Below are positions 1-64,000 of a stretch of 64,000 nt of DNA, piece by piece. Under the pieces are notes generated by a model. That model did no database searches. It was not told the DNA's origin and saw only the letters and a list, made by a program, of their open reading frames with translations. This DNA comes from Polytrichum commune (Eukaryota > Streptophyta > Polytrichopsida > Polytrichales > Polytrichaceae): positions 58,213,169 to 58,277,168 of the forward strand of contig OX485806.1 of the NCBI GenBank assembly GCA_950295325.1, in the 5' to 3' direction. The position numbers and the translations under genes are program-made. Within the stretch, counting starts at the first letter, position 1. Each line of letters starts with the position of its first letter.

Positions 1-52
1 CAAGAAGCCGCCTTGCTTTTGGTAAGATGCTCGGTTCACTTGGCAATTTGAT

Positions 53-271
53 TCAAACCTTCACAAAGTGGGCTATATCTTCCTTTATGCACCGCCAATG
101 GTACCTCCAAGACACCATTCTATGGCGGCTTTTTCTTTCTCCTCTATGGCCGGCAATAGGACTATCATATTCCTCCTTCAAAACCGATAGCCTCAACTTG
201 CCTTGTGGCACATATACCCGACTTTGTTTGCACTTGAACAATCCGTCCACCAACTTAACCTCTTTGAGCAC
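53..271 (-). mobile_element. Integrase zinc-binding segment of the gypsy fossil
   Basis: The peptide contains SPIAGHRGE followed by spaced His/Cys positions and ends in IAHFVKV. This matches the H2C2 zinc-binding N-terminus of plant Ty3/gypsy integrase (SPIAGHRG is typical). It lies downstream of the RNase H segments, as expected in this family. It is part of a broken element. Confidence 0.75.
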
Positions 272-689
272 CTTGCTCTTGCGAAGCTCACCTAAAAGCT
301 TTTGTGCTTTGGGGTAGTGAATTTACCCCTCCCGTATCTTGCATCACAAGTTTCCTTTGCCGGCACACATTAGCCACAAGGTTTGGATGGTTCTCATTGC
401 TTGGAACTCTTCCGGTCTACTTCGCGCATCCGGCACCACATTTCCACGGTCCGGTTTGTGGATCAAATCCACCTTCATAAGCGCCAAACTATCATGCCTC
501 CGCAATGACTTCGCGTTCACTTATGCTTGTATGTCAAAATACTTTTAGGACACATTGTCCATGTAGACCTTTGCTTTGTGCGACCCCATATAATGTCGCC
601 ACATCTTCAAGCAATGCACTACGGCAAAGAAGTTGTTTGTCATGAGTTGGTTGTCTTCTTTGACAACCATCGAGCTTTATGCTCCCATA

Positions 690-1560
690 TGCAATGGCCA
701 TCCATCTTACACATAATCCACCATTGGCAAAGGCACTCACCCCCGTATGCACCTCGAAAGGTTTGTCAAGCTCCGCGAACTTGAGCACGGGCGGCGAAGA
801 GAACTTGGTGTCAAGCTCCCCAAAGACTCGTGACAAACATCATCCCACTCTTGGGATAGCCATTTCTTCCACAAGTCGCACAAGGTGGGACAACCATCGA
901 GCTTCATGCTCTCATATGCCATGGCCATCCATCTTGCCTCAACGTCCGCCAATGGTAAAGTCACTCGCCCCCGTATGTACCTCAAAAGGTTTGTCAAACT
1001 CCGCGAACTTGAGCACGGGCGGCGAAGAGAACTTGCTCTTAAGCTTCTCAAAGACTTGGTGGCAAGGCTCATCCCACTCTTGGGATAGCCATTTCTTTCA
1101 CAAGTCGCACAAGGTTTGACAACCTTTAAGCTTAATGCTCCCATATGCAATGGGCATCCATCTTGGATCAACATCCGCCAATGGTAAAGTTACTCGCCCC
1201 CGTATGCACCTCAAAAGGTTTGTCAAATTTCGCAAACTTGAGCACGGGCGGCGAAGAAAACTTGGTCTTAAGCTCCTTAAAGACTTGGTGGCAAAGCTCA
1301 TCCCACTTTTGGGATAGCCATTTCTTGCATAAGTTGGACAAGGTCGGACAACCATCGAGCTTCATGCTCTTATATGCAATGGCCATCCATTTTGCCTCAA
1401 CATCCGCCAATGCTAATGTCACTCGCCCCCGTATGCACCTCAAAAGGTTTGTCAAAGTCCGCGAACTTAAGCACGGGTGGCGAAGAGAACTTGTTTTTGA
1501 GCCCCCCCAAAGGCTTGGTGACAAGGCTCATCCCACTCTTGGGATAGCCATTTTCCTCAA
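690..1560 (-). repeat. About four tandem copies of an RNase H-start segment, period about 229 bp
   Basis: The sequence gtttgtcaa followed by a cgcgaac-like block recurs at about 761, 989, 1218 and 1447, spaced 228-229 bp. Each unit codes on the minus strand for the KPFEVHTG segment that starts gypsy RNase H and for sequence around it. A whole element carries this segment once, so it has been tandemly amplified within the fossil. Confidence 0.85.
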
Positions 1561-1767
1561 TAAGTTGAATAAGGTCCTAGCAACCTTAGAAAACTCTCGA
1601 ATGAAGTTGTGGTACTAATTGGCTAGGCCAACAAATGACCTAAGCCCTTTTGAATCAAGGGCCAATTCTCCTTTTAGATTGCCTTGACATTCTTCATGTT
1701 TGTCCACCAACTTCATTTATCACCACATACCTCAAGAGCTCAATCTCTCGTTGAGCAAAGTTATTTT

Positions 1768-2271
1768 TCACTTCTTGGCGGTAATTTTTTTTTTGGGCAA
1801 CACATTGGTGAATACATCCTTGTATTTCACCAACATCACACCAATGTTGTTTGGGGGAGGCCCATCTTTCCTAGCCTCCCAATACGTTCCTTGGAGTTGC
1901 TCCAATTGAACCACGACCATTATGTTTTTTTTTTTTTTTTTTTTTTTAATTCGGTCCATTAAGACCAAATTCAACTTAGGTCCTCCTACCATAGGAGTCA
2001 TTGTTAATTTGAACTTCAATTCTTTGCCATTATGACACATCATAATGCACGGCAAGCACACCGGCTTGCACCTCACATCTATCATGTGAGTTTCAAAGAA
2101 GGCGGCCTTCACAATGACATGCATTTTATCTATTTCACTTGGTGTGAAATTTTGACAAAAATCCAATGTCCCACATTGAAAGGTTACATGCATCGCGGCC
2201 TCCTTTGTCTCATGCGGTTTGCCCTTTCCAAACCGCACCTTGGTGGGCTTGCCCGCTCTACCAATCGGCAA
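1768..2271 (-). mobile_element. Protease/linker segment of the gypsy fossil
   Basis: The minus-strand reading has a segment rich in hydrophobic strands, followed by KYKDVFTNVLPK, which resembles the conserved linker (EYxDVFPxxLP) found just before the reverse transcriptase of Ty3/gypsy elements. A 24-bp or longer T run around 1924-1947 lies inside it. It is part of a broken element. Confidence 0.6.
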
Positions 2272-2689
2272 GCCCCAACTCCCTTATGAGTTTTGGGCTC
2301 AAGAAGGCATGGCTTGCCTCTTTGTCAACCCATTAGACGTTTGTCCCATTCATTTGAGCCTCAAGATATAAAATAGTTGGCCTTGGCTTAAGGCTACTAG
2401 CCTTGGCCACAAAACCATCGTCTAACATTTGGTCCTCGGCAACACCATGAGTTTGGCTTGGTCCGCAAGGCCAACTTTTAACACTCCCGTCCGTGGCACA
2501 AATATGATCTAGCTTGGTACCACCAAACCACCTTCTCACATTTCGTCCACGGCACGAGCTAGCATGATTTGCCTTGGTATAATGGGCCAAACTACTTGCG
2601 CTCATTTCCTTGGGGCCTCTTTCGGCTAAACCCACTTTGTGGTGATGTGCCGTCCAACTTTTTCTTAGGAACATCGGCTTCAATGCTCT

Positions 2690-3107
2690 TCAAATCTTTA
2701 TGATTCGCACTACGTCCTCAAGATGCTTTGGGGTCTTGAACATGGTTTTCACCACCCGCCTTTGAAACCCACCTAAAACGATGCATTTCTTAGAAAGCTC
2801 GTCCATCCTAGATGTACCATTCATTTGGGTGTGAAATTCGCACATATACGCCTTAAGAGACCCCGCGTGCCTCATGTGCCCCAAGTTCATTTCAACATCA
2901 CCACCTTCTAAGCATTTCGAATTGGAATTTCAATCCAACATTAATGCCCTCCAAGGTTTTGGGTGCATTCGGTATTCTAGCCCCTGAATACTTTTCGAGG
3001 TTTGTGGGAGCCTTTTCAAAGCACTCCTCCATTTTCCTCACCGAATCCACCCTCATGCCCACCATTGTCATTAGAACCAATGGTATGGTCAAATTCCATT
3101 TACACAT
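2690..3107 (-). mobile_element. Gag capsid segment of the gypsy fossil
   Basis: Minus-strand readings include LGHMRHAGSLKAYMCEFH, typical of the capsid region of plant Ty3/gypsy gag (a tract with an SL..YxxEF motif). An upstream segment has PKTLEGINVGLKFQFEML-like sequence. Its position directly inside the primer site agrees with gag. It is broken, with several breaks. Confidence 0.65.
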
Positions 3108-3222
3108 GATCTTTGTTCCAATTTGAGCCTCACAACCTTTTGGAAACCCCGGGTCACCATCATAACCCGCTTATATGATAGCCATGCTTCCCTCAAAGTG
3201 CTAGCTCAAATATTGGAACCCT

Positions 3223-3234
3223 GCTCTGATACCA
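3223..3234 (-). other. Primer-binding site, tRNA-iMet type
   Basis: On the minus strand the sequence TGGTATCAGAGC follows the LTR end by two bases. This is the classical plant tRNA-iMet primer site and fixes the element's orientation as minus. Confidence 0.9.
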
Positions 3235-3236
3235 AA

Positions 3237-4209
3237 TGTCGCAACCCTTGCTAGGTCCCTTAATAATCTTGCCAATTTTCGTTTCTAGCAAAGCTTACGA
3301 GCGCTAACCCTTCGCATTCTGCCATGCTAATGGATAGCTCCTCTTACCCCGGACCAATAGTTCATAGGAGGGAACCAACCCTCCTACTTTGCTTTCGGGA
3401 CTCACCCCTTAATCGGTAACCCATTTCCCCAATGTGGACTTCCATCCATGGAAGTCCAATCCTATGTTGATCATCGCGTTGCCGGAGCAACACTACAACA
3501 ACCCGAACCATACTAGGCAACTATGGCCTCACATTGGGCCAATGCCCATGGAGGCCGTGCCGTTCGGCCTCGGGTGGGTGAGGCCACACCACCTCACCCA
3601 TATAAGCCTCTAGGACTTCACGCGGGGCCCCTACCCCACCGTCAACCAACCTCTTGTCTCTCTACCAAGAGTTGGGGCCAAGTGGACATTTTGCCTTAGC
3701 TGCTGGGCCTAGAACCCCCCCAGCAGCTTCAGACCATCATAACTTCCTTGTATCATGTCTGATCATAACAACCAACCACTCCATGTTCATCTACGCTTCA
3801 CGTAGATGCCAATGGACTCCTCACTTGCTCCATTTGAGCAAGTCTTGAGGAAGTTATGCCTGTTTGAACCTTGGCAGTCCCGGGAATCACTCCCAGGCAC
3901 TGCTGTAGCAGGGCGCTGTCCCGGGACAGCGCCCCACTCAAATGGCCATAACTCCTAGCTCACACCTCCGATTGAGGTGTTCTTGAGCATTCTAGAATCA
4001 CCACGCCATGAGCTACGCATAGCTCACGGCCTTACCCTTGTGCCTCCTAGTCTCCGTGGGTGGGAGGCGTTCCCAACGCCCGGGGCCCTCACCCACACTA
4101 GGATCACTTGGGCCCTCTCACCAACGGAGCCACAAGTCCCGGGTGTCACTCCGGGGTCCCCCTTGTGCCCATGGTGTTTCGGGCACTCCTCATGGAGAGG
4201 TGCGCGACA
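3237..4209 (-). mobile_element. LTR, family A (973 bp), 5' LTR of the gypsy fossil
   Basis: It begins TGTCGCAACC and ends GCGCGACA on the plus strand, giving TG..CA ends with inverted termini. It abuts the tRNA-iMet primer site at 3223-3234. It is near identical to 4288-5259 and clearly related to 8769-9739, and to inverted fragments at 45588-46039 and 49025-49640. Open frames inside it (for example on minus around 4326-4024) are LTR sequence, not genes. Confidence 0.9.
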
Positions 4210-4287
4210 ATCATAACCCGCATTTATGATAGCCATGTTTCCCTCAAAGTGCGAGCTCAAAACTTGGAACCTCGCTCTGATACCAAG
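4210..4287 (-). mobile_element. Duplicated leader with a second iMet primer site, between two LTRs
   Basis: These 78 bp repeat the leader found at about 3160-3236, including the tRNA-iMet primer site (4274-4285, TGGTATCAGAGC on minus). The leader lies between two same-orientation LTRs, so the locus reads LTR-leader-LTR. This points to recombination between tandem copies with loss of the body between them. Confidence 0.8.
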
Positions 4288-5259
4288 TGTCGCAACCCTT
4301 GCTAACCCCCTTAGCAATCTTGCCAATTTTCAATTCTAGCAAAGGTTACGAGCGCTAACCATTCGCATTCCGCCATGCTAATGGTTAGCTCCTCCTACCC
4401 CGGACCTTATAGTTCATAGGAAGGAACCAACCCTCCTACTTTGCTTTAGGGACTCACCCCTTAATCGGTAACCCATTCCTAGATGTGGACTTCCATCCAT
4501 GGAAGTCCAATCCTATGTTGATCATCGCGTTGCCGGAGCAACACTACAACAACCCGAACCATACTAGGCAACTATGGCCTCACATTGGGCCAATGCCCAT
4601 GGAGGCCGTGCCGTTCGGCCTCGGGTGGGTGAGGCCACACCACCTCACCCATATAAGCCTCTAGGACTTCACGCGGGGCCCCTACCCCACCGTCAACCAA
4701 CCTCTTGTCTCTCTACCAAGAGTTGGGGCCAAGTGGACATTTTGCCTTAGCTGCTGGGCCTAGAACCCCCCCAGCAGCTTCAGACCATCATAACTTCCTT
4801 GTATCATGTCTGATCATAACAACCAACCACTCCATCCTCATCTACGCTTCACGTAGATGAAGATGGACTCCTCACTTGCCCCATTCGGGCAAGTCTTGAG
4901 GAAGTTATGCCTGTTTGAACCCTGGCAGTCCCGGGAATCACTCCCAGGCACTGCTGTACCAGGCGCTGTCCCGGGACAGCGCCCCACTCAAATGGCCATA
5001 ACTCCTAGCTCACACCTCCGATTGAGGTGTTCTTGAGCATTCTAGAATCACCACGCCATGAGCTACGCATAGCTCATGGCCTTACCCTTGTGCCTCCTAG
5101 TCTCCGTGGGTGGGAGGCGTTCCCAACGCCCGGGGCCCTCACCCACACTAGGATCACTTGGGCCCTCTCACCAATGGCGCCACAAGTCCCGGGTGTCACT
5201 CCGGGGTCCCCCTTGTGCCCATGGTGTTTCGGGCACTCCTCATGGAGAGGTGCGCGACA
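4288..5259 (-). mobile_element. LTR, family A (972 bp), outer copy
   Basis: Same termini (TGTCGC..GCGACA), length and orientation as the LTR at 3237-4209. The two differ mainly at scattered single bases, so they are of similar age. It ends 67 bp from the 3' end of the broken coding region at 5326-7374. The matching target-site duplicate would lie outside the window. Confidence 0.9.
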
Positions 5260-5325
5260 TGATCCCTCCTTCGAGTGACTGCTGAGTCCGCTGACGGCGG
5301 ATGAGCCCCCTCCCGGCGATGCCTT

Positions 5326-7374
5326 CTACAGCTGCGTGAGCATCCTCCTCATGTTCGGAGACGGGGCAATCTCGTCCTCCGAATCTGCTGCCCCCTCGAT
5401 TCGCGGTGTTCCGGTCCCTGAGGTTCCGGAAACTGTTTCTGGGGTTCCGGAGACGGTCCCCGGGGTTCCGGTAACTGTCCCCTTCCGGATGCTCCGAACC
5501 GGAGAAGGATCGCATCCGATACGCTGTTTCGGATTCTGCCCGCCTGAGATCGAGGCAGTCCGCGGATCCCTGTTGGAGGGTGGCGGAGGAAAATGACTAA
5601 CCATTTGGCAGTCCGGAGGAGACGACGGCGAGGCGTGGGTCATAGGGGCCTTGCCCCTACTCGGAGTTGCCTCTCGATCCGAAGTTTGATGCCGGATCGG
5701 TGTCCTAGCCCTGTCCGGAGTCCGGGACCAATCGGAGGTCTGCGGAACCGAGGACTGGCCTCGTCCGGATCTAACAGACCCGGTATTCTTTCTCCTCACC
5801 CTTTCCGGAGCTCTTCCGAAACTAGCCGGCCGAGAGCCGCCTCCCTGCTGGCTGGGTCCTGCAGACGTTGGCGGGTTCTGAACCAGAGAAACCTCGCCAA
5901 CTACTTCGTAGAGGGTTCCGGTTGGGGACCCAGGCGGACCCGGATAGAGTACCCGCCGGGGTGTTCCGCTTGGCGGAACCACCTTCTAGATTTCCGCCAG
6001 GAGATCCTTCATCGTCCATGAGTATTTTACGAGGATGGGAAGGGTCTGTCTGGCAGAAGCAGGTTCTCCAGACTCCATCATCCGGTCGTAGAGATGCGCC
6101 TTGTTGACGATCTCTGCCGGATGCCCCACCAGCTCCCGGATCCGGTTGAAGAGCACTACCTGCTCCGCGTGGTACTTCCGAATCTCTTCGCTCTTCTGAC
6201 TCAGCTCTTGAGTCATGGCCGCTACCTGCGCGGTGAGGTGAGCATTCTCCGTCTTGGCCTGCTCGAGCTCCTTCCTGTCCGCCCTCTTGGCCAACTCCCG
6301 GAGGATATTTCCGGGTCCGGAGTCGTCGAGGGCCTAGTTCGCTCCTCGGACGATGTGCTCCAACCGGTAGTACTGGTTTTGGAGATCCTCCATCCCCTCC
6401 TGGACCCGCTTGAAGGGATTTTCCGGAAAGTCCCAAGCGGCAAGGTCCACATTCCGCCAAGTGGTTTCCCGGCTGGGCCCGGGTTCCGGATGATGATGAG
6501 GAAGAGGAGGAGGAGAGAGTGGCCTAGAAATGGTTGGCGGCGGGCTTCCGGGTGATGAGGGAGGTGCTTCCGGAATGATGGGTTCACTGGAAGTCTCCGT
6601 CTCGAAGTCTCCAACTTCCGGATGGAGCTTGTAGGTGACCTCGTCCGCCGCTATCGTCAGCAGGTCCTCCTCGGCCGTGAAACAGTCGAAGTGCTGATAG
6701 AGGTGCAGAATGAAGGGGGAGAGGAAGGAAGGTTTCCGGCCTATGTGGGGGAGGGCCCGCCCTACTATCTCCTGGATTATCAGACCCCAATTCACCGGCC
6801 GGACTCCGGACATGGCACCAAACAGGGTGTTAGCCATGGTGAGGCTAATCCGTTTCGGCTTGTCCGGATTGAGGATGGGCAAGAGGAATTCTAACACCCT
6901 CCGCTCCCTAAGGTTCCGGCAGTTCCCGGGGTGGAAGCCGTCCTTCGGATCCGCGTCCCCTCTAAACTTTCCGGCGAACAAGCCGTCGCGCCGGCCGACC
7001 CACCCCTCTGCAATTCCCCTCGGGAATTCCTTTACCCTGTTCCATACATCCGGAGTCCAATGATCCGGATCCCTCCTCTTGGTCCCTAACCACTGATTAC
7101 CTCTCTCGAACTTGAATTCTCGGAGGGTATTTTCCGCTTGGAGGTTCCAAGGTTTGGCGAGCAGCCCAGCACAGCCCATAACCCGGAGATCCTCCGCTAG
7201 CTCCTGCAACTCCCTATTATCTCTTGGAATTGCAGGGACTAGGGTTTCGAGCGGGATTGGGATGGGTTCCCTCTTATCCTTTTCCCGTGTTTCCGGCATC
7301 TTCCTCTCTTCTCTCAACTTCCGTCTCAATTTACGGAAACTCTCTCCTCTCCGGGTACCCTCTCTTCCGCTCAA
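5326..7374 (-). pseudogene. Broken long coding region of unknown family (possibly element-derived)
   Basis: One reading frame is open over most of about 680 codons and is broken by about two in-frame stops. The start is the ATG at 7374. The first half is globular (LQAENTLREFKFERGNQWLG, then a PKDGFHPGNC segment and a NPDKP segment). A Pro/Ser-rich stretch follows, then a heptad-like coiled coil (about 6300-6150, LEQAKTENAHLTAQ), a PASARQTLPILVKYSWTMKD segment, and a Pro/Thr/Arg-rich low-complexity tail with repeated TGTPETVSG-type units. The region is much more GC-rich than its surroundings. I do not recognise the family. Coiled-coil plus disordered tail, and its setting among LTR elements, would suit a structural protein of a mobile element, but that is inference. 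Confidence 0.5.
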
Positions 7375-7530
7375 CCGCTATGGAGTCCCGGCAAGCCAAC
7401 TGCCGGTGACTAGAAAGTACGGAGTCCCAGCAATCGAACTGCTGGCGGCTCGAAAGAAAAACAAAGTCTCACCACTCTTTCACTCAACAATTCTTCTCCT
7501 TGCAAAAAGTGGGGAGGAGATGGAAGAGAC

Positions 7531-7708
7531 CCTTAAATATCCTCCCCCTCTTCCTCTCACGATTACCGTTAGGGTTTAACGGAAAACGGTTACCAACCGT
7601 TTTCCGACGGTTTCCCCCAACCGTTATAAACCCGTTGTAACCGCCACTTTCGGTCCGTTGGTTAATCTTGGCGCGGCCATTACTTGGTCCGAACCAGCGG
7701 TTCGGACC
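7531..7708 (-). promoter_or_regulatory. Putative promoter with two perfect hairpins upstream of the 5326-7374 reading frame
   Basis: A TATTTAAGG TATA-like element lies on minus at 7531-7542, about 155 bp before the ATG at 7374. Upstream are two perfect inverted repeats: 7581-7605 (11-bp arms around ACC; arm GGAAAACGGTT) and 7686-7708 (10-bp arms around AGC; arm GGTCCGAACC). The flank is full of CCGTTTT/GGTCCG half-sites that could bind a dimeric factor. Function is inferred. Confidence 0.4.
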
Positions 7709-7759
7709 ATGATTAAACGGTCCGCTAATCCAATTTGACGGACCAGTCATAATACTCAT

Positions 7760-8768
7760 TTTTATTCGTTTTATCGCACAAGGCGGATTTAGAATGCCCT
7801 ATTTCCTAGTACAAGTAATTTATCCTAAGAGGCCTTATTATCCTCATACGAGCAAGGAAAAATACGGAAATTGAATCCGTATTTCCATATTTCCGTCGAA
7901 TTTGGACTCCCACACTTTTCCTCGGAGCGCCCAGCTGCAAGTGGCGGAGCGAGGCGACTAGCAAAGCCAAGCTGTGTCAATGCCTCACCTAATCAGACAT
8001 TTGTTGCGAGCCAGCTCGGAGCTGTAGTAATCTCAACTGCGCCTAAGATGGAGGCATGCATTCTTTAATCCCAGCTAGCCTCGTGCCGAGCAGGGTGCAG
8101 TTGCTGCAAGGCCAGAAGTAGGGAGAACACAGGAGGTGAACTCAACCAGCAGTGGTCCAAGAGGTCCTCATCAACGCCAAGTGGCAGAGAGGAAGGGAGT
8201 CTTCCGAAGGTGGTTGCTGAGGCGAGTCATACCGATTGCTGTTGGAGAAGACAAAGTACTCTATTGGCATTTTTTTTATGATCTCCTTCATTGCAGCAGC
8301 GTGGTTAGAAGTTGGAATGTAGGGGTGTGGCTTTGGAATGATTGGTGAAGTTGAGGTACTGGGCATGGGCAAGCCAAAGGTATAATTGGTGTTGCCTCAA
8401 TGCCATTAGGAAATAGTTTAGGTTAGTTGATTAGCTCTTTGTTGTAGGTTGGAGGCTTGAGAACGGGTGTTGAAGTTTAATGGGTGATTGTGTTTAGTAA
8501 TGACTACAAAAAAGGAGAGTATTTCTGAATACTTGTGACCTTGTGTTCTTCCAATAAAGGTTGTTTGTTTTATATTTACTTGGATGGAGCATTGAGAGCT
8601 TGGTTCTAATGGCTAAGGAAAACCATGCTAGTACATGTGAGCCATGGGCTCTCACCCGGATTACAACGCCCAAAGGTGGGGGTTTATGGCTGACAATCTC
8701 TAATTATTCTAAGGACTCAAATCGATTCCGAATCCCAAAGGCGGTCCATCGTAGCACTTGACCAGCCT
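7760..8768. other. No gene seen
   Basis: Only short chance reading frames occur. There is no LTR end, terminal inverted repeat or recognisable coding motif. Confidence 0.5.
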
Positions 8769-9739
8769 TGTCGCAACCCTTGGTAGCTCCTTTTAAAAAT
8801 CTTCCCAATTTCCATTTCTAACAAAGGTTACGAGTGCTAACCCTTCGCATTCCGCCATGCTAATGGTTAGCTCTTCCTACCCCGGACCTTGTAATTCATA
8901 AGAGGGGAACCAACCCTCCTACTTTGCTTTCGGGACTCACCTGTTAATCGGTAACCAGTCCTTGGATGTGGACTTCCATCCATGGAAGTCCACTCCTATG
9001 TTGATCATCGCGTTGCCGGAGCAACACTACAACAACCCGAACCATACTAGGCAACTATGGCCTCACAATGGGCCAAAGCCCATGGAGGCCGTGCCGTTCG
9101 GCCTCGGGTGGGTGAGGCCACACCACCTCACCCATATAAGCCTCTAGGACTCTACGCGGGGCCCCTACCCCACCGTCAAGAAACCTCTTGTCTCTCTACC
9201 AAGAGTTGGGGCCAAGTAGACATTTTCCCTTATCCGCTGGGCCTAATAGCCCCCAGCAGCTTCAAACCATCATAACTTCCTTTTTTGATGTTTCATACTA
9301 ACAAGCAAGCACTCTGTCTTCATTTTCGCTTCACGTAGATGCCGATGGACTCCTTACTTGCCCCATTCGGGCAAGTATTGAGGAAGTTATGCCTGTTCGA
9401 ACCTTGGCAGTCCTGGGAATCACTCCCAGGCATTGCTGTAGCAGGCGGTGTCCCGGGACAGCGCCCCACTCAAATTGCCATAACTCTTAGCTCACACCTC
9501 CGATTGAGGTGTTCTTGAGCTTTATGGAATCAACACTCATAAGCTACGATAGCTGATGGCCTTAGCCTTGTGCCTCCTAGTCTCCGTGGGTGGGAGGCGT
9601 TCCCAACGCCCGGGGCCCCCACCCACACTAGGATCATTTGGGCCCTCTCACCAACGGTGCCACAAGTCCCGGGTGTCACTCTGGAGTCCCCCTCGTGCCC
9701 ATGGTGTTTCGGGCACTCCTCATGGAGAGGTGCGCAACA
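8769..9739 (-). mobile_element. Isolated LTR, family A (971 bp)
   Basis: It begins TGTCGCAACC and ends GCGCAACA, aligned end to end with the LTRs at 3237 and 4288. It is more diverged, so it is probably older than that pair. No internal sequence flanks it. The 5 bp on each side (AGCCT and AGGCC) do not match, so a simple solo LTR is likely but not proven. Confidence 0.85.
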
Positions 9740-9899
9740 AGGCCAACAATTTAGGATCCCGCGCTTGGAAGAGATGATTTCCCTCTCTCGGTGATGCTCT
9801 CGACAATACATTCCAAACACGGAATGCATATGAATTGCACCCTTGGCGGTGTCACACCAGTAACCATATTCCAATATGGGTTGCAGTCATGTGTAGTGG

Positions 9900-11306
9900 T
9901 GTGAGGCCAAACCCACCACCCTTAAGCGTCCTAGTCCGGGTGATGGTTTTGAGAATCACATGTATTGTTTGTATCTTGAAAAATGCTCTCTTCACATCCC
10001 AAGGCATTCATGTCATTTTGAATCACTTTGTTTATTAGTAGTAGCCTCTTGGCTTGTGACCGAATTGGCCTTCTCAAGGATCCAACTGGCAGCCTTGGCA
10101 ACACAAGCTCTCAAGGATATTCCCCTTGCACCTTTGATTATCCTCTCCTTCACTTTGCCATTGCTAGAGTCCTCCTCTTTCTCCATTGTTATATAAGTGA
10201 TTGATTTTTACCAAAGAGGATGTAAGTGTTGAAAAACACTCCCTCAATGGTTAAACTCAACTACAATTGCTTGTGAAAACCACACACCCTTCTAGCTATC
10301 TAATTACACAACTCACACATTGACTAATCTAATTAAGCCATCTCCCTAAGTCCTAATCCTAAAGTCACCCACATCACTCATTAGGTGATGGTTTCACTAA
10401 CTTAATCTCCAACTAATTCTCAGGTCTCCTAATCCAGCTCGGCTTGGTTTACCCTTGATCTGGTGGTAACTTCGGCTTAACAACAACCCTTAGTCTGCTG
10501 GCTGGACCGGTAGCTCCTTAGTCTGCTGGCTGAGGCATGTAGTTCCTTAGTCTGCTGGACCGAGGCCGGTAGCTCCTTAGTCTGCTGGGCCGAACCAGTA
10601 GCTCCTTAGTCTGTTGGGCGAAGCTCAGTACAATCACAGCTAAGGCTTGGCCAAAGCTTATTAATGGCCCTAACCCACACACTAATTCGGAGTCCACCTA
10701 AAGGGCTTTTAAACTACAAGCTAATTTGGTGACCCTAAGCCTCTAATTAAATACTTTGCTACTTGGTTTTTATGATTTGGACCAATTAACTAAGCTAACT
10801 CCCTAACATCACTAAGGGCTAACTAATCCACACACGTGGCTTCCAAGCTCTAAGAGCTCACTCCCGTGGGAGAACTTGAGAGAGAAAAAAAAAATGAGAG
10901 AGAAAGGTCCTTAAGTAGCAAAGAGGGAGAGAGGGGGAGTGAGGTAAGGATAGGGTGAGAGGATTAGAGCCTCCAATCACAACCTCTTAACCTTCCCCTT
11001 CTAAGTAGGGACTCCTCCCATCCACAAAGCTTTTCCTTCTTAAACCAACAAAGTGGATCCTAATGTGGGCATTTAACCCGCGGAGCTCACCTTGCCTCAC
11101 CTTCCTCCATACTCACCTAGTCAAGGTATTTACCCATTGAGCTAAAACACCAAAACGACCACACAACACTTTCTAATGTCTAAACTTAAATCCACACCAC
11201 TCTTCACTCTTTTTATATTTTGTGAATAATCATAACACATCAAAGTCAAACTAAAAATGGTTTCAAAGAGTTAATCACCACATGTGGGCACCATTTTGGG
11301 CTCACA
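9900..11306. mobile_element. Solo LTR, family B (1,407 bp), with 5-bp target duplication AGTGG
   Basis: Termini are TGTGAGGCCAAA and TTTGGGCTCACA. The 5 bp before (9895-9899) and after (11307-11311) are both AGTGG. Related copies are at 14024-15342 and, inverted, at 32039-33521. There are no internal coding parts, so this is a solo LTR left by LTR-LTR recombination. Transcription direction is not established. Confidence 0.9.
10488..10625. repeat. Short tandem repeat inside LTR-B, 5 units of about 28-31 bp
   Basis: The core ccttagtctgctgg recurs at 10488, 10516, 10544, 10575 and 10605. The other LTR-B copies carry different tandem repeats at about the same place. Confidence 0.8.
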
Positions 11307-12080
11307 AGTGGCTAACAAGGCCAACAGCAACCTATCAATCTCCGAAAAAAGTCATGGTCACCCGAAATCAAAGAAGCATATCTACTCGAGTTTCACCTTT
11401 GCCGTTAAATCAACAACTACCGAGCTCCGCTTCCACCTGAAGTGCAGCACGATTGTAGAGCTCGCAAATCGCAACCATCGAAGCCACAGAAGGTCGAGCT
11501 CAAGAAGTTGAAGCAAGCTGGGGCAGGGGAAAGAAGGCGACCGGAGAAGGGACGCAGACCCCAACAAAACGGGCATGCGGCCCAGGGAATGAGCAGGAGG
11601 CCAACGGAACGGGCTGCGGCCAAGGGCACGAGCAACATCCCAATGGAAAGAACAGGCGCCCAAGGGAACAAGCAGGAGCCCAAGGGAACGAGCTGCGGAC
11701 TGTTGGCTGAGGCCAGTGGGAATAGGACCAAGCTGAGAATGGAAGAGGCGGGCCGCCTTATTTATAGGACATGTGGCCAAATTCAAGGGATGAATGTAGT
11801 TGCCAATGAATAAGTAACCAATAGGATACCAAGGGGTATGTAGCTAGGAAAGACATTTTAATCAAGGTAGATTCCTAAATATAGAATTAGGACCATAAAT
11901 TCAGACTATATTTAGATATAGTGCTAAATTTATTTGAAGCTAACATTTACAAAAATCTACAAATACCTAGATGTGAAACACTATATAAAGAGGCCAACTT
12001 AAGGGCCATAATACACTTCATTTTGCCCGAAGATCATACGTGAGTGTCCAAGCTCCCGAGCATTGCAATTGAAGACAAAT

Positions 12081-12195
12081 CGGCACCCTCGGTGCATTAG
12101 AGCTTTAGGGTTCGGAATTGGCACCCTTGGTGCATTAGATAGAGAATTGGCACCCTCGGTGCATTCAAGTTAAATTGGCACCCTCGGTGCATTGA
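12081..12195 (+). repeat. Four hairpin-forming units in LTR-C
   Basis: The block attggcaccctcggtgcatt occurs four times at about 30-bp spacing shortly after the LTR TATA box. GCACC-ctc-GGTGC in each unit can fold as a small hairpin. The other LTR-C copy has an unrelated repeat in the equivalent zone (60293-60503). Confidence 0.8.
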
Positions 12196-12954
12196 AGTCC
12201 AAATTCAACCACAAGGCATATTGGACTTCCTTACAAATACCAAGGGATTTCTTACCAGCACTATGGCGCGTAGCCCCTTAGGACCCGGCCAACCAACATC
12301 AACTTAAAGGAGGTTGAAAGGCTCTAAGTTAGGAGTTCAAGACTATTTTGAGCCTAAGGAAATTAATGGAGGTGATGGCCTAAACAACCTAAGGGAGGAA
12401 ATCATGATCTTGCTTAGGCAAGGAACGTTGGGGGAAAATCATGGATTATGGCCCCAAGCAAATCTCCACAAGGGAATGTGATAATCACCCAAGGATTGAA
12501 GTGAAGGATTGAGGTAAGTATCCACATACTTTGATGATGTCGGAAGGGAGGTTTTAGACATTTCCACCAAAGTGACCCAAGTACCCACTTCGGTGATTTG
12601 AGGGAAAGCGGGGCCGCCAAGTGGCTCACTCATCATTACCTTAGACGTACACTAGAGAGAAGTTCCACGCCTTAGTCCAAGAAGGCTCAAGGTAATAACT
12701 TGAGATTGGCATTGATTACCAAATATTCTATCTTAAGATACCTCTAGGGATATTGATAAATATCGTCCAAACACCTTGAAGTTTGAATACACATATAAAC
12801 TTGATGGCATGCACTTGAGGCTAATATAATCAAGAGAATTCCATGATATCAAGTATGTCCAACTTAAGAGAAATTATAATTGCAAGGAAGCATGTTTGCC
12901 TCGTAATAAGTGCTTAGGCAAGGATCCTCAAAGGAACATTGGAGGAATTAGAGA

Positions 12955-13130
12955 ATTCTCATGAGATTCCTTTAGTAAGAGAGTATGCTTGAAAACTATA
13001 AACTCTCTCAAGGGAACATTCGTGAAATACTTTGAGAGAGAGAATTCTCCCAAGATTCCTTTAGTGAGAGAGTGTGCTTGAAAACTATAAACTCTCTCAA
13101 GGGAACATTCGTAAAATACTTGGAGAGGGT
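12955..13130 (+). repeat. Tandem duplication of about 92 bp in LTR-C
   Basis: The stretch gattcctttagtaagagag through actctctcaagggaacattc is present twice, at about 12963 and 13055, with few differences. Confidence 0.75.
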
Positions 13131-14023
13131 AAGGAAGGTTTTAATCATTCAAACCATGAAAGATATTGTATGCAAAAATGAAGTTCCTCTAAGTACACTT
13201 AACCTTGACATTAGGATTTCGGGGAACATAAGCTTAGAAGACTAGGACACTTTCTCCTTAGAGATTTACAAAAGTCCAACCTTAAAGTTTTAAAGGAATA
13301 TAAACTTGAAAACTAGGACACCTTCTCAGTAGAGATTAACTCCAAAGAGGAAGTATCATACTAGGGACACTATGCATGAGTACATCTTATTACAGATCTA
13401 ACATCATATTGAGCTTTTGAATTAATGAGTTAACATACCACCTTCAGGAACAAAATTAGAGGAGCGAGCTAATTTTAGGCGGGCGCAGTGTCTGTGTAAA
13501 CCGGTCAGCAGCGGGTTACACCGTCTAAGGCTGGAGGGTTGAAGGTGGCCTCCACAACGATCCCTTAATGCTAAAATATGAGCCTCTAAAGGATTGCAAT
13601 ATTTATTGTGAAGACTTCGCTAGAACCCTGGCTGCATCGGCAAACTTAGCCCAATCCTTCTCGGCATCAACTTCGACGTTCTATCATCCCCCGTTGTCAC
13701 TTTGAAATGCCCAAATTCACATAACCCCACCCCTTCCGATGCAGATCCCTGCAGGAAGGTGCAAGATCAAGGCCCCAAGGTTCACACCCCCACTGCGCTC
13801 CAGAGAGACCAAATTCCACCGCCAATGCGCGCCGTCACGGATCGAAGACTCTGCAACAATGCCACAGCCGCCTGACGCCCTGATCAACAAGAATAAATTT
13901 GATGTCCCCGAAGCCTGAGATTTTGTAGCCTTGCTTGCCCGGCCAGACACGGTGACTCCTCCCCTTCCCATTCCGCTCCGTTGTGGCCTTCCTTGGTTGT
14001 CGCGCACAAGGCTCACCGATCCC

Positions 14024-15342
14024 TGTGAGGCCAAATCCACCAGCTTTAAGCGTCCTAGTCCAGGTGATGGCTTTGAGAATCACATGTATCTCCTACAACC
14101 TTGAACCATGTGCAAGGCCATTTTCATGTTCAAAGGAACACATATTGTTTCACTCATTGTGTTTTATTAATGTTAGCCTCTTGGCTTGTGGTAGAATTGG
14201 CTTTCTCAAGAGTCCAACCCGCGGCTTTAGCCACACATGCCCTTATGGACACTCCCCTCACTCTTTTAATCTTCACTTCCTTTTTCTTGCCATTGCAAGA
14301 ATCCTCCACATTCTCCATTAACTGTGCATTTGATTTATGGTGACTTGAGAGTGTGCAAGTGTTAAGAAACACTTTACTCCATAGTCAATGTTACATGCAA
14401 TCACATGTGACTTCCACACACACATCGCCTATCCTATTGAGCTTAACACTTTTCTAGGAACTATTTTAATCTACCAATGGTCTAACACCCTCATGGCTAG
14501 TTTAGTGGCACCCTCTACTTAATCTTAGCCTTAGCTTGCTAAACCAGCCAACCGGCTAATTAACCTATCGGTCCAAATCCGGCCTATTTACCGGCAGTCC
14601 CTTGGTTAACCTGGAAGCAACAACTAAGTTTGGTGCAGCTCAGCTGCCCAGCAGCAACTAAGTTTGGTGCAGTCTCAGCTGCCCAGTAGTCTAATCCCAC
14701 AGAGTTCCAATACCTGACTAGGCAACCCAGCTACTAGTTGCACCTTAATACAAACCCTCTCATCCACTAATCCAATGTTTTTTAGGTTCTTCTTCTTCTT
14801 CTTCTTTTCTTTGCTCCTAAGTCATGAACTAATCTAACACACTAATTTCACTAACTACTACCTAATCACCACGCGCAATCTTAAGCTCTAAGAGCTCACT
14901 CACTTGGGAGGCATTGAGAGAGAGAGCAAAAATGAGAGAGGGAAGCCTTAAGTAGCAAAGAGAGAGAGAGGTCATGAGATAAGGATAGGGTGAGAGGATT
15001 AGCACCTCCAATCACAACCCCTTAATCCCTTCCTCCTAAGTAGGGACTCATCCCATCCACAAAGCTCTTACATTCCTAAATCAACAAGGTGGATCCTAAT
15101 GTGGGCATTTAACCCGCGGAGCTCATCTTGCCTCACCTTACTCCATACTCACCTAGTCAAGGCATCACTTATTGAACTTAAACCTTGAAACAATCACACA
15201 ACACCACCTAATGTCTAAACTTAAATCCACACCACACTTCATTCTTTTTATATTTTTGTGAACAATCATAACACATCCAAGTCTAACTAAAATTGGTTTC
15301 AAAGAGTTAATCACCACATGTGGGCACCATTTTGGGCTCACA
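14024..15342. mobile_element. Solo LTR, family B (1,319 bp)
   Basis: Same termini as 9900-11306 (TGTGAGGCCAAA, GGGCTCACA). Flanks are ATCCC (14019-14023) and ATTCC (15343-15347), which fits a 5-bp target duplication with one C-to-T change. There is a two-unit repeat of aactaagtttggtgcag at about 14617-14675. No internal coding sequence is present. Confidence 0.85.
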
Positions 15343-18300
15343 ATTCCCGGAGGGGGGTATTCGTTGCAACCCCTCCTTTTTTCTCCCCGACTCAAGATGT
15401 CACCATCACAGATCAACTCCGTTGCCACCCTTCACGAAGCTTCTTCTACGATCTTGATTTTCTATCATGTGCTGCAATGCGTGTTCATTTTCTCTTATTC
15501 CTGGTCAGCTCACCCTTGTCACCCTCTAGATTCTCCCGTCCTTGTTGATCCTCTCACACTACCCTCTCCATGGCTCCTCACTGAGGCGGAGCTTCCGCAT
15601 GCTCCCCCCTCTCTCCTACTCCACCTTGCATAATGAGCCTCTCCTCCCTTGCCTCCCGAGACCCTTCCAACTTTTTTTTCCTCTCGCACTGCCCGGGTTT
15701 TACCTCTCTCCTTGGCCTTCCCCGCCTAGGATTCCCTCCTCCCACACACATTAATTTCTCTTACCCATTTTTATTTTAATTCATCTTCTTTTAGGATGGA
15801 GGTTGGCCTTATTAATCAATTTTTCACCTTCTATGGTTCATTTTATGGTTAATTAACATGTGAGAGCAACCTTAGGGCTCACACTTGTGGTCAAACGTGA
15901 GAAATCCCTATTGCCATAGATGAAAATTTACAATGAAGCACATCTTTCATCTCCCTACATAAATCCTTGGGATTTGTGTTACTAAACACAATCCGACTTT
16001 AAATTATGTTATTAGGTCAAATGGTGATTCCATGTGCCAAACAATGCTTAGTGGCAATCCCTCAGCAATCCCATGCATATATCCAAAATGAATCCCAATA
16101 ACCACCAACTTGCTCCCCAAGAATTCAAGTATGTGGTTGTTTAAGTATCTTCCCCTTGTTTTTTTTAAGCAAAAGAAAATGAAAACCCCCTCTTATACCA
16201 AGTACCTCTTCCAACTCGATGTGGAGGAAGAATAATCCAATCGCAAATACGCCGCAATCCCACGCCTTCCACGTGTTCCTAGATGATCATGTGATGTTCT
16301 ACATCTTCCAAAATCCAAACACCTTAATGTCTTATAAGGTGTTTGTGGATGCCGGTATCGGATTGTTTTCGAGCCCCCAACTTTGTTCTTGATTAGTGAA
16401 AACAACCTTGGCAAAAATGCTTCTATGAAAATGTATCGTTCATAAATCCAAGAATGTTACTTTGAGAATAAGGTTTTTGAACGCCCCCACCCAATATATT
16501 GTATTGAATGAATGATATTATTTTATTTTATTTTGTCACCGGCCTTATTTGGTTAATTAAAAAAATTCTTGCCCCCACAGTAAGGGGGGTAGGGGGGAAG
16601 AAAGGGCCTAGGGCCTAGGCGGGGGTTGGGGGAAGGCAGGGGTGAGAAAGAGGGGGTAAAAGGAGAGGAAAGGGGGAGGAAAGAGGGAGAAAGGAGGGGG
16701 GAGGTAGGGAAAGGGCTATCGACCTGCCACTAGCCACCAGACGACCATCACAGCCAAGCTGCCAAAGCCGACCAGGGGCTTTGGCTCCCAAAATAGGCTC
16801 CTCCTCTCCTTTTTTTTCTTAAATTTTTTTTGAATGAATTTGTATTTGAGTTGGAATCAAGAGTGTTTAACCAAAGCTCAATGACATGAATTCAAGCTTG
16901 CAAGTAACCAAATGACAAGAAATTATGTGGACAATTCAATAATTCATCATCATAATTCACCTTGATGTGCCATTCACAAGCAAACATTCTTCCTTTTTTG
17001 GGGGGGATATCCGCAGTGTTATTTGTTTTGACATTCCGTAATTTTGTCATTCCTTGTCCTCACGATCTTCTTTGCGTGTTATATCTCAAGAATTTAATTT
17101 AAGGGGAGAAAAAAAAATCTTGCCAAGTGAAAAGGAAGATAGTTAGACCCTTGCAAGAGCTCTAATTCTCTTTTTAAATGCATACAATGAATCAAGTTAT
17201 CTCTCACTCCACCACAAGAGAATCCAAGAGTGTAAGTAAGGGGAGAAGAACTCAAGATTTATTGCAAGAACATGCAATATTCACCTTACACAAGTTTTCT
17301 TCACACACTCATTCACAAAGCTTGACTTGGCAAGAATGCCAAGCCAAGGAGAAGGCTCCTCACTTAGGAGCATCTCTCCAACTTCTAGGATTCATCCATC
17401 CAAATCTAAATGAATGAAATCCCATGGATAAGGTGCGGCTGCCTACATCACATATTGTGACAAGCCAACTTTTGATAATGTGATTAGAAATGCATCCTAT
17501 GGTAGTTTTATTAGGCAACTTGGTAATTTGACCAACCTTTCAAAATAAAAATCTATGGTTTTTGCTTCTAATTGCTTAATATTCCTTGTATTCCTTAAAC
17601 TATTCATTTGAATGTCCATTTATTCATAGTATTTATATAACGCTTTTGTAAACACCTCAAAAGTATAATATGAATATCTTTAAATAAAATGCTCTCGTCA
17701 TTTAGATTCTTCAAGTCTCAATATATATCAAAATAAATAAATCCAATTTCTCATCATTAGTATCCTTGTTAGCCCTAAGATCTTTCTCAAATACTTTGAT
17801 TTGGGCATCCGAATCCGTATTAGATTGGCAAAATGAATATGGTAAGCATTTTCTAGAAGGAAAGGTATTAGTGTTTACAAGAGTTGGTGGGGACATCATA
17901 ATATACCATGGGGGGAATATCCATTTTGCATCTAAGGTGGTGTTTCCATTCCTTTTCCATCTTTCTATTCATCTTCATCTTTCGAATCATCGTCATCCAA
18001 AACTTTCTTTCATGGTTCCCCTCCTGGTGGTCCTAATGGGGATCCATATTGTCATTAATCACTGTAGTTTTCCTCTAGACAATGTTGGGGTGTCCCCCTC
18101 CAATGGGTTTTGAATTTTGGTTTTTTTTTCTTTCGATAATTATGTTCGTCATCAAATCCTTTTTTAGACAATTTGGAGACAAATTGTCCAACTAGTGGAT
18201 CGTAACTCTATTGATTTTTATTCCTTGGTCACTGTTTCTTGCAATTTGTTTTGCCTTTTTGTTACCTTCCATGTTACCATACCCATAGGTTTGGTGTTGG

Positions 18301-21300
18301 GGTATCCCAAACACCGCAATTTCCACTTGAGTATTCTACTGCCTTGCTAACTAGGTATTCATTTTGCCTATCCATCCCCTTTCTGAAATATATCTATCTC
18401 CAAATAAATAAGAAATCCTAGGACAATTGGGTAAGTGAGTAAAAAATGTATAATAAAGATTGGAGAAATGGACAATCAAAGGATTGGAAGTAGAAAACAT
18501 CGGGGAAATATATATATATATATATATGTGTGTGTTTTTACTTATTTTTAGTCCATTTTTTTACCTGTGGCATTCGCGACGGCCGCGACCATAGCCTCTC
18601 TCTGGTATATTCATTAATGGTAGTTGACATCATTTCTTACGTCAATAGTCATTTTCTTTGTTTTGTGCACCTTTCAGCTACCCATAATTCTTACCATTAC
18701 TACTACCGTCCCAACTACTAAGCAGTTTCCATATTGACCACCTATCACCTAGGAACCCCAACTCTCCAAATATCTCAATTTTCTCATTTAGATCAATTGT
18801 TATTATCTACCATTAACAAAATATTATTACTCATCATCCCCATCTATATCCTTACCCCTATGCTTTTGGACACACACTTTGTAAGCATTATTGATTTTGT
18901 AGTTAATTTAAGATTCTTGATATGGCCAACTCCATACAGTTATTAGGTGACCACCTAAACCTTAAACCCTAAATCCCCCACACACACAAACTCGCTCACA
19001 GTAAGGGACCCCAATAACATCCTTATTTTTTATTTGAAATGGTAACCATCCACAAGACTTCCACAATATTTGACATTGTTCAATCCACATTTAAATATTT
19101 CCTTCATATTTTTATCTAAACATCCTACTTATAATCCTAACCACACCTCCAATAGTGGTTTTCCTTTATTTATATCTTCTCCCTTATCCCTATTTGATAT
19201 TTCTTGGCCACTAACATTTATCACTTATCGATTTCTACTTTCTTGGTTAATTTAAGAAAAATAACGTATGTATACTGGTAACATCAAGTTGCAACAATAT
19301 TTCCAAACATCATTGTTCCTACAACAAAAGCTATATTCTACAAGACACGCACCCTCCCAAATTGTCAAAAGGTTGTTCAAATGGTCCTCCCTAGGGAGAC
19401 CAAATGGAAGGATAATCTGGTGGATGTCAATGACATCGGCATCAAGGTTAGATGTCACTCCCTTTTTAACACAAGAATAATACATACACAAATGCATATG
19501 GAACACCAATATTGAGAACTTTCAAACTTTGTACATTACAAAAGCTTTACAACTTAATCACAATATTATGATTGCTATGAGCTCAAGCCACCCGACCATA
19601 GGAGAGACAAAATATCCTCTCCCCTCCCCCGAACTCCATTTTATGCCAAAAACTACTTTTACATTCCAATGCTCATATAGTAAATCTTGCATTCATAGTT
19701 CTATATGTGGTTTTTGCAATGAAAATATTTGTGAGAAATTCGATGTGGATAAACCATGTGTCAGTTCAATCATCTTGATTATTTGCATTTGTGATTACAT
19801 GGCATGTAAATGTTGAATGTTAATAATAATAATCATCATTTTTAGTATTCTTGTTTGTTAGAACTAATTTGAATTTCATTTGTCAATTTAAATCACTAGC
19901 TCACCAAGGGCGTAATAATTTTCATGTGAATGTCAATGTTTGCCCAATACTATGGTGTGATCAAAAGTGGTAATTTAAAATGAAATTTGAAATAGTCTCA
20001 AATTAATGATAATAGTGTTTTCTTGACACTTCATTCAAATTGATATGGGGCTGAATAAAATGCAATAGGGTCTCTAAGTTCCCCCCTTTTATATAGTATG
20101 TGAAATCTAAAAAAAACTTGATTATTCTCTGATCTTCATATGTTCTAAATATAAGAACGTATGTATATTCATGTTTTTTTAGCATCAATATATCTATCAT
20201 TTGAATATCAGAGTTTCTAATTGCACATTGCATTTTCCTTTTATAAGGACCGTGCTTATAAGGCTAATATCACAAGTGGGAAGTTAGTGAAACTGATAAT
20301 AGAATTCTTATGCTATGTGTTTAGTGTCACCATAAGATCTAGGGTTCTAGGAGCCCAAAATGTTTACACTGTTGTTTTTGCTATGTTTTGATGAGAAAAA
20401 ATAATACTATACCATTTTACAACATTGAAGTTGTTGTTGTTGCTACACCATTGAGAATAACTATCACAATTGCAACCTCAAGTCACCCCCACAAGTCCTT
20501 TAGGTTTCCAATGAAGAGTCCACCCCAAGGTTGGCCGGGTCAAGAGCACCAGTGTTGCATTTATGGTGCTTGTGGCCGAAAAATTTGTTGGCAAGTGCTA
20601 GTGTTTGAGGATGTGGGCAACTTTTGTTTGTTGCTTTTGCGGCATCTCCTTCAATGGTGTTTCATGTGACAGGATGGTGGCCACATGTGACAAGCACATG
20701 GACAAAGAAAATTGCAATGTTTTTTACTGATTGGTCAACTTAATTGATCGAATCGGTCGGTCAGAATTTATTTTATTTTATTCATTTTGACTTGTTTTGG
20801 GCATGGCAACCAATTGGACCAAGGCTGGATGATGTAAATTGATTGGAATATTTGACTGGTTGGCCTGAATATTCAAGTTGCCTTGAGAAGATGAACGGAC
20901 AAATCAGATTGGCTTGATCAGTTTAGATTTTATTTGTTTGTTCTTAAACATCTCACCTTGTGGATTTCATGGATGCAATCCCTGGATTCAGGTGGTGCAT
21001 TGTTTGGAGTTAGGTTGTAGTGGTCTAGAAATGCATAGGTCAATTTCAAGGTCAGGGTGCAAGGGATAGCATAGGGACCATTGTGGAAATTGATTCCGAA
21101 GTAGTCTGTCTTCACACCAACCAGGGATGTCATTCTCCTTATCTTCTTTACGCTGCTTTTGGTATTGATCGTCATCCATGCGATATGTTATCAAAACTCA
21201 AGATTGTCTTCCTCGTCATAGTTGATTATAGCCAGAGGGTGTGTTGAGGGGATGTGCTTTTGCTCAAACTTCAAAACAAACCACTAACAAACATGCCAAG

Positions 21301-21751
21301 GGGCATGTAATGAAGGAAAACTTACAAGTACGGATGGAAATGTTGGCTTGTACCACCATGATCTCTGACTTATGGTTGCAGAGTCATTTTCATAAAAGGC
21401 CACAACACCAATTCTTTCTCCTTATAAATTGCTCCTTTCAATCTTTGCTCCTTATGAATTAAATGTGTTGGCTTTACACCTTGCACATGGATACCCTACA
21501 TGATGGCATTGAGTTGCTAGTTTCACTCAGTACATTTGCTTGGTACTCTATAACCCATGGGCCTACCATCGACCCTTTGGTAGCCATGGCTGCCCTTTGT
21601 CCTTCTAGTGTTGTGAAATACCCCCAACTTTGAGCATTGAGCCGAAGGTAGCAGGGGATGATGAAATGGATGGTGGTTGTGGTCATGGTAAGCTTTATTC
21701 TGCATTTATTCCATGGAAATATAGTGAAAGAAAGTAAACCATAATCATAAC
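15343..21751. other. Gene-poor stretch, no gene recognised
   Basis: Reading frames here are short, lack recognisable domains and sit in pyrimidine-rich (about 15360-15760) or AT-rich sequence. It includes the G-rich tract at 16575-16717 and a TA/TG microsatellite near 18509-18537. It is probably decayed repeat DNA. Confidence 0.5.
16575..16717 (+). repeat. G-rich purine tract
   Basis: About 140 bp with almost no pyrimidines on the plus strand and many runs of 3-6 G separated by short A-containing spacers. Four or more G3+ runs lie within short distances, so G-quadruplex or triplex structures are possible. Confidence 0.7.
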
Positions 21752-22163
21752 CACTACACTAAAAATGATATTTGGTGTTTGATTATATTTAATGTTGTTA
21801 CCACCCTACCTTGCTCAACACTAATTTTCAATTCCTTGACAATTAGTGTTAGACATAAATGTGTCGCTACCTTCCCTACTGCCACCTCCCTTCTTGTGGA
21901 GCATGGATTTCATTGGACTTGTGATTTTAGGGATGGCGTCCCACCCCCCTGCTCGCATATTTCTCATTTGCCGAAGTTGATGGCATTCTTTTCATATCCT
22001 TACTAACACTAAGATCAAACATGTAACTTCCACATATTACCATAGTTGATATTTAGTGTTTGATTTTACAATTAATGTTACTTACTTTCATAGGGTTATT
22101 GACATTTAGTATATGCATTCAGATTTAGTGTATCAAACACTAAATATCATAATTAGTGTAGTG
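21752..22163. mobile_element. MITE-like element, 412 bp, TIR starting CACTACACTAAAAATGA
   Basis: The left end CACTACACTAAAAATGATAT and about 32 bp are matched in inverted orientation by the right end at 22163 (attagtgtagtg). The CACTA-like start suggests a CACTA-derived MITE. No clear target duplication (AAC left, TAA right). The first 80 bp also occur inverted at 26655-26731. It has no coding capacity. Confidence 0.75.
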
Positions 22164-23762
22164 TAAACAACCCTTGAGCAAAATACACATACCACCAATG
22201 CTTGCACACATGCACTGCACACACCCAAAATGACGTGTAGTGGGTTTTTGGTTTGTAGTCAGGCATAGGTGGAGTATGTTTATAGATGGCCATTGGTCAC
22301 TCTAAGCAACTTCTCTTTCCACTAAGTAAAGGCACATGTGCAAAAATTATCATTATTTAACAAAGCTCGTAGAATATCATCTAGCAATTGCACCTATTTG
22401 TAATTTGGTGATGTCCTGAACCTCATGTTTGTGATCACAATATGCAATTACTCAAAGTTGTTGATACTATGGGTGGTTACGATTATGCTTTACTTTCTTT
22501 GATTCTTTTACTGTTCGAAAGGCATAATAGATGATAACCACAACCGCAACCAGTCACTCCCATCAATCCCACCACTCCAAGTTGACCACTCTGAGGGTGG
22601 TTGTTCATTCTCAAATGGCATCACTACAGAGCTTCAAGAACTAATGAATGAATGAATTACATCAGAAAATCATATAGTTAGCAAATCTCCCCCTTTAGCG
22701 TTCTCCCCCACTTCCGATGCATATAATTCTCTACCCCTATGATATTTACACTTAGCTTCCGCTACCTATAGACCAACAAACATATTGCTTCTCTACTGAA
22801 CTGGACCATCCTATATTCTTAAGTTACCAGCACAACAATGGTATGGACAGTGGGGTGCACATCTCTCCATCTTTTCAAAGAAGCCACGCAATTCACAAAC
22901 AAAATATCTTCAAGCATAACCACTGCACAGCAAAATTAACTTGAAATGTAATTTTTCAAATTAAAAGTCCGGACTTCATAGAAGTACCGTGGTAATTGAC
23001 AGCAATTCAGGCTACCAAGACATGCAAAGGGTTATCTAAATGTGATGACTGAGTTTATCTCACTAAATAAGCCCTTTCTTACTATCAACAAGAAGCCAGG
23101 AACAAAATTCAGTAAATACCTAGATTTCCAAGATCTGAACAGATACCTAAGATGAAAAGTATGCTAATACCATTAAGGGTATACCACATATGTATCCTTA
23201 ACATATCCATGTTCCCATCACTCTAATAACCTGCCGTTGTGGGGGATGTCCAGTAAGTAGAGGATTTGGGGGGAGGAATAATGACAGATTTGACAACCCA
23301 CATACGAAACAGGTGCCCAAAACCATCTTAAAGTCAGCAGCAATCATTGCGACAATATCCTTCAAAGCCTAGGAGGGGGGCTGATAGGCATCTCATAATG
23401 TGCTATCATAGACCCTCTTCAAATCAACTACACAGAAAGATATTCAAGTCCACATCAGAGGAGGCACTAACCACGAGAACATTCTAAGTTAACTGTCAAG
23501 TGGGAGGCCACTGTACCTTCATGTAGGAAAACTCTCAACGCACTTCATGATCTGCTTACTTCTGCGCAGGATGGATGAGTGTAGGCCACCTCCTTAGTAG
23601 CCAGAAACCCTTCATAGGTCTTCAAGAATCGATCAAAAATTTCGAACTGAGGCCCCTTACAGATAGCAATTCAATTACCTATTGAATTCATATCTCTACT
23701 GGAGCGTTCTCACTTGGTGCGTCACAAACTTTTCACACCAGGTTACAGGACATCTATAGTGA
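22164..23762. other. 3' flank of the F-box/kelch gene, no other gene seen
   Basis: No reading frame of note. The part next to 23762 must hold the gene's 3' untranslated region and polyadenylation site, but I cannot place them. Confidence 0.5.
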
Positions 23763-25157
23763 TCAGGGTATTAGTTGTAGCATGTGAAGCTCAGAATCAA
23801 AACCCAATCCTGTAATGGATGCTGGCAGAAGATCTGCATCAACCATTCCTCCAAAAACGAGGATGGAATGGCCAGACTCTAGTGCACAAGCTCCGTGGAA
23901 GCACCTTCTACTTGGCGGTTGACCGCATTGTTTCAATTTCTTCCAAAATCGAGGTGCCAACTTGTCGCCACATAATGATTTCTTGGGATAGCTTGCCGTA
24001 CTAGAGGAGGTGCGACCTGCCTGTACAGCAGCCATCGGATCAAGAACCCAGGCATCAGCCTTCCGAGATCTTCGTGCATCCTCCCCTCCAAAAATCAAGA
24101 TTCTTCCACCAAATATTAGTGTCGCAGAGTGGCCAGCACGCGGGGTAGGACAGTCATGTAAAGATTGAAATTCGCATGCCCTCAACTCAACCCAAACAGG
24201 GGAACTGTCCTCCATATCTAATAACCAAACATCACTCAGAACCTCGAACCGTGTACCCCGTCCACCAAAAAGAACCATTTTCTTGCCCCCGATCCAAGTC
24301 AAAGAATGGCCAGATCGCGCAGAAGGGGCAACATCCAAAGGGGTGAACACTTCCTGCCAGGATGGCGGTACCTCTGCCAAGTCCAACACCCACGTATCTC
24401 TAAGCCTGACGCCTTCCGACCCAATTCCCCCAAATATGACCACCTTACTCTCCCCTCCGTAGCAGCCAGCGTGAGCACCCCGCGAGGGAGGACATGTTGC
24501 TACCTCAACCAGTTCCCATCCTGCACCCCCTTGACAGGTTTCCTTTCCAAGTCCCTTGTTCACCCATGTATCACATTGACGAGTTCCTTTGTCATTGATT
24601 CCTCCAAACAGGACAAGTTTATTCTCGACAACTGTGCAGCTTTGACCGAATCTTCCAGAAGGGATCCCAACACAAGTCTGCTGCCACGAAATACTTTCAG
24701 GAATCCCACTAGGAACAGAGGCAACCCATGTGTCGTCAAGGTGTTGGCCTCCTGTACACCCTCCTCCAAACACGGTTACCTTACCGGCAATTGAGTTCAT
24801 GGAATGCGATGCTCGCGGAGCAGGCCCCGCATCCAATTGACGCACTCTGCGCCAGGAGGCTGCCTTAAGCATCAGCATCTGCCTGTACACTCTCTTCCAC
24901 CCCTTCCTGTCTTTGCTGAGCACCGGCCAGGCATGAACTGCTCGGCTGCCCCACTCGCGGTTGCATATGCATGCCCAGAGGTTATCACTTTCTGCAATTA
25001 CCCGAAATCTCTTGCATGTCAAACCAAAAGCAATTACTGATTGCACCGGAAGGCACACCAGGATGGCCAATACCTGGTCTGACCCGAGAGTGGAAAGCTT
25101 GCATTCCATTGGAGTCAAATTCCGCCCGTTCTCATCTTGAGATACGATGTATACCAT
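23763..25157 (-). CDS. F-box/kelch-repeat protein, At1g51550-like, intact, single exon
   Basis: An uninterrupted 464-codon frame. The ATG at 25157 (MVYIVSQDEN) is preferred; a second ATG begins MECKLSTL. Residues about 20-65 form an F-box (LGSDQVLAILVCLPVQSVIA, then LTCKRF), which in this family binds SKP1 in an SCF ubiquitin ligase. Six kelch blades follow, each with a hydrophobic-FGG core and a later W: VTVFGGG, LVLFGGI, VVIFGGI, MVLFGGR, ILIFGGE and ILVFGGM. The product would be a substrate receptor in nucleus or cytosol; its target is unknown. Length and layout match the plant family of F-box plus C-terminal kelch propeller. It is the only clearly intact gene here, with no neighbours in an operon-like arrangement. 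The upstream region has a 16-bp palindrome at 25254-25269. Confidence 0.92.
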   Translation of the reverse strand: MVYIVSQDENGRNLTPMECKLSTLGSDQVLAILVCLPVQSVIAFGLTCKRFRVIAESDNLWACICNREWGSRAVHAWPVLSKDRKGWKRVYRQMLMLKAASWRRVRQLDAGPAPRASHSMNSIAGKVTVFGGGCTGGQHLDDTWVASVPSGIPESISWQQTCVGIPSGRFGQSCTVVENKLVLFGGINDKGTRQCDTWVNKGLGKETCQGGAGWELVEVATCPPSRGAHAGCYGGESKVVIFGGIGSEGVRLRDTWVLDLAEVPPSWQEVFTPLDVAPSARSGHSLTWIGGKKMVLFGGRGTRFEVLSDVWLLDMEDSSPVWVELRACEFQSLHDCPTPRAGHSATLIFGGRILIFGGEDARRSRKADAWVLDPMAAVQAGRTSSSTASYPKKSLCGDKLAPRFWKKLKQCGQPPSRRCFHGACALESGHSILVFGGMVDADLLPASITGLGFDSELHMLQLIP

Positions 25158-25253
25158 GACCACACCTGATCAAGCATATGCTGCATCTTCTTGAAGTTTG
25201 ACATTAAGTAAAGGATGCTGAACCTAGCCCCTCGAGTAGTATGAGGAATGATG

Positions 25254-25269
25254 CATGCTGTACAGCATG
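25254..25269. promoter_or_regulatory. 16-bp perfect palindrome upstream of the F-box/kelch gene
   Basis: CATGCTGTACAGCATG is its own reverse complement and lies about 100 bp before the start codon, in the probable 5' untranslated region or promoter. Function is unknown. Confidence 0.4.
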
Positions 25270-25845
25270 ATGCCCTTTCCCTTTTATCTTTGCTCCCAAC
25301 AGAGACCCGATCCACTCCGCAAACTATTACGTATTAAGGTCTTATTTTAGTCCCATCGGTTTCTGCTTCTATCTTGCACTTATCACAATTGGATGAACTT
25401 GTTCCTACGCAATAAGAAAAAACTCCTCACCATTCCCACATAGACCTAATCTCCAATTTTTAGGCCATCCGGCTAAAACAAATCGTACCTACCGTTTACA
25501 TATATCAAATAGATCCTCGAGCTTACTCCTACTCGTCCCGATTTGCTCTCCGAGACTTCAAGCACGAGAACCAAAAACTCGCGACTCGGCAATGCCTCCT
25601 GGAGAGACAACAAGAGTCTTCTCCGAACCTCATCCTCGTCACCTACTTTGACACATGCGACCTCGTCAACGCGACAGCAGAACATGCTTCGGATTCAAAT
25701 TAAAAATGCCAGCAACGTCTGTCTACCACGGGCGATTTTCTGCCTAACTTTTAACCAGAAATACAACCCAAACTCCGGATATCGCCGTCTTGATTTAAAA
25801 TGTTGTTCAAAGAGGAGGCACGCCCCTTGCTCCGCAGGTTCTTGG

Positions 25846-26008
25846 CCTGGGCACATGGACTTGGCTTCCACAGCCTGCGCGGCCCTTGCAGGACGTGGTC
25901 CCCGCCTCCCCACTTTAAGGAGGCCTGGGCAGATGGACTAGGTTCCATAGTTTGGGCGGCCCTTGCATGACGTAGCCCCCGCCTCCCCACTTTATGGAGG
26001 TCTTGGGC
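25846..26008. repeat. Tandem duplication, two units of about 80 bp
   Basis: The block gcctgggcacatggactt through ccgcctccccacttta is repeated once directly downstream (from about 25925) with about ten differences. It abuts the inverted-repeat element at 26014. Confidence 0.75.
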
Positions 26009-26078
26009 TTTCAGGGGCGGTTTACACTATGGACCATGAAGTTGGACCAGGGCTCTGAAAGGCAGTTGATTGGCTCTT

Positions 26079-26100
26079 GAAGTTGTCCCGGGACAACTTC
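26079..26100. repeat. 22-bp perfect palindrome within the TIR element
   Basis: The sequence centred on TTGTCCCGGGACAA is self-complementary over 22 bp. A second ggtttacact, the same as the element's terminus, follows it directly at 26102. Confidence 0.8.
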
Positions 26101-26467
26101 GGTTTACACTAAGGAAAAAATGGCAGAGGGACCATGGAGGTTGAGGTCCCCAAAATATAATTTTTAAGGCCTAATAAATGCACTGACATGGTCCAACGGG
26201 TTTTGCGGTGAGAGAGGCAAGAGGGTGGTCTGGTAGGAAAAAGCAAGGGCCCATGTCAGAGAAATGCCATTTCAAGAATGTTTTAATGAATCTACCTTTT
26301 ATGTGCCTTAATTATATTATAGCCCATGAGACATACCAACACTACCTTGCCCTACCCCTTAAACCGGCTTACACGTGTTTCATCAAACAATGCGGGACAT
26401 CTAGAACTCAAGAATTCAAGTGCAGATTTGTATTTTTGGTCTATCAGCTGCAATGTTTGGAATTTGA

Positions 26468-26530
26468 GGGCGTGTAATATACCGTTGGAAAGGTCTTGAA
26501 AATGCCTTTCCAACGGTATATTACACGCCC
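26468..26530. repeat. Perfect hairpin, 26-bp arms and 11-nt loop
   Basis: Arms are 26468-26493 and 26505-26530 (starting GGGCGTGTAATATACC) with no mismatch, and the loop is tcttgaaaatg. A transcript from either strand would fold into one near-ideal stem. It lies inside the 26014-27213 element. Confidence 0.9.
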
Positions 26531-26654
26531 CAAATGTTTAAAAACTACAGTTGAAAAACAAAAACGAAAATACGTAGTCGTTTAGTGACTGTAGATCAGG
26601 GTGGTCCAAAGAAGCGCAATGGGAAATCTTCTAACATTAATTATCAAAGAATTG

Positions 26655-26731
26655 AAATTTAGTGTTGAGCAAGATTGGGTGGTAACAACATTAGATATAA
26701 TCAAACACTAAATATCCTATTTAGTGTAGTG
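26655..26731. mobile_element. Fragment of the 21752-type MITE, inverted
   Basis: It matches the reverse complement of about the first 80 bp of the 21752-22163 element, ending in tagtgtagtg. The remainder is missing. It lies within the 26014-27213 element. Confidence 0.75.
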
Positions 26732-27213
26732 ACAACACAAAGTACATGTCACATGTACAAATTGAATCGCTCATTTTTTTTGTAAAAATTATTGTGAGAA
26801 GATTTGCAAGCCACATCTTCGACATATTTAAGAAGAAGTGAAGACAGTTGAAGCCCAAGAGATGACAAGAGAATGATCAAACTTTAAGGCGAAAAGAAGA
26901 AAAAACTAAGTGACAAAATAAGTGAAGGCATGTGTAGGCAAGTGAAGGCAAATTGAAGTCAACAAAATGGTCAAACTTCATTTTTCCCAAAAATGCCCTT
27001 TTTGGGCTTATTTTAAAAAAATCAACACATCCACTTCTTGCCGCATGGTCATTCCTCTTGGTCCACATTCGATTTACACCTAGTGAGGGGCCCAACGGCT
27101 TTGTAAATCAATTTTTTAAGAACTCGGACCATGAAATGTAGACCATGAACTCGTACCGTGGAATAAGGCATCTTCCGTGGGACGAGTTCATGGTCTATGG
27201 TGTAAACCGCCCC

Positions 27214-30200
27214 TCAGTGTCTAGGCGACCTTTGGAGGATGGGTCACAACAGTAAAAAAATTAAAAAATTAAATGCAACATCAAAACATTGTAGTAAAAA
27301 CGTTTATTTTAAATTTTCTAAAAAAAAATTATGCAGTGTGATTATAGCTTTGGGGTAAACCGCAAGCTTTCATTTTATTTCAATTTGCACATTGGCATAT
27401 GCAAGTGGTAGTATAGATTTGATTGCATGATATTGTCACCTAGTTGATAGTCCGACCTCCCAAGCAATTGCATGCAGTTGAGGCAATTCATTTTAGGGCC
27501 ATGTGCTCATGTCTTCAACCACGTTGTCGGCTTATCCCACCTAGCATATGGCTGCAGCAAAACAATTGGGTTTTAGTTTGGCCAATGGGAGAAGGCATCA
27601 AGGGCCAATAAAAATCCCTAGATTAATTGCCCAAGTGATTTATTGAGCTTGGCAAATTCAAGATTTTTTAACTCATCATGTTTTAGAGTTTTTAAAATGG
27701 AGGAAGTAAAGTGGTTTGGAGAGAGTATAGGTTTGGTTTAAATCCATAAACATTTCAATTATTTATGCTTGATGCGGGATTGATTTGTAGATTTGGGGCC
27801 CATTTGAGCGAGATGGATGAGATGGACATCGTGGTATTTTTGTTTACATGCATGGAATTGAGTTTTGAGACTTGAAATTCGGATTTTTATTCATCAAAAG
27901 CAAACAAGTGAACAATCCGCTATACTTTATGGCTTAAGGGAATATTAAAACTCCACAATATGGCAAGCAAAAAATCAAACACATATGCACAACCCAATAT
28001 AACTTAAAACCAACAAAAAAACCTCTAGAATTCTTTTGTCTATGTCGTACAAACATTTTGTCATATATAAACACGATAATAAAAATTTAAAAATGCAAGC
28101 ACAATAAAGTGGACAACCTTATAATCTTTGCACATGTTTAAGCAAAAGTGATTCAAAATAATTTTGTGAAAAAAATATATCATAAACATTTTAAAATACA
28201 TTGATCTACAAAACCAACAAATTTATGTTGAAACCAAAATCTCCAAAAAATCCACATATTTTAAACCATGGTGCAATGGGTGTGAAAGTGGTGATATTGA
28301 ACAAGTAATTGTCAAAATTTTGTTTAGCATATGATAAAATTACATTAAATATATTATTTTATATAAAATTACTTGATAATTACCTCAAATGTAGATTGAA
28401 TTCAAGGAATATGAAAAAACCATCAAATTCAATGTAGTTAAGGTCATGAATTTTAAATCCAAAACCCACATCTAGCCATTTTTTTATCATTATTTTTAAT
28501 GATAATATTTGAACATCTCGTCTTTGTATTCTACATTTGAGTTTTAACACAACAATACACTTCACCTTAAACAATCAAACAACATTTTAATATTATTTTT
28601 AGGTATTGACAAAACAATTTTGGTTCTAAAATACTGAAAAAACATTTTCTAGTCCACTTTATCATATTTGTACCAAAAAAATAAAAATAAAATCAAGGTA
28701 AAATGCATGCAATTTTTATTACAATCTACAACCTACGCAATGGCTTTCTTTGGCCGGCATCATAAATTTAGTTGCACGGCATCACAACCCAGTTGGATGC
28801 CTGACCTACCAAGCAAATGCCTAGAATTGAAACAAAAAAAATTCTCAACCATATGTCTAGGCCTCATGTCTCTCCTAACCTTGCCCAAACTATCATGCAA
28901 AATTTATTTTATTTTTATTTTCCTTGTGGACTATGTGCTCACTCTATATTATAGTGCTAACCACCTCAAATATGGCTGATGTAACATGTTTTCATTGCAT
29001 ACAACATTCCAATAATAGATTGTAACATTTTGAAACATGGTCATTATGTAGGAAATTGTATGTGAAGAACCTTGTTATAATCTACAGCAAGGTTCCTCAC
29101 GTGTAGTATGTAGTACATAGCAAAGTTCCTCACATACAATATATAGTCCATATCCACCCTGACCCCATTCCATATGCCTTCCAAAGATGTTACCATGATA
29201 AAGAGGGGGAGCATGAGGTAATTTTGTTGTTTTCCACAATCTTCTTATAATATAGTTTTTCATGCCATGCCCATTTAGAAAATAGGAAAATATTTAATAG
29301 ATGATGAAATATATATGAAATAATAGATGAAAGACATTCTAGAATAAACTAGTAAATCTATAGTTAAGGAAATCTTGTTTAAAGTCATATCCAAGTATGT
29401 TTTTTGTGGACTAGATTATTTGCCAACCAAATCGTCATTTCAATTCTACATCAGGTCTTATCAATCCCCTACACGTTTTAATCATCATAATCATAATGAC
29501 ATGTAACATAACAATTCAACATTAGTTTGTTCATCGGAGTTCCTCACCTTCTCAACTCAATTCGTTATTGATCATTCATATTCTAACCTCATAGTTCCCT
29601 TCCTTTCTCTCCCTATGGCTATGATTTGCCTTTTAAACCTCTATTAATTCACATTCTCACATGCATTCAACTAGGGTTTTCTTTCTATGAACGTTGGCAT
29701 TATTTAAATGCCACAAATTTGTTCAATTGTATTATCTTCTAAAACCTCATGTTTTGTCTCAAGATTTACCCACACAAATAATTGCATGTTAAGGTGCAAT
29801 GGCCTAGAAACTATATGTACCAAGTTTTTCATGATTTTTTCTTCCCTCCAGCACTTATAATTTGGCATTATGCCTCTCTCTTAGACTGTTGCTTTTGGAT
29901 TTTATTTGCCATGGTTATAGACAAGTCACTTCTTTTGAAGACCTTATTTTTTAATCAACATAGGTTGTGGCTTTGCGACTTTGATTCCACCACGTTTTAT
30001 TTACATGGAAGATTATAGCATCTTTCCATTTTTCATCTATCAAACGTAAACAATTTTACCTTTCGTGCCATGTTCGGCAATTCCTCAAACTTTGCATGAA
30101 ATCCAATCATTGGATGCAAAATAATATCATATTTTCAACCCCAAATGGATGAAAATACTTCGAAAAACTGTGGCCAATAAAAAAAATTGCCGATACAAAG

Positions 30201-31763
30201 ACTATTGCCAAAGTTGAAAGAATTTCATGATTGACGTAGAAGCATGTCATTAAATGTATAGGAGTTATCAGATAGGACAAATTTACACATGATTAAAAAG
30301 TGCACAACTAACCCTAATGAGGATAAAGATTGGACAATGAATTTCATGAAATAGAAACTTGAAAGAGAAAACCTTATTGTTGTAGAAATCTTTGAATTGG
30401 TGTGACATGAACCCTCATAGCACTATATCAATATTCTTTAAGATTTAATATTGTGGATTGTTTATTATTATGTTGAATCCAAAATACACCTATATTTGGA
30501 ATATTAGAGTTATCCACACAAAAAAAACCCCACTATTAGAGTTAGTTTTGCCTCAAGTTTAGCATCCGGCCTCAAATTAATGATTAGACGGTAAATATTC
30601 AGTGTTAGGGTTTGATTTGGGGGGTTGACCACCATAATTTCTCAAACAATATTGTTGTCAAAGGTTGTGGGCTCAACAATAGTCCTAGAAATTAGACCTT
30701 GACACAATGTAATGGCATCGACATGATATCATAGCCAGGTTGGTTGCCACATAGGTTGTTTGCCACAACAATAAAGGTTCCAACAAGGTTTGAGGTTACC
30801 TAATTGCCTTCTTATGCCTATCGGGTGTTCTAGGGCATTAAACCACGTTTTTAACTCAAAGCTTGAGCTCCAAACCACATACCTTGGTATAATATATTCC
30901 CAATTACACATATGTACATTTTTTCATAAATACATTGTTCACAATGATAATTGTAAAGCACATTATGTGGTATGTTATTTCGCTAATAGACAAATATAAA
31001 CACACTTCACACACACTCAAAATACTCTCGTTAATCATTCACCATTTTGGTTTTTGCCTCCCACTTTAGGTATTTGTAAATTGTACGTCACAATGCTAGT
31101 TATTAACTCAAAACATGGTAGTAATATTGAGAGTTTGTTGTCAAATTCTTCACATGTAGTTTGTCAAGTCAAGAAATAACGTAAGGGAATTGGATCATGA
31201 CGAGGATAATATCCTATTTTTGCAATGGCTTTAGCACCAATGAACTTGGTGGGATTCTTCAATGTTGATGAGTTGAAAAAAGGTAGGCAAATTTCCATGA
31301 ATCCCACCAAATCTATGGAAGATTGTTTAAGCTACATCATACCACCCATATTTGTTTCAAAATACAAGCATCTTCTTAGTGGATGCATTTGTGCATGGAA
31401 TCATTCTTGGATGTGAGCACTAGCAAAAAAAAATGAAAATTATGTGTTACAAAATATACAATTAATATATTAATTATGGGTAAAAAATTGTAGAATAATT
31501 ACATATAATATAGGGTGCTCTAAGCATGTGAAAGATTACTATGTGTTATATAACATTTGACATAACATCATAAAATTACCTATGTGGTACATATAAAATA
31601 TCATGAAATAAAAGGGCTAGATATAATAAAATCATATACCTTGCATTTTAGTTATAGATTATGGATGAGAAAATAAATTGTATCATATAATGAATCAAAA
31701 GATGGTTGAAATCATCACCCCAATGGATTCTATAATAAGGTTTTATTATTTTTTGTCTTCATA
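27214..31763. other. AT-rich, gene-poor stretch
   Basis: No reading frame with a recognisable domain, and no LTR or TIR ends that I could pair. Probably decayed repeats. Confidence 0.5.
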
Positions 31764-32038
31764 AGAACTGTCATAGCACGGTGGTAACGTATTCATTAAA
31801 TTAACATGATAAACGCGTAAAACATCACAGCCGCGCCAAGTTCGTTCCCACAAAGAAACTGCGGTTGTTTACAACACAAGAGAGAGAAAATCTTTGACAA
31901 ACACACACACACAAGAAACACCAGAAACTAAGATACACAAATCGGATTAAGAAATCCAGGATATTACGGAAATTATAGCACGGCAGTTTCTGCTTTCCTG
32001 GTAGTGGGCCAAGGTAGAGAACACAACACAAAGTATGG

Positions 32039-33521
32039 TATGAGCCCAAAATGAGTGTTCATATTGGTTTTATGTTTAGAATTTATTTAGAATTGCATTT
32101 GGAGTGTTATTGAAACAATCAAAAGTATAAAAAGAGTGAGGCTTGGTTTGGTTTATGTTTTAGGCCTTAAGCCCATTTTGTGTGGTTAATTAGAGGCTTA
32201 GTGACATTAGGGAGTGTTTGGTTAGGTGTGTAGTATTTGATGAAGCAAGGGGAAGGGCCTTGGACTTTAATGTTTGAATTAGAACATGCTCTTGTTGGTT
32301 TAGAGGGTGAGGATTTAGTGGATAGGATAAGGTCCTACTAAGTAGGAGAAGGTTAAGGGGCTTGTGGTCTTGGGTGTCCTCTCCTCCTCCTCCTCTCTTC
32401 ATTCTCTCCCTCTTCTTCCTCTTCTTCCTCTCTCTCCCCCTCTTCTCTAGGATTTTGAGCTCTTAGAGCTAGAAAAAAATGTGTAATTAGTAAGGGGGTA
32501 TTAGGGAAATTAGTGGAATTAGGTAGGAATATTAGGTAGGGGGCTTTGGGAAATTAGTGGAATTAGGTAGAGGACCGAATGTGGGATTTGAAAGTAGTTG
32601 GTCTAAGGGCCTGAATCTGGTTGAGGCAACTGGTCTAAGATCGAATGGGGATTTGAAGGCAGTTGGTCTAAGGGCCTAAATCTAGTTAGAGGCAGCTGGT
32701 TAGGACCAAATGGGGATTTGAAGGCAGTTGGTCTAAGGGCCTAAATCTAGTTAGAGGCAGCTGGTTAGGACCGAATGGAGGATTTGAAGGTGGTTGGGCT
32801 AAGGGCCTAAATCTGGTTCGAGGCAGCTGGTTAGGACCGAATGGGGATTTGAAGGCAGTTGGTCTAAGGGTCTGAATCTAGTTAGAGGTAGCTGGTTAGG
32901 ACCGAATGGAGGATTTGAAGGTGGATGGGCTAAGGGCCTGAATCTGGTTGAGGCAGTTGGTCTAAGACCGAATGTGGGATTTGAAGGCAGTTGGTCTAAG
33001 GGCCTGAATCTGGTTCGAGGCAGCTGGTCTAAGACCGAATGTGGGATTTGAAGGCAGTTGGTCTAAGGGCCTGAATATGGTTTGAGGCAGCTGGTTACGA
33101 CCGAATGGAGGATTCAAAGGTGGTTGGCTAAGGGGTGAGACCAAAGTGGTGTAGGGGGGAGGAACTAATAGGTTCTACTAGCTTATGTTTAGTTAGTAAA
33201 TTAATTATTACATAATATTTATTTAGGTAGATAGCTCATTAGCAAGTTAGGTGAACACCGGCATTAGAAGGTGGTATTAGGGGGTGGACTTGTGGTTGTG
33301 TTGTGTGGATTTGTAAGGGAGGGAGCCAATAGTGCCATAATAGAAAAGAGTGTTTCTTAACACTTGTAATCTTGTTGTGGAATAAATTGGGGTATCCACC
33401 AATGATGTGAGGTGCAATGGAAGTTAATGGCATTGGGATGATTTAGCTAGGCTAGCATGGATGTGATCCCCATGCCCTCACTTGGACTAGGACGCTTAAG
33501 GGTGGGTGGTTTGGCCTGACA
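32039..33521. mobile_element. Nested solo LTR, family B inverted (1,483 bp), 5-bp target duplication TATGG
   Basis: It is the reverse orientation of the LTR-B copies at 9900 and 14024. It begins tatgagcccaaaatg and ends ggtttggcctgaca. TATGG lies on both sides (32034-32038, 33522-33526). It is younger than the LTR-D it interrupts. Confidence 0.88.
32560..33125. repeat. Tandem repeat of about 66 bp, about 9 units, inside nested LTR-B
   Basis: The block gaccgaatg..gatttgaaggcagttggtctaagggcc recurs at about 32573, 32640, 32703, 32769, 32834, 32899, 32966, 33032 and 33098. It occupies the same zone as the unrelated repeats in the other two LTR-B copies. Confidence 0.85.
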
Positions 33522-35734
33522 TATGGACAAGTTCCCACCCTAGAGTAGTAACAACACTAGACTCAGCGTCCTGAATCCATAGTATAACAACTATATACAC
33601 TATGTTCTAAGATTCCTTATTACGGGTCATGACTTCCGGGATAAGGTTTCCGATATAGAGGTAGCGGATCTAACCTATATTTCCACTATCCGCTAGATTT
33701 TCGATTGTGTCCCAAGGACAATAATTCTAGTGTTTAAGGCTAGAATGCTCAAAGAGACTTGGTAGTTGTTCATCAGGATTTCGCCCTTTGATTTGATTTC
33801 TGAGGGTTGTCTCCCTATTTCCACTTCCTCCTCCTAACTATTACTCCCTTAGACTGGTGTTATGATGGGGGCAGCCCTCCCTCGAGAAGGTGTCCCACTC
33901 AGGTATTCATCACGTGTCACCCCCTTTGACGGGGGGAAAGGTGGAGGAAATTTTGGGTCTACAAAACCAGCCTGATCCAGTTTCCGTGATGGCACAGTTT
34001 CCACTAAACCACACGCGGAAACCGAACCTTCCCTCGAGAAAGGTGGAAACGTAACATCTTTGCTCCTATCCTCACAATGGGTAGCTTGTGTTGTTCCACA
34101 GGTCACACAGGATAGGACCCAAGGTCTGTTTATTTTCGTGACAGCGGGGCTAACATAGGGATGGGGCTACCACGCCTACCATCCGTGGTGGGAACCAAGC
34201 GCCAGGTCGCGGCAGGTGCATGAGTGTTATAGACCAATCCGTTATTGCTGATCGGTATGTCTACCTCCAGGTCACGGCAAACGGATGGCGTAAACCAGAA
34301 CCCTCCCCCTACTATTGGACATGTCTATCCACTGCTGCTCAACGTCGGTCCCTAGTTGGACGGAGTAAGTGGGGAAGAACCTACCGTGTGCGCGGAACTC
34401 CCCTTGCCCAACAACCCCACAATGGGTTCTTTCCCCTTGCTCGTCCAATCTTTTCCTTTTTTCCGTGCTTAAGGTTCCTCCGCCCATCAGCGGCTCAAAC
34501 ATGGGCGTTTTAACCACACGCACCCCGGGGTATTACTGACCCCCTGTCTTATCACAAAATACTAACCTAACTATCCTACACAGTGATAGGGAAAGGCGGA
34601 AAACTCGGGAACATCAAGAAGGGGAAGAAATGACCACTTGTTTTGCTCATGGACTCAAGACTTAATTCAAACCAAAGGCGGAATAAACATAAGGCCTGAA
34701 TTAAATGATAAAACACTTGCATTACAAAATGGTGGAAGAAACACCAAAGTGTTCTCCCTTTATACCTAACAAACACCTACCACGCCACTGGTCCCGTGAT
34801 GAAAATCACGGGCCACGTGGCATTCCTAACAATCCTCTCCCTTGAGAAGTCAAAACCAAAAAGATGACAAAGCACACAGCTCATGGCTACCTAACTACAT
34901 ACCAAAATCAACCCAAAAGCCGTTAACTAAAACCTATTCCCTATCATTTTTCTTCTTCAATTTAGCCTCCTTTTTCTTTTTCTTCTTTCGCCTTTCGCTC
35001 TATTCATTGCCAAAAATGGCGCAAGTGGTGGTGCCACTTGCACATCATGAGCATTTGGCCCGGGAATCACTCCTTTGTGGTCCCCTGTCTCCGCAAAATC
35101 CGGCGCACGTGGGGTTGCCAACGGGCCGTCCGGCTAGAATCCCAGCGCAAGTGGTGGTGCCAGCGGTGCCCTAGAAACCACATGGAAGGTCATCGGCGGG
35201 CTGGGTGGTGCTACCTCTGCCATGTGGCTGCCATCCTGGGTTTCCTTCCCAACAATGGAGGAAGCCGGAGTGGCATTGGGAACCACTACCTCCGTGGCGG
35301 AAACAGGCGGGGCCGTGAGCGCCAGGATGTCTTCCACTTGCTCCTCTCAACACCTTCCTACCTCTATCCTCTCTTTTTCTCTCTTCTAAACTCCCCGAAA
35401 GGTGAAAGAACGGGAAACCCTCCTCAAGGGGGAGGGAAGTACTAACCCTAGCCACCTTCCCTAATACCCTCGGGGAGAAATCCCCTCCTTCCCAGTCTTT
35501 TCCCCAGATTCCCCTCTTTCCCCCATAGGGTTTCCACCCAAAGGTGAATTCTTAATGCTAACTTAATTTGGCATTTTTAGCTAGTTTAAGGATTTTTTCC
35601 CCCCATAAAGAACTAACCTACATTATCCCTACCTCTTACTCCACCTATCCTATTTTCCTATGCCCATACTATTCTTTTAACCTAAAAAACGAGGATAATT
35701 GGGAAATCATGAAAACCCGGGCCACGACAAGAAC

Positions 35735-38700
35735 TTCACCCCAATGAAAGTATTGAGTTTATAATCTTTTTGGTTGGATTTTGGAGAATTGCTATTTCAC
35801 ATATAATATTATAGAATATCATCAAACCAATCATTCAACAATTTTAGATTATTTATAAGGTGTCAATAATCACAACAATAAATCATTATATGAAAAAATA
35901 ACATGCCTTATAACCCATTGTAGTAGGTAAATAACCCCTATAAAATATTCCATTATTGCTAATATACCCTGACTTTGAGAAAGAATCCCTTCCTTACATT
36001 GATTTCATTAATATTGCTTATGTTTGCAAATCATGAATGTTGATGGCTCAAAGGGAACAATTATTTGAACGAATCCCTCAACAAAAATGTCGACAATTCT
36101 TTTATTCATCATGACAACAAATCCATGTAAGAATTTTTCTCATGGATTCAAACCTCAGGGGGTCATTCATTTTATTTATTTTGCATACACGTGCGCTCGA
36201 GACATGTTTATTGGGGAGTTATTTACCTTGCAGAAAAGATTATAATGCATATTAATTTTCAAAATAGATGCAATTTTTTGAATTTTAATACACCTTGTCA
36301 ATCATTATAATTTTGGGGGGAATCATTTAAAAATGTCTTAGTTAACATATACTGCATTTTTTTTTATACCCTAAGAAACCAATATTTTTGATTCTACCCC
36401 GATTATTTTTTTCTTGGAGCCCAAATTTTGTTTTTATTCTTATACCCCATTTTTGGTTCTATAAGCAACATCTTTTTGTCATGAAAGACATTTCTTTTCT
36501 TACAATTATGAAGTGCAGCGCCAATGCTAAACTCACATGAACTACCCACTACCCTTAGAAATTGTTTCCACGTTATTTTACATAGACTGACTAGATAATA
36601 AGGGCCATTATATGCGATGTTATTTTACATGTTAGCATGTTTCATTATTTAAAAACCCCCTATATTATATGTACATTGTTTGCAAATTTTATCTTCGATG
36701 AATATATTAGACCTTATTTTTTTATCGCACGTTATTTCTACGATTGGTGCTAGTGATCCTCCAAGATTTAAGCCAATAATGCACTAGATGAAGATTTTCT
36801 ATACGTAGTTTGTATTTATATTTCTATATGTTAACAAAGCATTATGACATGACATTGAGTGGTATGACTTATATGAGAATGAGGAACTTGCATAACATTT
36901 CCTTGAATTCCATGAAAGTTAAAATTGGATCAACCCTTATCAAGTTTTTATGAAGACCCAAATCATATAAAGTGGTTTAGTGGTAGGAAAATTGTCATCC
37001 ATGAACAAAAAATTGTTGTAGACCATTATGGCTTCTTCGTCTTATTTAATCTAGGTTACCTTAATTTTTATCACAGTGAAATATAGAAATGTGGATTCAT
37101 TAAATAAATAAAATGTGAATATAATCAATTGTAGGCTCAAGTTTTGGATAGTATAGGGTGTGGCTTTTTCTAAGGAGGTGGCCATGATGAGTAAAATGTC
37201 AAATTGGAGGGGGATACATCCATGTAGGTGTTTGTATTTTATTGGGGGGGGGGGTTCCTAGATGGATGCATATGGTCATGAGGAGTGCATCTCATGTTAT
37301 GGAATGGAAGAAAAGTAGCTTATGATTTTTCCAAATTGGTTTGTTGTAATAAGTTGTTTGGATATTGTTGAAGGTGGTTTATTTGCACATAATACACAGA
37401 GGCATGTATCAATGTTTTGTAGTGAGCATGAGAAACATATTTATCCATAACATTGGATAGTTTGAATATTTTTTGAGCCACCCAAACTACTTGCGGTTTG
37501 AGTTAAGGCTTGTGTTTTAGGTGAAAAGAAGTTAGTTGTTAGCAATTAAATTAATTTCAATTACTTAGTACTATTATGACAATGAGACAACACACAAGGC
37601 CCAACACAATGTATGCATATAACGAGGTATGCAATGACGGTGTCAAACGGATGAAGGTATAAACAAATGATAGTGTACGCAGATGAAAGCCGTTGGATCA
37701 AGAAAGTGACAAACGAAGACCATTGGATTCAGGGTTTTAGAGAATGTTAATTAGGGTGGAGTTGGTTGTATATGCTAACCGTCAGATTTAAGTACGACTA
37801 GATCTATGGTCAGTAATGCTTTGTTGGAAGGGCATGGTCCACAAAAGTTAACACTATACTCATTATTAGTCTTTCTCTCGGTTATGATACTCTTTCTCTC
37901 CATGTCCATGTAGGTAAAGGTGTAAAATTACTAGGATGCTAGAAAATGAATGTTGACGAAATTTGTTTAAACATCGTAGTAATATTGTATGATTTTTTTT
38001 GGAATCATGTTGGATAATTTTTGTATGGATTTGTATTTGCTAGACATTTACGAAATTGTTGTTGGATATGTGGTTGTTTAAGCAAACTATGCGTGGACGT
38101 GTGGCTGCTAGAGCAAAGGCCATAGCCGGTTGCAATTCTATATTGTATTGTTGCAGGTTGCATAAGTTTTTAGTTTTATTAGGGTTCTAACTATATGATC
38201 TTTAATTACATTAACTCTAGGTGCATTACCTTCTAGTAGCATAAACTTATAGTTGCATTAGCTCTGATTGCATTACTGGTTCTTGAGAAATTTGCGGCAT
38301 GTTGTGGCATTTGAGTCCAAGAGGCATGAGGCAGTGATAGACTTAATGGTTAGTTATGAAATTAGTTTTGGACTTTATTGGACTATTGGTTTGAGGGGTG
38401 GAATAAATTAACGATTTGAATAATATTTATTAAAAAATGGTTTAACCTTCACTCCTCTCACTACATGGCCAACCCAACCAAATTATGGAATTTCTATGGA
38501 TTTTAGAGGAAATTAGATAGTTTGAAAAAATTCCTCTTGCGGTAGTTATGAATGATTTCAAAATCAAGGTTGGATGAAGAATGGTTTCATAATGGATGGA
38601 ATGATGGATTTAGGATAAATTTAGATGGTTTGCATAGATGAATGGGATGCATTTAGATCATTATTTGAAATATAAGGTCATTGTTTGGAGGCACTAGAGT

Positions 38701-39540
38701 AGTTCACCCAACCGACCAATCTTGTGGGTTGTTATTTTGGTGGGGTAGCAGTTGTTACCACATTTTTGGTGCATCCACCGGGACGGGATACTTAAATTTT
38801 TTGATTATGTTGAACTTGTTGCATAACATTGGAGCGTGGAGTTGGACCTTGGAGCTAATGAAATTGACATTCAAATAAAATGAATACCACACTACAAAAT
38901 TGAAGTTTTGGTAGAGGCCCTATAAGGGAATCTGGCTAGGTTTGTTGCTTAAAAATACATCTTCAATCCCATCTAGTTTCTATTGTAAATCAAACAAAGG
39001 AAAAAATCATAATTAAACGCTAAGGGGTTTTCAAATCCTACAATGTTGATGGGATTCCTTTGTATATATGTGGTAGCTGCTTTATCAAATTTTTAGAACC
39101 ATGAAATTGGGCTAATGGCCGACAAAATTGTTTTTTGTTGTTGGCCCATGGTAATTTTGGTATGCCCAACACCCAATATCTTAAAAACAACATGTTGAAC
39201 ATCAATGTTGCCTAAAATCCCATCCATCACGTATTTTGTGGTTTGTCAATGTGTAATTATTTAAATTATAAACAAAAACATATGTAATACCTTTGTCTCC
39301 TATAAGCTGCTTGTGAATTAACCGAGGTGGATGGGTGATTTTTCCATTTCAATAATCGGCATGGAATTTTGAAGTGTTCCATTCTTGGGTCATGCATCAC
39401 ATCTAGGTAAGGGCGGAGGCATTTTGTTAACACAATTAAAACCTTATGGAATGGATTGAAGTAAAAAAATTGTTTCTAAAGGATGAGAAATTGGACTAAT
39501 TGGAAAAATGATTTTTTAACGAACTAAGTGCCTCCCAACC
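35735..39540. other. AT-rich, gene-poor stretch
   Basis: No supported gene. There is a run of ten G near 37244. No element ends were found. Confidence 0.5.
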
Positions 39541-39639
39541 TTTGAATAGGCTAAGGCTTGTATTTCACCATCAATTACATTGGATGTTAATCATTTATGT
39601 GGTCAATAGACAAAGATTGGTCACAACCCGATCTGCTAA

Positions 39640-40780
39640 ATTAAACCGTATGTTATTTCATTCTCTAACCAATACCCATAGAAGTCAAATAGGACTTGAA
39701 ATAGTAAGACAAACAAAACCAAATTCCATAAACTTACTACCTACTCCATGCACTAATCATTCATACGTGACAACCCAAATACATGCCACGATGGCACCTC
39801 GAGGGTTGCCAATAGTCATTCCATCTAACTTGGCACCTTGTACAATGCCAACTCACCTTCCAACATTTTCCGGCTTCCCCCACCAAGACCCTTCAAATCA
39901 CATTGAGTGGTATATTGAAATATTGGTCACCAATGTCATTCTTGGGGACACATATCGTTTAATGAGGTTTTACCATATTAGAAAGTTTTGCACATGAGTG
40001 ATATTGCTCACATGCACCCAAAACCTTTATTTATTGGTCCATATTGCAAGCGGTTTTCCTTTGTCAATTTCAGCCCAAGATCGGTTAATAAAGTACTATG
40101 GTTGCACTTACCCGAATGCGTCAATGCCCAACCAAGGACAACTCATTTTACATCTATAGATTTGAAATGATGATTACACAATTTGTAAGAACAATTTGTT
40201 GGATGAAACCATCTGCTACCACTTCATCCAAGGGTTTAACAAACACCATACCATGTAGGAGATATTAAATTTGAATATAATCACCCTGGTTGAAGTTAAA
40301 ACGGCGGCATAATGTGTAGAAATCACATACAAAAAAATGAACGAATGTGGAAGCGCATGATTGCCCCGGTCCCAACATTTATGCCCGCACAATATGTGCA
40401 TGCAACATGGGACAATCCCATTCATAAAGATACCTTTCACGGCCAGGCATGTGCAGTAATGTACCATCTAGCCACACCATTATATTCACGGCCACCTCCC
40501 TTGGAAATACTTCCCACACCCTATCGTGATCAATCTGGCAATGGTTAGGTGGATGAACTAGAAAAAAAATGTCACTGAAGCCAATGTGGATCTCAAGGAT
40601 TTGTTATGAAGATTATCAAGACAATGACAACGCAATTCACCATGGCCATTAATGCCAGGTCACAAACCCCACATGTAGGGCCTCCTAATGAGACAAGTGA
40701 TTATCCATGAAACATTTGGTGCAAGCTTTGCAACCAATATGGCCATAGTGACCAATTTTGCCAAGTCTAAAAACGAACGA
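39640..40780 (+). mobile_element. Ty3/gypsy gag fossil
   Basis: The plus-strand reading has HLPTFSGFPHQDPSNHIEWY at about 39855-39915, typical of plant gypsy capsid (LPKF-G..DP..H...). Near 40715 is a CX2CX4HX4C zinc knuckle (CKLCNQYGHSDQFC), in gag order. It is broken, with many breaks, and old. It could be the 5' part of the plus-strand element whose protease and RT-start pieces lie at 46040-49024, separated by later insertions; this is inference. Confidence 0.7.
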
Positions 40781-41356
40781 CACCCCTATATGAGCGGAGA
40801 TTTGGAGAGCGGAAAGCAGAGAGGAAATTAAAATAGTAAACTTCCTATAATAAATTTAGAAATATTTTAAAATTATTCAGATATACCAAAAATATTCCAA
40901 ATTCTCCCAAAAATAGAAAAATGACCTATTTCCGTGGAATGTTTAGGTCATAAAATAAATAAAAAGGCCCTGAATTTGAAATGGTCTCATTGAGTTTGGA
41001 AACCGTGAAGTGCTAAACTGATAGGAAAATTGTGATATAATAGATAAGTAAATGATGAAAACCAATGTTGATCCCAAGAAAGAATAAATGAAATTTTTTT
41101 TTTGACATTGGTATAATTGAATAATGAGTCAATCAAAATACAAAGGGCGACCAACTTGCTTCGTTTTTATTCCATCACTTTTGTCTTTGTCTTATGTGTG
41201 AGTCAACTGTAGAGCTTGGACTCCAACAATTATTGTTTGTGGTCGAAGATATTATCTTGAGCTGAATATATATGAAGACATAATTTAAACTCATACCCAA
41301 TATGAATGTAGAGACACATGCACACAATGGAAAAAGAGAGAGACATGTTTGCTGGC

Positions 41357-43209
41357 CTAGGATGAGAGAAGGAGATTAGAAAGAGAGAGACATGTTTGCT
41401 TGGGGATTCCATGGCGAGCCATGACGTGGTTGAGGTTATGCCAGAAAATAACTTGAGCATCCATGTCCTCGGATTGGAAGTCGCAGCAAGCGATGGTCAT
41501 AACGCGCTGGTAGGTTCCGTTGTATACGTGGCAGGCCATGGTGGTCCACTTGGCGATGCGTTTGACATGGTCGGACATGATCCAAGCATGCTCGAGATCC
41601 CCGCCAGGTTGCATGCGCTTAACCAAGTCGACCCCACTACCACGGCCGACCTCAGACATCTTGAAGACGAAAACTTTGTCCGTCTCGTCACCCTGGCCTG
41701 GGAATTGATTCCATTGGACATAGGCCCAGGTGTTGACACCTCTAAGCTTGGCGATGCCATCCATAACTCCTAGCCTACGCAAGTATTTGAAAGTGGTAAC
41801 CTTGTTTCGGAGGTGGGGGGAATTCAACTCCTTGCAACGATAAAAAACGGGCTCAAGTTCTTCCAAGGAAAGAAGTTGATGAGGATCACTATCATTGCGG
41901 AGGAGGAATTCACCCACAAGGTCCTTGCTGGCCTCAAGAATGATTTTGCTATGAGTGGCGTGGGGCGTTCGCTCGACGTGCTCCTTGATTAGGGCGTTGA
42001 TGCGCTAGCGGCTATCCCTGCAGTTACCGACCTTGACGGGGTGACGATGATTGCCAAGATGAATGCACGCCCGCTGAGTGGTATCGCTGCCGTGGACGTA
42101 GAAGATTTTGGCAACGCAGGGTGCATTGCATTTGGGTGGCTCCTTACAGATCTTGCACACTAGAGTGGAGGAGGCAGGCACCGGACCACCGACTGGAAAA
42201 GGGTCCTTGGTAAATCCATCAAATTCAGTATCATTGACTAAGGAGGTACGATGAACACGTTGGAGGTAGTCGCAATGAGGATTGTGGCACTTGAGGTGGC
42301 CAACGCAGGTGGAGGAGCGAAAAACAAGGCCTTAGTCATTGCTAATGCTGGTGGTTTGGGTTTTGGTCCTGACATGGCCGTCGTAGGGTTTGTCCATGCC
42401 GTCCATGGATTTGGCCTTGGTATGAGAGGATGAGACACCAACGGGGGGTAAAACAAACATCCGATTACCATCGAAGCGAGGAGGGAAGAAATTGACCTCT
42501 TCAATTTGCAAGGTGTCATAATCTAGCTTCTTGAGGATGTTTTTCCTACCGGGCATGGAAGCAAGAGAACGTAGGCATTGAAGAATGGAAATGGATGGTT
42601 TGGCAGGGGATGGACGAAGAGGACATAAATGTTGAAGGCTTACAGAGGGGGGGTCAGAAAAGAGGAATTGAGGGAGGAAGGGGATGGCTTGAGAATGGGA
42701 GTAGATAGAGGGGACTCATCACCCTTGGAAGAATCTGAAAGATGTATGACAGTGTGTATACCAGGTTTAATATTAACTTGACTACGGGAGGAGTGTTTAA
42801 AGTGGAAGAGGATGAATGGGGGGGGGGTACGGATTTCCGTGGATACAGTTGTGCAAGAATCTGGGAGTCCTTACACTCTATATTTTCCAGCGCAAAGTTT
42901 CCACACTGATGATCCGTTGTCGGCAACCCTAGGATGCTCACGCATGGTCAATGACAAAAGAGAAGTAACATTATCATAAATCTCGCGTTCGACCCATATT
43001 GTACTATTTCGCAACGAAAACTTGATACTAAGGTGAAGGGAAGAGACAGATGCAAATCCGTTTGCATCTATGGGGGAAAGAAAAGGGGATCCCGACGCCA
43101 TGGGCATGAAGCTCAACCATTTCTGATACACATGGCATTGTGGATGAGGAAGCCATGGACAAAGGGAGGGACGAACAAGAAAAAAATCCAAAAAAAGAAA
43201 ACGAGGCAC
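41357..43209 (-). pseudogene. Mutator-like transposase-family gene, decayed copy
   Basis: This is homologous to the plus-strand region 62659-64000. Blocks in order (minus): SPIDANGFASVSS..GKYRV (about 43075-42871), an IKPGIHTVIHLSDSS segment (about 42780-42700), FFPPRFDG (about 42490), a Cys/His-rich block (about 42310-42020) with GHLKCHNPHCDYLQRVHR, CKICK and RACIHLGNHRHPV, and a core block (41917-41370) with VFVFKMS, GSGVDLVKRMQPGG, HAWIMSDHVKR and MTIACCDFQSED. The WRKY/FLYWCH-like zinc block before a D-containing strand is the usual layout of MULE transposases. Breaks: in-frame stops at 42332-42334 and 42005-42007, at least one frame change between the first and second blocks, and loss of homology just after 41400, so the catalytic domain is cut short. 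Assignment to MULEs is by motif and recall. Confidence 0.65.
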
Positions 43210-44039
43210 GGCTACCAGACAATTTCAAACCCTAAATTTTCAACAGTGGTACTATATAGGTAAGAAAATGTTGGTGAAGGGTCATTTTGTGAGTGAAGTA
43301 GAGGGATGCCCAGAGAGTAGAGAGCACAAAAGAGAGAAAGAAAGGAGAACTGGAACGCATACATGAACGAACTTAACCAAAAAACTGTCTCCACAATTGA
43401 TCCAGGAAATAAACGAAAGAAGAGAAAGGGAGGCACGAGCTTCAGCAATTCGAAACAGAGGAGACGGAGAGAACTTAAGAAGAAGGACGAAACATGCATA
43501 GAGGGAAGAGGGACCCCATCAGATTGGCAGAATACGTGTGCAGTGGACAAGGGAGGGTTGAATCTGTAGTCAATAGATGAAGAAGGGGAGGATAGTGGTT
43601 CACAAGTACCATCTATGGCAGAGAACGAGCATCGCAATAATTCTAATCAGAGCAGGTCTCGCGAGGAGAAAAAAAATAATTTGATTATTACAGTAAGTTT
43701 AGGTTTATGGGAATATGACACTAGAAATTTAATTTTCTAAATATGGAAGAGACCTTGCAAACAATAAAACAAACAAAATATGGATAGGGCTATGGAAATC
43801 AAGAAGGAACCAAGAGTGGGTGACTTGTGCCTCGGTGGGTTTGACACCCAACTGCCGGCATTATTGTAAGAAACTTGGTTCTTGTATACTAAGCGGCATA
43901 GGCCCTTATACGTAGCAGCAAGGAAAAAAACCCACCAACAAAAACCCAATGAGGATCCCCACATCAGATTTTGCTTGGGACACATAGGTTTGATGCATGT
44001 GTGAAGTTTTTGTTTGTTTATCCAGTATGTGCAAGTAAG

Positions 44040-45587
44040 GGGTTCGGGTCACATAGACACCGTCTCGATTGTACTTGGAGGCAAGATTGTGTCTAGTGAG
44101 GTTGCTTGAAAATATTTCCAAGGAAGGGGGTCGCATCAAATTTTGCCCATCTTAATTTATAGAGGTGGAAGGAGGTTGTGATTGGAGGCCATATTAGGTA
44201 GGTTGCTTTAAAATATTTCCAAGTAAATGGGTCGGGTCACATAGACACCCTTTCGGTTCCGAGAGGGTGGTGGAGGGGTAGGATCCCCACATCAGATTGT
44301 GCATAGGTGACGTAGGCCATATTGTGGTTAGTTAGGTTGCCTTGAGATATTTCCACACAAGGGTCGGGCCACATAGCCAACCTCAAGGTTCTAAGAACCC
44401 CACAACAAATTTTCCTTCCGGACCCAGGTTTGATTCCAGAGTGAAGTTTTCTTTATGTATCTAGTATGTGCAAATTCGGGGCGCGGGGAGGATCCCCACA
44501 TCAGATTGTGCATAGGGTTCTAGGAACCCCACATCAGATTCATGTGTGAAGTTTTGTTTGTATATGTAGCATGTGCAAGTTTGTTGTATGTATGAAGTGT
44601 TTGTTTGTATATATGTTTTGATTCATGTTTTGATTCATGTGTGAAGTTTTTGTTTGTATATATGTTATTTGAAAATATAAGTTTTTTGGATATGACATGT
44701 CACTTAGACACCCTCTCGGTTCCGAGAGGGTGCTGGACTTGTAGGAACCCCACACCAGATTTTGCTTTGGGACCTAGGCTTGTTGAATGTGTGAAGTTTT
44801 TGTTTATATATATGTTATTTGAAAATATAAGTTTTTTGGATATGACATGTTACTTAGACACCCTCTCGGTTCCAAGAGGGTGCTGGACTGGTAGGAACCC
44901 CACACCAAAATTTGCTTTTGACCCAAATTTGATTCATGTGTGAGATTATGTTTGTGTATCTAGCATGTGCAAGTACGAGATTCGGGTAGGCTCCCCACAT
45001 CATATTTTGCTTTGGGACTTAGGCTTGTTGTATGTGTGAAGTTTTTGTTTGTATATATGTTATTTGAAAATATAAGTTATTTGGATATGACATGTCACAT
45101 AGACACCCTCTCGGTTCCGAGAGGGTGCTGGACTGGTAGGAACCCCACACCAAAATTTGCTTTTGACAGAGGTTTGATTCATGTGTGAAGTTATGTTTGT
45201 GTATCTAGCATGTGCAAGTACGAGGTTCAAGTAGGCTCCCCACATCAGATTTTGCTTTGAGACCTAGGCTTGTTGTATGTGTGAGGTTTTTGTTTATATA
45301 TATGTTATTTGAAAATATAAGTTTTTTGGAAATGACATGTTACTTAGACACCCTCTCGGTTCCGAGAGGGTGCTGGACTTGTAAGAACCCCACACCAGAT
45401 TTTGCTTTTAACCTAGGTTTGCTTCATGTGTGAAGTTTTTGTTTGTATATATGTTATTTGAAAATATAAGTTTTTTGGAGATCACATGTCACTTAGACAC
45501 CCTCTCGGTTCCGAGAGGGTGTTGGACTGGTAGGAACCCCACACCAGAATTTGCTTTTGACCCACGTTTGATTCATGTGTGAAGTTA
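44040..45587. repeat. Tandem array with a recurrent 20-bp hairpin
   Basis: Related units containing gaaaatataagttttttgg, then CCCTCTCGGTTCCGAGAGGG (9-bp arms, 2-nt loop), then ggaaccccacacca, are repeated. The hairpin starts at about 44248 (one change), 44711, 44861 (one change), 45106, 45351 and 45500, giving spacings of about 150 and 245 bp. The longer spacing includes a second unit type (tatctagcatgtgcaagta). Short frames such as 44605-44943 arise from the repeat and are unlikely to be genes. The array abuts an LTR-A fragment. Confidence 0.85.
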
Positions 45588-46039
45588 TGTCTATTTGGCC
45601 CCAACTCTTGGTAGAGAGACAAAGAGTTTCTTGACGGTGGGGTAGGGGCCCCGCATAGAGTCCTAGAGGCTTATATGAATGAGGTGGTGTGGCCTCACCC
45701 ACCTGAGGTCGAACGGCACGGCCTCCGTGGGCTTTGGCCCAATGTGAGGGCATAGTTGCCTAATATGCTTCGGGTTGTTGTAGTGTTGCTCCGGCAATAC
45801 GATGATCAACATAAGATTGGACTTTCATGGATGGAAGTCCACATCTAAGAAATGGTTACCGATTAAGGGGTGAGTCCTGAAAACAAAGTAGGAGGGTTGG
45901 TTCCCTCTTATGAACTATAAGGTCTGGGGTAAGAGGAGCTAACCATTAGCATGGCGGAATGCGAAGGGTTAGCATTTTTAACCTTTGCTAGAAATGAAAA
46001 TTGGCAATATTGTGAATGGGGCTAGCAAGAGTTGCGACA
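45588..46039 (+). mobile_element. LTR family A fragment (last about 450 bp)
   Basis: It is the reverse complement of the 3237-type LTR from about its middle to its end GTTGCGACA at 46039. The left part is replaced by the hairpin array. It is followed directly by gypsy internal sequence at 46040, but without a clear tRNA-iMet primer site. Confidence 0.8.
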
Positions 46040-47153
46040 AGTTATGCCTAGAGCCCAATGGTTAGTCAACCCCCTGACAAAATACATTTTGAAATCCTTT
46101 ACATTTTTGAATGGATCACCAAATTTTGTTCAATTGAACAAGGTTCTTAGATTTGTTATGCAAAATGCCATAAACAGACCCATTTTTGACAAATCCTCAC
46201 CGAGGTAACACCATTGGTAGAATCCAATGAAGTTGAATATGACAACGATATGTATTATTTTGTGGACATACTAGAGAACAAGTCTAATGTTCTTTTGAAA
46301 CCAAAATGTTGACCTATAAGAGCCTTCAACCCTATGAAGGATTATGACCTATGGTCAGACCTCTACACCTTGAAGGCCAACATTTTGGTGGCCCAATTTA
46401 TGTAGGTAGTTCCTACATTCAAGAAATATAGTATGAAAGTGGTGACCACCATTCACAACATTTGCAAGTTGGTTATGGTGGCCAAAATCCACGATACACT
46501 CCTAGGTGATGGATAACCAATCGCAATAGAGGTGGAAATCCTTGATTAGGTGATCCCTTGGGCCCTTGTCGATGGAGGAAGTGGCATAATCATAATGCCA
46601 TTTTCCTCCCTCGAGAAACTAGGGTTGGAGATGATGGGTTTGTCTCTAAATGTTGTCAACATGGTTGGTCAATGTCAAATCATGCAAGTAGGATAAAAGG
46701 CGGATTTGGAGGTTAAGATTCAAAAAGAAGTTTACACCTTGATTTATCATGTCCTCTATCTTGTAAGGATGCCTATTGTTACCCCATTTTTTAGGGTAAA
46801 GATTGGTTACAAAGAGTAGATACTAAGATATGTTGGTCCACGGATAGGTCCCGAATGACCTTCGAACCACCACATAATCGTTGCATTTTCATGATCAATC
46901 CACCATCCACAACACCAGAATCGGAACGTCTCGATAGAGGTGAGGTGAGGTGGATGGAACCTTAGAAACTATGGGGTATGTTCAACCTTTCGTTGACCTC
47001 AAACAACAACCAATCACTAGTAGAAAATTCTGCGTCCGGATTAACAGAAAGGCATTGGTCGCGGTTGTTACTTAGGACGCATTGACTTGGACATGATGTA
47101 ACACAATTTTGTTGATTTTTTCTATTGATATGGTCACAAAAAGATTTTTTTTA

Positions 47154-47157
<4 letters not shown>

Positions 47158-47197
<40 letters not shown>
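47158..47197. repeat. (AT)n microsatellite
   Basis: About 40 bp of alternating AT at the tail side of the SINE. Confidence 0.9.
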
Positions 47198-47204
47198 CAT
47201 TAAA

Positions 47205-47398
47205 AAATAAAAAATGAATGGATAGCAGTTCTGCAACTCCTAATCCCTCCCAAGTAAACCTCAACCTATACCTCACCTACAAGTATAGACTACCTACCAC
47301 TCACCTATATGGCAAGGCCAAGGCCGAAGGTGTCGGCCACGGGAATCGAACCTTGCACCTAGTGACACCCACACGTGTGCCTTAACCACTAGGTCAAA
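47205..47398 (-). mobile_element. tRNA-derived SINE inside the CACTA element
   Basis: On the minus strand there is a pol III A-box-like TAGTGGTTAAGG (47391-47380) and, about 28 bp on, a B box GGTTCGATTCC (47352-47342), as in tRNA-derived plant SINEs. A non-tRNA body follows and ends in AT-rich sequence. Exact ends and target duplications are not clear. Confidence 0.7.
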
Positions 47399-47459
47399 AC
47401 ATCACACATGATATAAATTGAGTGTTTTAAACCTTTCTAGAATAAGGCCACTATTTTCT

Positions 47460-47880
47460 CTTTACTACCTACTTGATGTATATATTTACAGTAAATATAT
47501 ACAGTATATAATTACAGTAAATATATACTATACATATAAAGTAAATAATTACTGTAAATGTATACATATTAATATATATTATATAAAATAAAATAAAATA
47601 AAATAAAAAATATATTAAAAGATTATATATTATATTATATTAAATTAATATATTAAATAAATAAAATTATATAATATACATATATATTATAAACATACAT
47701 GTTACATATATTATATACATATATGTTACATATATTATGTACATATATGTTACATATATTATATACATATATGTTACATATATTATACATATTAATATAT
47801 ATATACATATATATATACATATATATATACATAATATTAACTATCAACTAATATAATATTTATAATATTTACACACCTTT
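47460..47880. repeat. AT-only repeat block in the CACTA element
   Basis: Almost pure A/T with short repeats such as acatatatgttacatatattat. The minus-strand frame at 47653-47847 is low complexity and not a gene. Confidence 0.85.
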
Positions 47881-49024
47881 GAATTCGTAATTATTTCCAT
47901 ACCCATACACTTACAAGTCCATAAATTGCAAAAAATTAAAAAGATTTTACAATATTCCAATAGATCTTAGAATATTCCAAAATATTCCACATTTATTAAA
48001 ATTTTGTTGATTTGGTCATTGTACTATTCTAATCAACAAAAATATAGGCAGCAAACTGTTGATTTTTACAAAAATTCAAAAATCAGTGAAATCGGTCATT
48101 GCAGTGCCCGGATCGACAAAGATCTGTTGATTTTTTGTTGATTTGGTCATGATTTTCTAGTAGTGAATTGACCTAGGTCCCATTAAGAGCCTAGGTCTTG
48201 GCCTTAATGATTGGGATGATGATGGAAAATTCACAAGGTGGTTGGCGGAGTCCCTAGAAGAAATTACAAAACTGGTAGTTCAGTTCATCCACTATGTAAC
48301 AATTAGACTTGCAATGAACAATGGACCCTAGGATGCATACCCTGAATTTATCACCATTGCATATCACATCCCTATCAAATTAGTGTACACCTTCAAATGC
48401 GACGATATCCAACCACATTGCTTTTGCGACCTTACAAATGACAAAATATATCATTTTTTTATCTTCTACACTTTCGTAAAACCTCCAATAATCTCCATAA
48501 ACCTACAAGTAAGGAGTAGTTTTCCTATCTACCCATCCGTGCCTAAAGATTGGGAACATGGAGTTACAAACCCCATATTCATTGCGGATAAGAATTGGCA
48601 AGAGGTGGATGTGTCACTCAAATAAGAGGAACCACCGTTAGTTAAAAAAAATCTCAACTCTGCCCTAACAAAGTGAAAGAATATTGCGCTTTTATTTTGG
48701 GGTTCAATTTTCTTTGCATGCTATTATAAAGACATTAAAGGCATACCCCACAAGATAGCCTGGCACACCATCCTTTTGATCCCCAATGGCTGATTGGTTT
48801 GCCAAAGACCGCCAAATAAATCCATGCTTTCAATTTATAATGAAGGTTGACATAGAAAAACTCTTTGAATCCGGTTTCATCAAGCTTGTGGAGATTATGA
48901 ATTAATTTTTCCCTATGATGTTGGTAAATAAAAATAACAAGAAATTGACTACAAATGCCTCAACAAGGCAATGCAAAAGGACTATTTCCCATTGCCATGT
49001 GTTAACCACGTTTTAGACGAGGTG

Positions 49025-49640
49025 TGTCGCGTACCTTTTCATGAGGAGTGCCTGCAACACCATGGGCACAAAGGGGACCCCTGAGTGACACCCAAGACTT
49101 GTGGCGCCATTGGTGACAGGGCCCAAGTTATCCTAGCGTGGGTGAGGGCCCCGGGCATTGAGAATGCCTCTAACGCACGGAGACTAGGAGTCATGAGGGT
49201 AAGGCCATGAGTTATGAATAGCTTATGGCGGCGGAATCCAAGAATGCTAATGAACACCTCAATCGGAGGTGTGAGCTAGGAGATATGGCAATTTGAATGG
49301 GGCGATGTCCCGGGACAACACCCTGGGACAATAGTGACCTGGGAGTAGCGCCCGGGCTACCTACGTTTGAACAACCAAAACTACCTTAATACTTGCCCGA
49401 ATGGGGAAAGTGAGGGGTCCATGGGCATCTAAGCAAAGACTAAATGACAATATAGTGGTTGGTTCATAGCATTAGACATCATATATAGATTTTATGATGG
49501 TCTGAAGCTGCTGGGGGTTCTAGCCCCAACGGCTAGGGAAAATGTCTACTTGGCCCCAACCCTTGTAGAGAGACATAAACATACTTGACGGTGGGGTAGG
49601 GGCCCTTCCCAAAGTCCTATAGGCTTATATGGGTGAGGCG
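49025..49640 (+). mobile_element. LTR family A fragment (first about 620 bp)
   Basis: It is the reverse complement of the 3237-type LTR starting at its TGTCGCG end. Similarity stops near 49640 after the ggcttatatgggtgagg block. It follows the reverse-transcriptase-start fragment directly. Confidence 0.8.
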
Positions 49641-49899
49641 GCTTAGCCGATTAACCCCCTCGGAGTATACCTGACAATTGGGAAAAGTTATTTTGCGAGC
49701 GGTGAGTTTTGTAGAATATTGAAATTTTGTGTGGTGAAACATGCCCTATGACCGTGGTGTAGAGCTAAATATTGAAATATTTTTTGACAAATTTTTTGAC
49801 AAATTTTTTGACAAAAATAACCTATAACCGTGGTTGAGGAACCTATAACCATGGTTGAGGAACCTACACTATATTTGCTTGCATATTCTCTTATAAGGT

Positions 49900-50870
49900 T
49901 TGTAGAGTGGGAATGGGTCTTGGATGGTTACAGGTTGTCATTTGAGGTGGACTAAATCCCAGTTGGAGAAGGCCTCGGATCCGAGGCCTCATGGCTGCGG
50001 TATCATTTCAGATTGGGTATAAGGTTTGTAGGTTGGGAATGGGTCTCCGATGCTTACAGGTTGTCATTTGAGGTGGACTAAATCCCACTTGGACAAGGTC
50101 TCGGATCCGAGGCCTCATGGTTTGAGCCCCTACATTCTGATTGTGTTTAAAGGGTGTAGCTACATTCAACCCGACTCCATAAATTTGAAGTCGAATCATT
50201 GGTTTCAATTTGGGTCTCTTAGATTTCATGTTCGGTCTCGGCATGGCCACTTTGGACAAGGCCTAGGGGTTTTATTTCTGATTTGAGGTCAAGTTTATCG
50301 CTTCGTGTTGAATGTGGGCATGCCATGTTTGGGTTTCATGCTTAGCTACTTTCAACCTGAAGCCATAAATTTGATATCAAATCATTGGTTTCAATTTGGG
50401 TCTCTTAGATTTCATGTTCGGTCTCGGCATGGCCACTTTGGAAAAGGCCTAGGGGTTTTATGTCTGATTTGAGGTCAAGTTTATGCTTTCCGGTTGAATG
50501 TAGGCATGCCATGTTTGGGTTTCATGCTTAGCTACATTCAACCTGAATTTATAAATTTGACCTCAAATCATTGGTTTCAATTTGGGTCTCGACATGCCCA
50601 ACGGCTTAGATTTCATGTTCGGTCTCGGCATATATGGCCACTTTGGACAAAGGCCTAGGGGTTTGTTGTTTGATTTGAGGTCAAGTTGATAGCTTCAGGT
50701 TGAATGAGGGCATGCAATGTTTAGGATTCATGCTTAGCTACATTCAACCTGAATCTATAAATTTGACCTCAAATCATTGGTTTCAGGTTGAGTCTCGGCA
50801 TGCCAAGTGGTTCATATGTCATGCGGGAATGGCCACTTTGGATATGGCCCCGAATTTCTTGGGGTTTGAT
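49900..50870. repeat. Two overlapping tandem arrays with palindromes
   Basis: A unit with ggtggactaaatccc and a ctcggatccgag core occurs twice (about 49940 and 50070). The first contains the perfect 20-bp palindrome AGGCCTCGGATCCGAGGCCT at 49970-49989. A second unit of about 186-204 bp (cattcaacctgaa, ggtttcaatttgggtctc, ggccactttgga, gatttgaggtcaag) occurs about four times, with ggccacttt at 50245, 50431, 50635 and 50831. Confidence 0.85.
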
Positions 50871-51734
50871 GTTTGATTTGAACATAAACATAGGATGATG
50901 TCCATAATTTATGCACAAGCATTTTTTGGGTTATTCCATTCTTCTTCCAATCTATATTCTCATTTTTTAATTCTTCCATTATTCTTCCAGTGTATCTTCT
51001 TATTATTTGTAATTCTAAAAATCGTATTGATATTCTATACTTATTATCTTTAATATTTTGGTTTAGTTGTTCGGTTTAGTTTTCCTTAGTCTTTGTTTCA
51101 TGTTTTGATCTATATTTTTACAACTACATTTCTTTATCTTTTTTAGTTAACCTCTATGTCTTATTGAAAAATAGAGTGGAAGTTGGATTTAGGGTACACT
51201 TTTCGTTGGTGTACACTTTAGTCAACTTGTAGACCATTGTGTAAGATAGATGTGCATCTCATATCATTGTTGAACATACTCATGTAGAGGTATTAGAAAA
51301 CACACTTGAATGCCAAGTTACATGAGGTGACACTAATGGTTTAGGGTCATTTATTCAACACAGCATTCGCCTAACAAATCGCAAGCAATCATTGAAAAAG
51401 TGTACGAATGCGTTCACTCCTCCTCATCACACTGAACAGCTTCTAGATCTAGAAAACTCAAGCCTCTACGAGACAGAGAACGGGAGCGCGAAGTGGGATT
51501 CCGTATGCCCTCAGTTGCAAAACAAAAAGCGATTTCTTCGGCATATGTAGGCAACTCAAAGGGTTTAGGAGGGCTTGGGAAAAATGTCGGCCTACAAAAA
51601 AAAGGTCGATGCTGTGGAGAAATCAGGATCTCGCACCTGCAAAACGAAAGCCGAAATAAAAAGTGACAACAAAAAGAAGTAACATAAATCAACATGATCT
51701 CAATAGAAATGCATACTTGAACGTTTAGACTTAC

Positions 51735-52796
51735 TTACTGAATTGGGATTTCTTCACGATCCGCTCAACTTCAATTTCCTCGCCATCAATGTCATCCACG
51801 ATGGTGAGTGGATCCAGGTGAGGAGGCGAAAGAGCAGGTGAAGCCCGGATGAGGGGTGCCAGTAAGGCCTTGAAGATTTCCTCATCCGGCTCAAACGCGG
51901 CAATATGTCGGTTGATATTGCGACAAACGTGTATGGACGACCCTAGAGAAGTGAAGATGATTTAGGTGTTAAGTGAATGTACAAATAAAATTAAGTTGAA
52001 ACCTTGAGGAAATTAAACTGAGACTGAGTAGGGTTTAGGTTGAAAAAACGAACCAGTGGCTGCAGTGCAGTCAACCACGAGATCCCCAGGAAAGGTAGAC
52101 GCTTCTATAAGCATCTGCATGAGCAAGACGGACTTCTCCCGAGGGCCTCACCAATGCAAATTGCCATTCATGAGCTGATCATCTTTCGTGACCAGGTTCA
52201 TGAGGATGTCATCTCTGGCAACGTCTACTCCGTGGTGGTCAAGAGCAGGAATTGGCTGAAAAGAAAATGTAGAATTGGGAACCCCTGAAAAACTCCTCAC
52301 CGCCAAACAGATGCCAAATCTCATGGTTTGGCATTCGAACAACAATATCAGACAAGAATGACAATGTCCATGGATAATCAAATCATGTGTGAAGATCCTT
52401 AATGTCAAAGCTGAATCAGAACACAAGACATAGTTTTGAACTTACAGTGGATGTCGAATGTACTGCCGATGTCAAATGCAGACGGTTCATCCCCCACCAC
52501 TCCTTGCGGATTTCAAATCCGTAGGACTTGCAGTATCCGAGTATGTTTGACTTTGTGCTCAATCGAAAAGGATGAATGATGATGAGTGCACCACCATCCT
52601 GGAGGTGTTGGTCGGCAAAATAAAAAATGGGCTCCAGCCATTCCTTAGAATCTTGGTTCCATAAGGGCACAGATGAAATAGGGTTCGAAATACTTGGAAC
52701 TGGGAGACCTTCTGGTTGGTCCACAAGGATCAAATCCACACAAGGGTGGTTTCCAGAAGATCCTTTGTGCGCACGCCTTTTATCAGATGAATGCTG
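51735..52796 (-). other. Exons with methyltransferase motifs IV, X and I
   Basis: In protein order: LILVDQPEG at the place of motif IV (DPPY in active enzymes), a helix and DGGALIIIHPF strand, a YGFEIRKEWWGMNRL segment, then REKSVLLMQMLIEAS (motif X-like, Lys before a helix), GDLVVDCTAATGSS (motif I, SAM-binding G-loop; active enzymes often have LDPFxGSGT) and HIAAFEPDEEIF (acidic end of strand 2). The IV-X-I order is that of beta-class N4/N6 amino-methyltransferases. DQPE in place of DPPY and CTAATG in place of PFxGSG suggest an altered or lost catalytic centre. One in-frame TGA is at 52148-52150. Confidence 0.6.
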
Positions 52797-52920
52797 CTAA
52801 ATGAGCAATTCAATGCATGTAAGAAACGTAACAATTTCAAAAGCAAACAGAAATGGAGAACTAAACACTACCAGTTGCAAAACATAACCACATAAGATGC
52901 GCAAATGAAAATAAAGATAC

Positions 52921-53617
52921 TTTAGAAATAAAAGCTTTGAGGTCATCATAGAGGGGCGATAAACTGCCCGATTCACCGCCAAGGACCTCAAACAATGATG
53001 AATTAAGAATGAACTCATCATTCATGCAATTGGCCTCCTCTGTGAGATCAACAACCGGCAACTGGGAAAATAGCTCATATGAGGTGTCCCTCTTAGTGCC
53101 CCTAGCTGAAACTGAGCGAATCTGGGAACCAGAGTCCACGGTTGGACTAGGCTGCACATGACTTATCATTTCTACCTCTACAGGAGTTGACACCTTCTTC
53201 TTGCCTTTCTTCGTCGATTTTGCAGCTGCTTTCTGCTGCCTCTCCAACTCCTTCAGGTGAGCTCTTTCTTCTGCCTCCTTCACCTTGAGGGCTTTCTTGC
53301 GGTCCTCTTCAATCCGCCTCTTCAGTGCCTTAGCCCTGTCATTGTCATCCTCGATGCCCTTCAAGTCCTGCATCTCCTCTCCAGACTCTCCAATAGCCTC
53401 GTGTGATTTCCTCAATTCCATCTCAAAAGGTGGGGTGTAATGTGTAGCACAATCGAGATACCACGCGCCAGAAGCAAGGTGTGAAGTCGTCCATGTCCTC
53501 TGCTGGGCAGCTGTGAACATGCATGCAGTGTTGGACCGGTTCAACCAAGTACTCAAGAAGAGCGGCAAGTCCTCTTTGAGAATCGCTTTGTTTGGAAGGA
53601 GCTCAAACTTGAAGAAC
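52921..53617 (-). other. Exon with conserved block and charged coiled-coil linker
   Basis: It starts FFKFELLPNKAILKEDLPLF, with conserved Trp/Cys positions (AQQRTWTTS, AWYLDCATHY). It then has a long charged helix (DDNDRAKALKRRIEEDRKK and on) and a Lys-rich GKKK cluster that could act as a nuclear signal, and ends in a Ser-rich stretch. No stops in 232 codons. Confidence 0.7.
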
Positions 53618-53969
53618 CTGGAAAATAATGATGGCCATAAGAACATGAAACATTTGGAATTTATAAAGAGGGAAATAGAAGTATGAAATCAAAGCATGAA
53701 AGGCAAACAGAGCAAACACCTGAAGAGGACTTTTCTCACAACAAGGTCCATTCCCTTGTATCCCTGGAAATCATCAATTTTCTTAAAGCAGTCGTGACTG
53801 CGAAACACCGAGACAAATGCATGGTCCCAAAGCGCGATCCTGCATTCCTCAATATATGCAGCCAAAGCTAGAGGCTCGGAAGGCACAGACATGTCGATGG
53901 GGATGCGATCCTGTTGAACTATGTCCTCAAACATAGTTGTCGCATTATCGGAAATCTGAAAGTAAACAA

Positions 53970-54575
53970 ATTACACAATGCTCCTTAGAGTGCCTTCATA
54001 GTTGAACTAAACCCACATGAAATCAGAATATAAACCAAACTCATTTAAACCCCCCCTACCCTCCCTTTAATTCCTATCAACCTCAAATTCCAAAATAGTG
54101 GTATCGGACCAGAATGCTCCCTAGAGTGCCTAGATAGTTGAACTAAACCCACATGAAATCAAAATATATACCAAAATCATTTAACCCCCCCTAACCTGCC
54201 CTTAATTCCTATCAACCTCGAATTCCAAAATAGTGGTCTCGGACCAGAATGCTCCTTAGAGTGCCTTCATAGTTGAACTAAACCCACATGAAATCATAAT
54301 ATAAACCAAAATCATTAACCCCCCCCTAACATCCCCTTATTTCCTATCAACCTGAAATTCCAAAATAGTGGTCTCGGACCAGAATGCTCACTAGAGTGCC
54401 TTCATAGTTGAACTAAACCCACATGAAATCAGAATATAAACCAAAATCATTTAACCCCCCCCTAACCTGCCCTTAATTTCTATCAACCTCGAATTCCAAA
54501 ATAGTGGTCTCGGACCAGAATGCTCCTTAGAGTGCCTGCATAGTTGAACTAAATCCACATGAAATACCACACAAC
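53970..54575. repeat. Intronic tandem repeat, about 4.3 units of 135-136 bp
   Basis: The block gttgaactaaacccacatg starts at 54001, 54137, 54272, 54407 and 54543. Each unit also has a run of seven or so C (aacccccc) and a ggtctcggaccagaatgctc block. It lies in the 1.55-kb intron between exons 55701-55510 and 53955-53720, and explains that intron's unusual length. Confidence 0.9.
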
Positions 54576-56134
54576 TTGCTCAATACATGACCTCAATGCC
54601 CAATGATATGCACCACAAAATTTACACCAACATATTCAAATGGACTTAAGATCAAGGTCTACACATGTAAGGCTGAATATAACCTCTCCTCATATATAGC
54701 TCCCCCCATGCCTTATTTCAAGAGTGGAAGTTAACTTAAGTTCTAGATAGCTCTATCTAATTTCAGTTAATTAATATCTAGTTATCTAAGGTATACTTTG
54801 ATACATCCACATTAGTTATCTAGTTTCCATATTGCTAGTTTCCATATGTGTTGAGGTTGCACTTAGTGTATAGGTTCAATAGGGCACAAACTAGGCCTTT
54901 CATAATCCAAAGCAAGCATTGGAGGTCAACTGGTCAAGCTTGCGGCAAAGGTAGTGATGTTCGGAAGAAGCTTTGAATACCATTTCACCCATCTATGAAA
55001 TGGTGTGTCCATAAAGGCAATGCTATATAAATTGGAAAACACTTAACCCTTATAGCTCCAAGGAGCCCATAGTACAACCCAAAGTGTGTGGGTATTATTT
55101 CCTTAATTTTCCAAATTCTCTAACTTCAATTTCAACATTGCAAACTATGTTGGAAAATACTGAAGTTTCAAGATATTCATACCCCAGCCCACCAGCATGC
55201 CTTTGCTAGGAAAATTGAAAGTTTTTCTTCGGTAACGGGCTTCGCAGGAACTTTTCTTGCCTCTCGAGTTGCGGCAGAGGCGTTTATGTATTAAAGCCAC
55301 TTGATTTTGAAAATCGGGGATGCTCTTGACGTAGCAATTAGCTGAAGCTTTTCCAAGTTGAGCTCTGGAGATATTGAATTATTGGCATAATACCGCTCAA
55401 TCTACCCAATTACAAATGTCCTCATTAAAAATAGACAAAGCAGGTATCTTGAAATCAAATTCAGAATGATCAACCTGATAAAACACTGGATTCAAGGAAT
55501 GAAACTTACATCATCAAACCAACCATCAGTGAGGTCTGGATTTGCAACCGCGACGAGTTTTCCCATCTTCTGACGCAATGAAATACATCGTTTATCCACT
55601 GCAGACTTCATCGCGGCCGCTTTTTGAGCAGGAGATACAACCACATCAGACTGCTCAACAAGCTGGCGGACACCTTCGCCAGAAGCCATGCTTATTTCAT
55701 GCTGCCAATTATCCACAAGTTAGTTCGTGCTGCGAATAATCCACACTCCTGTTATGAAGAATCCTTAAACAAAGAACTTCAGTACTCTCAACGAACTACA
55801 CATTTAATCAAAATGAGTGAAGCACAGTACTTTAAATCAAAATGAACAAGTGCACTCACCTGAAAGATGAAGGAGGTGAAAACATTCAAAGGTAAGGTGT
55901 ACCATGTTTTCTTTTGGCCACGCTTACAATGCATGAAGTCAGCTAGTGACAACACGTCCTTCAGTTTCTCAATATCCATTTGTCCATATTTCCTAACTCT
56001 GAATAGCGTGTGGACAATGTTCGTTCTGACATGGGAGTCCTCGGTGTGCCTGAAACACAACAATACATACATGAAAATGTTTCGAATTCAGGAACAACCT
56101 CAAAGATAATTAAAACGCTGAAAATCACACTTAC

Positions 56135-56544
56135 TTGTTGATCGTGTGCATCACTTGCATTACCAAGCCAATTTTGTCCTTCGTGTTGAGGAGAATGGAG
56201 TCCATTCTAAAATGCCAGGAAGGATCATTCTTATGAAGGCGGTCCATATGGTTGAGCTATGCTTGGCGTTTGTGATTACCATCACAGACAAAAAACATAA
56301 GATTCTTCATATGTGAAAGTTCAGGTACCGATAGGAGATACCTGTTGAATTCCTCATTCTGCGCATTCCAGATGGATTCCAATTCTCCTTTACCACAGAT
56401 GTAACCTCCTGAGTACTTCCATGTTCATCAGTCAATGTAACGTAGAACACTGCAGCCCCGTCACAATAGCCATGAACAAATTCTTGTTCAAGCTTATCGA
56501 GATCACTCTGGAGGGTCGGCCTCACCAAAGGCATGGCAACCAAC
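56135..56544 (-). other. Exon with the ParB/sulfiredoxin-like domain
   Basis: The exon begins VAMPLVRPTLQSDLDKLE, then GAAVFYVTLTDE, and later LMFFVCDGNHK followed by WHFRMDSILLNT and VMQVMHTINK. The pattern fits the N-terminal ParB/Srx fold: a P-x-R strand, a helix, a beta hairpin, then D-G-x-H-(R/K) in the nucleotide- or DNA-binding loop. The basic residue after GNH is Lys here. A frame change lies near 56385-56400 and an in-frame TAG at 56257-56259. The fold assignment is from motifs only. Confidence 0.6.
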
Positions 56545-57169
56545 CTGCAAAGTGGAATCGAAAAACGTAAAACTGAAATTGGCTGGAATCTCAGGCTGGA
56601 AATGGTGGCAACGGAGTTTAATTTCTGCCTGGTTCGAATCTCGTCCTCATCATCTCCAAACGACTCATCGTCGTTGTGGGACTCATCATGGTCCTCTCTT
56701 CCATCGTACTCCATATCTGTGTCCGCAATAGCGACAACCGAAGGTCGAACTGGTGAATCACGTGGACAAGCTGTTGCTGCCCTCTGTTCAAGCAGAGTGG
56801 CTAAAGACTCAATAACTATCTTCAAGTCGCCAAATATTGCATCAAGTGTCACTACAACCGATTCAAGTTCCACCAGAAGCAATGTCTAAAAATTAAAGGT
56901 ACTAGAAAGTTAGTGAAAGCTCCCAACTTAATGCAAAAAGTTACAACTTTATCCAAACAACACCAAATTTATAATACACAGCAGACCCAGTATTTGAAAA
57001 TGAATGGTATTATAAAGTTCAAATGGATACTTCAAAACTTCAAAATGAAAACTTCAAATGAGGAGATCCATACATCCCTAGAAAGCTAACATCAGCAACT
57101 AAAAGGTCACAAAGTCTCAAAGCAAGGAAAAGAAATGACTAGGAGATGTGGCCTATCAAAGTGATGTTG

Positions 57170-58291
57170 TCAACGGCATACCATTCCAGCATGACCACCC
57201 TGCGTTTCGTCCTGCGTTTCGTCCTTCTTTTGTTTGAGGGAGCCTAAGCTTTCAATGACTTCCCCCTCCGATTTCTTTGATCTGAATCTCATAAGAAAAG
57301 CAGTTCCTAAAGTGGGCCAATCTGGAAAATGATTTGGGCCAAATTGGGAGTACCATTCTAATGCTCGCTTTTTCAAGGTGACTGGAAATAATTGCAACTT
57401 GATTGCATCTGTGTCTTCCTGGTTGGCAAGACACACATTGTTAAATTCTTGCATGTAGGTGTCGGGATCTGTCTTACCTTTGTAGGTCGGTAAGGGAACC
57501 TTTGTTCTCCGTTGTTGTGCAGCCATGTTGGCTGAAGTGGTTGGGTTGTTTCCAACACCAGGTGGATTGTTGTTATTTGGAGGTGGTGGTGGTGGTGGGC
57601 TGACTCTGGTGTTAATTCCAAGGTTTTGGAATTGTTTAAGTCTTTCTTCAAATTTCCTCCTTAATTCGTCGAATTCTTCTTGTGTGATGGGTTTTTTGAT
57701 TTCTTGGTCCGTTTGGTTCTGAGTGCTCCAACCTGAAAAGCCGGAGTCCTCGTAGCTGAATTGTTCTTCAAAATTCCTTCTTAGTTTCTCCCAACTCTTT
57801 TGGTCGAAAAGATCTTCCTCGGTCGTGTTTCCTTGATGGGTTTTGTCTTGCGCTTTATCTACTGGGGTATGCGTACCCGTGGTTTTACCTGTACCTTTTG
57901 TTCTCAATACGTAGGTCCCAAGAGGGGTTCCTATTATCAGATCATCCTCGTTTTCCTCGCTTTCTCCTTGATTCAAGTTTTCTTCATCCAAGTCTTCATG
58001 TTCTTTGCTTGTCTCACCATTACCTCCTCCTTCACTTTGACTTCTATGGTGGCTGGGCTTAGGGGTGTGGGAACCTATTGCCGGTGGTTCAGAAGCGTAT
58101 CGGCTCTCTTCACTTCCTGTAGTTCTTTGTCTTGTACGCCTAGTGTACCTCTCTTCTCTCTTGAGTTGTTCAGTCCGCCTTATGCGGTCTTCTCTGGAAT
58201 GCATGCGCTCCACATGCTTCTTCTCTGCCTCCTGTTCTCTAGGAGTTGGTGATGTACTTCTCGTACTAGATGTATCCTCATGATCAACCAT
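57170..58291 (-). mobile_element. Gag ORF of the Tat/Ogre-like element (373 aa as read)
   Basis: A long Arg/Glu-rich N-terminal part precedes a Pro run (PPPPPPP) and the retrotransposon gag domain: LPTYKGKTDPDTYMQEFNNV, ALEWYSQF, FPDWPTLGTAFLMRF, SLGSLKQKKDE. Gag similarity ends near 57205, where sequence of the host intron takes over. The upstream ATG at 58291 is the likely start. Confidence 0.8.
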
Positions 58292-58427
58292 GTACGCTAC
58301 TGAGAGTGTTTCGGGGTCATGGTCTTGGCCGGCTCTCTCAGCTCTGACGCCTCAATGCACCCGTACTTCACCTGTTTGCCTATGGATGATTACTTGGATA
58401 CTTGATTTAAGTTCTTGTTTCTTGTTC

Positions 58428-59066
58428 CTATTCCTGTTCCACATTCAAGTTCCCCACACTACCATGCAAACCACCATACAGAGGTAAGAATATCTTTCTA
58501 ACATACAAATCATACAATAACCCCTCCTGTTTATAGTGGTATCCTCGATGCTTGGTTGCTCCCAACGCATGGGCATAAATACCTTCACCTCCGTTATTCC
58601 ACACCTTGGAATAAATTAACGCTTGTAGTTCCTCTGGTAATTCCTCAATGCTTCTTTCAAATTGAGACCGGTAAGTAAAGCCTATTTCTTTTTCTTTAAA
58701 CAACTGCCATGTTTTGTCTTCGTAGTATTTTTGCATGTCCCACATCAAGTTGTGGAATTTCTTCGTTCCTTCCCATTTTCTCAAGGTTGTTTTATCGGTG
58801 TTATACTTTGGATAATCCCACGGCCACCTGCCTAGGATTGAGATTTCTTGTTGTTTAGAGTTATCTTCTTCTCCTTCTCTATTTTCCTGCACAATAAAGC
58901 CGCGGAGGTTAAACTGTTCGAGTCGCCGTTGCACTGCTCTTTCTACACGATCTTGTTTTCGCGGTCCAAACGTTTCCGCCCACTTCCGTTGTTCATTTGC
59001 CTCCCGTTGGCTTCTCCCATTATATAGGTAATACAAGTTCTCCATTCGTGTTTTCCTGCCATCCAA
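58428..59066 (-). mobile_element. Extra ORF upstream of gag in the Tat/Ogre-like element (212 aa)
   Basis: An open frame between the primer site and gag, rich in charged residues and Trp/Tyr (RWPWDYPKYN, YKQEGLLYDLYVRKI). Its position is that of ORF1 in Tat/Ogre elements. The function of ORF1 is unknown and I see no known domain. Confidence 0.65.
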
Positions 59067-59133
59067 CTTTCCGAAATATTTTGTAGTTTGTAATTTAGAT
59101 ATCCTAATCTAGGTGAGTGTAACATCCATGTGG

Positions 59134-59155
59134 CGAATCCCCAGCATGGTCGCCA
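59134..59155 (-). other. Primer-binding site, tRNA-Arg-like
   Basis: On minus TGGCGACCATGCTGGGGA follows the LTR end by three bases. It resembles the tRNA-Arg-type primer sites of plant Ogre elements (TGGCGAC..TGGGGA). Confidence 0.75.
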
Positions 59156-59158
59156 AAA

Positions 59159-61309
59159 TGTCGAGGTCGCCTTCAAACCCTCAGCAAACTTAGACGGTGT
59201 AACCCGCTGCTGACCGGTTTACATGGAAGTTACTCCCACCAAAATTAGACCTTCATTAGGTTTTCCATTTCTGGTGAAGGTGTTTGCATTCATATAATCT
59301 TAATTTTGTGATACATAATCTTAATGCTCTTTTGAATTCTCAAGGACAAATTGACCTAAGTTTTCAAGTTTATGTCCCCCGAAATCTAATGTCAAGGTTA
59401 AGTGTTCCTAAACCTTTATTAGATTTTGCATCTTATATGGATTTAGTAACATAATTCTTTTTCTAATCAAGACCCTTTTATAAATCTCTAAGGATAAAGT
59501 GTCCAAGTCTTTAAGTTTATGTTCCCCGAAACCCTAATGTCAAGGTTAAGTGTTTTAGGGAGAACATCGTTCATACATACAATATCTTTCATGGTTTGAA
59601 TGATCGTAAAATATTCTTAATCCATTTAAGAATATGTACTTATGATAAGGTTACAATTTCCTTGAAAGTCAAAACATACTCCCTCACTAAAGTATATTCA
59701 TAAGATTTCCTTCCTACACTCAATTCCTAGAGTTCACATAATTTCTCATGAAATGTTTCCATCATAATTTTATTCCGTTTTCGAGTATTCTTTGATCTTA
59801 TGCCATGATTCTAGAGTTCTCTTTAAATCTAGAAGGTAGAGTTTTAATGAGTTGGAATCCTAATCTCGTTTCGAGTTGATAGTTGATGAGGCTCAATTGC
59901 CGGCCGCATTCCGTGTACTCAAGTTGATATGATTTCATGTTTTAATAATCTCCATGTCTCATCCACCATGGTTCTCTAAATCATAATCTCGACTTCACCA
60001 CTTAGCTCAATCTATCTCTAATCATACTTGAGTAGCTTAGGTATCCATTTCGGCTCCTCCATGTGTAACTCTTTCGAGTACTTCTAATTTGGCCTTTCGC
60101 CTTCACGTTATTCGATTTCCAAATTCATCAATATCTCTAAAAGTTCCTCCGGTTATTTCCTAAATCCTAAATTATTTAGGAATCCTTTTGATTCTCTTTG
60201 TGATTGAAGAATCTCTATGATTTTCTATCCTCCAAAGTCTTGAATCTTTTTGAGAATATTCTTCTCCATTTTTAAAAGCCTTCAAGCCTCAAGGATGATA
60301 TTTCAATCCTTTTGTTGCTCGAGGATATTAGTTTTGTTCTTCAAGTCGAGGATAATATTTCAATCCGTGCGTCTTTAAGTTGAGGATAATATTTCAATCC
60401 TTTAGTTTCCAAATCGAGGATAATATTTCAATCCTTTAGTTTCCACGTCGAGGATAATATTTCAATCCTTTAGTTTCCAAGCTTGAGGATAATGTTTCAA
60501 TCCTTTAGGTCTTGTAGTCCTCCACCTCGAGTGCTTGCGTTCAAATGAGGGTAATTAGGTGCCATATGTGGCCCCCTTTATATAGGCTTCAAATTTAGGG
60601 TAATCTAAGATGTGGCGGTTAGGTCTTTAAATGTCTGTATTTACTAATTTTAGCCCTGAATGTTCATACAGTCTAAATTCAGCCCTGTCCGATCTATAAT
60701 GAGACTAACACGTGCTTAAAATAGATCTACCCATGAAGTACATACGGGCATGTTCTAACCGCCTAGATGTGCCATTGGTAGTTACAACCCCCTTCATCCG
60801 TTCATCCGTTCATCCGCATTGCACCCATCCATTCATTCTCATTGCATAAGTTCATTAAAATGAAATGGGTAGTTTATGTTCATCCGAAGGGATTTCATCC
60901 CCCTCGGGTATGTCTTTCCATCCCCCTTTGTCCTAGGTGTTCACTACTTTGCTCACTAAACCATTACATGGCCACCTAACCTACTAGTGTTTAGGGTTCT
61001 CACTAATAGGTTCGCCGGCAGTCACTAGGCCGTAACCCTAGTCTCCCGCTACCCCTATTAGTAACGTGGCGGGTCTATAAGAAGGTAAGCCCGTCCGTAA
61101 GTCCCGCTACCCCTTCTTCACTCGGGCCCGCGCTCCTCTGGGCCCTCAGCTCCTCTTGCCACGTGTCGCTGCACTCGAAGCCGGCTTCCTGTCCCTTTTT
61201 CGGCGCGGCTCTCGGTCACTTGCTCGCGCTCCTCTCCAGCGCTGGTCCCATCCTCGTCTCCGTCCAACTCCTATTCCCATTGCCTGTTTTGCTGTTTGAA
61301 TGCTCCACA
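59159..61309 (-). mobile_element. LTR, family C (2,151 bp), 5' LTR of the Tat/Ogre-like element
   Basis: On minus it starts TGTGGAGCATTC and ends GGCGACCTCGACA. It has a TATA box (CCTATATAAAGG, near 60585). Its end region matches the solo LTR-C at 11454-13556, including GTAAACCGGTCAGCAG and the ttcggggaacataa block. Similarity in the upstream part is low. Confidence 0.85.
60293..60503 (-). repeat. Tandem repeat of about 34 bp, about 6 units, in LTR-C
   Basis: The block gaggataatatttcaatcc recurs at about 60293, 60347, 60381, 60415, 60449 and 60484 with tttagtttcca spacers. It lies just downstream of the LTR TATA box in element orientation. Confidence 0.85.
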
Positions 61310-61535
61310 GATCTACCGCTGAAACATCAAATGGTTTTTCCCCTTCAGATCCTCTAGCTGTGGCCCTGGAAGATTTAACTCCTCGCCTACCCATTGTTGT
61401 CTGCAAGTTATACGGCGTTCCAATCCTCTCCCTTGATTCTAACCTTTGCCTTCTCTCAATACGCCTCTGCTTTTCAATGTTCCTCCTAACTTCTTGATCT
61501 GCTCTCGCTCTCGACCTAGTATTCATCTCTATCAT

Positions 61536-61904
61536 TATTGATGCAAAGAGATCTTATATATCATTGTCAACTCTGTCATAATTAACATATATTCGCCATT
61601 TTGTTCACATTGGATATAGATAATTAATCTCCTAATTCTTGAATTATCACGCGGCGCTATAACCTATTATACCTAATCGAATCCTGCCATGTCAGATATT
61701 TGGTGTTCATAAATGATTCACAATTATTCAAGTCCATTCTATTCTTACATGTTACAGGTTGTCCAGCATTTACCTAAATAAATATTGATTATTAATTGAT
61801 CTACAAGATATCATATATACAGGCATTGGTGCCTACATTGGGTGTATATAATACGAGATTGCTTGTACCCATTCCTTCATCTCGTTTCATCATATTCTTC
61901 TCCA
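61536..61904. promoter_or_regulatory. Divergent intergenic region (about 370 bp) between the methyltransferase-like and transposase-like genes
   Basis: The minus-strand gene starts at 61535 (or ATG 61526) and the plus-strand frame at ATG 61905. A good TATA box (TATATAATA, 61845-61853) lies about 52 bp before the plus ATG. No equally well-placed box is seen for the minus gene. Shared control of the two genes is inferred from spacing. Confidence 0.5.
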
Positions 61905-62333
61905 ATGGGTACTAACTCAAGACTCCCGAGCCTTGCTCCTTTAGGTGCTCTTAGTTCATCACAAATCCACACGACGTCGTCGTTCCCCGGTTTTGCAGAC
62001 GGCAACAACATGAAGATACTAAACCACCCTGACTGCTCAATTACTCCAGCGATCGCAGTTCAGAGTCCACATCCCCGGACTCCATCTTTGCAGACGGATG
62101 TTGCAACGCTGATAGAGGATAAGTCTCCTTTACAGACTCATGCCTATTCTAGAGTAGGGGTTATTAAACCGGGCACTTACTCTAGATCTCTATTAAGGAG
62201 TGCCCCACGTCCTCAAGGTCAGGGACTCGGTTGCGCAGGATGCACTGCAGTTCATAGTTTAGGGATTGACCATTGCCATAAACATGCCGGTGACAAAAAT
62301 GGCAAAGGGCCCCATAAGCGTCTTCGTCATTAA
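61905..62333 (+). CDS. 142-aa frame, probable first exon(s) or small gene before the transposase-like region
   Basis: The ATG at 61905 follows the TATA box at 61845. The product is Ser/Thr/Pro-rich and disordered (MGTNSRLPSLAPLGALSS), with a Cys/His-rich C-terminal part (LGCAGCTAVHSLGIDHCHKH) that could bind zinc. It may be an independent small protein or the 5' exon of the gene continuing at 62659. Donor-like GTGACA follows CATGCCG near 62289, but the phase to the next block does not fit with the only good acceptor seen, so the link is unproven. I do not recognise the family. Confidence 0.45.
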   Translation: MGTNSRLPSLAPLGALSSSQIHTTSSFPGFADGNNMKILNHPDCSITPAIAVQSPHPRTPSLQTDVATLIEDKSPLQTHAYSRVGVIKPGTYSRSLLRSAPRPQGQGLGCAGCTAVHSLGIDHCHKHAGDKNGKGPHKRLRH

Positions 62334-62658
62334 TCTCAATTTAGCATTCTACTATTATTACCGAGCTTATATCATGCTCTACACATTATTCTTGGCGGCC
62401 GTCATTCTTATGACCTTATTTGCCAATATATATTTTATTCATCAATGTTTAGAATGTATGCATGTTATTGGATTATACTATTTGGTTTCTTACCTGTCTC
62501 GGACTTACGTCCAAAATTGGTTTTTCAGCCTTCTTTCAGCTTAATCTGCATGACTAGTTCATATATTGCCAGTTGGCTCTGTAATTGCTCTCCTGGTATA
62601 TATTGTCGCCATTTCAATGGTCATTGTACTTGTTTTGGTCAGAGTTCTGTGGAATACT
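62334..62658 (+). other. Probable intron or spacer
   Basis: T-rich, with hydrophobic chance frames. A possible acceptor, TTGTTTTGGTCAG, ends at about 62641, just before the next coding block. Confidence 0.4.
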
Positions 62659-64000
62659 ATGGCCCTGCTTCGTGCTGAACCTCCTTCTGTTCCTGTCCTC
62701 TTTCCATTAGGTGAAAACGGTCATGCTATAGTCACTTCTACAACATTAAGTTTGAGGTTTCAGTATCGTGAGGTCACTGTCTTTGTCGAAGAAGAGGTTT
62801 TTGACGATCATAACGGTCTGGTTTCACATGCAATTCGTCAGACTAGAGTTGAGAATGACGTCGATGCGTTCTGGTTGCTGAAGCCTGGAAAATATCGTGT
62901 ATATGGAGTCTCAGATTCTATGTTAGAGTGTTCGACTGAACTCCTAACACCTAGGGAGTCGTCCACTGTTAGCGTTGAGATACCTGTGCTGTCTAAGGTC
63001 AAAATTGAGCCCGGTCTACAGACAATTTATGAGTTGAGTGATGATTCCGACGGCGATGTTGAAGTCCTAAAATCAGAGAGTCCAGTCCAACCTTCGCTGA
63101 CTCCAGAAGCAGTTCGCAAGGAAACAACTCATGTTAATCCCTCTCGTCATTCTGGTCAGGCCAAGGTTGTCGCAAGTCCTCCTCTCAGTATCGTTCTTTC
63201 ATTGATGTGCCTTGGAGCTCGTAAGCGGTCCAAAAGCGTGTTGTCTCGAAATAACTTTGATGCGATCAGACTCCAACAGGTTGATTACCTTCCCCCTCGT
63301 TACGATGGTGACGTTATCTTCGAATTTCCACCTTTAGGTGACCATGGGCTGAATACAAAGGCCATGCTTGGTCTCGCACGATTACATCCAATATTCAGAA
63401 TGATCTCAAGATTTTGTTTCGTACATCTTCTTGTTTGGGCCACCTCCGTTGCGACAATCCTGCCTGTGAGTATCTTCAGCGAGACCACAGGACTTTTAGC
63501 GTGAATGAAATAGAGTGGGAAGGATTATCTGAGAAATTGTTTGAAGTAGGGTCCAAGCCTCCCGCTGGGTCGACAGTTGTTTGCAAATCCTGTAATGTCC
63601 CTCCCACCTGTGTTGCTCTCTGCACTGCCAAGATCTACTATGTTACTAGAACACCTCACATGACGAGGGCTTGTGTGCACTTGGGATCTCACGACCATCC
63701 TGTCAAGTCTGGTGATCATCGGGACTTCATCGATTAGGCAGACAGCTTGATTGGGGATCAAGTCGAACGCACCCCCTCCGCCACTCGCTCTACTATTGTG
63801 CTTGAAACTGCAAAGGAAGTTCTGGGCCCACTCCTCCTTGCTAAAGAAGGTGACCCACAGAAGATCTTGGAGCTGGACGAGCTGCAAGGTATTTTCGATC
63901 GGTGTAAGCACCTCACCTCGCCCAACATTCGTGACGTAGTCACCACGTTCAGGACTATGCGTCGCTTTGGAGCCATGGACAGTATTACCAAGTTACGAGG
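62659..64000 (+). pseudogene. Mutator-like transposase-family gene, broken, runs off the right edge
   Basis: From ATG 62659 (MALLRAEPPSVPVLFPLG) it aligns block by block with 43209-41357: GKYRVYG, an IEPGLQTIYELSDDSD segment, YLPPRYDGDVIFEFPPLG, a zinc-type block (GHLRCDNPACEYLQRDHR, CKSCN, RACVHLGSHDHPV), then VERTPSATRS, LDELQGIFDRCKHLTSP and the FGAMDSITKLRG segment at the edge. The catalytic part lies beyond the window. Relative to the other copy it lacks 37 bp near 63361 between two GCC triplets, shifting the frame, and has an in-frame TAG at 63735-63737. The gene is divergent from the ParB-methyltransferase gene. MULE assignment is by the H-x-H zinc block and by the core seen in the other copy. 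Confidence 0.62.

Follow-up and report, generated by a model that had tools for sequence, protein, structure and literature searches.

A decayed gene with methyltransferase and ParB-like parts in Polytrichum commune, probably from a large DNA transposon

Gene structure and surroundings

We have analysed a 64,000-nucleotide stretch of Polytrichum commune DNA (64 kb, here called the window), whose minus strand carries, from 56885 to 51414, a gene of ten exons and nine introns with about 1,090 codons (Table 1). All nine introns have GT-AG borders and keep the phase, and the one ahead of exon 5, of 1,227 nt, contains a 135-nt tandem repeat. Below the frameshift (from 56373), the spliced frame has 919 codons and four stops, three internal and one terminal. 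In 200 nucleotide shuffles the stops averaged 48 and never fell below 32, but this comparison flatters the gene model because the exons were picked by their open frame. Three in-frame stops (exons 1, 4 and 8) and one frameshift near 56373 mark the gene as decayed. It is a real but broken gene, a pseudogene copy, and the full protein cannot be made from it in its present state. A second copy of it was not found elsewhere in the 64-kb window, where the sole match beyond the gene is weak and covers 34 residues of the middle region (E 0.024, 35856-35755).

A sequence-only reading of this DNA had proposed an intron-rich eukaryotic gene of eleven exons spanning 51414-61535. The multi-exon character was borne out by the splice sites and phase, but the gene has only ten exons and begins at 56885. 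The exons proposed above that position were dropped; the stretch instead holds a frame with a Ty3-type gag (58351-57170; Retrotrans_gag, PF03732, E 1.2e-6) and two frames, 59108-58428 and 61553-61146, without Pfam matches at E 1. The stops, the frameshift and the divergent transposase-like neighbour were absent from that earlier description.

The neighbour gene on the plus strand, a candidate transposase, is itself decayed, with a frame change and one stop. Its second copy (43086-41357) contains stops, is apparently truncated and has no ParB-methyltransferase partner within the window. Two decayed copies in one window are what would be expected of a mobile repeated gene. Pfam and PDB searches with the neighbour returned no transposase match, and scans of viral contigs with the neighbour alignment and with its C-terminal piece confirmed no relative. 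The region around the methyltransferase gene is rich in repeats. Inverted repeats of at least 30 nt are absent from 50900-62600, and the opposite end of the putative element would fall beyond the window.

Table 1. Positions of the genes, exons and frames in the window
Feature	Position	Strand	Remarks
Second diverged copy of transposase-like gene	41357..43086	-	34-37% and 51% identity in parts
Exon 10	51414..51636	-	C-terminus including stop codon
Exon 9	51735..51942	-	Remainder of motif I, then acidic residues (AFEPDEE)
Exon 8	52054..52255	-	Motif X and beginning of motif I (DCTAATG); one in-frame stop
Exon 7	52446..52796	-	Motif IV half of methyltransferase, VDLILVDQPEGLP
Exon 6	52921..53617	-	Charged linker (helical by eye)
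Exon 5	53720..53955	-	Middle region
Exon 4	55183..55401	-	Middle region; one in-frame stop
Exon 3	55510..55701	-	Middle region, no family assigned
Exon 2	55860..56049	-	ParB-like region continued; GT-AG, phase kept
Exon 1	56135..56885	-	Acidic N-terminal stretch, then ParB-like segment; CDGNHKRQA at 56283
Exon 1 defects	56135..56885	-	Frameshift near 56373 and one in-frame stop; 5' start uncertain
Gag-bearing open frames between both genes	57170..59108	-	Outside methyltransferase gene
Transposase-like gene	62554..64000	+	Open frame from 62554, Cys/His cluster; runs off window

The methyltransferase domain and the ParB-like segment

The CDGNH motif, the charged linker and the methyltransferase motifs in the order IV, X, I, all named in the sequence-only reading, are present in the spliced frame. 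This motif order defines the beta class of amino-methyltransferases. The motif X-I part matches the PF01555 profile at E 5.7e-9 (36.7 bits against a curated cut-off of 26.7), and the best PDB match of the motif X and I region is to DpnA (5hfj/5hek) at E 7e-6, with MboIIA and CcrM weaker. When each half of the domain was compared by hhalign with four bacterial or phage enzymes, it outscored 100 of 100 shuffles; the motif IV half (exon 7) scored 34.8 with a probability of 68%, the maximum of its 100 shuffles being 19.1. Both halves align with the compared enzymes in agreement with the order IV, X, I. The catalytic consensus of amino-methyltransferases is (D/N/S)PP(Y/F/W). At the aligned site, each of the four enzymes used for comparison has DPPY or DPPF and the moss gene reads DQPE, so that even its unbroken form may be inactive. 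The C-terminal domain is a beta-order amino-methyltransferase homologue, which we do not class as an active enzyme. Between the DNA-acting enzyme and the relic that had been offered as alternatives, the relic comes closest, since the gene is here a pseudogenised copy whose catalytic motif has changed. In scans with the methyltransferase, a relative was confirmed in none of the viral contigs and in one of 84 candidate stretches from genome contigs; this one, from a Microscillaceae MAG (L001), is by eye an ordinary DPPY methyltransferase.

The evidence for ParB is a single motif, CDGNHKRQA, in exon 1. The hallmark of the ParB/Srx superfamily is a GERR/DGxHR-type box followed by a strand and a helix; the segments after the moss box come in an order plausible for ParB/Srx, but not a significant one by hhalign shuffles. 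The pattern [DG]G.H[RK]..A, composed after the box had been seen, occurs once in the six frames of the 64-kb window, inside the methyltransferase gene. For hhalign, the 14 of 31 loci with a box usable by pattern served as bacterial ParBs (17 were dropped), and four more were added in a second comparison. The score of the 80-residue segment was matched or exceeded by 61 of 200 shuffles against the 14 ParBs and by 39 of 60 against the enlarged set (48 of 60 in global mode); for a 143-residue segment against the enlarged set, 35 of 60 and 31 of 60 shuffles were as good. A 201-residue version, whose score only 8 of 200 shuffles reach, was not counted because its alignment leaves the CDGNH box off the ParB box.

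A ParB match was found in none of Pfam, PHROGs, phages, plasmids and PDB. The best Pfam matches of the segment, both sub-threshold, were Phage_tube_C (E 0.0087) and DUF3689 (E 0.029), and other weak matches were a phage tail protein (E 7) and sorting nexin-10 (E 0.078). Scans of viral contigs with the ParB segment and with the middle region confirmed no relative. Single-sequence folds of the ParB-like exon piece (pLDDT 58) and of another exon piece (pLDDT 54) matched nothing in PDB at a threshold of E 0.001. These tests used one broken query sequence, a low-confidence model and reference ParBs that were bacterial and mostly of chromosomal type. Structure prediction and profile comparison had both been proposed as checks of a ParB-methyltransferase fusion: the former gave no PDB match at that threshold for either exon piece, and the latter held for the methyltransferase halves but not for the ParB segments. 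The methyltransferase part of the fusion stands, and its ParB part is left with the motif. This motif and the domain order suggest that a ParB half is possible, and the N-terminal part may have a ParB fold.

Origin and possible role of the gene

We consider that the moss gene is probably (about 0.65) a decayed accessory gene of a large DNA transposon and not a host methylation gene. The intact gene would have stood head to head with the transposase gene of the element. Its protein, of about 1,090 residues, would carry a ParB/Srx-like domain, followed by a middle region, a charged linker and then a methyltransferase of beta order for N4-cytosine or N6-adenine. The ParB-like part would bind the DNA of the element, or nick it as the ParB domain of Bce_0392 does, and the methyltransferase would mark it; given the altered catalytic motif, a cofactor- and DNA-binding shell might merely coat it. 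Such marking or coating may help the element withstand host silencing or prepare its ends. The element would have been mobile and may have marked its own DNA.

Ten exons with ordinary introns would also suit a bacterial-derived eukaryotic DNA N4C/N6A methyltransferase that the plant had kept, seen here as a pseudogenised duplicate, and 4mC of bacterial type has been reported from bdelloid rotifers (PMC8885841, available in part). However, the surroundings are full of repeats, the decayed neighbour occurs twice and a close transposon precedent is in print (PMC12477816, likewise in part); such a host origin is quite improbable. The divergent neighbour, for its part, could be unrelated to the methyltransferase gene and brought beside it by insertions. 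Because the second neighbour copy stands without a methyltransferase gene, their lying side by side here could be accidental in such repeat-rich surroundings, and a gag frame separates the two genes, but their opposite-strand layout matches the Ectocarpus element in the available portion of PMC12477816, and we regard a chance pairing as somewhat doubtful.

It is also conceivable, though rather unlikely, that the methyltransferase is genuine and CDGNHKRQA a chance resemblance within a domain other than ParB/Srx. The ParB searches without a match, the sub-threshold matches of other kinds (Phage_tube_C, phage tail protein, sorting nexin-10), the shuffles that often equal the 80- and 143-residue segments and the pLDDT 58 fold without a PDB match at E 0.001 point that way. 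Against it, the post hoc pattern is unique in the six frames and lies in the methyltransferase gene, the domain order fits the published ParB-like/methyltransferase protein as far as PMC12477816 was available, and the searches set one broken sequence against bacterial, mostly chromosomal-type ParBs.

Extending the transposon origin, we tentatively propose that DNA transposons of land plants encode a bacterial-type ParB-methyltransferase of their own, which might write 4mC or 6mA on the element (or coat it, where the site is dead) as a selfish label apart from the 5-methylcytosine of the host. If this is true, a recently noticed class of algal transposon helper genes reaches a probable land plant, and the locus offers a concrete place for asking whether plant mobile elements write their own 4mC or 6mA. 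Reported 4mC and 6mA in plant DNA could then be checked against transposon-encoded enzymes as a source.

Comparison with known systems

In the brown alga Ectocarpus, the giant DNA transposon Sola1-1_Ec32 carries a 1104-aa ParB-like and N4C/N6A methyltransferase gene opposite its transposase, and proteins like it are cited from transposons of green and red algae (Iyer 2011 and Petroll 2025, via the available part of PMC12477816). The moss gene is similar in having a methyltransferase with a motif-only ParB-like part, in lying on the strand opposite a candidate transposase and in its length of about 1,090 codons, but differs in its broken state, its DQPE motif IV and its land-plant host; the likeness is one of description, as given in that source. 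Physcomitrella Sola1 appears as a table entry in the accessible part of PMC9033089. The fusion had been called 'not a described plant system': among the titles and abstract openings listed in our literature search none named a land-plant case, which is slender ground for inferring absence, but the two-domain protein itself is in print from algal transposons (PMC12477816).

Among PF01555 enzymes, the moss gene shares the order IV, X, I with DpnA and, as weaker matches, MboIIA and CcrM; unlike them, it has DQPE for a DPPY-type motif, is split by introns and is fused to a large N-terminal region. A bacterial protein of 563 aa (L005), from the same Microscillaceae MAG as the confirmed relative, has ParB_N (E 1.8e-14), a charged coil and N6_N4_Mtase (E 6.4e-8) in this order, and the architecture therefore recurs. 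Its alignment with the window protein is confined to the methyltransferase end (29% identity, E 6e-4), and, unlike the window gene, it is a single frame with a canonical ParB_N. It was matched in 196 of 198 genomes, among the matches listed end to end only in its own genome, the remaining listed ones covering the ParB end. Three long ParB frames taken as possible fusions (L066-L068) lack a methyltransferase motif by eye.

N4CMT of rotifers and DN4MT1 of Marchantia are reportedly bacterial-type amino-methyltransferases encoded by host genes, and the moss gene resembles them, in kind and without sequence comparison, as a bacterial-type amino-methyltransferase in a eukaryote. Bce_0392 is a ParB-methylase whose ParB domain nicks DNA, according to the available part of PMC5512222, and the moss gene is like it in that a ParB-type part, here a motif only, is joined to a methyltransferase.

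Structure and decay of the methyltransferase gene

We rebuilt the minus-strand gene model from the sequence and inspected every exon junction. All nine introns are GT-AG (85 to 1,227 nt), and the G+C content, computed on a previous exon selection totalling 2,948 nt, was 0.47 for exons vs 0.36 for introns. The spliced frame from 56373 runs through 919 codons with three internal stops and the final stop; 200 nucleotide shuffles of the joined exons contained a mean of 48 stops (minimum 32), a comparison somewhat overstated because open frames steered the choice of exons. Motif I spans intron 8 and the Pfam match continues across that junction, which independently supports the model. Considering the in-frame stops in exons 1, 4 and 8 and one frameshift in exon 1, the gene yields no full product; it is broken. 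The sequence-only reading had described one protein, and its minus-strand, multi-exon frame stands, but the stops and the frameshift went unmentioned there.

That reading had also carried the gene up to 61535. Several open frames lie in 56885-61553, one of which matches Retrotrans_gag. Accordingly, the proposed upper boundary takes in foreign sequence, and the exons proposed above 56885 are rejected as parts of the gene.

Features of the window and their coordinates
Feature	Position	Strand	Remarks
Methyltransferase gene, final model	56885-51414	-	10 exons, 3,269 nt summed
Tandem repeat in its intron 4	53974-54565		~4 units of 135 nt
Retrotrans_gag frame	58351-57170		E 1.2e-6
Tandem repeat upstream of gag frame	60281-60506		34-nt repeat
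Transposase-like gene	from ~62554, past window end	+	Cys/His cluster
Second transposase-like copy	43086-41357	-	parts at 34-37% and 51% identity
F-box/Kelch-repeat open frame	23763-25169	-	Kelch E 6e-55, F-box-like E 3e-6
Weak match to middle region of methyltransferase gene	35755-35856	-	34 residues, 44% identity, E 0.024, with stops
Direct and inverted repeat families	3156-9739 and 45587-49648		roughly 100-500 nt, across 45 kb

The two parts of the predicted protein

The last exons matched PF01555 at E 4.4e-8 to 5.7e-9, exceeding the curated cut-off, as well as five PHROG methyltransferase families (all E 1.4e-4 or better), DpnA (E 7e-6) and phage methyltransferases (246 phage records reached E 1 or lower, the strongest E 1e-6). 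Compared by hhalign with four aligned methyltransferases from bacteria and phages, the motif IV half scored 34.8 (probability 68%) and the X-I half 83.4 (98%), against 19.1 and 19.9 for the best of 100 shuffles of each half. The motif order IV, X, I, characteristic of the beta class of amino-methyltransferases, was thus correctly recognized at the outset. The catalytic box reads DQPE, where all four aligned enzymes have DPPY or DPPF; judged from this substitution, methyltransferase activity of this single broken copy is doubtful.

For the N-terminal part, the proposed ParB-type motif is present, but profiles, tblastn, hhalign and the predicted fold did not confirm a ParB domain. CDGNHKRQA at 56283 is the sole match in six frames of the window to [DG]G.H[RK]..A, a pattern written post hoc, and the order of the segments downstream plausibly, though not significantly, resembles the ParB fold. 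Searches of Pfam, PHROGs, phage and plasmid sequences (tblastn) and the PDB did not find ParB; the top Pfam matches fell below the threshold and pointed to families other than ParB (Phage_tube_C, E 0.0087; DUF3689, E 0.029). Segments of 80 and 143 residues did not score above shuffles in hhalign; a 201-residue version was equalled by 8 of 200 shuffles, and its alignment misses the CDGNHKRQA box. The single-sequence structure model was poor (pLDDT 58) and gave no PDB match at E 0.001. We consider 'ParB-like' a reasonable guess only.

Neighbouring genes and repeats

Both copies of the neighbouring gene are decayed, and neither Pfam (E up to 10) nor the PDB identified it. From its repetition, its decay and a resemblance to repeated proteins of early land plants, we infer that it is transposase-like. 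Each copy has a stop (~42005 and ~63737) at nearly the same alignment position, where they are 51% identical; the agreement could be coincidence, a stop inherited from a common ancestor, or programmed read-through. No inverted repeats of at least 30 nt were detected in 50900-62600. The direct and inverted repeat families are perhaps pieces of one repeat element, and the match at 35755-35856 is probably chance. The window also holds ordinary GT-AG introns and the F-box/Kelch frame, which is long, apparently unbroken and likely a host gene.

Comparison with known systems

At a probability of roughly 0.65, the best reading is that the gene belongs to the ParB-like/methyltransferase class of accessory genes carried by giant DNA transposons and has decayed; no land-plant case appeared among the titles and abstract openings listed by our literature searches. 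A bacterial single-frame analogue from a Microscillaceae genome, L005, shows the same succession of ParB_N (E 1.8e-14), charged coil (judged by eye) and N6_N4_Mtase (E 6.4e-8), and aligns with the window protein only at the methyltransferase end (29% identity, E 6e-4). The protein, encoded at L005 847-2538, has an HTH-like stretch in addition to ParB_N, the coil and the methyltransferase domain. The motif IV of that last domain also looks altered (NPSH, by eye), and the protein is perhaps a DNA-binding relic enzyme. For Bce_0392, another such fusion, DNA nicking by the ParB domain has been reported (PMC5512222); by analogy, the ParB-like part here might cut DNA rather than only bind it. Sola1-1_Ec32, a 21.5-kb Ectocarpus transposon, carries an accessory gene on the strand opposite its transposase; the encoded protein, 1104 aa long, combines a ParB-like domain with a DNA methyltransferase whose predicted product is 4mC or 6mA (PMC12477816). 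Compared by that description, the window gene is like it in orientation, length and, as far as tested, domain order.
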